From the NCBI GenBank assembly GCA_033980235.1, contig CM067067.1, positions 11,076,901 to 11,140,900 on the forward strand: 64,000 bases of DNA, read 5' to 3'. How positions within the stretch are numbered: position 1 is the first letter of the stretch; the number at the start of each line of letters is the position of its first letter. The translations under genes and the position numbers were made by a program. Shown here in pieces: positions 1 through 64,000 of this stretch. A model generated the notes under the pieces. It made no database searches. It saw only the letters and a program-made list of their open reading frames with translations, and was not told the DNA's origin. This DNA comes from Diadema setosum. Lineage: Eukaryota; Echinodermata; Echinoidea; Diadematoida; Diadematidae.

Positions 1-1390
1 AGTTCAAAGACGTGTGCTACAATATTTCCAATTTCGATCATCTCTCTCGTTGAAAATTACGCCGGGCAGCCCTTGGGTTAGCCAGTTCAAAAGGTCAGTC
101 ATCGCATAAATGCAGAATCATCACTACCAGATTTGGAAAGCTCGTGATAGAGCGCAAATCAGAATCAAGTGAGGATGGGAGAGTCCCTTATCACTTGCAA
201 TAAATCAGATCCAACGATATACTATTACTTCGCACAAGCAGCAGTTTCATCAGACATCAATCTTAGGTAATTGTGTTATTCGGGAAGGAAAAAATCACAT
301 CAAATCATGATCTCCCCATTCTTTGCAACAACTTACTGACTTATCACCAGATTAATACGAGATCTTGAAGGGGAAGCTGTATCTCCAGATAAGATCTCCG
401 AGCCATGTTTGACTGGTATATCCGTGCTGTCTTCTTCTACCACGAGGATATACAGTGAGAGGGGAAAATGACACTAGTTTAGTGATAAATTCTCCGGGAA
501 ACTCCTGCAGCGAAGGCGCTGACAATGCATACTCCAAGGAATAAATAATGAACTTTAGGACGCAATTTCGTTTTTCATGTTGTCAGTTGACAAATAAACT
601 TTAGGAGTGTTGGCGCTGCGTGGATATATAGTGATGATAAGTTGCTCCTCAAGAAACATATATAGTGATCTCAATGAAGAGACTGCCCTTGGTAAATTTG
701 AGTGTCATCATCATCAGTATCATTTTCTTCCCATTTTTTCATTTATTTCATATCCAACAAGCATGTAATTGCAACAAGACATTTGAATTCACACACACAC
801 CCAAAAGCAGTACAACATTACTTTAAAAATACTATGAACTTATATACAATGAATACTGTGACTTTTATGATAAATGCCGAATCAACTCCACAATCTTTAT
901 CATCAGCACTAGTCGTGGTACCCCGTCGTGATAGTTACCATTGCTGTTGTTATTACATCGTTCGTAGCCGAGGGAGGTGAGACAATATAATAGTCGTGAT
1001 AGCGGTAAAAAAAAAAGGAATATAATGGCACTTTGGTTCTAAGCAGAACATTTCTTACGATAAGGGGCTTGCATTAAATGGATGTACAGCACGGTCTTTG
1101 GACCTCTCCGCTTGCATGAAATGATAAGTACGTTTTTTTTTTTTTTCTTGCTTGCCGATCACAAATTATTATAGAAATCTGCCCAGTTAGCGGACTTTGG
1201 GTCCCTAAGTTATATATGATTAAAGGCTGTTGTTGCCAAAACGTTTGGTACAGTTTGGCATAGATAAAGTGCCAGCACCAGTGTCATCATCTCGAGGCCA
1301 AATTAGCAGAAAGGTTAACAAAGGTGGACAAAATGATACGAATTCATCAGTGATAGAATATGGATATAGTGGACGTGGTAGTTGAATGTA

Positions 1391-1398
1391 TAGTAGTA

Positions 1399-1476
<78 letters not shown>

Positions 1477-1484
1477 GTAGTATA

Positions 1485-1558
<74 letters not shown>

Positions 1559-1620
1559 CATGTAGTAGTAATACTAATAGTAGTAGTTTGTAGTAGTGGT
1601 AGTAGTAGAAATAGTAGCAG
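1391..1620. repeat. (TAG)n trinucleotide microsatellite
   Basis: About 60 TAG/AGT units with few interruptions, then a degenerate tail. It produces long Val, Ser and Tyr homopolymer frames that are not genes. Confidence 0.98.
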
Positions 1621-2030
1621 AAGAGTAGTGTAGCATTGTTGTACAGCTCAGTAGTAGCAGGAGTAACGATATCAGAAGTACTTATAAATGCAGTTGTAGT
1701 TTCATCATTTCAAATAATTTCATATGATATCAATCAGCAAAATTCGCAGAAAATGGAAAACCATGAAAACCATGAAAATCATAAATCATATTATGCAGGG
1801 GATGAATCCCATCTTTTCTATGATTTCACTCCATCCACAGACTCAATCTTGGTAAAATATATCATGGGGCATTATCAATTCTAATTGATATTCACCCTTT
1901 TCCTTGATTACTTTCAGTATTCATCCAATATGCAGTTGTTGTTTTTCTTTTCTCAATCTGATACCTCTTTGGAAATTATAACGGAAAGGTTGATTGCACT
2001 TTCCTCTTCAAGGGCATTTATTCGCCCACT

Positions 2031-2088
2031 ACACACACACACTCACACACACACACGCGCGCGCGCGCGCGCGCACTCACACACAAAC
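2031..2088. repeat. (CA)n-(CG)n alternating purine-pyrimidine tract
   Basis: A run of CA units, then about eight CG units, then CA again. Such alternation is the classic Z-DNA-forming pattern. Confidence 0.95.
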
Positions 2089-3313
2089 ACAAATCAACCG
2101 GAACACTTGCGTGCCGTCACACAATCATAGTTACAATCCACTTAAGAGTCGAAATTAATGAGAGTGCTTCTGATAGCGCGATGTGATTATGACTGAGAAA
2201 AATATTTGTCGGCGATACATCACAAAGTTGAAGTACATGTACGATTGAAACTCCGCTCGACACCCACAAATTTCATCATCAAAATGTGTTTACGTCAAAC
2301 AATTTTGTTTGTCTCTCCCTGATTTACTTCTCTCTAGATTTTATCCTGGTATTTCTTGTCTTCTTCCATATACGCGCGCATATCACTATCTGTCTCTGTA
2401 TCTATTTGTCTGTCGTTTTAATTGTGTGTCTAATGATTGATACTGATTACTTTTCCAGTCGTCTGAATAGTCATCTACATGACAACAAACGCCTCTACCT
2501 TCACATTTCATACTGTGTCTGCACACACCTTCTTTCGCTCTGTCGTAAGAATATACAAGATCATGTGATTTTCGGTGTCTCATACCTATATAGATACATA
2601 AGAACTTCACCCACCTGCATAATCTGTCTGGCAGTGCCTATTAACCTATTTTTTATTTATTGGTGTCTATCTACGCTACCTGCCTATGACGTCCTAGACA
2701 AGCTTTGAATAGCTTATGACGATCCACACAAAAATATATATGACATATTCCTTTGCAAATTATTTGTGCATAATGTATGTGTATGCATTTTGTGACACAA
2801 TCAATCTTTTAAGTCAAATCAAACATGATAAAGGACATATGCATGATTATGAAACGCATGTTAAATTGCGCGGACTTACACTGACATGATCGTTAGTTAA
2901 TATATAATACGTGGCCAAAAATTACAAATATTTGCAATTTATTTCATAATGTTTTTCTGCTATATTTTTCTTTCATATTACAGTACTTGGATCTTCCCAC
3001 AAAAGCTTCCAAGCAAAGAGTCTGTCATCTGTCTATCAATGCTACTAGTAAACTACTAACAAAAGGACATTGGAATTCACCTTCATAATATGCCATTTAA
3101 ATTCACCATTGCATAAATTGCATGTTTCCACGTTACTATAAGTAATAATGATTAGCAAATGCCACTGTTTGAAAATATCCAAACTATGTTCAGTTAAGGG
3201 GAAGGTACATTCAAATGTCTTTTGTTAGTCATATCAAAAAGTAAGCAATGATCGACCGCTGATGACAATGAAAGAATTTTGGTTTGGAAGCTTCTTTCGA
3301 CGGCGGATCCAAG

Positions 3314-3372
3314 TAATAATAATGATGATGATGATGATGATGATAATGATGATAATAATAATAATAATAATG

Positions 3373-3470
<98 letters not shown>

Positions 3471-3501
3471 TAATAATAATAACAATAATAGTAATAATAA
3501 T
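3314..3501. repeat. (AAT)n / (GAT)n microsatellite
   Basis: Starts as AAT/GAT mixture and becomes nearly pure AAT for over 100 bp. Confidence 0.98.
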
Positions 3502-3513
3502 TCAATTTATTTC

Positions 3514-3515
<2 letters not shown>

Positions 3516-3550
<35 letters not shown>
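3516..3550. repeat. (TA)n microsatellite
   Basis: Pure TA dinucleotide run just downstream of the AAT tract. Confidence 0.95.
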
Positions 3551-3554
<4 letters not shown>

Positions 3555-4560
3555 ACATGATAACACAGTAATATGATAACTGGTCGAAATCGAATTGAAC
3601 AAAGAGAAGTATGATGGGACCTACATGAAAGCAAGCTTGGTTGGCTGTAAGCCCTGAATAATCAGTGTTTGTGAAAGAGAAACGGTGACTTAATGATACC
3701 AAATAAGGGAATAAAAGCAAATAAGGGAATGATAATAAAACATAGATATTATCATTATGGCATGTATGACCCATACAAAGATATCCTGTAAGCCACACAA
3801 GTGATGGTCATGAAACTACAAATCAATTTGGTCAACAAGCATAGGTCCTTTAAGCATGTAAAAATAATGTAAACAGACAGACACTCTGACTTACAGGCGA
3901 TCAAGCAGTCAATGTATAGGAGATGTTTTATGATGGCACACATTTCTTGCCCTTTCCCATGGCTTATGATGGTGCTGCTTGGGACATAGATTATACTAGT
4001 ACAATATTTTGAATTATCATGATGGTGGAAATTATGTATTCATGACATTATGTTAAACTTTTTAAAGCATTTAATTGTTCTACGTCGCACTCACTGTTTA
4101 AATTAGAGTACACTGTGAATCGCACTGTAAACCATAGCTCCTCATTGCGAACTCAGACACTTGAATCAATAAGACAATATTATCAGAAATAAGCTTACTC
4201 TACCACATTGATATTGCATCTGTAATTTTTCATTCACTCTCCTATAATCTATTATGTTTGAATAAAAAAAAACACGCATCTCAGTTTCAGAATAACGGCC
4301 ATTGATTAGTCATCTGAGAGATAACATCGCGGGATTACATAAAAATATGTCAAAATCGTCGTTCTCCTCATACAGTCATAATATGGGTATTGTCGAGGCG
4401 GGGAAAACTAAAGTAACTTGATAAAGAACCAAAAAAAAAAGGGGGGGGGGGGTTCCAAAGATAGCTCAGGGGGAGTTGAAAAGTTATACTGCATTATGTA
4501 TGTACGTATGTATCTTGTACACTGCATGTTGTAATTAGGCCTAACAAGTGGATAGGCCTA

Positions 4561-4578
4561 TGTATATGTATTATATGA

Positions 4579-4665
<87 letters not shown>

Positions 4666-4785
4666 TATGTATGTATATGTATATGTTTATGTATATGTAT
4701 ATGTGCATGTATATGTATGTGTATGTATGTATATGCGCATGTAGGGCCCTATATGTGTATGCCTATATGTATGTATGTATGTGTG
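4561..4785. repeat. (TA)n followed by degenerate TATG repeat
   Basis: About 75 bp of pure TA (4583-4659) flanked by TATG/TGTA units; ends about 115 bp before the first recognised ACE exon. Confidence 0.97.
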
Positions 4786-4899
4786 CGTCTCTATCCATTG
4801 TACACCTAACTTGCTAGATATCTACACATAAAATATTTCAAAAATCGATATAACGATATCCCTAATTTCAACCGCTTCTGTTTTTAACCTCTCTCGCAG

Positions 4900-5055
4900 G
4901 TTGCAGCGAGCTTGGAAGCATCGGCCTTCTCAGCTGAGATGCGACTCGAGGCTCTCAAGTTCAATCGGACGGGGTTCTCTTTCGACACGGAGCGCCAGCT
5001 CAACAAACTCGTCTACGTGGGTGATGCTGCCCTTGCAGATCAAGAACTAGAAGAG
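4900..5055 (+). CDS. ACE: ACE exon: N-terminal helical segment
   Basis: Phase-0 exon of 52 codons between a pyrimidine-rich CTCTCTCGCAG acceptor and a GTATAA donor. It reads [20 protein letters not shown] and continues to DQELEE, aligning with the ACE segment that runs from the early helix to the residues before the LLxxM motif. It is the first exon I can recognise. The preceding ACE exon (with the WxYxTNIT-like motif) was not found between 1 and 4899. Confidence 0.85.
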
Positions 5056-8000
5056 GTATAAAACAAATTCATGTAATAAGTTTTCTCAAAGATCGTACAC
5101 GTGTACGATCTTTGGTTTTCTCACTTCATGCAATAATACAGTCAACCCTGAGGTCATTCGTCTATAGCGGTCACCTGTCTATAACTGCCGCCTTTCCGTG
5201 TTCCTTGACTGGCCGTTAGAGACAGGTTTGACTTTCTAACTTCCACCCAATGCGCCTAAAAAATGGGTGAAAATTCGCCAAACCTATTCCAACTGCAACC
5301 ACTAAAACTCTCTGTCCTGCTTATAACGGCACGACTGTTGTATGTTTCGAAATGTTGATGAATTATAGCTCATTCTCGTTGATACACTTTTTTATTTCTT
5401 ATATTTTTTATAAGTTAATTTTCTCTAATTAATTCAAGTATGAACGTTCCTATACGTAATCTTTATTAACAGAAAATAATACGTTTAAAATCAGAGTAAT
5501 ACGATGCAATGTGTGAATGCGCAGAGATTAATCGACAACCTTGAATGTAGTGATACAATTTAGTGCTTTTAGGGTATTCTTAAAATATGACACCTGTTTC
5601 TTCCCTTATACTGCATATACGTTGTATAACGAGTTACAAAGATATAAAATGTTTAGCCATGTCTTCAGATGACCTGGAAGTCTCCTTGATTCTGTTATTT
5701 GCGTCTCCTTCTTCTGAAATAGAATTGTGCCTGCTAATGGTGGAGAAACAGTATACTGATTATCGGTATACCAGTGTTGGGTGACTCTTTGATATCTATT
5801 TCCATGTTGTCTGGTTTTTGTTCTTGTTGTTGTTGTTTTTTTTCCTGTTTAGAATGCAAGCAAGATTATGTCAGCCTGTATGAGAGCTTTATTTTTAAGC
5901 TGCTTTAAATCTCCTTTCTTTTTTATTGCAGTTGACCAACCTGCTTGCTAACATGGAGACCCGCTACTCGACCGGAAAACCGTGCAAAGAAGACGGCACA
6001 TGTTACTCGCTGGAGCCTGGTATAAAATGATTCTGGTGTTCGATAAATTTGAGTTAGATACAATTATTCTGACAGAGTGCGTTATGGTGTGTGGTATAAT
6101 ACAGAGATGTGGTGGAGCTAGTGACAGGTATTAATGTACTTAGTTCCTGCATAGTGTCTGCCAGTTTTCGTAATACATCCCATAGGAATCCTGATTAGTA
6201 AATGTGACCAATGAAGGGGGAATATTGCAGCTACCAAAATAACGACCAGATCGAAGTATGACCATTGCTTTTATAGTTACTGCGTCATGGCTATTGCAAT
6301 TATTGAACGGAATTTGCATTTATTTCGTATGGTACTGGGGAGGGGAGCTTCGGTATGTGTCATTGCTGCTTTGTGATTGTTTTTGTTTTCTAATCTGGAC
6401 CTGGTCCAGTTGGATAAGGTACAGAGGTTGACCCTAGTTTTCTACTTATCTCCTGCACCGGTAGATCTGACTCGTATAATGGCCACGTCTCAGGACTACG
6501 CGGAACTCTACTGGGCGTGGGATGCCTGGCGGGCTGAGGTCGGCGCGCCGGCGAGGATTGACTACGCCCGCTACGTGGAACTTAAAAATGAGGCAGCTCA
6601 AGCGAACGGTATTGTGAAGTCATTATACCCATTAACAGTCGATCTTGAGAAACGCTTCATTATCACAAATGTGCTTATGTTATAAAAGGCGTATTGAAAG
6701 CGAAGATCCAACAGAAATTAGACACGCTGACAACTGCGATAAAACCTTGTGATCTTGTATGTCCCTTGTATGTCCCCTTTGTTTCTCATTCACTTTTTTA
6801 ATGCCACTTGAAGGGAATTAGCTTCAGAAATTAGCAGACAGGTGTGTCACGTGCACTTTGGAAAATTGAATCGGAACCTTAAATTCTTTAAAGAAGAGAG
6901 GGATCCACATATCGAACTAGTGAGTAACCCGTCACTTCTGACATATTCACTTACAGGTACGTTCCCATGGTAACAGTTACTATGTATCATCAAGTGATAA
7001 ACTTTTAGGATGGAGACTGACCGTGTCCTGTAAAATTCAAAACAATAAGAATTCACTGCTGCCGTGACGGAGCCCGATGACGGGAGTATATTTAGAGTGA
7101 GAATCTAATTAGAATCATATTTTATCTAACGGTTGAGCTTTTACTATTCTTTCATCATGTCCACTGTCGCCCATGATTTATCTGACACGAACTAATGAGC
7201 ACACAAACACTGCTATAAAACCATTAGCTTGACTACTCGAAAGCCGCTCAGTGGGTTCTGCCGCCAAGCAGAGACTATAGCAACACTTCAGGCACACTTG
7301 AGGAAGATTTTTCTTCCCCTTCTTCCGACTGTCGCATAACCCTGGGCGGCTGAGGCTTTTGAGCTTCGCCCGTCGAAGCAGGAAGTGTCGCCTCTGAATT
7401 GGGAAGAGGTATAATCTGAGGCTCCATCATGGTCACTTTGCTCTAAACCATCGCTCTTTAATTTCGGATATGACGAGTTCCCCCTTAATAATTCAAAATT
7501 CCACCATAGTTGGCAGTTATTGACACCACGCCAGGTCTATTATGTTGTTGCGCCCTTGCAGACAAAGGTAAAACCTGCATCTAAACTTGCCTCTTCTCCG
7601 TCACCATGGCGACGCCAGAGAACGGGGATTCGCCGCATCACCTTTAAGTTATTGTTGCAGCTGTGGTACACGTTGGATAGCATTGACTTGTCACCATACG
7701 TTGTATAGTAATTATGATTGATGTCTCGCATTATTTACTCATCTTCAATAAATTAAGAATGATTCTCTTCTTCTTTCTCTACCATGAGTGATAACCTATC
7801 TAGCTCACCTTCTCTTCCTCTCTCCTCCCCCACCTCCTCCTCCTCTATCTATGTATACTTTCCTATCCTCTCGCTCTCATTTCCTCTCAATTTTTTTCCT
7901 GCCGGCATCACTGACACTCACATCCATCTTTTCTTATGTTCTGTGATCTCTCTCTCTCCATCCCCATGTCCCTCCCCTCCCACCTCTGTTGGCCGTACCT

Positions 8001-10866
8001 TCCACAGACCAACCGGACAATGGCGCGTATTGGCGATCATGGTACGAGGTGGACGATCTGGAGGATCAAGTTGAGGATCTGTACAATACGCTGTCGCCCC
8101 TCTATAGGAATCTGCACGCTTACGTCCGCCGGAAGCTCTACGACGTCTACGGACCGAGGTTCATCAACCTTCGGGGACCCATACCGGCTCATGTGCTTGG
8201 TAAGACTATATCAATGCGCGCAGAATCTGTCCCCTTACCCACTCCTATCCCCCTCCCCAACATACATCTCCTCCACAAAGGATGATTAAAGGTTGATAAT
8301 AAGTGTCGATGAAAGGAAATAGATACTGTCGGAGGGTGACTCTGCATCTATACCCCTAGCCTGTACAGTTTGAAAACACACAGGCGCGCGCGCACACACA
8401 ATACACACATAGGTTGAAAAGGACACCTCAAGTAAACAATGAGTGACTTCAGTAATGTTCTTGATACGAGATCAAAGTAAACCCATAAATCGATTGGGAA
8501 ATATTCAAATAGATTCATGTCAACGTTACTGATGTGCTAATAGCAGCGAACTTTGTCGATGACTTAACACAGTTTAATTGACTATCGAAAATGCATTCGA
8601 TTCAGCTTCTGTTTATCAAACTCCATCGCGACCTACGTGATAATGTTCAATAATGATGCCACGACGCTATTGTCATATGGGAAGTACTTCTCCTTGTTGA
8701 TAGAGTGTACAAGAAATTATCAGGACACACGAAAAGGTAAAGATGAGGAACATGTAATGCCTAAATAAAACAGCTAGAATTTTCCTCCAGTTAGATATCA
8801 TGGAGAATTGAACTGCACAGCATTGTGACAGTTTGCCCTCGTGCGTGCATTGAATTAATCTCTTTATCTCTTAAATTGGTTCATAAAAGGGAAGGCGGAT
8901 TCATGACCTTTACACAACAATTATAAAACTAGTGCTGTTGCACACTGCACTATACAATACCGATTTGTTGCCCTAAATTGCTAAATCATGATTTCACGTG
9001 ATAAAGTATATCATGAAATCAGTCGACTTCTGCAAACAATGCCTCAATAATACGATAATTGACATTTAGAGCACCACGAACGGAAGCGAAATTGCGCTTC
9101 AGAGTTCAGATCCAATTTATGACGGTAGGATTGTAATACTGCAATGTTGTACACGTGTAGGCCACAATGGTTCTTGGAGTCAGCCGACTATTTGTGTCTG
9201 TAATTGCAATGGAGTCTTTCGAGCTGCGTTTACACCATTTTCCCGGCGGCCACGGCAGCCCCGTTTGCCAGAAACGTTAATAGTGCGCCGTGGATAGATG
9301 AGACATCTCCTGCATTTCCCCCTTTGCATTCTAGTCTTGTTCAATCCAGTCCTGGCCCTGGTAAACATATAGCTATCAGACGCTGTTCTTTCGGCTTTTG
9401 GCAAGGCTAGACTATTAATACTTTCAGTAACCCGCAACGGACAGCCTCCAAGTTCTGTTGCGGCCTATTACATACATCCCCGTTTTGCTGCGTTCACCCC
9501 GTTTTATCACTGCATACAAGATTCCTCATTGGCACCGGGACTGCCGTGGCATTTTTTTTTTTTGACAGTTAAAAAATCTGACAAGGCATATCACGGCAAT
9601 CACGGCCTGTCGCATTTGCCTATTCCGTCTCATCGCGTTGTTTTCAAGTCCATTCCGTTTTGTCCATGGTGGCCTGAAACGAAGCTGCCGTGATTGCCGG
9701 GAACATGGTGTAAAAGCAGCTTTATGAAAAACTGAGGACACCTAAGAACACACACATTAACGATGGTAGATAATGAAAACATAACTCTACATTAACCTGT
9801 TTTTTTCCTCTGGTGGCCCGCTGAGGCTATTAAATTCTTTGAATCTGAATTATTGGTTGCCGCCAAAAGAAACGTAGTGGCAGAAAATAAAAAGGAAAGA
9901 TCATTATAAATATTCATTTTGAATTAAAGCTGCCAGATCGGGCCATCGATAACTTGCTGAAATTTGGTGGCTACATATGATTTTTTTCGTGACCCTGGGC
10001 CAACATACACGTATTGGGACGGTTGTCATGTTGTGTTTTTGTTTTCTTAATTTCTTCCTTCTAATTCTGATGGTGTACGAGAGTGGAGAGTCAATATTTT
10101 TCTTCTTCCTAAAGTGCTATAATTTGATCTGATCGGAGGGGATATGGGGGAATAGGTACAGATAACCGTAGATCAAAAGTCAGGTGTTATTTGAGTATCG
10201 CCCATACTCCCGAGGGCACTAAAGCTAAAGATAATATATCTTTATAATAGGCTATTAGGCGTGATGACAAACATTGTAATCACAGTAAGTGCGAACTAAA
10301 TAGGCTGGTGGATTTTATCCCACATCTGCAAAGATTCTAGGGACCCGACTGTACATTATTGGCATTCTATAGCAATACCATTGTGGGCTTTAAGGTTGAA
10401 AATACCGTCGAACAGATTCCGATGATGACCATCACTCCCAAAAGAGTTCTTCATCCAACAGCATTGCCCATTCGCCTTGCCCTGAAAAATACATATTATT
10501 CAGGTCTCGACATTGACTATATCAGTTATCGTCCGAGACGCAGTTTATAGTGTATATAACAAATAGTGAACGGTTTTCGCTCCTGCATGCGCTGGAAGAA
10601 ATTTCGCATTCGGCCTCGCCTTGTTTAGAAGAAGTGGTTCATCTTTGAATTTTTAATGGCGCTCACGACAGTTCACTGTCACTTTCATTGTAATGCTATA
10701 TTTGAAGCTGACGTTCTGTCCCATTCTCATTCATTAATATGGTGCTAATTGCAGAACTTCATTTATGTATGAAAGGTGTATACGTGTTTATTCAAGTATC
10801 AATGTATACCAACACATTACGGAGAGAACATGAATTAAGATCCCATTTAACAGCGCCATGGATTTT

Positions 10867-10936
<70 letters not shown>

Positions 10937-13900
10937 CAACACAACACAACAACAACAACATAACTGAAAATAAGGGCAATAATTCTTTCTACCCTTCCAT
11001 TTCCAACTTTTATTCAATTTCTCCTTTGGTTTCTTTTTGAAACTTATTTGGTAAAAAACCTCCAGGTAACATGTGGGCGCAGAGCTGGCTGAATCTGAAC
11101 GATCTTTGCCAGCCATATCCGGACAAGCCAAGCGTCGACATCACACCAACTCTCGTCGCGGAGGTACGATCACGGGTCGTCTTCTCTCCCAAGAACCTTG
11201 TTTTGATGTTTGTTTGGAGATAATTTGAAAACTATCCATCCAAGCAGGGACACCTGCTGAAGTCAATGTGGTTGGATTATTCTCTCCCGTGATTGGACGT
11301 GACTGCTTTTACCATTTCAAAATGCAAAAAAAAAAAAAAGTCTTTGACCTCTTGAACAGCATTAGTTTTATGTTTGTTTTGGTTTTGTTCATTTTTTGCA
11401 ACTGTCTTTCCTCTTTCGTTTTTCTCTGTTGATCTTGAAATCAATAGATTTAAAAGCTATCATCTTAGTAATGTAATTCAAACGGAATACAAAATAGCTG
11501 CAATAATGATAGTTTGATGACAGTTACAGGCATTATTATTATAAAAAAAATACCAAAACCAAAACCGATTCAGCTGTAGCAACATTGACTGACAAGTGAC
11601 CACAAGCGAATGGGATAACCATCATAATTACGAAGGATCAGGACAGTCATTCGAAGTGATAATAACTATGATAACAATTAATATTTTCAATAATTTTCGT
11701 TTCAGTCTTATGGCTATTTGAATAACACGCTGCGATATAATGGGTTGATAATTTGAGCAGGTCTTCTGTTAAAAAGAATACCATGAACTCTCTTAATTTC
11801 TAGGACTTAAATTTTAAATCTTTCTTACGACTTAAAATATTTTAAGTCTTTAAGACTTATTTTAGGTGGCTTCGATTAAAAGTTGAGTGTCGAAGCTGTT
11901 CGCAATCTAAATCTAACAAGGACTTAAACTTTCAGCCAATCAGATGACTTGTAAATGACGTCATGCGCTATCTTGAACCGCCTAAAACCGGAATTGGCGC
12001 TGGCCGTCACTTTGCTTCATGCGATGCTAGATAGCGTAGTCATACACACACATTCAGTGCACAACATGTGTATGTACTTGTACCTACCATGTTTGCAGCA
12101 AACAAACGCTATTGACTCGAACAGTTGAGTTGGTCTTGAAGGCAGAAGTCATGCAGGCCGGAGTTTTTTGAGGGCATGATCTGACGGAAGCTTGACCAAG
12201 TTGCTTAAAGGTGAGCATATTACTGTATGAATGCTTAAGAATGTGTTTGATAACTCTGGGACTCAGTAACCAAAGATAAAAGATGTTAAGATGTGCACTA
12301 ACCGCCCTACATTTTTGGCGAGTTTGAGCCTTGCCGCTGTATACAGCGCTGTCCATCCCTGAAGCGCCAGTGCTAACGTTAGCTGTTCATGGCTAATTAG
12401 TAATGTGTCTATCCAAACATTGTAACAAGTTACATGAAGGCTAACGTTATACTAGTATTGTGGGGGCTCTATTTCGGTGAAACTGCAAGTACAAGTATAA
12501 TAATACAGGGACTCTTATAAAGCGCCCATTCTACCTAATGATTTACGATGTTGGTGTCTTGACTGAAAGGTAAAGCTATGGGCATAACAGGCTACTGTAG
12601 CGTAGGCCTAACTGTCGTCTAACACTCATATTGAAAACTTTCGCCCTAATTCACGCAGAAAATCCGACGTAGCAGACGCTGGAGAAAGTGAGTGCGTGTG
12701 GGGCGAGTGGCTAGTCGACACGTTAATGGGGGTGGCCTGCAGCACCGTGCGTGGAGGGACATCATGTTCACATAATTTCACGCGTAGTGTGTTGTGTGTA
12801 GGCGGCAGAAATCGGGTTAAATCTACAGTTGAGATATAATCTAGGACCTTATCATTCCTTTAAAACATTATTTCAGTTGATTACCTGTGCACAACACGTG
12901 TACATAAGCACCCAATTGCAGACAGCAGGTGGCAAGCGACCGTTGCAACTACTTACATTATTACCACCTCCGAAGAAAATGCACCAGTCCGACTAGAGCC
13001 ATCATCGAAAAATGAGAAGGAATGTGAAATATATTTGGTTGTTTTTGCTCCCAAACTTAGCAATTATGTTGCTCGTAAGGCTGCTACGTATCTAGATAAT
13101 GTGTCACATACAACTGTATCTTGATATTGCATTGAAAATGATATTTGGCGAGAAACAAAAGCTTGAAATCACAGGAATTCACACTGCTGACGACGGCAGA
13201 CAGTGAAGGTCAACGGCTCAAATTTTCGTTGGTAGTCTCGTCACGTGATAGCTCTGTGTGGATTGTACACGTTCCCTATGACAGCAATTGTGACGGGTAG
13301 TCTAGCTTTACTGCTTATTTGCGTCGGGACTGCTCAACCAATGAACAAGATTCTTATATCACAAAAATGGGCAGAATCTCTACTCTCTAAAACCGTGCGC
13401 CCCAAGTTCGTGCGACTTTCCGTTCTCGAGATATCCCGTGTGGAAGAACTGCAAGACGGCAAAATGTGCTCAAATTCGTCAAATTTGGACTGTTCGCCAT
13501 AGACAAATCTACTCATAAGGTACTTTTCTGATCAAATTTGCGTCACGACTACAAATGTTACAATAATGATATATACACATAAATAATCCCTAAAGTGTCT
13601 ACATTCAGAATCCGGGCGCCCCAAGTTTGCTTCTTAAATAGTTTAAAAGTTATGGCAGATTTTGTGGAAAAATGCGTCGATTTTTGACCCGTTTTACGTG
13701 TTGTAGCGTTCGCGCGGAAGCGCGGCTTCGCAGATGACCGAAAGTTTTCAATATGGAGTAACAGTAACAAGTTAGTGTCAGTTCACCCCTTCCTACACTC
13801 TTGTAAGGTTTAATTTATCAATTTCTACGTAGAAAGGCACAGTTCTAGGCCTTATCATGCCCTATGCTGTGATAAAATGTAGGGCATATGCTGTTAGATG

Positions 13901-16900
13901 GGTTTTATTTTTAACGTTGTGTTTAGGCCACCAATAGTACGTAGACCGGCTATATGGGCGCTACAATAGAACTGCGACCAGCCCAAACACGAAGCCCCCT
14001 GTGTGATGAGCGCCCCAGGGTTTAGGGCGCCAATGTTGCAATGCCAGTGCAGTGGCGTCAAGCTCTGAACTTTAAAAACTTCTATCGCATGGGCCATATT
14101 GCCATTGGCTGACATCACCAATTTCTATTGACTCCCATATTAAAATAGGGGGTCTACAATTAATAAACAGTTTCTGTTCCACTGCATGACTAGGTCTACT
14201 GAGTCTGATGTCACAATGAACAATTACCTATGGCATGTGCACTCAACACTCTTACTATCAAGCGTGCATCATGTCACTCATTTTACTGGAATAATCAACT
14301 TCAATGCTACTTGCACTCGGCTGCGTACATGTGTATGTAATGTGAATGTGCTACTGATTTGCATTCCATGAAAATACTTCTACTATTATTACTACCACTC
14401 AGTAGTAGGCCTGGACACCTAGGCCTTATGGTTGCCATTTCTGCACTGAATTCAAGACTCTTTCTTGAACTAGTAAGTCTGTTAGTGTTATTGTTGAAGG
14501 CGTTGTATGAAAGAAATAATGTATGGAATTAACTCGTGCAATGGAACAAGATTTCGCACCTGGATAAAGGTAATCTACTCCAGTCTTTCTCTTTGTAGCA
14601 TAATCAATGTGGTGATCTGTGTTTGAGTAGAAGGATCTAGACTTAAAAATTCTACAGATCTACACTTCTGGCTGAGATGTATGCATTAAGCATCACATAC
14701 ACCAGTGAGAGAATGTACGAGTTTTACAATATATGAGGCCTTTTTTTATTTTTTACTTTTAATATTTTTTAAGATAAAGGGAATGCAAATTACCTGTTAT
14801 TTGTATAATTTGTACTCCAAGGAGTACTCTGTCAGGACTATCCCTTCTTGGTGTTTAGATATGCAAGACATCCCTGGTATTTCAAAAAATTGATTTTAAC
14901 GATAACATCTGAAACAAAAATCAGAGATATCGGTCTCATTTTTTCCTCCAGCATGAAATACAACCCTCGAGACCAATAAGAAATAATTAATTACATAAAA
15001 ATCTAGAAGTGTGGCTATGCAGACCGTTTATACCCTGAAGCATATTTGTTTTCTTCCTTTTTTTTTTTGTCAAGCGTTTCTGTTTTTCATTTTCCACTTC
15101 CTTATCACTGATATTTCACAGTTTTTGGGTTTATTTTCAGATCAATGCGGACTTTGCCCAGTTGTACCGAGAAAAGTGCAGGAGATGGTGAACAGATGGG
15201 GGCCATTTTATGTCAATAGAATCTTGCACTTGCCAAGCGAAACCACCCTTAGTTGCAAGACATCGTAAGAAGATGTGAAGACATGGATGGAGACAGTAAG
15301 TCCTTCCGCCAATCCTCATAGATCTTGTGGCATTGATTATAATTACTGGAACAATTTCTGTCCAAAGTGTAAGAGTAAAACTTACTCATTTGTTTATGCT
15401 TCATTGCTATTACACATTTCAGGAAAGTGAATGTGCACGAGTTTGCTCTTCATAGACTGATATTGATAATAAGTCGAAAACTGAATGTTAGGGATTGTCA
15501 GAGCTGATACAATACGTCATATCTAATATGTTAAAGAGAATGGGTGAAAGTTGAAAAAAAAAATTGTATTGTGTTCCATTCTATAGGAATTTTGTGGAAT
15601 GTCACTACTTGCAGCGATGCTTCACAGACCCAACATCCCCATGTAGAAGAAAGGGAGAGGACCTCTCATGCTCCCGAGGGATTCCCAGCAGTACCTGGTG
15701 CAGAATGACTATGTGCCTGTAAGTACAGTATATGCTTATTGTTTATAGACTTGAAATCAGTTCATGATCAAATCACTGAGCTTCCAATTTTGAGAATTAT
15801 CAATATGCATGTTTCATTGGGCTTTTAAGTACCAGCTCATGTTTAGAGAAGAATATTTGAGCTTCGTATCTTACAAAGCAAGACTCGTGTAGAATCTGCA
15901 TGTACTCAGTAACAGGTGGAATTTAAAAATCTGAATTTCTCATGCTGTCGTGAGAAATGCAAAGTTTTCTTCTCTGATATATCAGTGTTTTTGAAGCGAT
16001 TCTTCTCAAACAAACTTTAGAACATTCAGCAATGAGTATTGTGAAGGGGTATCTACCGTGTTTTGACAGTTTTCTTTTAAATTCATTAAATTACGGATTA
16101 AAAATGCATGCTGACTTCTATTGATTTGTAATAATATGTACATCAAATATCTTATGAGTCTGGAACATGTAAATATCAAGTAGGCCCCATCCCGATGATG
16201 GCAAAAAGTAATCTGATTTCTGGGAATTTTTTTCAAGGCTTTGAGGTTTACCAGATCAGTGAGACAAAATGTTTTAAAATAATATGTTCCGAAATATATC
16301 AGAAATATTTACTTGTACATCACAAACTAAAAGTTATGTGATGAATATGTTATTAGTACATTGTATTTAAGATCAATATGTAAAATTATATTTTAATATT
16401 TTGTTCCCTCCAGAGTGCCCTCTCACTGAGAACTTAACTTCCCTCTATGTGATGCAAAGTTTATTTGATAATAATTGCAGCCTTTGTCATTTGCTCAAAC
16501 GATTCAAGTGAAATTTAGTTCGAAATATCAGTACTGCTATACATGTTTAATCTCTTTTCAGGTAGGAACCAATGTTCATGGCATTGCTGATGCAGAGACT
16601 CCAACCCCAGCCCCAAGCATCTTCTGATCTGGAGATTCTCCCACCTGAAAGCCCTAACAAACGGGAAACGCCAAGTTGATCCGCGCGAAACGTATACATC
16701 ACGAGCGAGAAGCGCAAACTTCAGTGATGCTAAAGATGCCACCTTCAGCCAGCCCTGCTTAGTGAGATAAGGGAGTGACTAGACGTACATCCAGTATTTT
16801 CTCATCCTGGACAAGACCATACTAAGTCCAGGCTGGAGATGACCGGAAGCAAGAATTTGACAGACTCTTTAAAGCCCACTGTGTCTTCATCGTCAAATAT

Positions 16901-19900
16901 GCTTGGGTGCTTGAAGCATTCTTTGATTTTGTGGCGGCATATTCATGTACTGCTACAATCCCGAGTGAGGGCTTCGTTCTGGGCATTAGCCACGAACTTC
17001 AAGAACACGTCAGTGTATGATGCTAGTAAGATTTTCCGACATTGTGCCACAAACCCATGCACACAAGAAGCATATCTGACTTGCCCTGATGTGCAGCAAA
17101 GTTTTCTTAATTTTTGGTGAATTCTTAAATCAAAGTAACACAGGTAAAATGCTGCAATGTTTCCTTTGAAGATACTATCATGCATAATGTTTGACTCATG
17201 GATATTGAGTTATGTTATGTGTGCCTCACTTTTCCATTTATATTGAGCTACAAATCCATGCACACAAGAAGCATGTCTGTCATGCCCTGGTTGTAGTAAA
17301 GTTTCCTTGTAATATTTTTTGTGTGCATTTTTAAATGAAAATAACACAATAAGGAAAGTTAATGCCGCAATGTTTCCTTTAGAGGTGCTATCATGTATGT
17401 GTGTGCCTCACTTTTGCATTTGCATTGCTACGTGAACATTTAAACAATATTTCAAGTTTTTATACATGTCCAGTTTCAATTTATTTATTGTTCATCTTTG
17501 GCTTGTTTTCTGTATATTATGTCTGGTTGATGATGAAAAAAAAAAAAGTAATGCCAGATCCGCATTGATTTAAATTGAAAGAAGAAAGTTTAAGTTCCCC
17601 TGAACAATTTTTTAATTATTCAACGATTACCTAATTTTCATCACTCCCACAGTGTTGTTGAGCCATTGTCCATCACATTTATTGAGCGCTGATTTGTTGC
17701 TATTTTCATTATGACATTGTGGCTAAACACTTTAATATGAAACTCTCTATTTATAAAGAAATAAACTTTGGTTTTCCAGCCAAAGTATGTGTTGAACCCA
17801 CGAGGAAGGATAGATTCAGCGCAGATGGGCACCTTAAACAAATTTAGAGCATTTGACTTGAAATTTGGCACACATGACCACTATGGTATATAGATATGGA
17901 AACAATGTGGTGAGCAATGCGTTGCCATGGTAACAGCTTTTTTTAAACCAAAAAACATACAAAAATATTGTGGATTCAGCTAACTTCCTTTAGTCTTCGA
18001 GCATTTAGCTAGAAATTTGGCACAAAAGACCACTGTGGTATGTAGATGTGTAAACGTATTCTTTCGTAAGTGTCGATCAATGTGTTGCCATGGTAACGGC
18101 ATATTTTGAATGAAAATCATACAAAAATATTGTGGATTCAGTTAACTCCCTCACTCTTTGAGTAATTGGCTTGACATTTGGCACATGCAACAACTTTAGC
18201 ATATAGATGTGCAAACTTAATCTTTCATCAACGGTGAACAATGCGTTGCCATGGTAACAGCATCTTTTCACTAAAATGCATACAAAGATATTGTGGATTC
18301 ATGTAACAACCTCAGTCTTTGAGCATTTAGCTTGAAATTTGGCACACCTGACCACTATGGTACGTACATGTGCAAACTTAACCTTTCGTCATTGTTGATC
18401 ATTGTGTTGCCATGGTAACAACATAGTTTGAATGAAAATCATACAAAAATATTTTGGATTCAGGTAACTCCCTCAGTCTTTGAGCATTTGGCTTGAAATT
18501 TGGCACATGCAACCATTGTAGTTCAGAAATATACAAACTTCATATTTCATCATTAAACAATCTGTTGCCATGGTAACGGTGCATTTTCCATGAAAATCAT
18601 ACAAACATTTCGATTCTCCTGTCTCTGTTTAGAGCATTTTGGCTTCAAATTTGGCACATGTTACCTCTACATTACCTAGATGTGCAAAAAATCTTTTGTC
18701 AGTGTGGAAAATGTGTTGCCATGGTAACGGTATATTTTGCATGAAAATGATACACTAATGTGAATTCAACTAAACCCCTCACCCTTTTAGCATTTAGCTT
18801 GAAATTTGGCACATATGACGGCTATGATATAGGGCCTATAGTTGTGCAAACTTCATTTTTTTCTTAATGTCCAACATTGTGTTGCCATGGTTACACAATT
18901 TTTAGTAAAAACCAAAGAAATCGTCAGTTTATCTATCTTGCTCACTCAGTTTTTGAGCAATTGATTTGAGAGGTGGAACAGTGCATTGCCATGGTATTTT
19001 TTTTCTTTATTAAAAAGTAAGAAAAAATAATCCTGGTTGAGCTAATTCCCTCAATTGTGGGTGGGGGTATATTAATCACAATGAGTGATAATTCTAGTTA
19101 AAAATTCAGATTGCATCACTTCAACATAGTGCTTTGTTACGAGATATGACATCAAAGTAATTAAGAAACTAGTGGTCCATCTCACTTGAACAGTCTCTTG
19201 AGATGGTTCCCTGTCATCAGTTGAGATTGATTCTTAAATATCAATAGATTAAGCAGGAATTTGTATATTCTTTTGTCAAACATTTTGTCTACCAAAATGC
19301 AGTATGGAAATGTACTTATGTAAATCCATTTCAGACAATCGATATTCAAGGAATTTTAGAAGTAAGTTTAGAATGTTAACTGTTATTTGAGCTTCTTAAT
19401 GTTTTAAGGTGAATTTACTTCAGAGTTTACATAGATCTACTGTTATATGTAATACAGTTTGGATTCAATTGTAAATTTTCCCTACGGAATAGTGGAAAAA
19501 TTAGGGAAGTCTGGTAAGAAATAAGGAAATGTAACACGTTTTCAGAAAACATTTCTTGACTAGTCCGTATGAATATGCAAATACATGCAGGTGAAAAGTG
19601 TAAAAATTTTGAAGGAATGACATCATCAATTCCCTCATTTGGACGTTCATAAAGACTGGACAAGATCTGTTTTCTGGAAATGTGTGAAATTGAAAAGAGG
19701 CATATCTTCCTTATTTCGTAGCTGATTTTCATAGTCTTTACACCATTCTGTGTAGGGAAATTTCTTCTCTTTTCTAATTTGATTACACTAATTTTGGCCT
19801 TTACTTCCCTCTTGATTAAATTTATACTATGCATCATTCCAAAAAATCAAATAATTCTTTAAATTGCATGCATGGGACGTACAAAGCGTGTAAATCTAAA

Positions 19901-20806
19901 CGTCAACTTAATGGAGGCTGTATTGTTTATTACACAGCATCATTTCTAAAATTTAAGTTACTAGAATTCATATATAATCTTACATTTGTTCATAGTTTCC
20001 ATCTTACGACTTAACGATGCTCACCAGGGAAAGAAATACATAAAATGAAAGTGAATCAAGTCGTATGGAGTCATCTTGCAAGATTTAAAAAAAAAGTGAA
20101 AAAAGTAATCTATTTGGCAATGAAGGTTCCAGTCGTCTAGTAACTTGTTTACAGAACACAGTGAAAGAAGCATCAGTAACATGAATGTGAAGATGTGACC
20201 ATCTGAGACTATTGCAAAATATGCTCTGTTTTCATCATGTCGTATTTCATTTTTTCTGAAGCCTACATGTGTATGACAATCATCTCTATATTTTGTAACT
20301 TATCGATGTTTGTGAAAAATGCATCAGTTTGATTTTGTTAAAATAAATAAACCTTTACATGTGAAGAAAGTGCATCAATTGGCTGTCATTTTCAGTAGTC
20401 TGAGTTTAAATCCATGATGGATTTATTTGAAATAAATCCAAGGAAGGCTTAAAATAAGTCTTTTATCGTTTAAATCCAAGCTGGATTTATTCTAAAAACA
20501 AGTCTAAGAAAGATTTAAATGTAATCTAATAAGACTTAAAAAAATAAATCCTATAGACTTGAAATTTAAGTCGAACATAGACTTAAATTTTTAAATCCTA
20601 GCTAAGACTTACTTTTAAGTCCTAAGGTTTTGTCCGTATCTACAGTCCGCTAGGACTTAAAGAAATAAATCCTTAGGACTTAAAAATAAATCCTAGAAAT
20701 TAAGAGAGAAGTTAAAAAAGTAGCAAACGGATTGACATCCCTCAAACGCCTTATAAGAGATAGACAGTACGTCCTGCTGAATAAGGTCACAAGGGTCACG
20801 TTCTCA

Positions 20807-20841
<35 letters not shown>

Positions 20842-20854
20842 ATAGATAAATGAA

Positions 20855-20935
<81 letters not shown>

Positions 20936-23900
20936 CAACCGCCACCCGTCCACAGTTCCCAACTCCCACTTTGTACCTGTTGCCGATCTTCCGTTGATAG
21001 GGTTACACCCCCCTGCGGATGTTCCAGGTCTCCGATGAGTTCTTCGTTTCGCTGGGACTGATCGAGATGCCACAAGAATTCTGGAATCATTCCATGATCG
21101 AGAAGCCCACTGACGGTCGGGATGTGGTCTGCCACGCTTCCGCCTGGGATTTCTACAACCAGGTCGACTTCAGGTTGGTTCGCTCAAGCTCAATAACTCA
21201 CTTTAAAAAAAAAAAAATCATTAAGACAACTTTATCCTAGTACAATGGCTTTCACTCCATTCTCGCAGTCTCTTGTTTTATAAGATGAATTTTAAAATCA
21301 ATGGCAAAGTTACGATTGATTGGGGAACATGAGGTTGCTTTCGATAGACGGAATCGGAGCTGACAAGGCGAGGGTCTTGCTCTATGGAAGCCCAAGAAAA
21401 CTTGCAATTAAAAAAAATGACAAGACTGGAAAAGGGAGAAGAAAAGACAATGAAAATGAAGTGAAAACCATTGTAAGAACATGCAGTTGTCTAGACTGAA
21501 AGACATATTTAGTGATCTTTTCGTAATGGTGGTTTATTGTGTGCATAATCTGTGTGTCGATGTGGCTGTATCCAGCCTTACAGTCGCACTCGGGCTATTG
21601 AAACAATCACACGCGTGTGGCTGTATATCCAGCAAAGAGATTTTAATCTCTTTGATATCCAGCTACCGTGGATAGAACCACACGCGTTTGGCTGTATACA
21701 CCACTTTTTTAAATCCATATACCAAAATGTTAGTGTCACAAGTTTGGCCCAAGTATTCACAGTGTCATCAATAAACATGAATGTAAGGCTTGTCACTTTT
21801 AGGGAAAGAGAACATTTATGTAAAGGTTGCAAATCGTTTTGGTTGATGATAATGTGAATAGCTTGTTTTTAAATATGTTCTGTCTGCATAAAACATTTCG
21901 ATGGATTATGTATGACTCGGTCGGCTCAAGTCTCTTAAAGGAAGCAACTTATTTCATTGTTCCGATATTAAGTGAAAAAAAAAATTGAATCACCATATTG
22001 TTGGTTTTGATGACCATAATATATAACACTTTGTATTATCACATTGTATATTGTTGTTTTTTTTTTTTTATAATAGCCCTTTCTTATACAATACACCGTG
22101 TACCTTATATGGTTACTCTTTTATTATGTACAATATTTTTGTATCCATATGCTATAGTTCATCATATTATGATATATATTTTAAAACCTAGTTTGCATTT
22201 TCATTTTAGATTATAGAACTTATCTTAGAATATGTATTATTATGTACTGAATATAGCATAGCTTTGACATTAATATACAAAGAAGGTACACGCTCATATA
22301 CATGAAATCATGTCACTTTTTCCCCCTGCCACCCATTGACGCTCCTGTATCATCTATGGAACAAACAAACAAACAAACAAACAAACAAACTAACAAACAA
22401 ACAACCCTGCATGTCACTTGCCCATACAAGAATCTTGCAGTGTACCACACCCTTTATGGAGGACTTCGTCACCATACACCACGAGATGGGGCACATTCAG
22501 TACTTCCTCCAGTTCAAAGACCTCCACATTGGCTATCGCACGGGCGCCAACCCCGCGTTTCACGAGGCCGTAGGGGACGCTATTGCACTTTCCGTCGTCA
22601 CGCCTGGCCATCTGTACAAAATAGGCCTCTTGGATGAAAAGGTGGAGGACTTAGGTATACCGGTCGTGGTAAAAGGGTGTCTGTAATGCGTCTCTATCAG
22701 TTGCGTAGTTTTTTGTTTGTTTGTTTGTTTTTTTTCAAACTTCCTGGCGTGGTCTTGTCAGTCGGTCCTGTTTTCCGGTAGTTACGTTTCTTTGCGTATT
22801 AATGTTTGATTCTGCGCATTTGTCCTTTTGTGTTGGTTAGAGACAATGTCCATGTTATTGCTGTGAAATGTTCGTTTCGACACTGTCACACTTCTTTCGA
22901 TATTATTGGCGTAATGGCTGTTTCCGAACAAATATTTAATATTTGCTGCAATCTTGTCGATGTTGTCGTTGTTGTTTTTGTTTTTGTTGTTTTTCCTTTG
23001 TTTTGCTCTTGCCTGATTTGTCGCAGTTTACAGACTCGCCTCGAGTAGGCTGCCTATTAGCCAATAAAAACTACTTGACGTGTCGAAGTCTCCGTATCTT
23101 GAAATAGAAGCAAATAGTGCATCCGGTTCGAATACCTTTTGATGAGTCAGGATATCACTCTGACCACGATTCTTATTAGCCTTACCATAGAGCTACGGCT
23201 CCATGGTTTTAGTTCCAAACGATGTTTACTGCGACAAAGTATACCAGAGCATGACATCTCCAGTGTTTTCATCATTAGACTATGAGTAATGCAGATTGTG
23301 CACGATTTGCTTTGGGGCGCTCTCTACGGCAGGACTTGGCATGAAGATTTTCTTTGCTGTTGTCGTTGTTGATGTTGTTGTCTTTATAGAAGATGTCGAG
23401 CAAGCATGGAATTTGCACATTCTGATTGTGAAGCACTGACAATGGCATAAAACAGCTTAAGAATGTAGTGCCTGGTTTTATTTTAAACAACAGATCATAC
23501 ATGCAGCTCTATAAAATATTGTACATGTACCATCATTATCGTGTTCCCCTTGTCCAGCTGTTTTGTGATGCTATTGCTTTGTTGTTTCTTTTACTAGAAA
23601 GAAAATGATACCAATGACGAAAATTAGCAATAAAGGGGTATGGGTTTAAGTGAAAATGCAATGAAAAGTGAAAACTAATCGCTAAGCTGACCCATAAGAT
23701 CAATACTTTAAGGTCACAAATCTATTTCATACTGTTTTGTGTCGCAGACAGTAGAATATTCGGACTTTGAGGTCATCGTCCCCGCGACCACCTGGGACTA
23801 CAGCACTGCAAGAATTTCTGCTCAATTCGTTATTTCCTCCATTATACATACAATAATTGCGTTCCGACGATTTGATTTTTTGCCGGTCTGGGCTTATAGG

Positions 23901-26900
23901 TAGGCAGCAGACAAGACTGGTACGAAGACGACTCGAATGACGCGACGAGATCTGTCTGCAGGACACGTGTTCTGGTAGCCAGTGTAAAGCTGCCGGCAGT
24001 CACGGGGCAGCTAGCCCAGTTTGCCCGAAACCGTGGGCTTAAATCCATGGGTCTTTGGTCATTTCCCCCTTCTTTATTCACAATTTTGTCTTCTCTCTTC
24101 GTATCGGAAATGCAGCAACGGGGTCGTTCAACCCGTTTAACCTCGCCCTAGTATGTTTTTCGTTGGCACCGTGATTGCCGTGGTGAATTGTCTGACAGTG
24201 AATCTGATTATTAGTAGCCGCAGCAATCACGGCCATTCAAGTTTGCTGATCTGCCCCTACCCCCCCCCCCGTATTGTTTCACGTCCCACCCCAACGTCAG
24301 CCCATCAGCCTAAAACGTCTGCAGTTTCGAAGAGGCAATTACTATCACCCATCAAACTCACACGAAGCACTAAACAGTGTCAGCTAAACAAATAGTATTC
24401 TTCTTGGGAGAAGTGTTTACCCTTTATCATAAATCCTGTATGATGTCATCATATTAACCTATGGTATGAAATCGTATATGCACGTGTAGTATTCTAAATT
24501 CATCACGTTTATGACGTTACTCACTTTATTGCTGCAATGTGTTCCCGCAGTGTAACAATTTCCTTTCCACGTCAGGCTAGTGTAGAACCGTTAATGCTTG
24601 CGTGCATTATTTTGACAAATATTATTAGATTTATATTACCTACCATGCCTACATTGATTGCGTAGTTCAGTTCAGTTAACTCACCTATCTTGCCTTTAGT
24701 TTCTTCTCTTTTTTTTTTTGTCTGTGATGGAATCATATTTTCGTAGAGTGTAATACTACTTGTTTTCATGCTTATGATATTCAAGAATCAAACAATGCAC
24801 AGACATAACAATGGATGACTTCATAACCATACACCACGAGATGGGACACGTGGAATATTTTCTCCAGTATATGGAGCAGCCGGTGGTGTACCGGGAGGGT
24901 GCCAACCCAGGCTTCCACGAGGCGGTCGGCGACGTGTTAGCTCTGTCCGTGACAACTCCCAAGCATCTCTACGAGGTCGACCTCCTGGACGAATTGGTGG
25001 ACGACGAGGGTACAACCACTAAATGCATCGTCGCTTTCACTTTTTGTCTCAATATTTCACTTGCTCGTCTTTCGCCGGTGTCCAAACAACAAACTTTCCT
25101 CACCCCATGATCATGTCTCACAACCGTCTTACCCTTTGATTTGTGATAAGCGCGATGCTGGATCAAGATCGAATACTTGTTAGGCTTTTTAGTCTATGCA
25201 CTCAAAAGATAGTAAAACAACGAGTACATTTCAAATGCATTTTTCATTCAAACGTTGCTAAACATTATTCAGCTATACTTGACAATGAGAACCAATTGCT
25301 ATCCACCAAAGATTACCCGCGTATCAAAAATGGCATCATTTTATACTATCGCGTCATTGCGTGCCATAAAATAATAATAAAATACAGCTCAGTGCTCGTC
25401 ACAAATCAGTAATTCATGGGTTAAGGTCATGCCTACATCACATTCCGCCTCATACTCCTCATGCTGTCCTGCATGCTACTCACGAAAACGATACTAATAT
25501 GTATTTTCCTCCGCCCTATTAACCATTACAAACGACAATAAAGATAGTTACTGATAGCGATGCAATAAAGTGATAAAATAATAGTGAAAGGGGAATATTG
25601 TACGGAGGTAAAGATAAGGTGGTATACTATGTAGGTGAATTGTATTTTCTTATTCGACACCTCGTCGGGCGTAAACTCGGCGGTCCAGAATCAAACAATG
25701 CACAGACATAACTATGGATGATTTCATCACCATACACCATGAAATGGGACACGTGGAGTACTACCTCCAGTACGAGCATCAACCTGTGGTCTACCGTCGC
25801 GGGGCCAACCCGGGCTTCCACGAAGCAGTCGGCGACGTCCTCGCTCTGTCTGTGTCCACACCTCAGCATCTCTTCGACGTCAATCTCCTGCCTGAAGTCG
25901 TAGATGATGAAGGTAGTCACGAGTTCAACACCACGAATCGTACAGCCCAAGAGTCATACAGCCCACGAGTTGTACAGCCCACCAGTCATACCACCCATGA
26001 ATTCGACACTAAGCAAATAAGGCCCATGAGTCGATCTGACACTAGGCAAACAAGGTCTACGAATTCGACACTAAGTCGACAAGGCCGACGAGACCGAAAC
26101 ATTAAGCCCCGTAATGTCGAACTCATGGGTCGATTTTTTTTTTCTATAGTGTCGAATTCGTTAGCCTTTTTTTTTTTCTTTGTGTCAAACTCGGAAGCCT
26201 TGGTTGCCTAATTTCGAATTATTGGGCCTTGTTTGCCTAGTGTCGAACTTATGGGCTGTATGACTCGTGGGCTGTATAGGCCTATGCCTCATATGGACCC
26301 TTTTTTTCGATGTCGAACTTGTGGGCCGTATGTCTCGTGGGTGTCGGTCTCATGGGATGACCCTGTCTCCCCGCCATCCTCTCGTCATTATCAAAGATAT
26401 TTAAAGAGATGGAGAATGTACTTGGAAGAGTTATTAGTGAACTAGAGAAAAAAAATATATATATAAACGTTGACTTGTATCGATTTTTTTTTTTACAAAA
26501 CGTAAGTTTCCAGCCCGGGATCCAGTCATTTTGCTAGTACAATGTATAAGAATGGACCCTACGGTATACGTCCATGGTGTAAGCGCTCCAGAGAGTCAGT
26601 TAGTTTTGAGGGTTTAGTATGAAACTTCACTACCAATCGACGTGCACAGATTTTGTTGCATAGAAAATTATTTTGAAATATGAACAAGATGATGTACATT
26701 GTGTTCAACATGCATAACTTCTCATTTATAGCGACGAGCGCGATGCAGTGTAGTTTTTAGGTTTGCGATGGTAGCGCGATGAAGGCGTATCAAGAGAGGT
26801 AGTGAGTATTATTCTTTTTTTCTGCCTAATTTTCATCCCTGGAAAAATTATTAAAACTGATATCCACTATGTTTTCATTTTTCATCAATATTTTGTGCAT

Positions 26901-27855
26901 GCGCTGCTTCCTTCTTTGTCTTTGCATTGAATGTATTCGAATCTCTTTGCCAAATCATTTATTTATGACATAAAAAGAAACAAAGAGTGGTTAGTTTGCT
27001 TCAGCGATGGCATATCATTTTTTGTAAGCGAATGAAATAATAACTTTTCATGGCATGTTGAATTTCACACATACCCCTTTCAAATGTGTGTCTACAGTTA
27101 CTTCTTCATGTTCTTAAGTGCCTATAAATTATGTATCACTATGAGTCATACACGTTTGAAGATCAGTAATCACTGTCAATAGATACTAAGCGATTCCTTT
27201 GCTCGTTAACATTGAGAGTACAAGAAAACAAATCAAAATCAATATAACATAAAAAGACAATTTCATCATGGGACTATCTTATTTACTGCCCTACACCGAT
27301 TTGCCAAACCGCAGAACGGAAAATGTCTCTATACAGTACAAGATTCAACAACCCATCAAAACGGCATAGCCGCGCTAATCCTGTCGACGGTGATTTAAAA
27401 ACAAAATGCTTATAATCTCCCGCTTTCATCCAGTACCAAGTAACATTCGAATGGGTTCCTGCCTCATTCACCTTTATACGTTATTTCTGTCTGAATGGGG
27501 TGATGTAATTAATGTATCGATTTCTGTTTCTACGATTACTGTTTATTTTTGGTAATATTGATGTTTTTGACGTGAAATAGGAAATAGTATATCCTGCGCC
27601 TTGTGGCTCCACCTTGAAATACTCACAAGGGGCAATTCTTTCAACACAATGATATGATTATAAACAAACTCTGGAATAAGAGTCTATGAATTTGAAGAAT
27701 ATTATTTAAAAAGCACTAGAGCAGCGTGTTTCTTGCACGGCAAGCACACTTTATCTGTTAGTTTATCGTTTATGATTGAAAGCTGTTTGAATGAATACAA
27801 TTGTACTAAGATAGGCTGATGAAAAACAAAATATATATAATAAGGACCCTATGAT

Positions 27856-27931
<76 letters not shown>

Positions 27932-29460
27932 ATATATATATATTTACATATATATATAATATGTAGGATTAAAGAGCTCTCAAAACAGAAACATTTCTCT
28001 CATCACAATACATGCATTTGCGTATGTTTTGTCCAAAATACTTATGAATATCCGAATGTCATACAGGGAGTGGGTTGCATTTTCCCAGCAACATGCATTT
28101 TCATCGTTATACAAACTGGCCATATCTGTTGTACCGGGTCATTCCCGGATTTGTCTCGTACGGAGAGTATAACCCCATTACATCACTTCATCTGTGTACA
28201 TCAGTGTATCCGCAGTGCACCAGTGTTTATTTCCCATGAACGTTTGGCAATTTGGTGTTGTATGCTGCGATGCGAAAATCAAGCATTTAGTGTCATGTTG
28301 TCAAAGTGATACATTCCTCTTATGTCTGTTGATTTGTTTGTGTCAGTTCATCATGTTCGATGTCAAAATGGAGTAGACGTGCTTTCCTATCATTAAAGGG
28401 ATTGAATAGTTTTGGTTTAGACCTAATTTCTGGTTTTTAACATTTTTGGGTGAGATAATGAGAAACCTCTTATGAAATATGACAGAGCTTGTAATTCTAT
28501 GAGGAATTCAACGTTTATTTGATGAAAATTGGTTTTGAAATGGCTGAGATATCCAAAAAAAGAGCGATTCTGGTAAAGTGTGGGACCCACAATTTATTAC
28601 GATCGCTTTGTTTTACTTTGTTTTTGGATGTTTCAGTCATTCCAAACCCGATTTTCATCAAATAAACTTTGAATTCTTCTTAAAACGGTATACTCTGTAC
28701 TATTTCATGTGTTTTCTTGGTATCTCGCAAAAAGTTAAAAGCCCAATTCTCATCTCCATCAATACTGTACTATCCCTTTAAGTCATTCAAAATTCGCGAA
28801 AAATGATTCTAAACTTGCCCCTTATAACATAGTAAAATAAGTCATATTCCGAATGAAGGCCCAAATACATCATCGGGTCCAATGCATATTAGTCCCCTAA
28901 ATTGAAAGCTTTAGCAATAATGTACCACCATTCAGTACGAAGATTATCATTGCATGAGAATTCAAACAATGATACATTCCAAATAATAGAAAGACGAACA
29001 GTAACGATAAAAGGCTTCTTCTAATCATCTTTCGTCTTATTATTCTCCCTTCAAACCAAGAACATAATTATAATGTATACCGAACCCGGAATTGTACCTT
29101 TCACTTTGCAAATGGTTATACAAAACCTTACGTAGAAAACTTTAATGTGATTTTTTTCCTCACCGATAACAAGACTGCAGGGCCATGATAAGATTAAGAA
29201 AACGGTGACACGTGACGATGAATTATTACAGTTATATACCACCTGTATACCATCCATCTCTTTCACCTCCCTGCACTCTTTGCCTTTACCCCACAGAGGC
29301 GGATCTGAACTTCCTCATGAGCATGGCTCTGGATAAGATCGCATTCCTGCCATTCGGATATCTCATGGACCAGTGGAGGTGGCGTGTCTTTGATGAGACC
29401 ACGACTGAGGATAAGTTCAACGAGGAATGGTGGAAACTCAGGTTTATTCAGAATTTGTTT

Positions 29461-29495
<35 letters not shown>

Positions 29496-29699
29496 TTTTA
29501 TTTCCTACTTTTTCTGTTCCTATATCTATCAAACTTTCTATCTATCTATCTACCTATCTATCTATCGATTGATCGATTGATCGATTGATCTCTATGTCCA
29601 TCTATCAATAAAATGCTTTATCTTCTTATATTTTTTCTCTCGACTTCTCTTGACCGTTCCAACAGTCAAACAGTAGCATTGGACGCAAACACGCACTTA

Positions 29700-29741
<42 letters not shown>

Positions 29742-30259
29742 ACACTGGAAATGCTAAATTTCAGGTATATGCATTTGTATTATGTGCTTTTGCCAGTAGG
29801 TGTGTGTGGGTGTGAGTGTGTGTAGGTTAGGTGTGTTGCAAAGTCTAGAGAGGAGTGGCTCACTATGTGTACGTTTCAAGTTGCTTGTATGGGATTAAGG
29901 AACTGTATTATTATCTCAGATTGTCCATATTTTCTAGTTTCTTTAGTAAGATGCTCGGTATCATTTTTTTACCTATAATAATCGCATTGTATACATTCCT
30001 GATGAGTATAGTGCGCGACATTCATCATAAAAATATTGCTGGCGCAAATGCAGTGACAGCGATTTAAATGTCCATTGCAAAGAATTACCGAGAGTCATGA
30101 ATGATATCCACGACAAGAGGGTGTACATGCCAACCTTACCTTCTGCCAGTGCGTCTTGTAGGTTTGGAGGGGTCATTTATGTAATCATGCATTGTTTTAT
30201 AAAGTCGACTCCTGTTATACAGCTAGGCTGCGCAGTAATGTGCATCACACATAAAACAT

Positions 30260-30293
<34 letters not shown>

Positions 30294-33200
30294 GCACAAT
30301 ATGTAACATGATACTTGTGGGTGTATGTATATGATATTATGAATTATTGCAATTTTCGATGTCTCCTATCGTAAGTGAGGCACGCCCAAAAGACTCACCT
30401 AAGACATAGGCCAAATTATAATTGCTTTTCTGCCCCATCTACCCCTTCTCCATCTCCCCTCCCCTTCTTCTCTCCCTAGACTGCTATATCAAGGTATCAT
30501 TCCACCAACCAATCGCACGGAAGAACACTTCGACCCGGCCGCCAAGTACCACATTCCAGCTGATGTACCTTACATCAGGTAACTTTTTACCCGTGGCGCC
30601 GCTTTCTATACTCCTTGATCTGCATCGCACGCAGACGACATGGCCTTTATCATTGTTTATCTATCGGTTAGGTTTTCGTGAAAACCACCAACGTTCGCAT
30701 TAAGTGGCCACTTCAATAAAACATAAATAAAAAAAAATTAAAAAGTGGCCACTTTATTTCACAGTATGACATCGACCAGCTGTTGACTTTCGTCAATATC
30801 CTTATGGCGAGGTTGTGGAGCAGATTTTACCATCTCTCACTGAATGGGTCACGGTTTTTCTGGGAAGTCGAAAGTCTAAACTTTTATACTGTATGCCATG
30901 CAGCTATGATGACATTTCGGCAGCTCTGTTCACATTTTCTTTCCCATTTTCCTTCCTAAAGCTGATGCACTTCGATCTATTCTCACCTTGTCTCCTCAGG
31001 TACTTCATCAGCTTTGTCATTCAGTTCCAGTTCCACGAGGCTCTCTGCAACGCCGCCGGCCACACTGGCCCACTTCATAAATGCGACATCTATCAGTCCA
31101 AAGAAGCCGGCACGCTGTTGTCGTAAGTGTGATGGGATGTTAACTCTTGCGTCACCATCGGCAACCTTTTTAAAGGAGTGTCGATGTCATGATGAGTTTG
31201 AGGTACTAAGGGGGTTAATGGGGTCAATAAACTTTAGCTTGCCGCTATTTAAGTTGTTTCATGTACAGTACAAGATGAGAATGGATGATCGTGTTATATT
31301 CATGATGGTTATTATTAGTAATCGAAATGCCGAGTGTAATGAGAACGATGACGATAAAGGTATTAACGATTACAATAACGTTGGTGATATCACAATAATG
31401 GCACTGATAACATTGGTAATGATCGTGCATGTAAACATATGAAATATTAAATAGAAAAAATTATGAGAAGTCAATTTCGAAGACAGGATATAAAATGACC
31501 TATCACACCCGTGGCTTTGCGATTAACGAGGAAGCCATTATTTCGAGAGCTCAGTAGACCAAGTTTACTTATAGCGTATATTCTTGGACGAAAAACATTT
31601 TTCATCATCATTGTTAAATGCTACTTTGATCTCCAGCAACATGCTTAAGATGGGCTCAAGCCAACCGTGGCCCGAGGCTATGGAAGCCATCACCGGAGTC
31701 CGCATCATGGACGCATCAGCGCTGGTGAATTACTTCCAGCCGCTTATTGATTACCTAGAGGAGAAGAACGCCGAAAACGGGGACGAGCCAGGATGGGATG
31801 AGATGTACTATCCAGATGGTAAGACCCCCATGTCCACCAAGCATCAACGCATAGAATAGCGGTTGTTGCCATGGTTTTTGTCAATATAGGATACAGGCTC
31901 CTTCAAAATTAACATGTCGATTTACATGATAGACCAAGCGTCATAACGCAATGTCCACGGGTTATTCAGTTCAATTCAATTCAATTCAATTGTTTATAAT
32001 TCCATCAGTTCCATCAAAAAGAAATACATAATACAAGGTATTTACCGATTCAATGTTTTAACAATTTATTTGGAAGGACAAATCATTAAATATGATTCAA
32101 AATATATACGTACGAGTGATATTAGAAAGAAAACAATGCACGCTTTGCCATTGAAAACAAAAAATAAGAAGCAGGCCGAAATAATTATGACGATGGAAAA
32201 GTGTTTCATTAAAAAAAGGCTTGTAAGACGTGAATCAACGGTATTACTTTATCTAGGGGATCACTGAACAAGTCTCTTTTGTGTGCATTTTCTGATTCCC
32301 CCGCTATCATTTTTGTACGTTCGGTATTTTTTATGTGTATTACCAATGTTGTTTGTTGTTTTTAATGATGTCTGATGTGAAATTTGGAAATAAACTCAAT
32401 TTAATTTATCATGCTTATATGAAACAAACACAGGTTCACACAGTGCGGTTTATGTGAAAATGTCCAAAGTTCACATAGATCACTCAAAGAAAAACAAGTA
32501 ACAACACCAATATACTGACATAACGTATTCATATGCTAAATTGGTCTATGTACCATACTACCATTGGATCTTTTTAGTCATTTATAATGATGCTGATGAT
32601 ACAGAGCATATACTAACAGTATCAACAGCCTATAGGATTATCAAAATGCTTTGCCATCTCTCGCTTTGAATCATTCATCTAAATAGCGTTCCCGAGGTTT
32701 TTAACGCATAATACTTACAGGATACTTAATAAAAGAATAACGAATTACAATGTTGAAAAAAAAAGAAATAAAGCAGGGTAATTAATAAGTATATACGACG
32801 CATTTATTTATGCTCTCGACTTGAAAACAAAACACGACTTTCGTGCTTTGTGTACAATGCTGAGTTTTCCCAGTTTACAGGACATCGGACGCAGGTATAT
32901 TATTTCAGCATACAAAGACATACCTAGACCCAATGAATGGTAACACACTTCGGAATAAAAACGAAGACATTTTGTATACAATTTCATCTGCATCTGGCTT
33001 CGTCGTGGTACATATCGGTTAGTCGTGGGAGGCATCGAATGAACTGAAATCAACACGCACAAGATTACCTCTAAACACCTCCAAATACTCATTGAAATGT
33101 TTTTGTTTTGTTTGAATTGTCTCACCAAGATCCATATACATTCGGAAGCGGAACAATTCTCAAGCCTTCGATTGTAGCTCTGTTGTTCCCTCTGATGTAC

Positions 33201-34381
33201 TTCTTCATTCAGCTGTTTTGAGTGGCCAAACGTCGTCACATGGGGCTTACGTCATAAAAGGGACCTTCGAAGCATCGTGTTGTATAATCTCGTGTGCATA
33301 TCACACGCCTCGTCAATAACAGCCTTTCAAGTTCAAGAGCGCCAGGCATTATACCGTTATGGTCTAATGAAAGACACACAATCATCACTCGATTTAATTT
33401 GTTGATCATATTCACTGATGTGGGATTGCTGTCAAAGGCTTTCGAATGAAGTTGTTAATGAACGTTGTATATAAAGATGCGATGAAGTTCATTATCATCA
33501 GGGAATGTTTGCACGCTTAGGGATATTGTTATTGATCATAATATACCTCAGTTGAATTTTCTGTCATTTTGGTCACTTCCTTATTGTCATAAGGTGCTTT
33601 TGAATGTGAATGTACAAGTACATATCTTGCAATGCAAAGCACGAATCGACGTACACATATACAACACGACACAGAGGTTCATTGGGTGACATGCCTATAT
33701 ACATATACATCCTGCGTTATGAGAACGAAGAGCAGCAATAAGATTTAAAATCAAACGAACCGCCATTTCAATGGCGAGTTTAGGACATTGATGGTTGATT
33801 ACCTATAGGGAAAATCATTTGATTGATTATGATTTTTTAACGAAAATAGGCGTTTATGATTTTTTTTTTCTAAAGCGATTCCCCTACCCGTCTTTCGTGA
33901 CATTACGTAATATAAAATGCCTTTATCTCTCAATATAAATGTACCGCTTGGAAGAGCATTTGTGAAAAAAAGTATAGGAAGAACATACGACATGGTGTAC
34001 CTATGACAGCACGTGCCTCTCATCTTTCATAAGTCGGTTGATACATTATGAACATGGAGAAACTGCCCATGTTGATGATAATGCTATTTGCATTAATGAT
34101 TATAATGATGATAATGAAAATAATATTGGCTTCTTTATAAATCTACCAATAGTAGACTGCACATCATGACAGAATAAACAGATATGTCTAAAAAGAGAAC
34201 TTCCTAAAAATGTCCCTTCAGGAGATGTGACGTAAATATAGGAAATATGGAAGTCATAGCAACGATTTGGGCCACAGTATGAAAAACTTCTCCCGGTGTC
34301 CCTTACAGCTATGTTTTTAATTTTACTTCAGGAATTGTTGGCACTCAGGATATACTTCCTTTCTTCGCACCTGTTTACTGA
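4900..34381 (+). CDS. ACE: Angiotensin-converting enzyme (M2 peptidase), multi-exon gene, 5' incomplete
   Basis: Zinc dipeptidyl carboxypeptidase that removes C-terminal dipeptides from peptides, usually extracellular or membrane-attached. Exons placed by homology to remembered ACE motifs and by splice phase: 4900-5055, 5932-6019, 6465-6608, 8008-8199, 11066-11163, 21001-21173, one of 22431-22654 / 24786-25009 / 25689-25912, 29297-29441, 30480-30578, 31000-31122, 31637-31818, and possibly 34332-34381. Visible motifs in order: [51 protein letters not shown] with downstream [27 protein letters not shown] and [18 protein letters not shown]. In human testis ACE numbering (from memory) the zinc ligands H383, H387, E411, the substrate residues K511, H513, Y520, Y523 and the chloride ligand R522 all have counterparts. 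The signal peptide and the first helices are not seen. One catalytic domain is visible; a second domain upstream of the window cannot be excluded. Confidence 0.93.
5087..5114. repeat. 28-bp perfect palindrome with central CACGTG
   Basis: The two 14-base arms (CAAAGATCGTACAC and its reverse complement) abut without a spacer. The centre is an E-box CACGTG. It sits 31 bp inside the intron after the exon ending at 5055. Confidence 0.9.
5139..5340. mobile_element. Degenerate short interspersed repeat
   Basis: Begins ACAGTCAACCCTGAGG and has CTATAGCGGTCACCTGTCTA and a near-inverted GACAGGTTTGACT. The ACAGTCAA-type end resembles the element at 55776-55955, so it is probably an old MITE fragment in an ACE intron. 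Boundaries are approximate. Confidence 0.35.
5932..6019 (+). CDS. ACE: ACE exon: [13 protein letters not shown] segment
   Basis: Follows a TTTTTTATTGCAG acceptor and encodes [18 protein letters not shown] and then GTCYSLEPG. The two cysteines match the first conserved ACE disulfide pair. It ends one base into a codon that the next exon completes as Asp. Confidence 0.88.
6465..6608 (+). CDS. ACE: ACE exon: DLTRIMATS segment
   Basis: Encodes [20 protein letters not shown] followed by WRAEVGAP and [13 protein letters not shown]. These match the canonical ACE stretch from DLTxIxATS to LSNEAAxxNG. The acceptor is GGTAG and the donor GGTATT. One base of the final codon is left for the next exon. 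Confidence 0.92.
8008..8199 (+). CDS. ACE: ACE exon: YWRSWYE to GPIPAH
   Basis: Encodes [20 protein letters not shown], then [20 protein letters not shown] and the hallmark [13 protein letters not shown]. The acceptor is TTCCACAG and the donor GGTAAGA. It completes the split codon of the previous exon as Asp and ends with one base of a Gly codon. Confidence 0.94.
9180..9740. repeat. Dispersed repeat with CGGCAATCACGG motifs, copy 1
   Basis: Contains TTGGCACCGGGACTGCCGTGG, GACAGTTAAAAAATCTGA and GCAATCACGGCC in the same order as the copy near 24100-24260. It lies in the ACE intron between 8199 and 11066. Internal inverted motifs (CACGGCAATCACGG, CCGTGATTGCCGGG) hint at a DNA transposon. Confidence 0.6.
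10867..10960. repeat. (AAC)n microsatellite
   Basis: About 30 AAC units with CACAACACAAC interruptions, in the intron before the GNMWAQSW exon. Confidence 0.97.
11066..11163 (+). CDS. ACE: ACE exon: GNMWAQSW segment
   Basis: Encodes (G)[19 protein letters not shown] and continues to TPTLVAE, matching the ACE [13 protein letters not shown] block. It ends in phase 0. The cysteine in NDLCQPY is unusual for this stretch in the vertebrate enzymes as I recall them. The intron that follows is almost 10 kb and carries the large insertion at 11786-20716. Confidence 0.92.
11786..20716. mobile_element. Large (about 8.9 kb) inverted-repeat-bounded insertion in an ACE intron
   Basis: The left end reads CTCTCTTAATTTCTAGGACT and the right end, as reverse complement, CTCTCTTAATTTCTAGGATT. 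Both ends continue into about 100-300 bp of subterminal repeats built from AAGTC/GACTTAAA units. No transposase was recognised: frames inside are short and broken. It carries passenger repeats, including the 160-bp X-box array (17870-18990). It is most likely a decayed or non-autonomous DNA transposon; superfamily unknown. A TTAA lies within both ends. Confidence 0.6.
17870..18990 (+). repeat. Tandem ~160-bp repeat array with X-box palindromes
   Basis: Seven units, spaced 151-166 bp. Six contain exact GTTGCCATGGTAAC (17921, 18084, 18245, 18406, 18564, 18715), one has GTTGCCATGGTTAC (18881), and a decayed eighth lies near 18983. Other conserved boxes are CTTGAAATTTGGCACA, TAGATGTGCAAACTT and ATCATACAAAAATATTGTGG. 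The 14-mer fits the RFX-family X-box consensus. Confidence 0.92.
20806..20934. repeat. Compound (AAAT)n-(AT)n-(GT)n microsatellite
   Basis: Three consecutive simple repeats ending 66 bp before the ACE exon at 21001, close to or within its branch-point region. Confidence 0.96.
21001..21173 (+). CDS. ACE: ACE exon: GYTPLRMF to [10 protein letters not shown]
   Basis: The phase-0 exon begins [15 protein letters not shown], aligned with ACE GWTPRRMFKEADDFF. It continues through [20 protein letters not shown] to [23 protein letters not shown] forms the start of the substrate cleft in ACE. It ends two bases into an Arg codon (AG), so the next exon must begin with one base; all three candidates do, with A. 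Confidence 0.93.
22361..22406. repeat. (AAAC)n microsatellite before catalytic exon A
   Basis: Eleven AAAC units ending about 25 bp before the exon A acceptor, displacing the usual pyrimidine tract. Confidence 0.95.
22431..22654 (+). CDS. ACE: ACE catalytic exon, version A (HEMGH)
   Basis: This 224-nt exon after CATACAAG encodes [20 protein letters not shown], then [20 protein letters not shown] and [14 protein letters not shown]. The HEMGH zinc site and the Glu of HEAVGD are intact. It is the most diverged of three tandem alternatives, differing from version B at about 27 of 74 residues by my alignment. It has KDL and MEDF where B and C have MEQ or EHQ and MDDF. Its PAF replaces the usual PGF before HEAxGD. 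The start phase is 1 nt and the end phase 1 nt. An (AAAC)n tract ends about 25 bp before the acceptor. Confidence 0.9.
23900..24270. repeat. Dispersed repeat with CGGCAATCACGG motifs, copy 2
   Basis: Same order of motifs as copy 1 (TTGGCACCGTGATTGCCGTGG, GACAGTGAATCTGA, GCAATCACGGCC). It lies between ACE catalytic exons A and B in the same orientation as copy 1. Ends are approximate. Confidence 0.6.
24786..25009 (+). CDS. ACE: ACE catalytic exon, version B (HEMGH)
   Basis: This 224-nt exon after GATATTCAAG encodes [20 protein letters not shown], then [20 protein letters not shown] and [18 protein letters not shown]. All three zinc ligands and the catalytic Glu are present. Phases equal those of versions A and C. 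It differs from version C at 11 of 74 residues by my count, so B and C look like the younger duplication. Placed after version A in the same transcript it would shift the frame and reach TAA after seven codons. Confidence 0.92.
25689..25912 (+). CDS. ACE: ACE catalytic exon, version C (HEMGH)
   Basis: This 224-nt exon after CGGTCCAG encodes [20 protein letters not shown], then [20 protein letters not shown] and [18 protein letters not shown]. All zinc ligands are intact. The acceptor has only a weak pyrimidine tract compared with other exons of this gene. The donor (GGTAGT) is followed at once by a foldback repeat (25915-26360). Of the three, this version looks closest to the [11 protein letters not shown] form I recall from the human N domain. 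Confidence 0.92.
25915..26360. mobile_element. Foldback repeat directly after catalytic exon C
   Basis: The left half carries ACAGCCCACGAG, CCCATGAGTCGA and GACACTAGGCAAACAAGG; the right half carries their reverse complements (CTCGTGGGCTGT, TCGAACTCATGGG, CCTTGTTTGCCTAGTGTC). Short units recur within each arm. It begins within a few bases of the exon C donor. Probably a MITE with repeated subterminal units. Confidence 0.7.
27857..27958. repeat. (CA)n-(TA)n compound microsatellite
   Basis: CA run of about 40 bp followed by TA run with one TGTG interruption. Confidence 0.95.
28393..28781. mobile_element. TTAA-flanked palindromic MITE
   Basis: Both ends are TTAA followed inward by AGGGAT (left TTAAAGGGATTGAATAGTTT, right as reverse complement TTAAAGGGATAGTACAGT). 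An internal palindrome (GATGAAAATTGGTTTTG against CCAAACCCGATTTTCATC) strengthens the call. TTAA flanks are typical of piggyBac-type insertion. It lies in the intron after catalytic exon C. Confidence 0.7.
29297..29441 (+). CDS. ACE: ACE exon: [15 protein letters not shown]
   Basis: Acceptor CCCCACAG. With the single G from whichever catalytic exon is used, the first codon is Glu, then [20 protein letters not shown] and [16 protein letters not shown] up to EEWWKL. This matches the ACE [26 protein letters not shown] block. It ends two bases into an Arg codon. A (TC)n tract starts about 20 bp past the donor. Confidence 0.93.
29463..29592. repeat. (TC)n and (TATC)/(GATC)n microsatellites
   Basis: A pure TC run starts 22 bp past an ACE donor; then TATC and GATTGATC units follow to about 29592. 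Confidence 0.93.
29699..29747. repeat. (CA)n microsatellite
   Basis: Nearly pure CA run of about 48 bp in an ACE intron; another shorter one lies at 30260-30299. Confidence 0.95.
30480..30578 (+). CDS. ACE: ACE exon: [12 protein letters not shown]
   Basis: Encodes (R)[19 protein letters not shown] followed by [14 protein letters not shown]. Lys, His and Tyr of [10 protein letters not shown] correspond to the carboxylate-binding Lys511, His513 and Tyr520 of human testis ACE; PYIR supplies the chloride-site Arg. NRT is a possible N-glycosylation site. Acceptor TCTCCCTAG, donor AGGTAAC. Confidence 0.92.
31000..31122 (+). CDS. ACE: ACE exon: [25 protein letters not shown]
   Basis: Encodes [16 protein letters not shown], then [20 protein letters not shown], an almost invariant ACE block with the last conserved disulfide cysteines. 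The first Tyr corresponds to the transition-state-stabilising Tyr523. Acceptor CTCCTCAG, donor TCGTAAGT. It leaves a two-base codon that the next exon completes as Ser. Confidence 0.94.
31637..31818 (+). CDS. ACE: ACE exon: C-terminal catalytic-domain helices
   Basis: Encodes (S)[18 protein letters not shown], then [20 protein letters not shown] and [15 protein letters not shown] ending MYYPDG. It matches the ACE SRPWPEAMxxITG to YFxPLLxWLxxxN region and GW near the domain end. The donor is ATGGTAAGA, one base into the next codon. Confidence 0.92.
31819..34331 (+). other. Putative last ACE intron
   Basis: No conserved coding exon recognised. It holds the TTCAA-ended element and otherwise AT-rich unique sequence. 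A 143-codon minus-strand frame (32808-33239) shows no family resemblance. Confidence 0.4.
31967..32405. mobile_element. Interspersed element with TTCAA-rich ends
   Basis: The left end is repeated TTCAA followed by TTGTTTATAATTCC. The right end, GGAAATAAACTCAATTTAATTT, is roughly its reverse complement. A related TTCAGTTCAATTTATTT end occurs at 37549, downstream. Confidence 0.45.
34332..34381 (+). CDS. Candidate terminal ACE exon (short tail, no anchor)
   Basis: A pyrimidine-rich TTTTAATTTTACTTCAG acceptor is followed, in the phase required by the previous donor, by [16 protein letters not shown] and TGA. An AATAAA lies at 34387-34392, only 6 bases past the stop, so it would be an unusually short 3' UTR unless a later signal is used. 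If right, this ACE ends without a transmembrane anchor and would be secreted. The call rests on phase and context, not on conserved motifs; another terminal exon may exist. Confidence 0.35.
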
Positions 34382-34386
34382 GATGA

Positions 34387-34392
34387 AATAAA
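34387..34392 (+). terminator. Possible poly(A) signal for ACE
   Basis: AATAAA six bases past the stop of the candidate terminal ACE exon. Its closeness to the stop is a weakness of the call. Confidence 0.25.
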
Positions 34393-37009
34393 GAATTTAG
34401 AAGAAATGTACAAGAGAAGCAAGTGATATTTTACTCACTAACAATGTACAGTAAGTATCATCTTTACTCAGGCATTGATACTTGAAAGTAATCATTTTTA
34501 TGAAATGATTATATTAATGGATGCACATTATATCAGTGCACATAGTGTTGTTATTCTCTCAGCAACGGTGTTTTATCTTACCATGTGTAATCCAGGATAT
34601 GAAAATAAAATGGCAACCTGGATCCTCGTGATAGCACCATCGCCCGGTTTTTGTTTTTGTTTTCAAAGACAAGTCAATCACGCTTTACTTTTGTAGTCTC
34701 TGGTAATGATGTCAGCAGAAAATAATTTCATAAGAATTTATTTGCCGGTTATAATCCGCCCATAATATGTGTTTTATTACCTTTGTGCAACAATGAGCAA
34801 AACTTTCAAGTATATATCACATTTCGCATTGTCATTTTGTGTGTAATTATATAAAAACGTATAAAATCGCAGACGCCTGCACACATTTTATGGAGCACTA
34901 TATTTCACAACGTAACGATACCTTTTTAAGACTGAAAATTGTCGATCAATCTACCATGATGCATACTCCGAAGCAATGTGGGGATATTTTACCTTTATTT
35001 CATTCACGTGACCAAAGGCAAAGTCGAAGAGATTGTTTCTATGTAGTTTCTTCATGTATAGATTCTTCATCCGCGTCTTAAATTTTTTCATTATAGTCAC
35101 ATCATATTGAATGAATATTTTCTTAATACATTGAAAGATGACGGTCTGAAACTGATGGAAGTGATTTGCAAAATTTTAATTGTTCCTTTTACTTCTGAAA
35201 TTTCTCACTTCCGTATGATGTTAAAGACTGTATGTTAAATTCAGTAATCGTATGTCTATGCGCATTTTAGCAGAAGAATGATCTCGTATTTGAAAAAACA
35301 ACAACATGACAATGTCACGAAAGAAGACGATCTGTATAAGAAAAGGATTGCATGAACTTATGACGAGTTTTAATTCAAGCAGCAACTTTCTAAAGAACTC
35401 GTATAACAGACTGTAGATGACGTCACACGAATGCCCTTTGTTGATAGGACGGTGTCAGTTACAACGATTGATTCTCATTGACGTTCGTGCTTTGTCTCCT
35501 CATTTTTTTATTCTATTTTATAATTTGTTCAAAGAGAGGTCTGCACATTTATAGTTATTTTGACAACATTGGTGATATCAAGGGATGCATATTCTATGAT
35601 TTTCAGTATACAGTTTTTGTACTCGACAGAATGGATAAAAGTATAGAATAAGACACAGTGTTTGAAAATATGATTTCTCTGGAGTAATGAGAGTTTTTCA
35701 CAGTATGTGTAGATTTTAATGAATTGAGAAAGAAATGAAGAAGAACCATGCATTCACTATGATGTTTTGAGTGAAATTTTCGTGACAATGGATATATCAT
35801 GAGAGCTCACAACAACAAGGCTACAAACTGTAGAATGAGTATGGAGTGCTGTTTACTTACACTTTGATGCTCAAAGGAATATCAGTTAATTATTGTGTGG
35901 GATATCATTAATGTTTTGAGCATGCACGAAACCATGGTCACTCTTTTCATGTGAGTAATTGCGTTAAACTGATATTCTTTGCACGTCAATGCACTGTGTA
36001 TAAGCTTGCGTCAAATAAATCTTTTGGATTTGACTTAAACAGTGACAGATTGTAACAATTAATTCCGTTTATTTTATAAAAGTACTTATAAATCATCTTA
36101 AATGAAATCTCCCATGCATCAACATCCAAGAATTTCACCAGAAAAAAAAGTAATTTCAGATAATGAATGAAATTGGCATCTGTACTGGTTGCAAAGGTTC
36201 GTTACCGCTCACCTTCTTTTCTTTTTCGGATTAACAAATCTTTGGATTAATGAATCCTATTCATTTTCGCAGTCACGAACATCAATTATGTACAGGCATA
36301 GAAAATTGTTTATCTTTGAAATAATTAAACTTATTTCATTTTTGGATGAACGAACCTTCGAAATAACAAATATCACCCATCCATCTCAATATACAATGAC
36401 AATGTACAAAGCGTTTGCAAAATGTTGATAACAAAATAAAGTTTTAATGACTTAAATTCTTTAAAAGGTGACGCCAAAAGTGTTTCGCATGTATAATAAA
36501 AGGAAAAAAACATGACACATGCCTTTTTAGATAATCTGGCGTACACGCAAAGCAAAATACAAATAAACGAACAAACAAACAAAACAAAACAACAGCAGCA
36601 ACAACAAAACGAAACAAAAAGGCTATATGTGCATTTCACATAATGCGAGGCCTCTCATCTGTCAAATTACAGGCCTTCAGCAAGACCTTTTCTTTTTAAA
36701 TCGCGTAACCATAAATTTTAGTATATTTTTTTTTATCTTGGCTCAAAATAAGATTATTCTTTCGTAGGAGCTGCAGTTGGATTTAGGAAAGTCATATACT
36801 GTATCTCTGTATCTACGACAAGACTTTTTTTTTTTTGAGGGGGTGGGGGAGCAAAACCGCGTATCTCTCTATAAGAGATCCGTGGTTTTGCAAAGACGAG
36901 TTCATCGCACTCATGCATTGCACACCATTTTTTTTTTTATGTCGGTCATCCTCCATCAGCACAGTTCAAAGAACAAGTATATATAGCACACACCCGTCAC
37001 ATCATCGAA

Positions 37010-37015
<6 letters not shown>

Positions 37016-37064
<49 letters not shown>
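37016..37064. repeat. (TA)n microsatellite
   Basis: Nearly pure TA run of about 48 bp in the ACE-G6PC spacer. Confidence 0.95.
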
Positions 37065-37067
<3 letters not shown>

Positions 37068-38196
37068 GGCCTCTAAATTTTAAATAAATCACTCTTTTCA
37101 GTCAATTCCAATGATAGCAAAGAGATAAAAAATGGGAATCAAATAACAGATAGAATCTAGCAGATTACCAGGGGATTATGTTTGACTTTGAGCTAATTTT
37201 TGTATTCATGTTCAAGTGGCCTAATTTATATGAAATGAATGACAAAGTGACAGACAAAACTTTTTGATACAACCGACTGGGAATAGGTCTATTCGATAAC
37301 AATTACTGTGTTACGTAACAAAGCAAAAAAACCGAAACAAACTTTAGGATATACACAATAATTCATTTGGGATTGAGAGAAAATGCAATAAAATGAAATG
37401 TCATTCCATTTTCAAGTAAACCTCATGGAGATAACAGAAAAACAATCGAAGTTTGATTGACACTGGATGTACAGTTCAGGAGAGAGATAATCAAACATTC
37501 TAATCACACCCCGCGACATAATAGTACACGTAATAACGATTTCAAATTCAGTTATATTCAGTTCAGTTCAATTTATTTAATTGTCAAATAAATACGACAT
37601 TACAGGAACGTCAATGCGGGATTTTTACATATTTGTAAATAATGGTGCTTAAGAAATGTGGAGAACAAGAAATAGTACATGATAAATAAATAAATACCTG
37701 TACATACATGCATTGACAAACTGGAAGTAACAATAGCATGACATAAAACCGACTCAATTGGCATGATGTAAAACTCCAAAAATGTTTTTCTGTTGCCTAC
37801 ATACTCTATTTGCAAATCAGACGAGGTTTATGCCTGCGTTAATAATACTATCACCAAATAGGTTAACCCATACCCAAACCACGTTTAATCGTACATTACC
37901 ATCCAAATGTTTTATGGAGCGATTTGAATTCAGCTATAAAGGAATCACTAATCCATCGCATACCGATTGTAAATTTGTAGTAACTTAGATATAATGACTG
38001 ATATTTAGGAAGGGTACACAATGTCTTGCAACGTCACTGACTCAAAACACGATTTTCATTTATTTGTGTGCACATCTTGAGTTGCTTAGGCAATGGCATC
38101 GTCTACTCGGGCTCTAATATTACCCTCTTCCACGTATATTATAGTTGCGACTTATCAATGGCCAGTAGTTTCATGATGCTCTCTAAATTTTTTAGA

Positions 38197-38264
38197 CTGA
38201 GATGAAGGACCAATCCAAAATTAGATCGAAAATCTCAATCTGATAGATTGATAGATTTAAAAGT

Positions 38265-38313
<49 letters not shown>

Positions 38314-38349
38314 TTCAATCTAAGTTTGGATTGGTCCCTCACCTCAATC
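38197..38349. mobile_element. Short palindromic MITE with (TA)n core
   Basis: The left arm GAGATGAAGGACCAATCCAA matches the reverse complement of the right arm (GATTGAGGTGAGGGACCAAT then CCAAAC). A (TA)n run fills the centre. Confidence 0.65.
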
Positions 38350-38876
38350 ATATATAGATTGATTTCCACTCTGAGGAATTTAAAGAGGGGAAAGGTTACG
38401 ACCAACACAACTGTTTCCGTGGAAACTTTTCATCGAGACCTTATTGTAACCTGTTACATTCAAACGAAGCTCTTGTTTTCTTTATTTTACAAACCATGGA
38501 CATATTAAATTGACAGTACATAGATCCTGTAGTTAATGTTTTTTTTTTTTCATTTCAGAAACCTAAAAAAACACACAAAAAAAAAACCCGTTAGACTCTT
38601 TGAAAAAAAAAATGGTCCCCAATAATAGGAGTCTATATAACTATTCAGTCTTTCAATGTTTGAATTATTCAATCAAAATCAATCCTTTAGGGCCGTAATT
38701 CTCTGAAAAGTCTATGTATAAACCTTAAAGAGTAGTACTTCGATGATAAGTGATAGGCCTGCAGAAATGGGACAGAAATTGAAGGTGGGTGAAAATTTAC
38801 AAGATGTCGAGGGCAGAGTTTTCCTTTCCCACTACAATTCAAAAACAAAAGTCTCCCAAATACAAGAACATTAAAA

Positions 38877-38879
<3 letters not shown>

Positions 38880-38925
<46 letters not shown>

Positions 38926-38947
38926 GTCATCATCATCATCATCATCG

Positions 38948-38978
<31 letters not shown>

Positions 38979-38979
38979 T
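38880..38979. repeat. (ATC)n microsatellite
   Basis: About 33 ATC units with two CGTC interruptions, some 330 bp upstream of the G6PC start codon. Confidence 0.97.
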
Positions 38980-39308
38980 AGCGTTTACAACAACCAAGTA
39001 AACATTAATATTCGTCTCACCTCCGGAATCTTTGTTGACCGATTTTGTCTTTGACCCACGTGTTGTCTGCTGTGCGATAGCGCGCATTACGACAAAGTAC
39101 GAAGGCACTGCACAGCAGCGGTGTGTGTCCCGCGTGTGTAGCACAGCTAGCTACATACAGGGGAGGTTAGCACTGTACAAACGTACATGTTATATGTACG
39201 CCGTTTCTTACGTGTGGGTTACGGCAAAGACCCTGCGATCTTTGGTCACTATACCATATAACTTCCCAGCTAATTGCATCTAGAGATAGTGTCATCTGTG
39301 AATAAAAA

Positions 39309-39529
39309 ATGGAAGAACTTCAGAAATCGGAGATTCACTTTCTTCAGAGGCTTCAAGGAAGCTTCTCAAATTACGAAGGAGTGATGTTGACCATATCACA
39401 TTTAGGCGACCCCCGCAATGCGTTTCTGCTGTACTTCCCGATAGCTTTCTGTTTCATCAACGCCAAAGCTGGGCTGCAGGTGTTGTGGGTTGCCGTTGTG
39501 TCAGAATGGCTGAATGCAGTCTTGAAATG
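39309..39529 (+). CDS. G6PC: G6PC exon 1
   Basis: Starts at ATG in AAAAAATGGAAG and encodes MEELQKSEIHFLQRLQGSF through LGDPRNAFLLYFPIAF to VVSEWLNAVLK plus two bases of Trp. The donor is TGGTAAGA. LGDPRNAF and WLNxVxKW match the family N terminus and first helices. Confidence 0.93.
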
Positions 39530-42500
39530 GTAAGACTTCAGAGATTTCATTTCTTCGTTTGGGTGGCTTACTCTAGTGATAGGCTCCATAATTCTTACGT
39601 GTGTGTTTTGCGGTAACCCTGGACCTTAACGTACAGTATTAATATTATCCGGTAATTTGTGGCATATTATTTTATATCAGTTCGGGAAACCCACTCACAA
39701 GGGGGGCCCCTCCTTATAAGTAACCCGTCCCCCTTATAAGTAACCCCGTCCCCCTTATAAGTAACCCCGTCCCCCTTATAAGTAACCCCCGGGGCACCTC
39801 TTATAAGGAGTCTCCACGCTTTTTTGCAATGCAACGCGAAAATGGAAGGACTGCGGCAATTCGCTTGATTATGTCCATAAAGCTTCACAAGTTTCTTGGT
39901 TACTCACGAAATTTGAGCAAAATTGGGTCGAGGCATCATATCTAAAATCATGGATTTAAATGCGATGTCAAACGACCCATACGAATGCTGAAATGCGAGC
40001 GATTACTGGCGTGAGTGTCGCCAGGCGCGGCGGCGCGGCAATGCTTGAGTGCAGACGTGGCGACTGAGTACGGAGACTTTAGCCACCTGAATGAATGAAC
40101 GAAAGTCTCCGTACTCAGTCGCCACGTCTGCACTCAAGCATTGCCGCGCCGCCGCGCCTGGCGACACTCACGCCAGTAATCGCTCGCATTTCAGCATTCG
40201 CATGGGTCGTTTGACATCGCATTTAAATCCATGATTTTAGATATGATGCCTCAAACCGATTTTGCTCAAATTTCGTGAGTAACTAGGAAACTTGTAAGGC
40301 TTTATGGACATAATCAAGCGAATTGCCGCAGTCCTTTCATTTTCGCGTTGCATTGCAAAAAAGCGTGGAGACTCCTTATAAGGGGTGCCCCGGGGGTTAC
40401 TTATAAGGGGGACGGGGTTACTTATAAGGGGGACGGGTTACTTATAAGGAGGGGCCCCCCTTGTGAGTGGGTTTCCCAGCTGATATGGGCCTTGTTAAAT
40501 TGTGTAGCCGGTAGGCCTAACGTAGTTTACCTAGGTCCTTAAAGTTGTAGACTAGTTGTACTACAACCCCAAATTATTGAAATTGATAGATATGGCCATC
40601 CATACTTGCCAACATTTTGAAATCCTGAAGAGGTAGATTTTGCGAGGGAGCGAAGCGACCAAGCCCGAGTGTGCTTGGGGGGTGGAGGGTGTGGGAGGGG
40701 GTGTTTCCCCCCCCCCCCCCCCCCCCCCCCACGGTGTGGACTTTTTTTGTTTTTCAATATCAAAATATGAGATTTGGTGCATGCTTTTTAACCTTTTTAA
40801 AAAAGGGTTCTTGGTATTGATAGAAAAAACATAATCCATGTAAATCTATGAACTATTTTGTAGACTATGGCTATGCATATAAAAATAAAATCGCACATAG
40901 GCCTATTGGTAAATAATTTTTGTAGGCTAAGCATATGTGAAAAAGTAATCAAACATATTGACAAATAATTTATCCCCTTATAGTGTACTTTCTATTGTGG
41001 AGCTAGTTTGATGAATAAGACATAATGTTGCCCTCACCAAATCTAAATTAATTAGCAGATGACCTGGCTGTGAGATTCCTGTACGTGGCACATTTTGCTC
41101 TCTTCTGCTGTGTTTGGGAGGGTTTCCATTCGTAGCATTCACTCTTGCAGAACGTGAGCTACCACAACAGTATTACGCGTGGTTCTAGCTACACGTACAC
41201 GTGTACAGTAAGTCTTCCACGCACGTAGATATGATAGAGACTAGTGCGCCACTGCAGTGTGCATACATGTGTGCATATTAGAAGGCTGAATACGGCGTTT
41301 TTGAGGAACGAGTTCCTTGAAATTATTATTAGTATTCCAACTACTAGCCTTTTTTAGGGAATCAACGCACAATGAAGGGAAAATATGACTTCCATTTCAT
41401 TTTATGGTAGGTTTGCTACAAAATCGGTAGATCAGAAGAGAAAATCGGTAGCCGGTCAAAAACCTCTAAAAAGCGGTAGTCTACCGCCCAAAGTGGTAGA
41501 GTTGGCAAGTATGGGCCATCTCATACTCATAGAATTAAAAGATGAATTGCATCAGTGTCGGGAAAAATGATGATGATGGTAGGGCCCAGCCAGAAACCTA
41601 GACTTTTAGTCATTCTCCTTGTTTTCTCTTGATATATAAAATATGTGTTGGGATGGTTTTATTGCAAATTACATACATGTTTTTCCTCTCAATTTTCTAT
41701 GATAGGATCTTGATTGGACAGCGCCCCTACTGGTGGGTCATGGAAAGTCCAGTCTTTTTCGGAGAAGAGCGTCCTTTCATAAAGCAGTTCAGGCTGACTT
41801 GTGAAACTGGACCAGGTGTGCATGTCATATAATCTTTCTTCTTCTTCTTCTTCTTCTTTTTTAACCCGTTGAGGACGGACTGATTTTGCTACAACACATA
41901 TTTCCCATTGACACCTGCCCGAGTATACTCGGGACTCGTCCTCAACGGGTTAAGTTGCACATGTTATGAACAGCTTGTAATTAGGAGGAGCTACTCTTTT
42001 GAAGTGTCATGGACATTTTTACCAACACTTTTACAGAGCACTGTAAATCATAGATACATAAATTGTATGCCCTTTGTGGTTTAATATCCCTTCTCTTGTT
42101 TCCCTTGATATCAGTTTTTGAATTATTTTACTGCCGACTTTATGTTCGCCGCTGCCTGGTACAACAACAAGCCTCTCAGAGAGCTATCCAGGATTTAGTC
42201 ATATTGAAAACATGATATTTGTTGTTCAGGGACAATTGTTCTACAAGAATATTACAATTCTCTAGCACATTCATTTTTTTTCTGTTCTTTTTGTTGAGTC
42301 AATTTTTGCTTGTGCAGTGTTTGAATGCTGTTTTTACATACATTGTAGGCTAATAACCACATTCCTAAATCATATGAACTTATACATGTATGCCAAATGT
42401 CCATGAGTAATTTTCTCCTCCCCATAATTGTTTATATGTGAGATGGAATTCATGAAATCATACTTGAGTAGTTTTGAATTAGAATTCAACATTTGATTAT

Positions 42501-44452
42501 ATTTTTCATGTCATTTTTAGATTAACTCATTGAATATTGATAGGGGTGCTAGTGGGAGAAATTTACCATGTCAGTATTAGTAAATGGACAGTAATGTACA
42601 CAATGAAAAAGTGTTTTACAATTGATGAAATTTCTTCAAATTACTTTGAATTATTCTCTCTTTTTCTGTGCAATCATAAGGCTGTCCGTCAGGCCATGCG
42701 ATGGTCACCTCTGCAGTATGGTTTGTTCTGATATCATCTATCAATGAGGTCATTGTCTCCGAGGCCACACCTAAATGTTCTCACCACATCGCAACGGTGA
42801 AGAGGTTGATGTGGTTTCTCTTTGCTCTCATGGCAACAGTCGTCTCAATATCTCGAGTCTTCATAGCAACGCACTTTCCACATCAGGTCATTCTTGGTGT
42901 AGTTAATGGTAGGTAGAGCTGATTTACCTATTTGATATTATTTCTCAATATACAGGTACTTGGGCTGCTTGTTTGGATGCGATGCATGCCAGTAATTGTG
43001 CTTTCCCAAAGGTAAAAGGAAACTCTGATAAAACAAGTTAGAAATGAATTACAACTGTATATCCCAAGTTGTCATTTGCCATATTCATTGCAGCAGCTCT
43101 GTTTTTAAAGCTCCCTTCTGCCCTTTTCAAGCAAACTCACTTCATTCAATGCATTTGGTCAATATGAATCACAATTTACACTTTGTTCTACCCTATTCTA
43201 TACTTGTTTTTCTTAAGAATGTAATGCTGTACTTTGTCACATTTGGCTGAAGGAATGTTATTTGTATTAAAGAATTCAATGACTCTTGAGGGATGAGGAT
43301 AATGCATTTATAGGAAAAATTGACACGTTCAGATCGCATTGTTGGTTGATCCAGTATGAACTAAGTCAACATGAAGAAGTTACCAATACAATATGATTTT
43401 GATAGTAGAATAGCAACCCAAGAGAACTGGTTAAATTTGTCCTGAATATGTAATCATTTGGAGTTTATGAATGTGGCTCTATTACAGATTTTGCTCATAG
43501 ATTCTCTTCTTTGGGCCTTTAGATTTACTGTGTGATGAAGCATCTTTCCTCTTAATCTGTGATAAATGGGTACCCCAGTAATAATTGATCCAGTACAGTG
43601 TAAAGATGTAATTACATATCAGATCCCTGTAGTTGTGAGCTTACTGTAAAAGGGGGAAAAAATTACTTCTATGACGAGGTTGATACGCATTGTATTTGTC
43701 TACTTTGAAGAAATGTTCATGTTCTTCCAAACAGACAGAGGGACTAGATACTATTTAGAGATGCATTTGAGAATACAGTTATTTAATGATGAAACTTACA
43801 CTTTTAAAATCTTTCTCTTTATTTTCTTGAATTGACAGCATAGTACACCCCCATTACAGTTGTACGTGAAGCATATCACTGACTCGTAATCTCTAACTAG
43901 CATGTTGAAATGCCCATCCTATTTGCCACAATCATAATTCTCTGATTGTGTTTCTCACCAGGGGTCCTGCTTGGGATTACAGTACGAAAATATCCTGTTG
44001 AAAACTACGGCTTCGGCAGATATTTCCTCGGAGGGCTGTTTGCTATCATATCCGTGATCTCAGAATATTACATCCTGAGCTATGCCGGCCTCAATCCTGA
44101 CTGGTCGATGAAACTGGCATTGAAGCGATGTGTGTTTCGTGAGTGGGTGCACATGGACACATCGCCTTTCTATGCCATCTCAAGGGATGTTGGTGCCTTC
44201 TTCTTTGCGGGGATGATGTGCAGCTGTTTGACGCTCAACTATGACTCAGTCCGGGGGCATTACCCCAGGAGACTCTCTGCTACGCTGCTGACGGTAGCAG
44301 CAGCGCAAGTGATCGAGAGCATCCACTTGCCAAGGTCGTACGTTATTCTGTTCTACATGCTTGGGGCTCTTAAGTATGGGATGGTTGCCATGACTACCAT
44401 AGGACTGAATCAAGCTGTGACATACTTTGGTGGAAGTAGCCCCAGCTCATGA
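39309..44452 (+). CDS. G6PC: Glucose-6-phosphatase catalytic subunit, complete, four exons
   Basis: ER-membrane phosphohydrolase that releases glucose from glucose-6-phosphate, the last step of gluconeogenesis and glycogenolysis. Exons 39309-39529, 41706-41815, 42681-42908 and 43962-44452 join to 1050 nt, 349 aa plus stop (human about 357). The phosphatidic-acid-phosphatase-type catalytic motif is complete: KWILIGQRPYWW (human Arg83), CPSGHAM (His119) and ISRVFIATHFPHQ (Arg170 and the nucleophile His176). VETGPG-type context (CETGPG) and EWVHMDTSPF also match the family. Several hydrophobic helices agree with nine membrane spans. The start MEELQKSEIHFLQ resembles the family N terminus. The C terminus ends GGSSPSS and lacks the dilysine-type ER signal of the human enzyme. 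One exon (42681-42908) covers what I recall as human exons 3 and 4. A possible TATA-like CATATAA lies near 39255. Confidence 0.96.
39675..40488. mobile_element. Long foldback element (arms ~400 bp) in G6PC intron 1
   Basis: The left arm starts TATCAGTTCGGGAAACCCAC, the right arm ends GTGGGTTTCCCAGCTGATA. The arms are almost identical over about 400 bp with a centre near 40085 (CCACCTGAATGAATGAACG). Each arm carries tandem 20-21-bp units containing CTTATAAGTAACCCCGTCC; the left arm has four ATAAGTAAC units, the right three. High arm identity implies a recent origin. Confidence 0.9.
40593..41520. mobile_element. Non-autonomous DNA transposon in G6PC intron 1
   Basis: Ends are inverted: left ATGGCCATCCATACTTGCCAAC, and the right end as reverse complement GATGGCCCATACTTGCCAAC. 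It spans about 930 bp, includes a long C tract (about 40707-40730) and no credible transposase frame. Confidence 0.65.
41706..41815 (+). CDS. G6PC: G6PC exon 2 (QRPYWW)
   Basis: 110 nt after TTTTCTATGATAG. It completes Trp and encodes ILIGQRPYWWVMESP, then RPFIKQFRLTCETGPG. It holds the first phosphatase motif (K...RP). The length equals what I recall for human exon 2. Confidence 0.95.
41861..41953. mobile_element. 93-bp hairpin MITE, TTAACCCGTTGAGGACG ends
   Basis: The left arm TTAACCCGTTGAGGACGGAC pairs with the right arm CGTCCTCAACGGGTTAA. A second palindrome, CCCGAGTATACTCGGG, lies near the centre. It begins 45 bp after G6PC exon 2. Confidence 0.85.
42681..42908 (+). CDS. G6PC: G6PC exon 3 (PSGH and SRxxxxxHFPHQ)
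   Basis: 228 nt, open throughout. It encodes CPSGHAMVTSAVWFVLISS, then a loop, RLMWFLFALMATVVSISRVF and IATHFPHQVILGVVN. It contains motifs 2 and 3 including the nucleophile His. The acceptor is CATAAG, with TTATTCTCTCTTTTTCTG upstream as the pyrimidine tract. Confidence 0.94.
43962..44452 (+). CDS. G6PC: G6PC exon 4 (C-terminal membrane segments)
   Basis: Starts after TTTCTCACCAG and encodes (G)VLLGITVRKYPVENYGF through CVFREWVHMDTSPFYAISRD to AVTYFGGSSPSS and TGA. It has four or five hydrophobic segments. REWVHMDTSPF matches the family PEWVHIDTTPF. Confidence 0.95.
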
Positions 44453-44579
44453 CGCAGTGTCTCAGTTGCTGGAGCTAGCTTTCTTTGTCTTTGTTTCACA
44501 CTAGGCAGGTTTGTGAGGACCTTTAGGATGGTTTTGGCACATTGATTGCTGAAATCATTTGTCATGAAGACATTATACA

Positions 44580-44770
44580 GTGGAAACTCGATATACAGAG
44601 ATCTGATATAACAAAATACCTGATACAACTAGCTTATTCCTCTGGCCCCAATGAATTTATTTCCTTTGTTGTATATTGTTTGTTGACTGCTGAAACAACA
44701 AATATTTGATATAATCAAAGAACAGATTGTCGTGGTTCCAAGGATCTCATTATACTGAGTTTCCACTGTA
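44580..44770. mobile_element. Small inverted-repeat element in G6PC 3' region
   Basis: Left CAGTGGAAACTCGATATACA and right, as reverse complement, CAGTGGAAACTCAGTATAAT. It begins about 130 bp past the G6PC stop, so it may lie in the 3' UTR. Confidence 0.6.
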
Positions 44771-44933
44771 GCATTGTATTGATAATTTGACCCAAAAAAA
44801 AAAAAATAATAATAATAATTGAACACTTTGTATGTCCTAGCCATGAGAGAGAAGTATACCTGTTCAGGAAATCCATTGTGTAACAAGCTCCTTAGGAACC
44901 TATGTTTATCCAATGTGTGTCTGTTTTCTTCCT

Positions 44934-46611
44934 TTAAAGGATGGTGAACGAGACATTAAAATCAAGAAAATCATACAAAAGAAGGTGTCAAAGCAGAGGG
45001 AAATGTCTGTTAAAACATATTTTTTATGTGACTTTTTAAAATATATTCGTACCACTGAAAAATCGCGAGTTAAAACTGACTGATTTACTTCACCGATTTT
45101 CGCTCCAGAACGGCCGTCTTTTTCGGGGCCCTAAAATATGACGTCATGACATGGACGAACGTACCCTTTACGATCGAGTGTGCAGCGCTAGCTAGCTCTA
45201 CATCGAGTCCGCCATTCATAAAGCACGTAGTTCTTTGTGAGCGGATGCAATACAATACTGTACCTTGCCTGTCTTTAGTCGCATCTGCTTTATCGGCAGA
45301 AACAGCAGGGTAAAATGTACCATTATTTAAAAAAAGAAGAAGATATGAATGAATAAATAAATAAATAAATAAATAAATAATAGCCATAATAATACTAATA
45401 ATATAGTCTAAAGCAACGTCAGTAGCGAACCGCCGAGTCCCCGCCGGAGAGCTATAGTTTGGTGTGTATGGTAGCCCCACTACATATCGACCACATTCTT
45501 TTAAACGCGTATAATTCGCGCACTGAACACTTAGTACGCACTTCTCTGCACGCAAAGAACATAAAAATGGATCGGCTTTGAATGTAGATGAGGATGGTGT
45601 GGGAAAACGCGATAATTCACTGTTCATTAATGGTTTTAATCAAGGACAAAATTTCGAATCATAATGACAGCACAATGTAATGTCTATTGAAGTTCCTAAA
45701 AAGCTTCGTTGACGTTTTCTACAACACGGTGTTCAATACAACTCGGTTTGCGTGCATTGTCAATGCAAAAAACAGCGGTCCATCCTGATAACGCGATTTA
45801 CCGCGGGGAGCTGAAACGAGGCCATGCTAGTTCGTCGGCGATATTTTTGCACTGAAACTTCGAATCGAAAAGGAAACAACGGCATTTGATAGAGCTGGAT
45901 TTTCTCAATCACGTAGGTCAATTTTTTAACGTGAATTTCAGTGTTAAATATTCTTATCAAGCAAATAAACATTAGGCGGTCGATGAGTAGTAGGTCCAAC
46001 CCTACATAGGCTACTCCACTACGTAGATCCTTACGTTAGCTAGGTCAGAGTTCTTGTTCTACCGTAATGTTAGGCTCTACTACTGTACTAACTAGGCCTA
46101 TTAAACGGTTACTATAAGCCCGTTTAAGAGTACAGACTGAGGCGCGAAAGCGCAAGTAGAAATTTAAAAAGGTATACTTCATGGTAATTCGAAGGAAGAT
46201 GGATTCAATAAGTGAAATTATAACTCACTTTTGCTTGATAGAGTAAACAAGACACGTACAGATACCTCGGTGCACTCAGGTCATCATGCGGAATTCACGC
46301 TTTGAATGCGAACCACGGCGTGATACAGAGCGTAGCTTAGGTGCAAAGTTAGCTAGCGTATCACATCAGCGAGCGCAGGGCTGATTCGTCCATGTCATGA
46401 CGTCATAATTTTGGTCACCAAAATTTCGCCATCAGATCGCGTTCAGGTGGTCTAAAAAGGGCCTCAAAACACCATCTCTCAATCGTTCTAATGACATTTT
46501 CACCTTCTGAAAGTTAACTATTCATATTCCTAGAGACTTAAGCTTTGCAGAAATATATAAATCACTTTGTTTATGAATACCAACATTTTTTTCTTGTTCA
46601 CCATACTTTAA
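44934..46611. mobile_element. TTAA-flanked inverted-repeat transposon, non-autonomous
   Basis: Both ends are TTAA followed inward by AG(G/T)ATGGTGAAC. Inner segments around 45140-45200 and 46340-46420 are also inverted copies (GACGTCATGACATGGACGAA and its complement). A 180-codon minus-strand frame inside is not recognisable as a transposase. TTAA targets suggest piggyBac-type mobilisation. Confidence 0.7.
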
Positions 46612-49600
46612 ACCATGGTAGCAAAATGTGTCAAAAGAAGAATAATTATGGACCTAAAATCGTCTTTTTACCTTACACGCAACATCTGTATCCAAATAAA
46701 CAGATTAAAAAATATCTGTAATGGCATTAATGAAAGTAATGCTCTAGTGTTTTTTGCCCTCCTTTGTCCAATACAAATTAACACCCTTTCAAAATCATTG
46801 ATTGTCCAAATACTTGTTTTTGTTGCACTCTGCCACTAAGCAGGATTTCTCCCTTACATGAATCATCATGATATACCAATATAATGAGACACATAGGCAA
46901 TGGAGGGAAGCACCATGTCCAGTCTGATCATAGAATAATGCCACAGTGAGGCTGGGATCGTTGTAGTACAGTTGGCTATTTATTCTCACATGTGCAGAGG
47001 AATTGAGTGCAGAAAGATGAATGCCTGTGTAATGCAAATGCTTCTTGTTACGTAGGCAGGACATGACTACCAAGGCAAGCAAATGCAGAGAGTAAAGTTT
47101 GCCTGTTTATGATATATCAAGAAATGATCCATTGCATCTGTGCTTAGGCAAATAGAAGTGTTGGTCAATGTGCTTAGAACAAACAAACAAAAACAGAATT
47201 TTTATGACTATTTAGATCTTTTTTTTTTGTTTGTTGAGAGTTCTTTTTGAAATTCAAGGATTTAGGATGAAGCTGATAAACCCTGTTTCTGTGATTGTAT
47301 TTGTGGTTTTGTTTTATTTATAGTGAGTGTTACACTTGACCTAATTCCCTGGTCAATACATTGAATTGTTAAGTCATAAAAGTGAGGTTTGTTAAAAGAG
47401 GCTGCAATGACAATGAAATGGAGAGCAAACTTTTCCAACTTGCGTTTGGGACAGAAGTATAATTTACATCTCATTTCTATGTACATATGACTTGTCGAAT
47501 GTGAGTCTGAAACAATAGAATACTCAGTAGTGGAATACCTTTAAGTGGAAAAGATTTTACAGTTTTAGATCAAATTAAAATGTAAAGGAACGGATAGAAA
47601 GTACATACATATGTACATGTACTCGTGAATCTTGTCACACATGTCAGATTGAGACTATTTAGGGTGCGGTTCACCTGCCAGCTAGCTCAGAGCAATTAAA
47701 ATGCATGTGGTCAAGTAATATGAGCTAGGACTCGACAGTATGAAGTGATTTTGGCAATGCCCTGATGTGTTATTATTTGTCTTTTTGTTCAAGATTTGAT
47801 GAACTTACTATGCATTTTTGAAAGAAGGCCATTTTTACCATTTGCAGACGTGGCATTCCTCTCATTTGCTAGAAAATAATTAATGTCAAATTTGGTTTAT
47901 TTTCTACATGATGACCAAACTATCATGGAATTAGAACTAGGAAAGATGATAATGTTATAATGCGGCACATAGGGAATTGTGAGTGCACACACTACTTAGT
48001 GTATTTTTCTGTCTTGTTAATGTGCTTGTGAATGAGCACACTTGCCAACTGTCAGTGGTTGATTAAACTGCCTTGGACGATGTGATACATTAGATCTTTT
48101 GGAAAAGTTATTTTCCAGAGTTTCTTTTTTTTTTCCAGCTGGGAACTGAGCAAAAGAGCATGTGCAATTTATACATATCAAGAGTCCTTCGGTTTGTGAT
48201 TGTTGTAGATATTATGGCTGCCAAATCCTCGAATGGCACAACTCTGTATACTTGCAAAAATTGACAGTGTGAAATTGAACTTGTGGGACTATGCGTCACA
48301 AGAGAATGGATTGAGAGGTGCTACATGTATGGTGCTGCAGCAATTCTGTCATGGAAGTCCTCATTTTACTGCACTGTTCTTGGCATAGTAGCATCATGTG
48401 ATGATGCAAACGTACTGTATTTCCTGTTTTTTAATTTCGAGTGAAGAGAATGGATTGGTTGTAACTGAAGCACATTTAATGTAAGGTACATCTTGTAGGG
48501 GTGTGATGGGGAATAGATTCATTGCAAATGATACAGTGTATTTCAACAATTTTTTCAATTTTTTTAATTTTTTTTTGTACAGTGTTGTATTTTGGTTTTC
48601 AACCCTTCCCATTACCTGAAAATATGTTATTCAATATTCATTTTATTGATGATATTTATTTCTTCTTTGTCATAGTGACAAAACTGTTTGCGCATAGTGT
48701 TTGCATACGGGTAATAACTAGCAACCTAGAACCAACCCAGTATGGTATAAACACAAGTCATGCAACAAGTTATTAAAATGAACTACATGGAAAGACCACA
48801 GAGGCCTGTCCATGTTTATTTCAGGGGTGGGGAGATATGAAAAGCAGCTTTTTAAACAGAAATCAGGTGTTGTTTCATGTTTTTTCACTCTTTACTTGTC
48901 TAAGCACCAAGTCAAAAAATCAAGAGTCGTAAAGTTATTGTCTTCAAACACAAGGCATTATGGGACCCACAGAATAGAACCAGGATTTTTAGACTACAGT
49001 CTGTAGTTATTCTTCAGTAACCGGATGGGAGTGTGAGTTGTGCTTGAAAGTAGCATGTACTGTATGTACATGGTGAGTGGTGGGATCCCTTTTTTCTTTA
49101 TGTTTTGGAGATCATATTTGTAAATTCTTCTCTTTTTTTTTTTCAGAAGAAATGTGTAGGTTTTAACACACACAAAAGTTGATTCTAGTGTGGCATGATT
49201 CTTTGATTGGAAATGTGGTTTGCTTAAAGTGCCAGTTACACACCACATATTACTTTAATACATCTTAGTTGGGATTTTCCCCCACATACAGCCTAAGCTC
49301 TTTATTCTACTGCCTTGATCATGTCATTTCTCTACCAGAACTTTATTGATATACATGGGTGAAACTTGACAATCAGTGAGTGTGCTTTCCTATATGATGC
49401 GAGTAACACAAGGCATTGATTTGAAATATACAATCAGATGACAGAATGTGAACCAATATGTTCGGGTTTGTGAAATGATGTACTTAGTTTTGTCACCTTG
49501 GAGTCAGAATGTAACATTGTCGCGCATAAGTCAGAACAAAATGATTAATTTCTTAATCTAGGTTTGTGCTGTCATTACATAATCATATCAGTAGATACCT

Positions 49601-50235
49601 TGGTAGATTTTGTAGATCTGCAAAAAGGGGAGCGGTCTTTAGAATTCATTCAATTATGGGATATTTTACTCTTCATGAGATTTTGTATGATTATTTTGAG
49701 CCATTTGAGGTATTCAACTCACTTTGGACATTATAATTTCTGAAGCCTTCTCGCTCATCATGACGCAAAGTGATCAAATCTTTACAAGCCAATGTACATG
49801 TATCACAGTAATCGGGTGTGTGTACTGTTCATGTTTTGAAAATGACAGTGCAGTGTTAAAGAGTTCCTAGTAGACTTGATTTCATATGCGAAATATTTTC
49901 TTCTCCGTGGACTTGTCTGATATTATCGCTCTTGTCAACGGTGGGAGAAGGGAAGAGTTAGCTTACATGGATCTGGATGTTACTGTGAAACACCAGTATA
50001 AAAATCATGCCATGATACATTCCTATACACAGCATTCTCTCCACAGATATTTGATGCAACAGCTTAAAGTGAATTCAAAATTACCACTAGTGTTATTCCA
50101 TCTGAAGCTAGGACATTCGTTGACAAGACCAAGGAAGCAAGACATACTGTACTGGTTCAAGAATTTCATGAATTTGAATAATTATGCAGTACCCGATGCA
50201 TGCTATAAGAATTAGAACCAACACTTGCTGTCTGG

Positions 50236-50312
50236 TGGTAGCGCGGTGGTCTAGTGGAGATGACGCCTGTCCGGAGATCAGGAGGTTGTAGGTTCGAATC
50301 CTGCTCGAGTAC
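50236..50312 (+). repeat. tRNA-derived sequence (SINE head or pseudo-tRNA)
   Basis: Contains a good A box (TGGTCTAGTGG) and B box (GGTTCGAATCC), a paired T arm and a four-base-pair anticodon stem. The 7-base acceptor halves do not pair, and the base before the presumed GGA anticodon is C, not T. This fits a SINE promoter head or dead tRNA, not a working tRNA gene. Confidence 0.65.
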
Positions 50313-51153
50313 GTACGCCTATGATTTTATATCATGGCTACTACTAAAACTCTGATCTATTCAGTGCTTATTTACGTCGATGTAGGGCAATTTGTCAGTC
50401 AGTTGCAATACTGTACCTACTTGTAATCTTCATGGTGTGGAAAGTTCATATTTTGTGTGTAAACAATATGCACAAATATAGAAAAAGTCTCATAAATTCT
50501 ATGCCTGCAAAGAAAAAAAAATGTCATGGGAAAATGAGTGTCTTATGAAGGCAGCATTAAGGAAGATGTTTTATGTTTGTATAAACTATGTTCTTTGTAT
50601 TTGACAGCTAGTCAGACCTCATTAAAATGGTTTAAAACTACAGTATGACTGTGATGTCTGCGTCCATGTAACATCAAGAGTGCCTCGTTGTGTTCTAAAT
50701 TACTTGTGATGTTTTATAATCTCAGCACATTAGTTAACTTACTACAGGAAAACCCTGTTATAAAAAGGTCAACGCGACTAGCAATTTTACCTTGTCATAA
50801 GTGGTACCTCGTACCTTGCCATATAAAGAGAGCTTGTGAAACATATTTTTCTGTATGTCAGAGAATAAAACAAAAACAAAGATTACTGGAAATATCTGGG
50901 AAAGACATACCAGTACACAAAATATGTGGAAAAACAAAGAAAACCTACATTATCAACTAGTAAAATGTAATGACATACAATGATATAACAAACTCTCATT
51001 ATACTGGTCATTTTTATCTAACCCCGAATTTCAAATTTACATCGTTTTCATCGTTTTTGCCTCACTGACATTACGTCATCTAAAGATACAGTGATAAACA
51101 AATAATTCTTTATCCCATAGAGCTTTTTGCAATGAGTCCACTGCACATATACA

Positions 51154-51362
51154 GTACTGTAAAATTATATTTTTGCAGCATTAAATTTTCGCAAATTGGA
51201 GCTGACTGCCTTTTTTGCGGCATTAAATTTTCGCAAATTGCCACTGTCATTCAATGCCATTAGTGCAGATGAAAACTTTCACATACAATTTAATTTTGTG
51301 AATTTGGCTCGGGGAAATTTGCGAAATTTAAATGCATGTGAACATCCCTTGTTTTACAGTGT
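51154..51362. mobile_element. MITE with AATTTTCGCAAATT core units
   Basis: Ends ACTGTAAAA and, as reverse complement, ACTGTAAAACAAGG. It has two tandem copies of about 50 bp (CATTAAATTTTCGCAAATTG) on the left and GGAAATTTGCGAAATTTAAATG on the right. Confidence 0.55.
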
Positions 51363-51453
51363 ACACGGTCTGTCTGGTTTGAAAGGAATATCACACACAG
51401 TTATTCTCTTTTTACATGGACATGCACGCACTCACACACACACACACACACAC

Positions 51454-51806
51454 CAGAGCTACCAAGTCTCACGCATTCTGTGTGAGACTTAAGCGTTTAG
51501 GGGCTGTCTCACGATCTCACGCATGGCACCCATTTTTCTCACGCATCGGGCGAAGTCTGCAACTTGGGCCTATAATAATGAGCATAGCTCAAAGGATTTC
51601 CCTTTTGTCTTTCAAAATAAGTAAAAAATAGCCACTCGTAAGTATGCACCTGATCGCACCATTAAGAGCTAACAATTGAAAAAGCTCCCTACCGTGGGAG
51701 GAAGGAAAAACCTCTCCCACACCCTCGCTCGCACGCACATTCGCGCGCCGAGATGCCCAGTCATGAAAATCTCACTCATAAAAATTTTTTGAACTTGGCA
51801 TCCCTG
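51454..51806. mobile_element. Interspersed DNA element with TGCCAAGT-type ends
   Basis: Left CAGAGCTACCAAGTCTCACG, right as reverse complement CAGGGATGCCAAGTTC. CA microsatellites flank it on both sides. Confidence 0.45.
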
Positions 51807-52555
51807 ACACACACACACATACACACACACACACACACACAACAGGTGTCTTTACACAAAACTCTTACATACACATCTGTTGACAGTCATTACCCCATGG
51901 AAACCTTCATACTGAAGCTTAAAAAGGTATAATTTACCATTTGCAGATGAAACAAAAACCTAGCATTAGTGAGTTCTGAAATGTGAGTTGGAGATAGAAA
52001 CAGCCACTGTCAAATCTTGAATCGGTAAAATTGATGTTAAGTATTGTTAAATACACAAAATGTGAACAATAGTTGCAATAAAAATGTTTCCAGTCTAAAC
52101 TGCTACAGTTACGGTTTATTGATAAAAATACTGGTATCTCCTTATATTTTAGGCTTTATTGCCAAAATGTTGTGTGGTAGGATGTTTTGTGGTACGACAG
52201 ACCTACACATATGCATGAAATGTGATATCTTGAACATTTTTTAAATCACTGCTCCCAAAGGTTTACAGGACCATTAATTGAGGCTTGATCACCCAATTAC
52301 TAGTAATGTATAAAATGTGAATTCAAATGGATTGGAAAGACCCAAGAACATGATTGTATTTCAGTGATGAGCAAATAATTGCTAGCTGTGTTGTTAGATG
52401 AAGTATGAAAAAATGTATATTACAAAAATACAAATACATAATGAAAATTAATTGTTTGAAGTTCAAATTTTGTGAATATAGGAGACTTTACCTCGATGGA
52501 TACAAGCTATGGCAAACAGTGTGTGATGAATACATGGTATTTTACCAGCCTCATT

Positions 52556-52878
52556 GGCCCGAATTCACAAAGGTGGTACAAATGAAACCATGGTTTAAAC
52601 CATGGACAAAAACCATGGAGCGCCAAGTGTTGCATGGAATATTTCGTTACGAAATTGGTCATTTCGTCGATGAAATGATTATTTTGTAACGAAATGATAA
52701 CATTTTGCAACTAAATGAACATTTCGTCCACGAAATGATAATTTCGTTAACGAAACGGTCATTTTGTCGAAATGACCAATTTCGTAAAGAAATATTCCGT
52801 GCGACACTTGGCGCTCCATGGTTTTTGTCCATGGTTTAAACCATGGTTTCATTTGTACCACCTTCGTGAATTCGGGCC
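52556..52878. mobile_element. Foldback MITE with GGCCCGAATTCAC ends
   Basis: The left arm GGCCCGAATTCACAAAGGTG, then ACCATGGTTTAAACCATGG, is mirrored at the right end. The centre is a run of ATTTCGT(T/C)AACGAAAT palindromes. ATT borders both ends. Confidence 0.85.
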
Positions 52879-53236
52879 ATTTTGTGCATGTCATCACTCC
52901 AAAGAATATTCTGATGACTACTAGAAGCTCGCCTGCAACTTGCCCTGTATAACCACAACTTATGCATGCAAACTGTACCTAGGAAGTGATGGACTGGACT
53001 TCGTAGCTGCACAGGGGAGACAGGAAGTCCACACAGGCCTGTGTATTGACATGAATATTGATACATCAGTAAACTACTATTGTAGGACCTACAGGTGTTG
53101 ATCTTTCTTCTTGGTGAAATTTACATTGTGCTATTCCATGCAGCTGATCCTGGTAAATACAAAGCAATGCTTGGAATCCAGTTTACAAGCAGCAGGTGTT
53201 AGCGGAATCCAGAACAAACCTGTTCCTAGATGAATG

Positions 53237-53267
53237 CAGGGAGGTGAGATTTTGTCTCACCTCCCTG
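53237..53267. repeat. Perfect 13-bp stem hairpin
   Basis: CAGGGAGGTGAGA and its exact reverse complement separated by TTTTG. It stands alone in the spacer. Confidence 0.85.
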
Positions 53268-55414
53268 ATGAATGTCTAGAATATGAACAATGTGTTAATT
53301 AGCTGGGCTTCAGTGGCCTAATTTGTGTAATCACAACACTGCTTTTTACTGGAGTCATGCACAGCATATTATACAGGTTTGGTACAGGTAAGCTGTTGAC
53401 CCTTTGACACATCCACACAGAGCACAAGACAAGAAGTCATGCATTTGTGTACAACTTTTTTTTTTTTTTATTGCAAGATTTGCGTTCCAATCACATACTG
53501 GATAGAGATGCTATGCAAAACATTTATACATGTATTACTTAGTGATCTTCACACAGCTGTTAAATGTATGGTACAGGCAGGTGACCAGTGCTTACCTGTA
53601 CATGCCATCTACAGAATATAAGACACATAGCGGGTTTCATCATTACCAGTGATGTACACATTTGACTGACATACAGTGCATACATTGTAACATACTAAAT
53701 GCAGAGTTCAATATCACTTGGTCCTCTGAAATGCTAAGTACCTTTGCTGCTGAAATGTGGCCTTTGATGCACAAAAGTATGCATTTGCAAACTATTAATT
53801 TGTCAAATCAAAGATGGTACTCCACACTTGTACAGAATCTAGAAACAAACTCACCTTGCAACATTTTTGTGTTTTTTTTTACATTGTTTCGTTTTATATT
53901 TTCACAAGTCACATACATGTTAATGCAATATAAATTAGGTGGCAATCTTTCATATCTTGTACATTGTAACATTTGTAACAAAGATTACATCTTTTAATAC
54001 AACAGCATCACATTTACTCATAAAATTTTAAAGTGAGCATAAATAATCAGAACATTGATATGCACAAAACAAAGCAAACAACACAAAGTATCAATATTTC
54101 AAAACACATTCTGAAGGTATTTGTCCAAGTTAAACCTCTTTAGGGAATTGAAGGGAAGGGACATAGTAAAGGGCGAGGAAACAGAAATTCTACAGAATGT
54201 GAGCAAAGTAATATTTGCTTTTATATTCAAATATCATTGACATCACATGCCAGAAGAGATTGAAACAGTATGAGAAGCATTCTAAAGAGTCTAGGACACA
54301 GGTTTATCAAAAAGTAACCAAATGAGATGTCAAGTTGATGCATATCACTCACTCTGACAACTCTAGGAAGCTATATATGTAGTGTACATGGGGAATATTG
54401 GTCATCTGTGGGTGAACAAAAAGTGCCACAAACACTATGAACTTTGGCTGAGATGTCAGATACCCCCCCCCCCCCACACACACACACACACACCGATTCA
54501 CCCAACCCAACACACTGTGATCTTTATTTCCATCAACACATACAGGCCATGTAGAGAGAGGAGCACACTCTCAAAAGCTTTCCTAACAAACTGACTATGT
54601 GACACAGAGAAATCTGGTATGTATCAACACGACAAAAATATTACACACTTATGATGCTAACTCTACAGTACTTACTGGTATAGCACATACACAGGGTACT
54701 GATTAAGTTTCTGATCTTCAAAGAAAAATGAGAGGTATTTTCCCCCACTGTAGCCCTTTGTACCCCCCCCCCCCCCCAAAAAAAAAAATAACATTAGCTA
54801 CAAATTGTATGTGATACACAGAAAAAGCATTGTCTTGAACACGAACTCCAGCTTTTGACTCTCAGTATCACAAATTTTGTGAATTGTCATGAGGAAAATT
54901 CTTGTTTCTGATCAACAATCAACTGTTTAGAAAAAAAAAAATGAATGCCTTAAAAAGAGTTGCGTAAACATTTTGATTGAAAAAAAAAATGTACAAATGG
55001 TGGCAGTTCTGAGTTGTCATATCCATATTCTAACACAGGTATCCAGTTAATCACAATGGTACTTATAAACTGTCTGAGACAATCAAATTTATAATTTTGA
55101 ACACATTTTTATCACCCTATTTATGAGGAGTGTATCATATAGACTACAGCACTCAAAGCAAATGCTCAACATATACTAGTAACAATGATGACACACATTA
55201 CTAACAGAAATTGGCAGTCAATAAAGCCTAATTATTTGATAACCATCAATTCACAAGAGTGGTTTATCCAAACCTAATATGGAAAATCAAATTGTGATAA
55301 TATAAAATAGTGCGCAGCATGTATAAAGCATATCAAAATTATGCAAGCATCTGGTCCTTTTGTTAGGGAAGGATGCAAAACAACAGCAACATTGATAATG
55401 ATAATAAAAAATAA

Positions 55415-55661
55415 TACTGTATACGCCGAATATTTCGCAAGGTTTTTATTTTCACGAATTTCGCGAGTCAGGTGCTATTCACGAAATTAAAGACACGCGA
55501 AAATATTGACTCTGATCCCGACGTGAATGTACAACGTGCGCGTGTACACTTCTCCGTTCCAGTACAGGACTCCACGATCGCGAATTTCACCACTCGCGAA
55601 ATTGCCGGGAATAACCGATTCGCGAAATTTTAGACTCGCGAAATATATGGCGGATACAGTA
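55415..55661. mobile_element. MITE with TACTGTAT...TTTCGCG ends
   Basis: Left TACTGTATACGCCGAATATT, right as reverse complement TACTGTATCCGCCATATATT. Repeated TTCGCGAAATT motifs lie throughout. A decayed relative lies near 56130-56220. Confidence 0.8.
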
Positions 55662-55775
55662 AAACATTGCCAAACAAGATAACAAAAGCACACAAAAAAC
55701 AAAAAGGCGACAAAATAGGAAGAAAAGATTAAAAAGTTCATTGTTAGAGCATTCTTAATTTGTTAGTAATGTCAA

Positions 55776-55955
55776 TACAGTCAACTTTGCTCAAATCAAC
55801 CTCGCATAAGTTGAATAATCGCCGAAGTGGAAGATCTTTTCAAGTCCTCTTCTCTTTATATTCTACTGATTTTAACCCTTCATAAGTCAAATTTTCTCTA
55901 AGTCGAAGCTATTTCTTCAGTCCAAATAGATTCAACTTATGTAAGGTTGACTGTA
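55776..55955. mobile_element. 180-bp MITE with TACAGTCAAC ends
   Basis: Left TACAGTCAACTTTGCTCAAA, right as reverse complement TACAGTCAACCTTACATAAG. Internal CATAAGTTGAA and TTCAACTTATG are also inverted. Confidence 0.8.
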
Positions 55956-58900
55956 CTTAAAAGAGAATCCAGGAAACTGTTACTTTTAACATAGGCAGCA
56001 AAAGGGTTTTTTATGTTGTTTTTTGTCAAATAAAGATTTGTTTCTTGTCATGGTTTTAATGTATACAAGAAATTACGGTGGGTGTGGCAAGGCCACATTA
56101 TGAAAATAGATATACTTTAGAACCAGAAATGTTTGCGTGCATTTTAGTTTCACGAATTTCACAAGAGCAGAGGCAAGATTTGCGAAAATTAAAATGGCAA
56201 TGCACGCAAAAGTTCTTGCCTATACTATGATGCACTGAATGCCAGCGGCAATTTGCAAAAATTCCATGTCACGAAGATATGTTGCTTTACAGAATTTTTT
56301 ATTGAGTATCCAATATGTGATGGGCATGTTGTATATCCCAGTACAAGATAAAAGGACAGCCAAACCAACTTTCAGAATACAGCTGTACCAATTAAAAGTT
56401 GTTCTAGCAGTCTCTTATCTTAGACAACTAAGAGAAAAGAAAAGAGAAAAGAGCTTTCAGAATATCACCCAAGGCAATCCACAGTGAATGTTTTTTCACT
56501 AAGCCAGCAAATTTACATTTTCATTATATTCATTTGATATGGCTGAAAATATGTACACTGTTGCAATATAACATAAGCAATACAATAATACTGATCGGGA
56601 TATCGACTGTAGTGACACTTCTGTAGGCAGTGTATCTAAACACAAATCTGGGGGGATGAAACATTCATTTTGTCAGAATTTGGCAATTATGCATACCTCT
56701 CGAATGAGAAAGGGTATGAGAGTGCATGAACTGTATTCATTTCCTCTTCTGAAGAAGGTGGTGGATTGAAAAAAAAAGAAGAAGATAACAAGCAAAATTT
56801 TGCCCCATTTGTTTCACCGCAAAGCTACCACTGGAATCACAAAGAATACTTCTCCCACAAAACAGATAGAAAACAACAGCATGAACCTGACATTCTTACT
56901 ATGTACTGCAGAATGAAATAAGAAAGAGAAAGAAGAAATCCAACAGAATCTCAATAAATACGCAATTAATTAATCAATCTATCTACCAGAAGCAAATTTG
57001 GTATCGACGCTATTGGTGAACTGAGGATAAAAGTCAAGGTGACCAGACTGTCATCAAGGAATGAATAACGATCGGTTTTAATATGATGTAAAGTCTCCTG
57101 AAAATAAAGGTCAGAATATTCCCCTACTCAGACCTGAAATTAGAACAACATATCCCACTGCACATTCAAGTGTGCTCCAGACATTGCAAGGGAACACAAA
57201 ATCAACTACGATCCAAAGATTTCCAGAAGTTTCCACGATGATCGCCTTTCAGTTATCAACAACCTTGAAGTGCTCAGATCCCTCTGCATCAAAAATAACT
57301 TATCAAATATTATATATTATTGAAGGTATCGTAGTTGGTTACATTTTTGTCAGTGTTCAATGTTACTAACTCTTTTTTTCCCCCTTGCCTTTGTCACTTG
57401 CATGCCAATATAATGTAGCATAAAAATGATATCATGTACAAAATACACTCAATGAATTACACTGATTTCAATCACCTTTTGCCACAAAAACAATACACAT
57501 TTCGCAGGAAGGAGTCTTCCTAGTTACAGACATGTGATGCAAAGATATGGAATAGCTCTGGATCAGCGTATCGAGACTGAATGCCTGACAGAAATGAGTG
57601 CATTCACCCAAAGCGATACATCGACAGTGTCTCTGAATGCAACATCAATGACTTTTAAAACTACCAAAAATCATGTGGTTTCAGTATGACCTACTTTTGA
57701 GTTCACTGCATCACAGTCAATCAAATGTCGGGAATAACTCAAATAAACAATTGATAGTCTAAACTGGCAAGCAAGAAGCAAAATCTACACATTAGAAGGT
57801 CTACTTTCTTTCTTTCTTTCTTGGTTTCTTTAAATATGCAAACATATACACACACACAAAACAAAAACAAAAACACACATGCAAACTCAAAAAGTACTTC
57901 CATTCTTCCTCCCAATTTGGGCTCAGATTATGATATTTTCAACCATTGCATTGCTTGGCACATATATACACATTTAGACTTCTTCAACCCTCCGTGATTG
58001 TGACTGATTTTGTCACACAAGACACTGGATGGTCATTACTCCCAGTCTAAGCTGGGATCATTGTGAAAGGTGGCATGACTGTTCTTCTAAAATTCGCTAA
58101 TTTTAGAATGTTAGCTTCAAAAGGTTTGCATCCTTTACCTGTGGACGATGAAACCCACATTCATATCATCATGTCATACACTCATCCAATCGCAAACTTG
58201 TTATTCACCATACACTTTGGGACACAAAGAGGGCCTTAATGGTACAGAGCATATCTTTAACATTATGAAGTATTCCAAATCATTACCTCCAAATACTTTC
58301 TTTCTGCAAAAGAATTCTAAATTATAAAGAGAATCCTCAAGAAACAGTAATAAAACACATGTGTGACTCCACTGTTTCGCTTGCATAAATACAAGTACCA
58401 TCCCGTGTGAAGCATATGGCTTAGACCTTCATAAAAATTGTGTGAACACTCTTTTGGATCTCATATACACAATTCACATTTGAAGATTTCATTCCAGGCA
58501 GTCAGTATTGACTGTTCATTGGGGCAGAAAAGTGGCGGTATTGATCGTCAATTGGCTCATTTAATATTTGAAAGATGTGTGCAGTCCCAGAGTCCAAAAG
58601 TGTACAGCTGTTGACGAGTCTTCAAGCACAACATAGAAACTGCAGGCATTACAAAACTGCAAGTTCATTTGCACAAAAATATTTGAAATTTCAGAATAAA
58701 AGCACAGGCATAAACACTTCTCAGTGGAGACAGAAACTCTGCACTGCTGTTAGAGCAGGCTTCTGCAAACAGCAGATTACCAAAAAGATAAAACAAACAA
58801 ATGCACAAACAAAACTGTGACTAAACACAGAGAAAACATCCAACACAAATTAAACTCTAGAACATGTGTGCAGTACCAGAGACAAAATCACGACAAGAGA

Positions 58901-59036
58901 ATGTACCAGACTTGGACACATATTTGTCATACGTGACATCTTCATCGGTCTTTCAAACAATGAGAATTCTGTAATATACATTGCCTAATGAGTCAAGTAT
59001 CCCATGACACATTTCTGGGAACACATTGGCCCGGAT

Positions 59037-59242
59037 TCTCAAAGGTGGAATAACTTTATTACACCGCTTATTCCGCCAATTTATTACGCCTCTTATGCAA
59101 ATCAGGCCCTCGTGACGTAAAATGGCGCAATTTATTCCCCGGGATCTCTTCTCAAAGGTGGAATAACTTATTCCCCGCATAATACTGCGGGGAATTGAAG
59201 ATTCCGCGGAATAGTTATTCCAGCTCTGAGAATTAGGGCCAT
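59037..59242. mobile_element. MITE with GGCCCGGATTCTCAAAGGTGG ends
   Basis: The left end TGGCCCGGATTCTCAAAGGT and then GGAATAACT match the right end as reverse complement (TGGCCCTAATTCTCAGAGCT then GGAATAACT). A further palindrome CCCCGCATAATACTGCGGGG lies inside. ATT borders both ends, as in the 52556 element. Confidence 0.8.
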
Positions 59243-60084
59243 TGAGTACAAAGAAATAAAAACTGCAAGAAACAGTAGTTTGCTATGACATTCTTTGAAA
59301 AATATGCAATGCAACACTGATCAGCTGTCTTATCTAAAATTCTACAAGGTTGCTTTGTTGTTGTTTTCGGTGGATTTGTTTTAGTTGATTTTTTTATCCT
59401 ATTTTTCTTTTCCAATAAAAAAATTTGATGACACTTCTCTAAATGCTGTACTTTCATATGATACAGCTATGGCATGGCTGGAAAATGGAGTGTGCTGGTT
59501 TTGACTAGACTGCATAAACCTGTTTGAATGTATCTACCAACACAAATTCTGTTCACACTAAGAAAAACATGGAAAATATATTCCGCTGTCACTGTTCCTT
59601 CAATCATATCTTGCATCAGAAACATTGTTCTTGGCTGTCCTCATCATTGCCACTGGACGTTAAATACTTATTTACAAAGACTTAGAAAGAATTTATTACT
59701 TCAGAAATGTTTTTCATATTTCACATTTGAGTTGACAAGGAGATCAATCATATACATAGTACTTTTCCTTGGTAGCAAAAACACGCATTTCATATGATCA
59801 AGTAGTAAGCACATGTGATACACTCAATATCTTTTTTTGTGTTGTTGTTGATACACAAGATTTTTTTTTTTGTCCAAATTTTACTAACAAACTGAACAAA
59901 CATATGGACAAATAAAAGGAGGATGTTGACAAAATACACACACATTCAGAGCAAATGCAAGTCTGTTTCACACACACATTCAGCCTTCATGCTTTGAGTG
60001 CAGTAGTTCCGTTCTTGATGCTGCATCATTTACAATCAGCATTACTCTCCAGAGACTGACATGCAGAAAGAGAGCGTATCTGTA

Positions 60085-60356
60085 TCAGTCGTTTTGGCTG
60101 ACTGTCGATGTCGCATTTGCTGTCCCAACAACATTGACTGCTTTCCACGCTGGTCGCAGTTTTGACGATTTGCGCATCTTGTACACGTAAACACGCACGT
60201 TGTTGACGATATAGTCCCGCACAGAGGCAGTAAATTTGTTGACGAGGCAATACGCTGTCGCGCTGCCAAACACTGCGTTGTACATTAACCCCATGTAGAA
60301 GTTAAGTAATGAATCCAGTCGGCCATATTCACCAAGGAGATCAAAGTTTGTGATGC
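60085..60356 (-). CDS. LMBR1: LMBR1-like last coding exon
   Basis: Minus-strand acceptor TTACTCCAG. It encodes (G)ITNFDLLGEYGRLDSLLNF, one membrane segment (YMGLMYNAVFGSATAYCLV), then a basic cytoplasmic tail ending NATSTVSQND and TGA. The tail beyond FTASVRDYI is lineage-specific. Confidence 0.85.
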
Positions 60357-60711
60357 CTGGAGTAAAACAAGAACGAAAAGAAAAAAAAAAAAGGAGGGGA
60401 CACAGAGATGAGAAACTACTAGCATACACCTAAAGGTAACTACTGACATATCATTTAATACTCAATGCCATTAGAGTATCCATAGTGATTATACAGGCCC
60501 ATTCCCATTGAAGTGTTGTTTTGTTTTATTGGATGATTTTTTTTTTTTTTTTGGGGGGGGGGGGGGTTAAGTGCACTTTCAGTTATGACAGGCAGTAATT
60601 CCAGTCAGGGAAAAAAAAAAATTACAAATTTGCCACTATTAAAATTGACAATACAGATAGGTGCATTAACTATAAAGCATTCAATTAAAGAAACCCTCCC
60701 ATCAAAACACA

Positions 60712-60754
<43 letters not shown>

Positions 60755-63700
60755 CAGCACAAATCTTAGTTCACTGGCTTCTGCAACATTTCCTATCAGA
60801 AAAAAAAACAAGGCAAGTGCCAAATCGTGTCTCGCCCATTCGCGTAGAAGAAATTAATGTTAATCTAATTCCCGGAAATTCATTAACCCGCCTATGACCT
60901 TTGAAATGGTGGTGACCTTCAACTCCCCAAGGGACATTTACCATCCAAGTTTGGTCCCAAATGGACAAAGGGATAAAAAGTTAAGAGCAATAATCAAAAT
61001 GTGCCGTAAAAACTTAACATTGGGCCCTAAAAGTTTGTTGACTCTTGTCTGTGACCTTTGACCTTGTGGTGACCTTCAACTCCCCAAGGGACATCTACCT
61101 TCCAAGTTTGGTCACAAACGGACCAATGGATCAAAAGTTATGACCCACAAAAACTTAACATTGGGCTCTAAAGTTCATTGACCCATGCTTGTGACCATTG
61201 ACCTTGTGGTGACCATCCATTCCCCAAGGGACATCTACCATCCAAGTTTAGTCACAAATAGAGTTATGGATCAAAAGTTATGACCCATAATAGAAACGCG
61301 CCATAAAAACTTAACATTGGGCTCTAAAAGTTTGTTGACCCCTGCTTGTGACCTTTGACCTTGTGGTGATCATCCAGCCGGGGCGAATTATCTCGCTAAG
61401 GCCAAAAAAAAAAAATTGTTGTATCGAAAAATGCGTCTTGCACATCTACAACCAAAGGCACACATCTGTACCGAGTTTCATGGAAATTGGGCAAAAACTG
61501 AGGAAGTAGTTTGCAACATAAAATTTTCCATCATTTTGGCTCATAATATGTGAGCTGTTACCATGGCAACATACTTTTTGTCACTGTCAAGAAATGTGTC
61601 ATGCTGACCTATATCCTAAGACAAACATTCAATATGAATTCCATGAGAATTGGAAGAACACTGATGAAGCAGTTTTGCCATGAAGCATTTTGCCCTATAT
61701 TTTACCAATAACATGCCGTTACCATGGCAACGCACTTTTTGCCACTGCGGAAATATGTGTCTTGCACATTAACATATTCAGACGAACATCTGTACCTAAT
61801 TTCATAAAAATTGATCAAAAACTGTGGGAGGAGTTCGCGACGCAAGATTTGTACCCATTTTTGCCCATAATATGCCGTTACCATGGCAACGTACTTTTGG
61901 GTACTGTCAAAAAATATGTCTTGCACATCTATAACCCAAGGCACACATCTGTGCCAAGTTTTATGGGAATCGGTTGAAAACTGAGGAAGTAGTTCGCGAC
62001 GCAAGATTTGCAATGGACCGACCGCCCGACCACCCGACCGACCGCCCGACCGCCCGACCGCCCGACTGTCCGCTGATTCCTATATACCCCCTTCAAACTT
62101 CGTTTGGCGGGGGTATAAAAAGGAAATACATCGTTTTTACCGAGAGAGGAAGCGATACGGGTTTGCGAATTATCAAAAACAACAACAACAGCTGTTGTCG
62201 GAAAATGGCCGCACAGTACAGCGTGTCGGCGACCAGCAAGTCCGGTTCAAAGATTTTATCTAATATTATTCGGAGAATTGATTTGTCTGTGGCGCTGGGT
62301 GATTTAGCCCAGGAATTTGTTCGTTCGTATTCTGACCGGTATGTCCTGACAGCTGTTAAAGTGGGGAAGGCGGAAACAGGTCCGTTCAAAGATGTCCTGC
62401 TGTCCGACCAGAGTGCCATTCTGTTGGATATGGGGTACCGGTATATGGTTTGCTACTACAAATATGATGGAGGCGAAGAAGTGCCGGTCGCGCCAGTACA
62501 AAACGCTCTATCCGTGTTGATGGCTTCACCAGCGAGATTGGCGAGTTCTGCTCTTCCCAAGCCATTGACTTTGCATTTAAAGTGACGTCATATTTCTCCT
62601 CAGAGTACTGTGCGCGATATTTGATCCCCTGACCATACTGATATACAAATTGGACTCGTAGAATAAACACGGCTACAAAGTTTCTATGATATTTTATTTC
62701 ACTCTATATTTCTCCATGTGAATACAGTAAAACCTTGTTGTAACAAAAACTCTGAAATAACAAATGCCTGTCACAACATTGGGTGGAGTTCTTGAAGGTG
62801 CTTTCATTTTAGACCATGGTTCAGCCATGGAGTGGCTTAAGTTGGAGGCGAGTTCATTGGACCACTTTGAAAATACGCGCTTGATTTAGCGCATATTTCA
62901 AAAGTGGTCCAATGAACGCATCTCAAATTTAAACCACCCCATGGCTTAAACCAAAACCACCTTTGTGAATTTCACCCCCCTCCCCACCCCCCTATTTTGG
63001 GTGGACGCCTATACTTGTTCCCTATTTTCAAAAGACCCCCCCTCCCCCCCCCCCCCCCCCCCATCTAGGGAAAACATTCAGAAAATGACCCCCTACCTAC
63101 AGAAACTGACAAAATAACCCCCCCCCCCTTTTCATAAATTTCTAGGGAAAATCTTCTGGAGATCAGTCCAATTTTTTTTTTTTTTTTTTTTTTTTGGGGG
63201 GGGGGGGGCTCTGACCCCCTATCTACGGAAGAGTTTTCAACAGACCCCCCCTCCCCCCATCTACAAAAGAATTTTCAATGGACACCCCATCTACGGAAAA
63301 GACTAAAAAACACACCCCCCCCCCCTTTCACAAATTTCTAGGGACAAATCTTCCTATTTGAAAATCTCATGTTACGCCAATACAACATTTTTTTTTTTTG
63401 CCGAATTCATGAACTAGCGCAAGATTTCTTGGGATTAGCATCGCGATGCTTATCGCGCTAATTTTCTGGTTTTTTCTGTCCACACGTGCAAAAAACTCGA
63501 GATACCAATCGCGATGCAAATCTCGAGATTTGTATCCCGCTAATTGGTGTACATGTGAACCCCCTTTAAATCTAGCAGCATGCACAGCGTACACTTTTGA
63601 TAAAGTTGTTTTCCTGCAGTGTCATAAGTCGGGCATGGCCGGACATTTCACTGTAAGGATGACAGTGATAGTATGCAGTGTCTTACCGAGCACCTTGGAT

Positions 63701-63844
63701 AGGACTGGAAGGGCGGAGCTGAGGATGAGCACTACCAGACAATTACCGATGACTTTGGTCATGGGGGTGTCCATTCGCTTGGGGATGAGGTGTCTGAAGA
63801 TGGGTAGGCTGTAGAGACCAACGATGGAGGCAAGCATCAGGTAA
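60085..63844 (-). CDS. LMBR1: LMBR1-family membrane protein, last two coding exons
   Basis: LMBR1/LMBR1L proteins are multi-pass membrane proteins (LMBR1L is known as a lipocalin-1 receptor); the exact role in invertebrates is not established. Minus-strand exons 63844-63687 and 60356-60085 join in phase as Gly and give SYLMLASIVGLYSLPIF through RMDTPMTKVIGNCLVVLILS and ALPVLSKVLG to ITNFDLLGEYGRLDSLLNFY and LVNKFTASVRDYI. This is the family C-terminal pattern of GNCxxLLxLSSALPVxSRxLG, then ITxFDLLGDFGRxxWLxNFY and CLVxxFTxAVR. Upstream exons lie beyond base 64000. LMBR1 and LMBR1L cannot be told apart here. Confidence 0.85.
60700..60754. repeat. (CA)n microsatellite
   Basis: Nearly pure CA run in the LMBR1-like last intron. 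Confidence 0.95.
60880..61375 (+). repeat. Tandem ~157-bp repeat array with DR1-like motif
   Basis: Four units starting with (T)GACC(T/A)TTGA at 60895, 61052, 61192 and 61349 (spacings 157, 140, 157). Two have exact TGACCTTTGACC, followed by TTGTGGTGACC; each continues CCAAGTTTGGTCACAAA and GGATCAAAAGTTATGACCC. Confidence 0.9.
61420..61995 (-). repeat. Tandem ~160-bp repeat array with X-box palindromes, second copy
   Basis: GTTACCATGGCAAC at 61557, 61718 and 61877 (spacings 161 and 159), the reverse complement of the motif in the 17.9-kb array. Read on the minus strand, the motif is followed by GGCATATTATG and later ATGAAATT(A/C)GG and ATGTGCAAGAC, parallel to the first array. Confidence 0.88.
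62018..62117 (+). repeat. CCGA-rich tract and terminal hairpin
   Basis: About ten (A)CCG(C/A)CCG units, then ATACCCCC-loop-GGGGGTAT (62085-62117). With the preceding 160-bp array this has the layout of tandem core, microsatellite and 3' hairpin seen in some rolling-circle (Helitron/Helentron-type) non-autonomous elements. Confidence 0.6.
62114..62120 (+). promoter_or_regulatory. TATA-like box of the nested 62205 gene
   Basis: TATAAAA directly follows the GGGGG arm of the repeat-terminal hairpin (62085-62117) and lies about 90 bp before the ATG. If used, the start site would be near 62145. Inference only. Confidence 0.35.
62205..62585 (+). CDS. Small intronless protein of unknown function, nested in LMBR1-like intron
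   Basis: 126-aa frame beginning MAAQYSVSATSKSGSKILSN and ending LPKPLTLHLK. I do not recognise the family. It looks coding rather than accidental: ATG follows AAA in a good context (GAAAATGG), composition is protein-like without simple repeats, and a TATAAAA lies 91 bp upstream (62114) with AATAAA 77 bp after the stop (62662). It is rich in small and charged residues with a YRYMVCYYKYDGGEEVPVAP patch; no signal peptide or clear membrane helix. It lies on the strand opposite LMBR1 and may belong to a mobile element, since repeats surround it on both sides. The same frame is open further upstream to 61974 but that part is repeat sequence. Confidence 0.45.
   Translation: MAAQYSVSATSKSGSKILSNIIRRIDLSVALGDLAQEFVRSYSDRYVLTAVKVGKAETGPFKDVLLSDQSAILLDMGYRYMVCYYKYDGGEEVPVAPVQNALSVLMASPARLASSALPKPLTLHLK
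62662..62667 (+). terminator. Poly(A) signal AATAAA after the nested gene
   Basis: AATAAA 77 bases past the stop of the 126-aa frame, followed by a T-rich stretch. Confidence 0.4.
62781..62977. mobile_element. Palindromic MITE related to the 52556 element
   Basis: The right end as reverse complement is GTGAAATTCACAAAGGTGG, like the ends of the 52556 and 59037 elements; the left end is diverged (GGAGTTCTTGAAGGTGC). The core GGACCACTTTGAAAATACGC forms a long palindrome. Confidence 0.65.
62978..63340. repeat. C-rich degenerate tandem repeat
   Basis: Repeated CCCCCTATCTACGGAA-like and AAATTTCTAGGGA units separated by C runs, with a T-then-G run at 63173-63208. It looks like a decayed minisatellite; homopolymer lengths may be unreliable in assembly. 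Confidence 0.7.
63687..63844 (-). CDS. LMBR1: LMBR1-like penultimate coding exon
   Basis: Minus-strand acceptor CCCCCTATAG at 63846-63845, donor CTCGGTAAGAC reading out of 63687. It encodes YLMLASIVGLYSLPIF, then RHLIPKRMDTPMTKVIGNCL and VVLILSSALPVLSKVL. These form two hydrophobic helices joined by a basic loop. Confidence 0.85.
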
Positions 63845-64000
63845 CTATAGGGGGAGGTCATGGGTCAAGGAAAATGAAAGAAAAGCACTTTTTAGGACCA
63901 TTTTCCCTGGGACGATCAGTAGAGGTGTGGTGTTGTAGCCTGGTAGACTGCCAACTGAATTTTCATGGGAAAGCTAGGGGTTTAAAGCTGTGTTGCAGTG

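What the first reader, a model, noticed from the sequence alone, without database searches (positions are those of the whole stretch)
22431..25912. Catalytic exon of ACE present in three tandem, frame-locked versions
Three 224-nt exons each encode the whole HEMGH...HEAVGD zinc site. All start with one base (A, completing Arg) and end with one base (G). Because 224 is not a multiple of 3, joining A to B, A to C or B to C reads GAA TCA AAC AAT GCA CAG ACA TAA, a stop after seven codons. Skipping all three also hits TAA after 13 codons. Only mRNAs with exactly one version stay open, the signature of mutually exclusive splicing. Flanking exons are single copy, so this is exon, not gene, duplication. 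I know of no ACE with alternative active-site exons.
Basis: partly seen in the sequence, partly recalled or inferred. Interest (0 to 1): 0.93.

Follow-up and report, generated by a model that had tools for sequence, protein, structure and literature searches.

The report
Three alternative catalytic exons in ACE
A sea urchin gene for angiotensin-converting enzyme carries three interchangeable versions of the exon that encodes its zinc active site, so splicing may choose between enzymes with different substrate pockets; whether it does so is not yet shown by transcripts.

Summary
In a Diadema setosum ACE gene, three tandem 224-nt exons (A, B, C) each encode the whole zinc site with AG/GT borders. 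Only transcripts with exactly one copy stay open. The gene's other exons are single copy. The copies are old and constrained: B-C dS 1.18, dN 0.11; A-B silent sites saturated. Eight paralogues with an intact zinc motif show one copy each in the stretches fetched. Best reading: one-of-three splicing, with frame shift and decay of other products as backstop. The frame lock itself is inherited: the paralogous exons have the same phase. New here: B and C differ at exactly the two S2-pocket residues that separate the human ACE domains. B has Phe391/Glu403 (C-domain type), C has Tyr391/Arg403 (N-domain type), A has Phe/Thr. Two intron pairings could loop out A, or B plus C. Against: no transcript of this species was seen, the D. 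antillarum model carries exon C, and no close relative of exon A appeared among listed hits. Splice-junction reads are decisive.

The parts
4900..5055 (+). ACE exon E2 (156 nt); exon E1 with the signal peptide lies about 17.6 kb upstream of the window, about G000:C9:11059264-11059491 (L023)
5932..6019 (+). ACE exon E2b (88 nt)
6465..6608 (+). ACE exon E3 (144 nt)
8008..8199 (+). ACE exon E4 (192 nt)
11066..11163 (+). ACE exon E5 (98 nt)
21001..21173 (+). ACE exon E6 (173 nt), constant upstream partner
22371..22405 (+). 5' arm of stem 1, (AAAC)n, close upstream of exon A
22431..22654 (+). variant exon A (HEMGHIQYF ... [14 protein letters not shown]); S2 pair F391/T403
22700..22734 (+). 3' arm of stem 1, (GTTT)n, close downstream of exon A
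23632..23669 (+). 5' arm of stem 2, in the intron A-B (31 of 38 nt pair with 27043-27080)
24786..25009 (+). variant exon B (HEMGHVEYF ... [14 protein letters not shown]); S2 pair F391/E403, human C-domain type
25689..25912 (+). variant exon C (HEMGHVEYY ... [14 protein letters not shown]); S2 pair Y391/R403, human N-domain type; identical in 75 of 75 residues to the D. antillarum protein
27043..27080 (+). 3' arm of stem 2, in the intron C-E8
29297..29441 (+). ACE exon E8 (145 nt), constant downstream partner
30480..30578 (+). ACE exon E9 (99 nt)
31000..31122 (+). ACE exon E10 (123 nt)
31637..31818 (+). ACE exon E11 (182 nt)
33129..33221 (+). last ACE exon E12 (hydrophobic C-terminal tail, stop); exact junction to E11 not resolved

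Best explanation
This is one ACE (peptidase M2) gene whose catalytic exon was duplicated twice in tandem. The most likely working: the spliceosome joins E6 to exactly one of A, B or C and that one to E8, giving three ACE isoforms that share everything except 75 residues around the zinc site. Step by step. (1) Shown in sequence: each copy fits E6 and E8, and any product with none, two or three copies is frame-shifted and stops early, so only one-copy mRNAs can make full enzyme; decay of the rest is inferred. (2) Steric blocking is excluded by intron length (A-B 2131 nt, B-C 679 nt); a U2/U12 clash is unlikely (all GT-AG, no U12 donor consensus by eye, consensus recalled). (3) Inferred: choice is steered by intron RNA pairing; stem 1 would loop out A and favour B/C, stem 2 would loop out B and C and favour A. 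(4) Inferred: the isoforms differ in substrate preference at the S2 pocket (A F/T, B F/E, C Y/R at 391/403) and, for A, also at 376, 379 and 394.
Against: No RNA evidence for D. setosum in any tool used. The D. antillarum cluster representative uses C and the name shown carries no isoform number; cluster members are hidden, so A and B forms may be there or absent. Among the 120 listed of 350 hits and 120 listed of 291 hits of the two exon-A searches nothing exceeded about 73% identity to exon A. Frame lock is ancestral, not special. Acceptors look weak (pyrimidine fraction A 0.61, B 0.67, C 0.39; 8 paralogues 0.61-0.89; 10 other exons of the gene 0.50-1.00), which fits regulation but also disuse. 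Stem 1 is a simple repeat: it disappears when simple repeats are masked (I1-I2 score 15, 17 of 60 shuffles as good), and such arrays are common (12 of 16 nt or more in 257.7 kb, two of them these arms). No stem explains B against C; the near flanks of B and C show no pairing.
Confidence: 0.75

Rival explanations
1. Only one version (probably C) is in real use; A, and perhaps B, are spliced rarely or never and persist as old copies.
For: The D. antillarum model uses C; A is the most divergent, breaks 2 of 19 conserved columns, sits inside a predicted stem that would hide it and has no close relative among listed hits.
Against: All three keep an open frame, splice borders and catalytic residues, and divergence is concentrated at silent sites; drift over the B-C or A-B distance would have broken an unused copy with high probability.
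Confidence: 0.17
2. The duplicated exons serve as an off switch: joining two copies, or none, makes an early stop so that ACE output is lowered by decay rather than diversified.
For: Every multi-copy or zero-copy product tested is frame-shifted.
Against: The frame lock comes free with this exon's ancestral phase; an off switch needs no conserved catalytic sequence in each copy, yet each is constrained.
Confidence: 0.05
3. Remnants of tandem gene duplication, or exons of separate neighbouring ACE genes.
For: The genome has about ten ACE-like genes, several close together.
Against: No other ACE exon lies beside any copy; the other exons occur once, in order, around the array; A+B+C group together, weakly, against the paralogues (support 79/91 on DNA, 67/81 on protein).
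Confidence: 0.02
4. Exon A came from a paralogue (30 Mb cluster type) by ectopic copying rather than by tandem duplication; use is still one of three (this rival concerns origin and can be true together with the best explanation).
For: In the 31-row protein tree A sits weakly with the 30 Mb exons (76/79); holding A with them is not rejected (p-AU 0.265).
Against: In the 11-row DNA and protein trees of this genome A groups with B and C, without firm support; A is on a long branch, so its place is unsure.
Confidence: 0.15

Closest known systems
Mutually exclusive exon clusters with competing intron RNA structures (insect Dscam, 14-3-3 zeta, Mhc; PMC6071210 and PMC11802352, passages seen)
   Same: Tandem homologous exons of equal length and phase between constant exons; intron pairings that could loop out members.
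   Different: Catalytic exon of a peptidase in an echinoderm; pairing not tested by conservation or mutation; no shared docking site with one selector per exon was identified.
FGFR2 IIIb/IIIc type exclusivity backed by nonsense-mediated decay (cited in PMC6071210, passages seen)
   Same: Exon length not a multiple of three, so double inclusion brings an early stop. [quoted passage not shown] here there are three.
   Different: Three copies rather than two; phase inherited from the ACE family; decay not shown.
Human somatic ACE, two domains nACE and cACE
   Same: Two natural versions of the S2 pair: Y369/R381 in nACE and F391/E403 in cACE; exons C and B carry the same two pairs.
   Different: In mammals the two versions come from domain duplication in one polypeptide; here they would come from choice of exon in a single-domain enzyme. 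A human testis ACE E403R mutant and an N-domain S2 mutant exist as crystal structures (4c2n, 6tt1; titles only).
Enzymes or inhibitors whose specificity is set by alternative exons (CYP4F3, PKM, insect serpin-1)
   Same: Alternative homologous exons change ligand or target preference.
   Different: Recalled, not looked up here; none is a zinc peptidase active-site exon as far as I recall.

Membership tests
Mutually exclusive exons (criteria of Pillmann 2011, PMC3228551, passages) | similar length | tested here: met
   224, 224, 224 nt
Mutually exclusive exons | conserved splice-site type and reading frame | tested here: met
   AG/GT, same 1+222+1 split in all three; each fits E6 and E8
Mutually exclusive exons | homologous sequence | tested here: met
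   59.5-85% aa identity
Mutually exclusive exons | internal exons, not alternative ends or tandem genes | tested here: met
   constant coding exons on both sides, others single copy
Mutually exclusive exons | exactly one copy in mature mRNA, more than one copy used across the transcript pool | not testable with these tools
   no transcript data; D. antillarum model carries C
ACE, peptidase M2 (PF01401) | profile match above the curated cut-off | tested here: met
   exons A, B, C at 107.7, 124.6 and 125.7 bits, cut-off 23
ACE, peptidase M2 (PF01401) | HEXXH plus downstream Glu zinc ligand | tested here: met
   HEMGH and HEAVGD in all three
ACE, peptidase M2 (PF01401) | ACE fold | tested here: met
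Competing RNA-structure exon choice | intron elements that pair and loop out members | tested here: inconclusive
   two pairings beyond shuffles, one of them a simple repeat; controls on paralogues negative (7 of 8 for stem 2, 8 of 8 for stem 1); no conservation or mutation test

The most novel reading that the evidence does not exclude
A single-domain ACE whose S2 substrate pocket is swapped by splicing: exon B gives a human C-domain-like pocket (F391/E403), exon C an N-domain-like one (Y391/R403) and exon A a third (F391/T403, F394), with two rival intron stems deciding between A and B/C. Echinoids would thus reach by exon choice the domain specialisation that vertebrates reach by domain duplication.
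Probability: 0.3. Interest if true: 0.87.

Novelty: new variant of a known kind. Interest (0 to 1): 0.72.

Why it matters
ACE is a drug target, and the basis of nACE/cACE selectivity is still being worked on (PMC11880972, passages). A gene that offers three natural, otherwise identical ACEs differing only around the active site would be a clean natural experiment on how a few residues set peptide preference. It would also be a case of splicing choosing the catalytic centre of a peptidase. Public RNA-seq of the same individual (SRR24694066, listed in PMC11066563) can test the splicing claim.

Tried and rejected
Gene duplication and assembly error: rejected (other exons single copy; copies 62.5-79% identical in DNA; no N). 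Steric hindrance as the cause of exclusivity: rejected on intron lengths (coordinates). Dispersed-repeat origin of stem 2: no other copy in the 257.7 kb searched; a genome-wide check was not possible.

Statistics that I judged weak: both S2 sites falling among the 11 B/C differences has P 0.02, and the four residues 376, 379, 391, 403 all falling among the 30 A/B/C-variable positions has P 0.02. Both are post hoc, and position 403 is variable in the family generally (299 motif matches over 312 fetched proteins: F-E 80, F-D 55, Y-G 20, Y-R 18, Y-E 18). Representatives near the gene carry Y-D (S. purpuratus P0004), Y-R (P0006, unnamed source), Y-G (P0008, P0011) and F-D (P0012), so the B/C pairs need not be old. 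The pair I3-I4 (25587-25627 with 29245-29287) also beat its 60 shuffles, narrowly (19 against 18), but its 3' arm is the polypyrimidine tract of E8; not counted as evidence. The other four intron pairs did not beat their shuffles. In one search I had compared the unmasked stem 1 with masked paralogues, which was not a fair control; one search repeats it unmasked on 8 paralogous exons and 13 exons of this gene. Shuffles are first-order resampling.

Literature: the ten library searches found no report of alternative active-site exons in ACE; I read only the listings, searches returned nothing, and I read passages of the papers cited. Most subscription papers are not in that library. PMC13264686 was seen in a listing only.

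Dead ends: S. purpuratus XP_003724613.1 is named 'isoform X4', so that gene has several predicted isoforms, but the other cluster members cannot be read here. COX1 typing of the genome did not complete; the species rests on contig lengths.
Full report
WHAT IS THERE. The window lies in an 885,718,524-base genome of 96 contigs. Of the eight contigs whose length I saw, five (C4, C8, C12, C15, C18) have exactly the lengths published for scaffolds 4, 8, 12, 15 and 18 of Diadema setosum; C1, C9 and C17 are 2 to 8 kb shorter than scaffolds 1, 9 and 17 (PMC11066563, passages; published total 885.8 Mb in 101 scaffolds). I take it to be the long-spined sea urchin. The closest protein is D. antillarum ACE-like, 94% identical. 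I rebuilt the gene from E2 (4900) to E11 (31818) with AG/GT borders throughout and one open frame of 541 codons for each choice of variant exon. E1 lies upstream of the window at about C9:11059264-11059491, and the last exon is at 33129-33221; the E11-E12 junction is not resolved. The gene spans about 51 kb.

THE OBSERVATION. No fourth copy or recognisable relic was found, and no other ACE exon is duplicated in the window.

IS THE FRAME LOCK A SIGNATURE? Only in part. The same exon in eight paralogous genes of this genome has the same phase; it is 224 nt in 5 of 8 and 227 nt in 3 of 8. Human ACE exons have, as I recall, the same sizes. A tandem copy of this exon is therefore frame-locked from birth. 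With 224 nt, one or four copies keep the frame and two or three break it, so three is the largest array that the frame alone can police; a passage of PMC6071210 says the same of clusters of more than three.

AGE AND CONSTRAINT. B and C differ at 47 of 222 coding positions, 33 of them third positions: dS 1.18, dN 0.11. A is saturated at silent sites against both but has pN 0.24-0.27. Simulated drift keeps the frame and both borders in 1.2-1.4% of runs at 0.6 changes per site. Exon C is identical in 75 of 75 residues between the two Diadema species, while the protein as a whole is 94% identical. B is as close to a crinoid exon (87%) as to C (85%). In trees of this genome's exons A, B and C group together without firm support, B with C first; in a wider protein tree A wanders. 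Tandem origin is the simplest reading, not proven for A. B and C look like ancestral-type exons and A is the changed one.

WHAT DIFFERS. The exon aligns to both human domains without gaps. Of the seven nACE-to-cACE exchanges in the S2-S' mutant quoted in PMC11880972 (passage), four fall in this exon: D354E, S357V, Y369F, R381E. All four positions vary among A, B and C: 376 is E in A and D in B and C; 379 is V in A and I in B and C; 391 is F, F, Y; 403 is T, E, R. B against C reproduces both halves of the S2 exchange: F391/E403 in B as in human cACE, Y391/R403 in C as in human nACE. Exchange of that pair in nACE cost 33RE 250-fold in affinity, similar to RXP407 (PMC3875237, passages), although PMC11880972 warns that Arg381 is flexible and by itself not a strong driver. 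The match is post hoc, P about 0.02 for position alone, and 403 is generally variable. I treat it as a testable prediction.

HOW CHOICE COULD WORK. Introns of 2131 and 679 nt rule out steric blocking; all borders are GT-AG. Two intron pairings exceed shuffled controls. Stem 1, (AAAC)n against (GTTT)n, encloses exon A (duplex -29.9 kcal/mol; whole region z -2.86). In unmasked 300-nt flanks it scores 24, with 0 of 200 shuffles as good; of the 12 other exons of this gene tested and 8 paralogous catalytic exons none beats its shuffles. It is a simple repeat and vanishes under repeat masking; such arrays number 12 in 257.7 kb, though the two arms are the only pure arrays of 16 nt or more in the 64-kb window. 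Stem 2, 31 of 38 nt, joins the A-B intron to the C-E8 intron and would loop out B and C together (score 24 against at most 19 in 60 shuffles; best ungapped match in 30 shuffles 26 of 38). The same masked test on the introns around the single exon of 7 of the 8 paralogues gave none beyond its shuffles. Looping out of exons by flanking pairs is a known route to skipping (PMC11802352, passages). A two-state switch, A against B/C, is a reasonable inference; what decides B against C is open.

WHAT SPEAKS AGAINST. No transcript of this species could be read. The D. antillarum model has C, with no isoform number in the name shown. Searches built on exon A (350 of 376 and 291 of 302 candidates with E <= 0.001, 120 of each listed) gave, among those listed, nothing above about 73% identity to A. 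The protein database is clustered at 90%, so an isoform differing only in this exon would be hidden, and the silence is weak evidence. The genome-wide count of this exon rests, which scored 75 of 96 candidates, and on local searches of fetched loci.

VERDICT. Observation confirmed. One-of-three splicing is the best explanation at 0.75. A splice-selected S2 pocket is a bolder reading at 0.3. The kind (mutually exclusive exons) is known; its use on a peptidase catalytic exon in ACE was not found in the searches named above.

Noticed in passing
L018 (G000:C15:19041500-19051000), between its E6-like and E8-like exons: An ACE-like paralogue that looks catalytically dead: by eye HHEMGH reads VDLLGQ and HEAVGD reads FKAIAG.
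   Followed up: partly
G000 contigs C9, C15 and C17: About ten ACE-like genes in this urchin, several close together; eight besides the window gene keep HE(M/L)GH.
   Followed up: partly
28461-28715: Hairpin element of 255 nt in the C-E8 intron with copies in L027, L012 and L023 (76-91% identity), MITE-like.
   Followed up: partly
25931-26290: Imperfect inverted-repeat element starting about 20-30 nt after the exon C donor, with related sequence in L024; could fold next to the donor.
   Followed up: partly
42680-44452: Glucose-6-phosphatase-like exons on the + strand downstream of the ACE gene; named by recall from the translation.
   Followed up: no
31818 and 33129: E11 donor (GATG/GTAAG) and E12 acceptor (AAG/GATCC) do not join in the frame of the D. 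antillarum protein; an unseen exon or another border may be used.
   Followed up: no
L010 3841-3862: A paralogue also has an AAAC/GTTT array close upstream of the same exon, there (GTTT)n in gene orientation; its flanks show no pairing beyond shuffles.
   Followed up: partly
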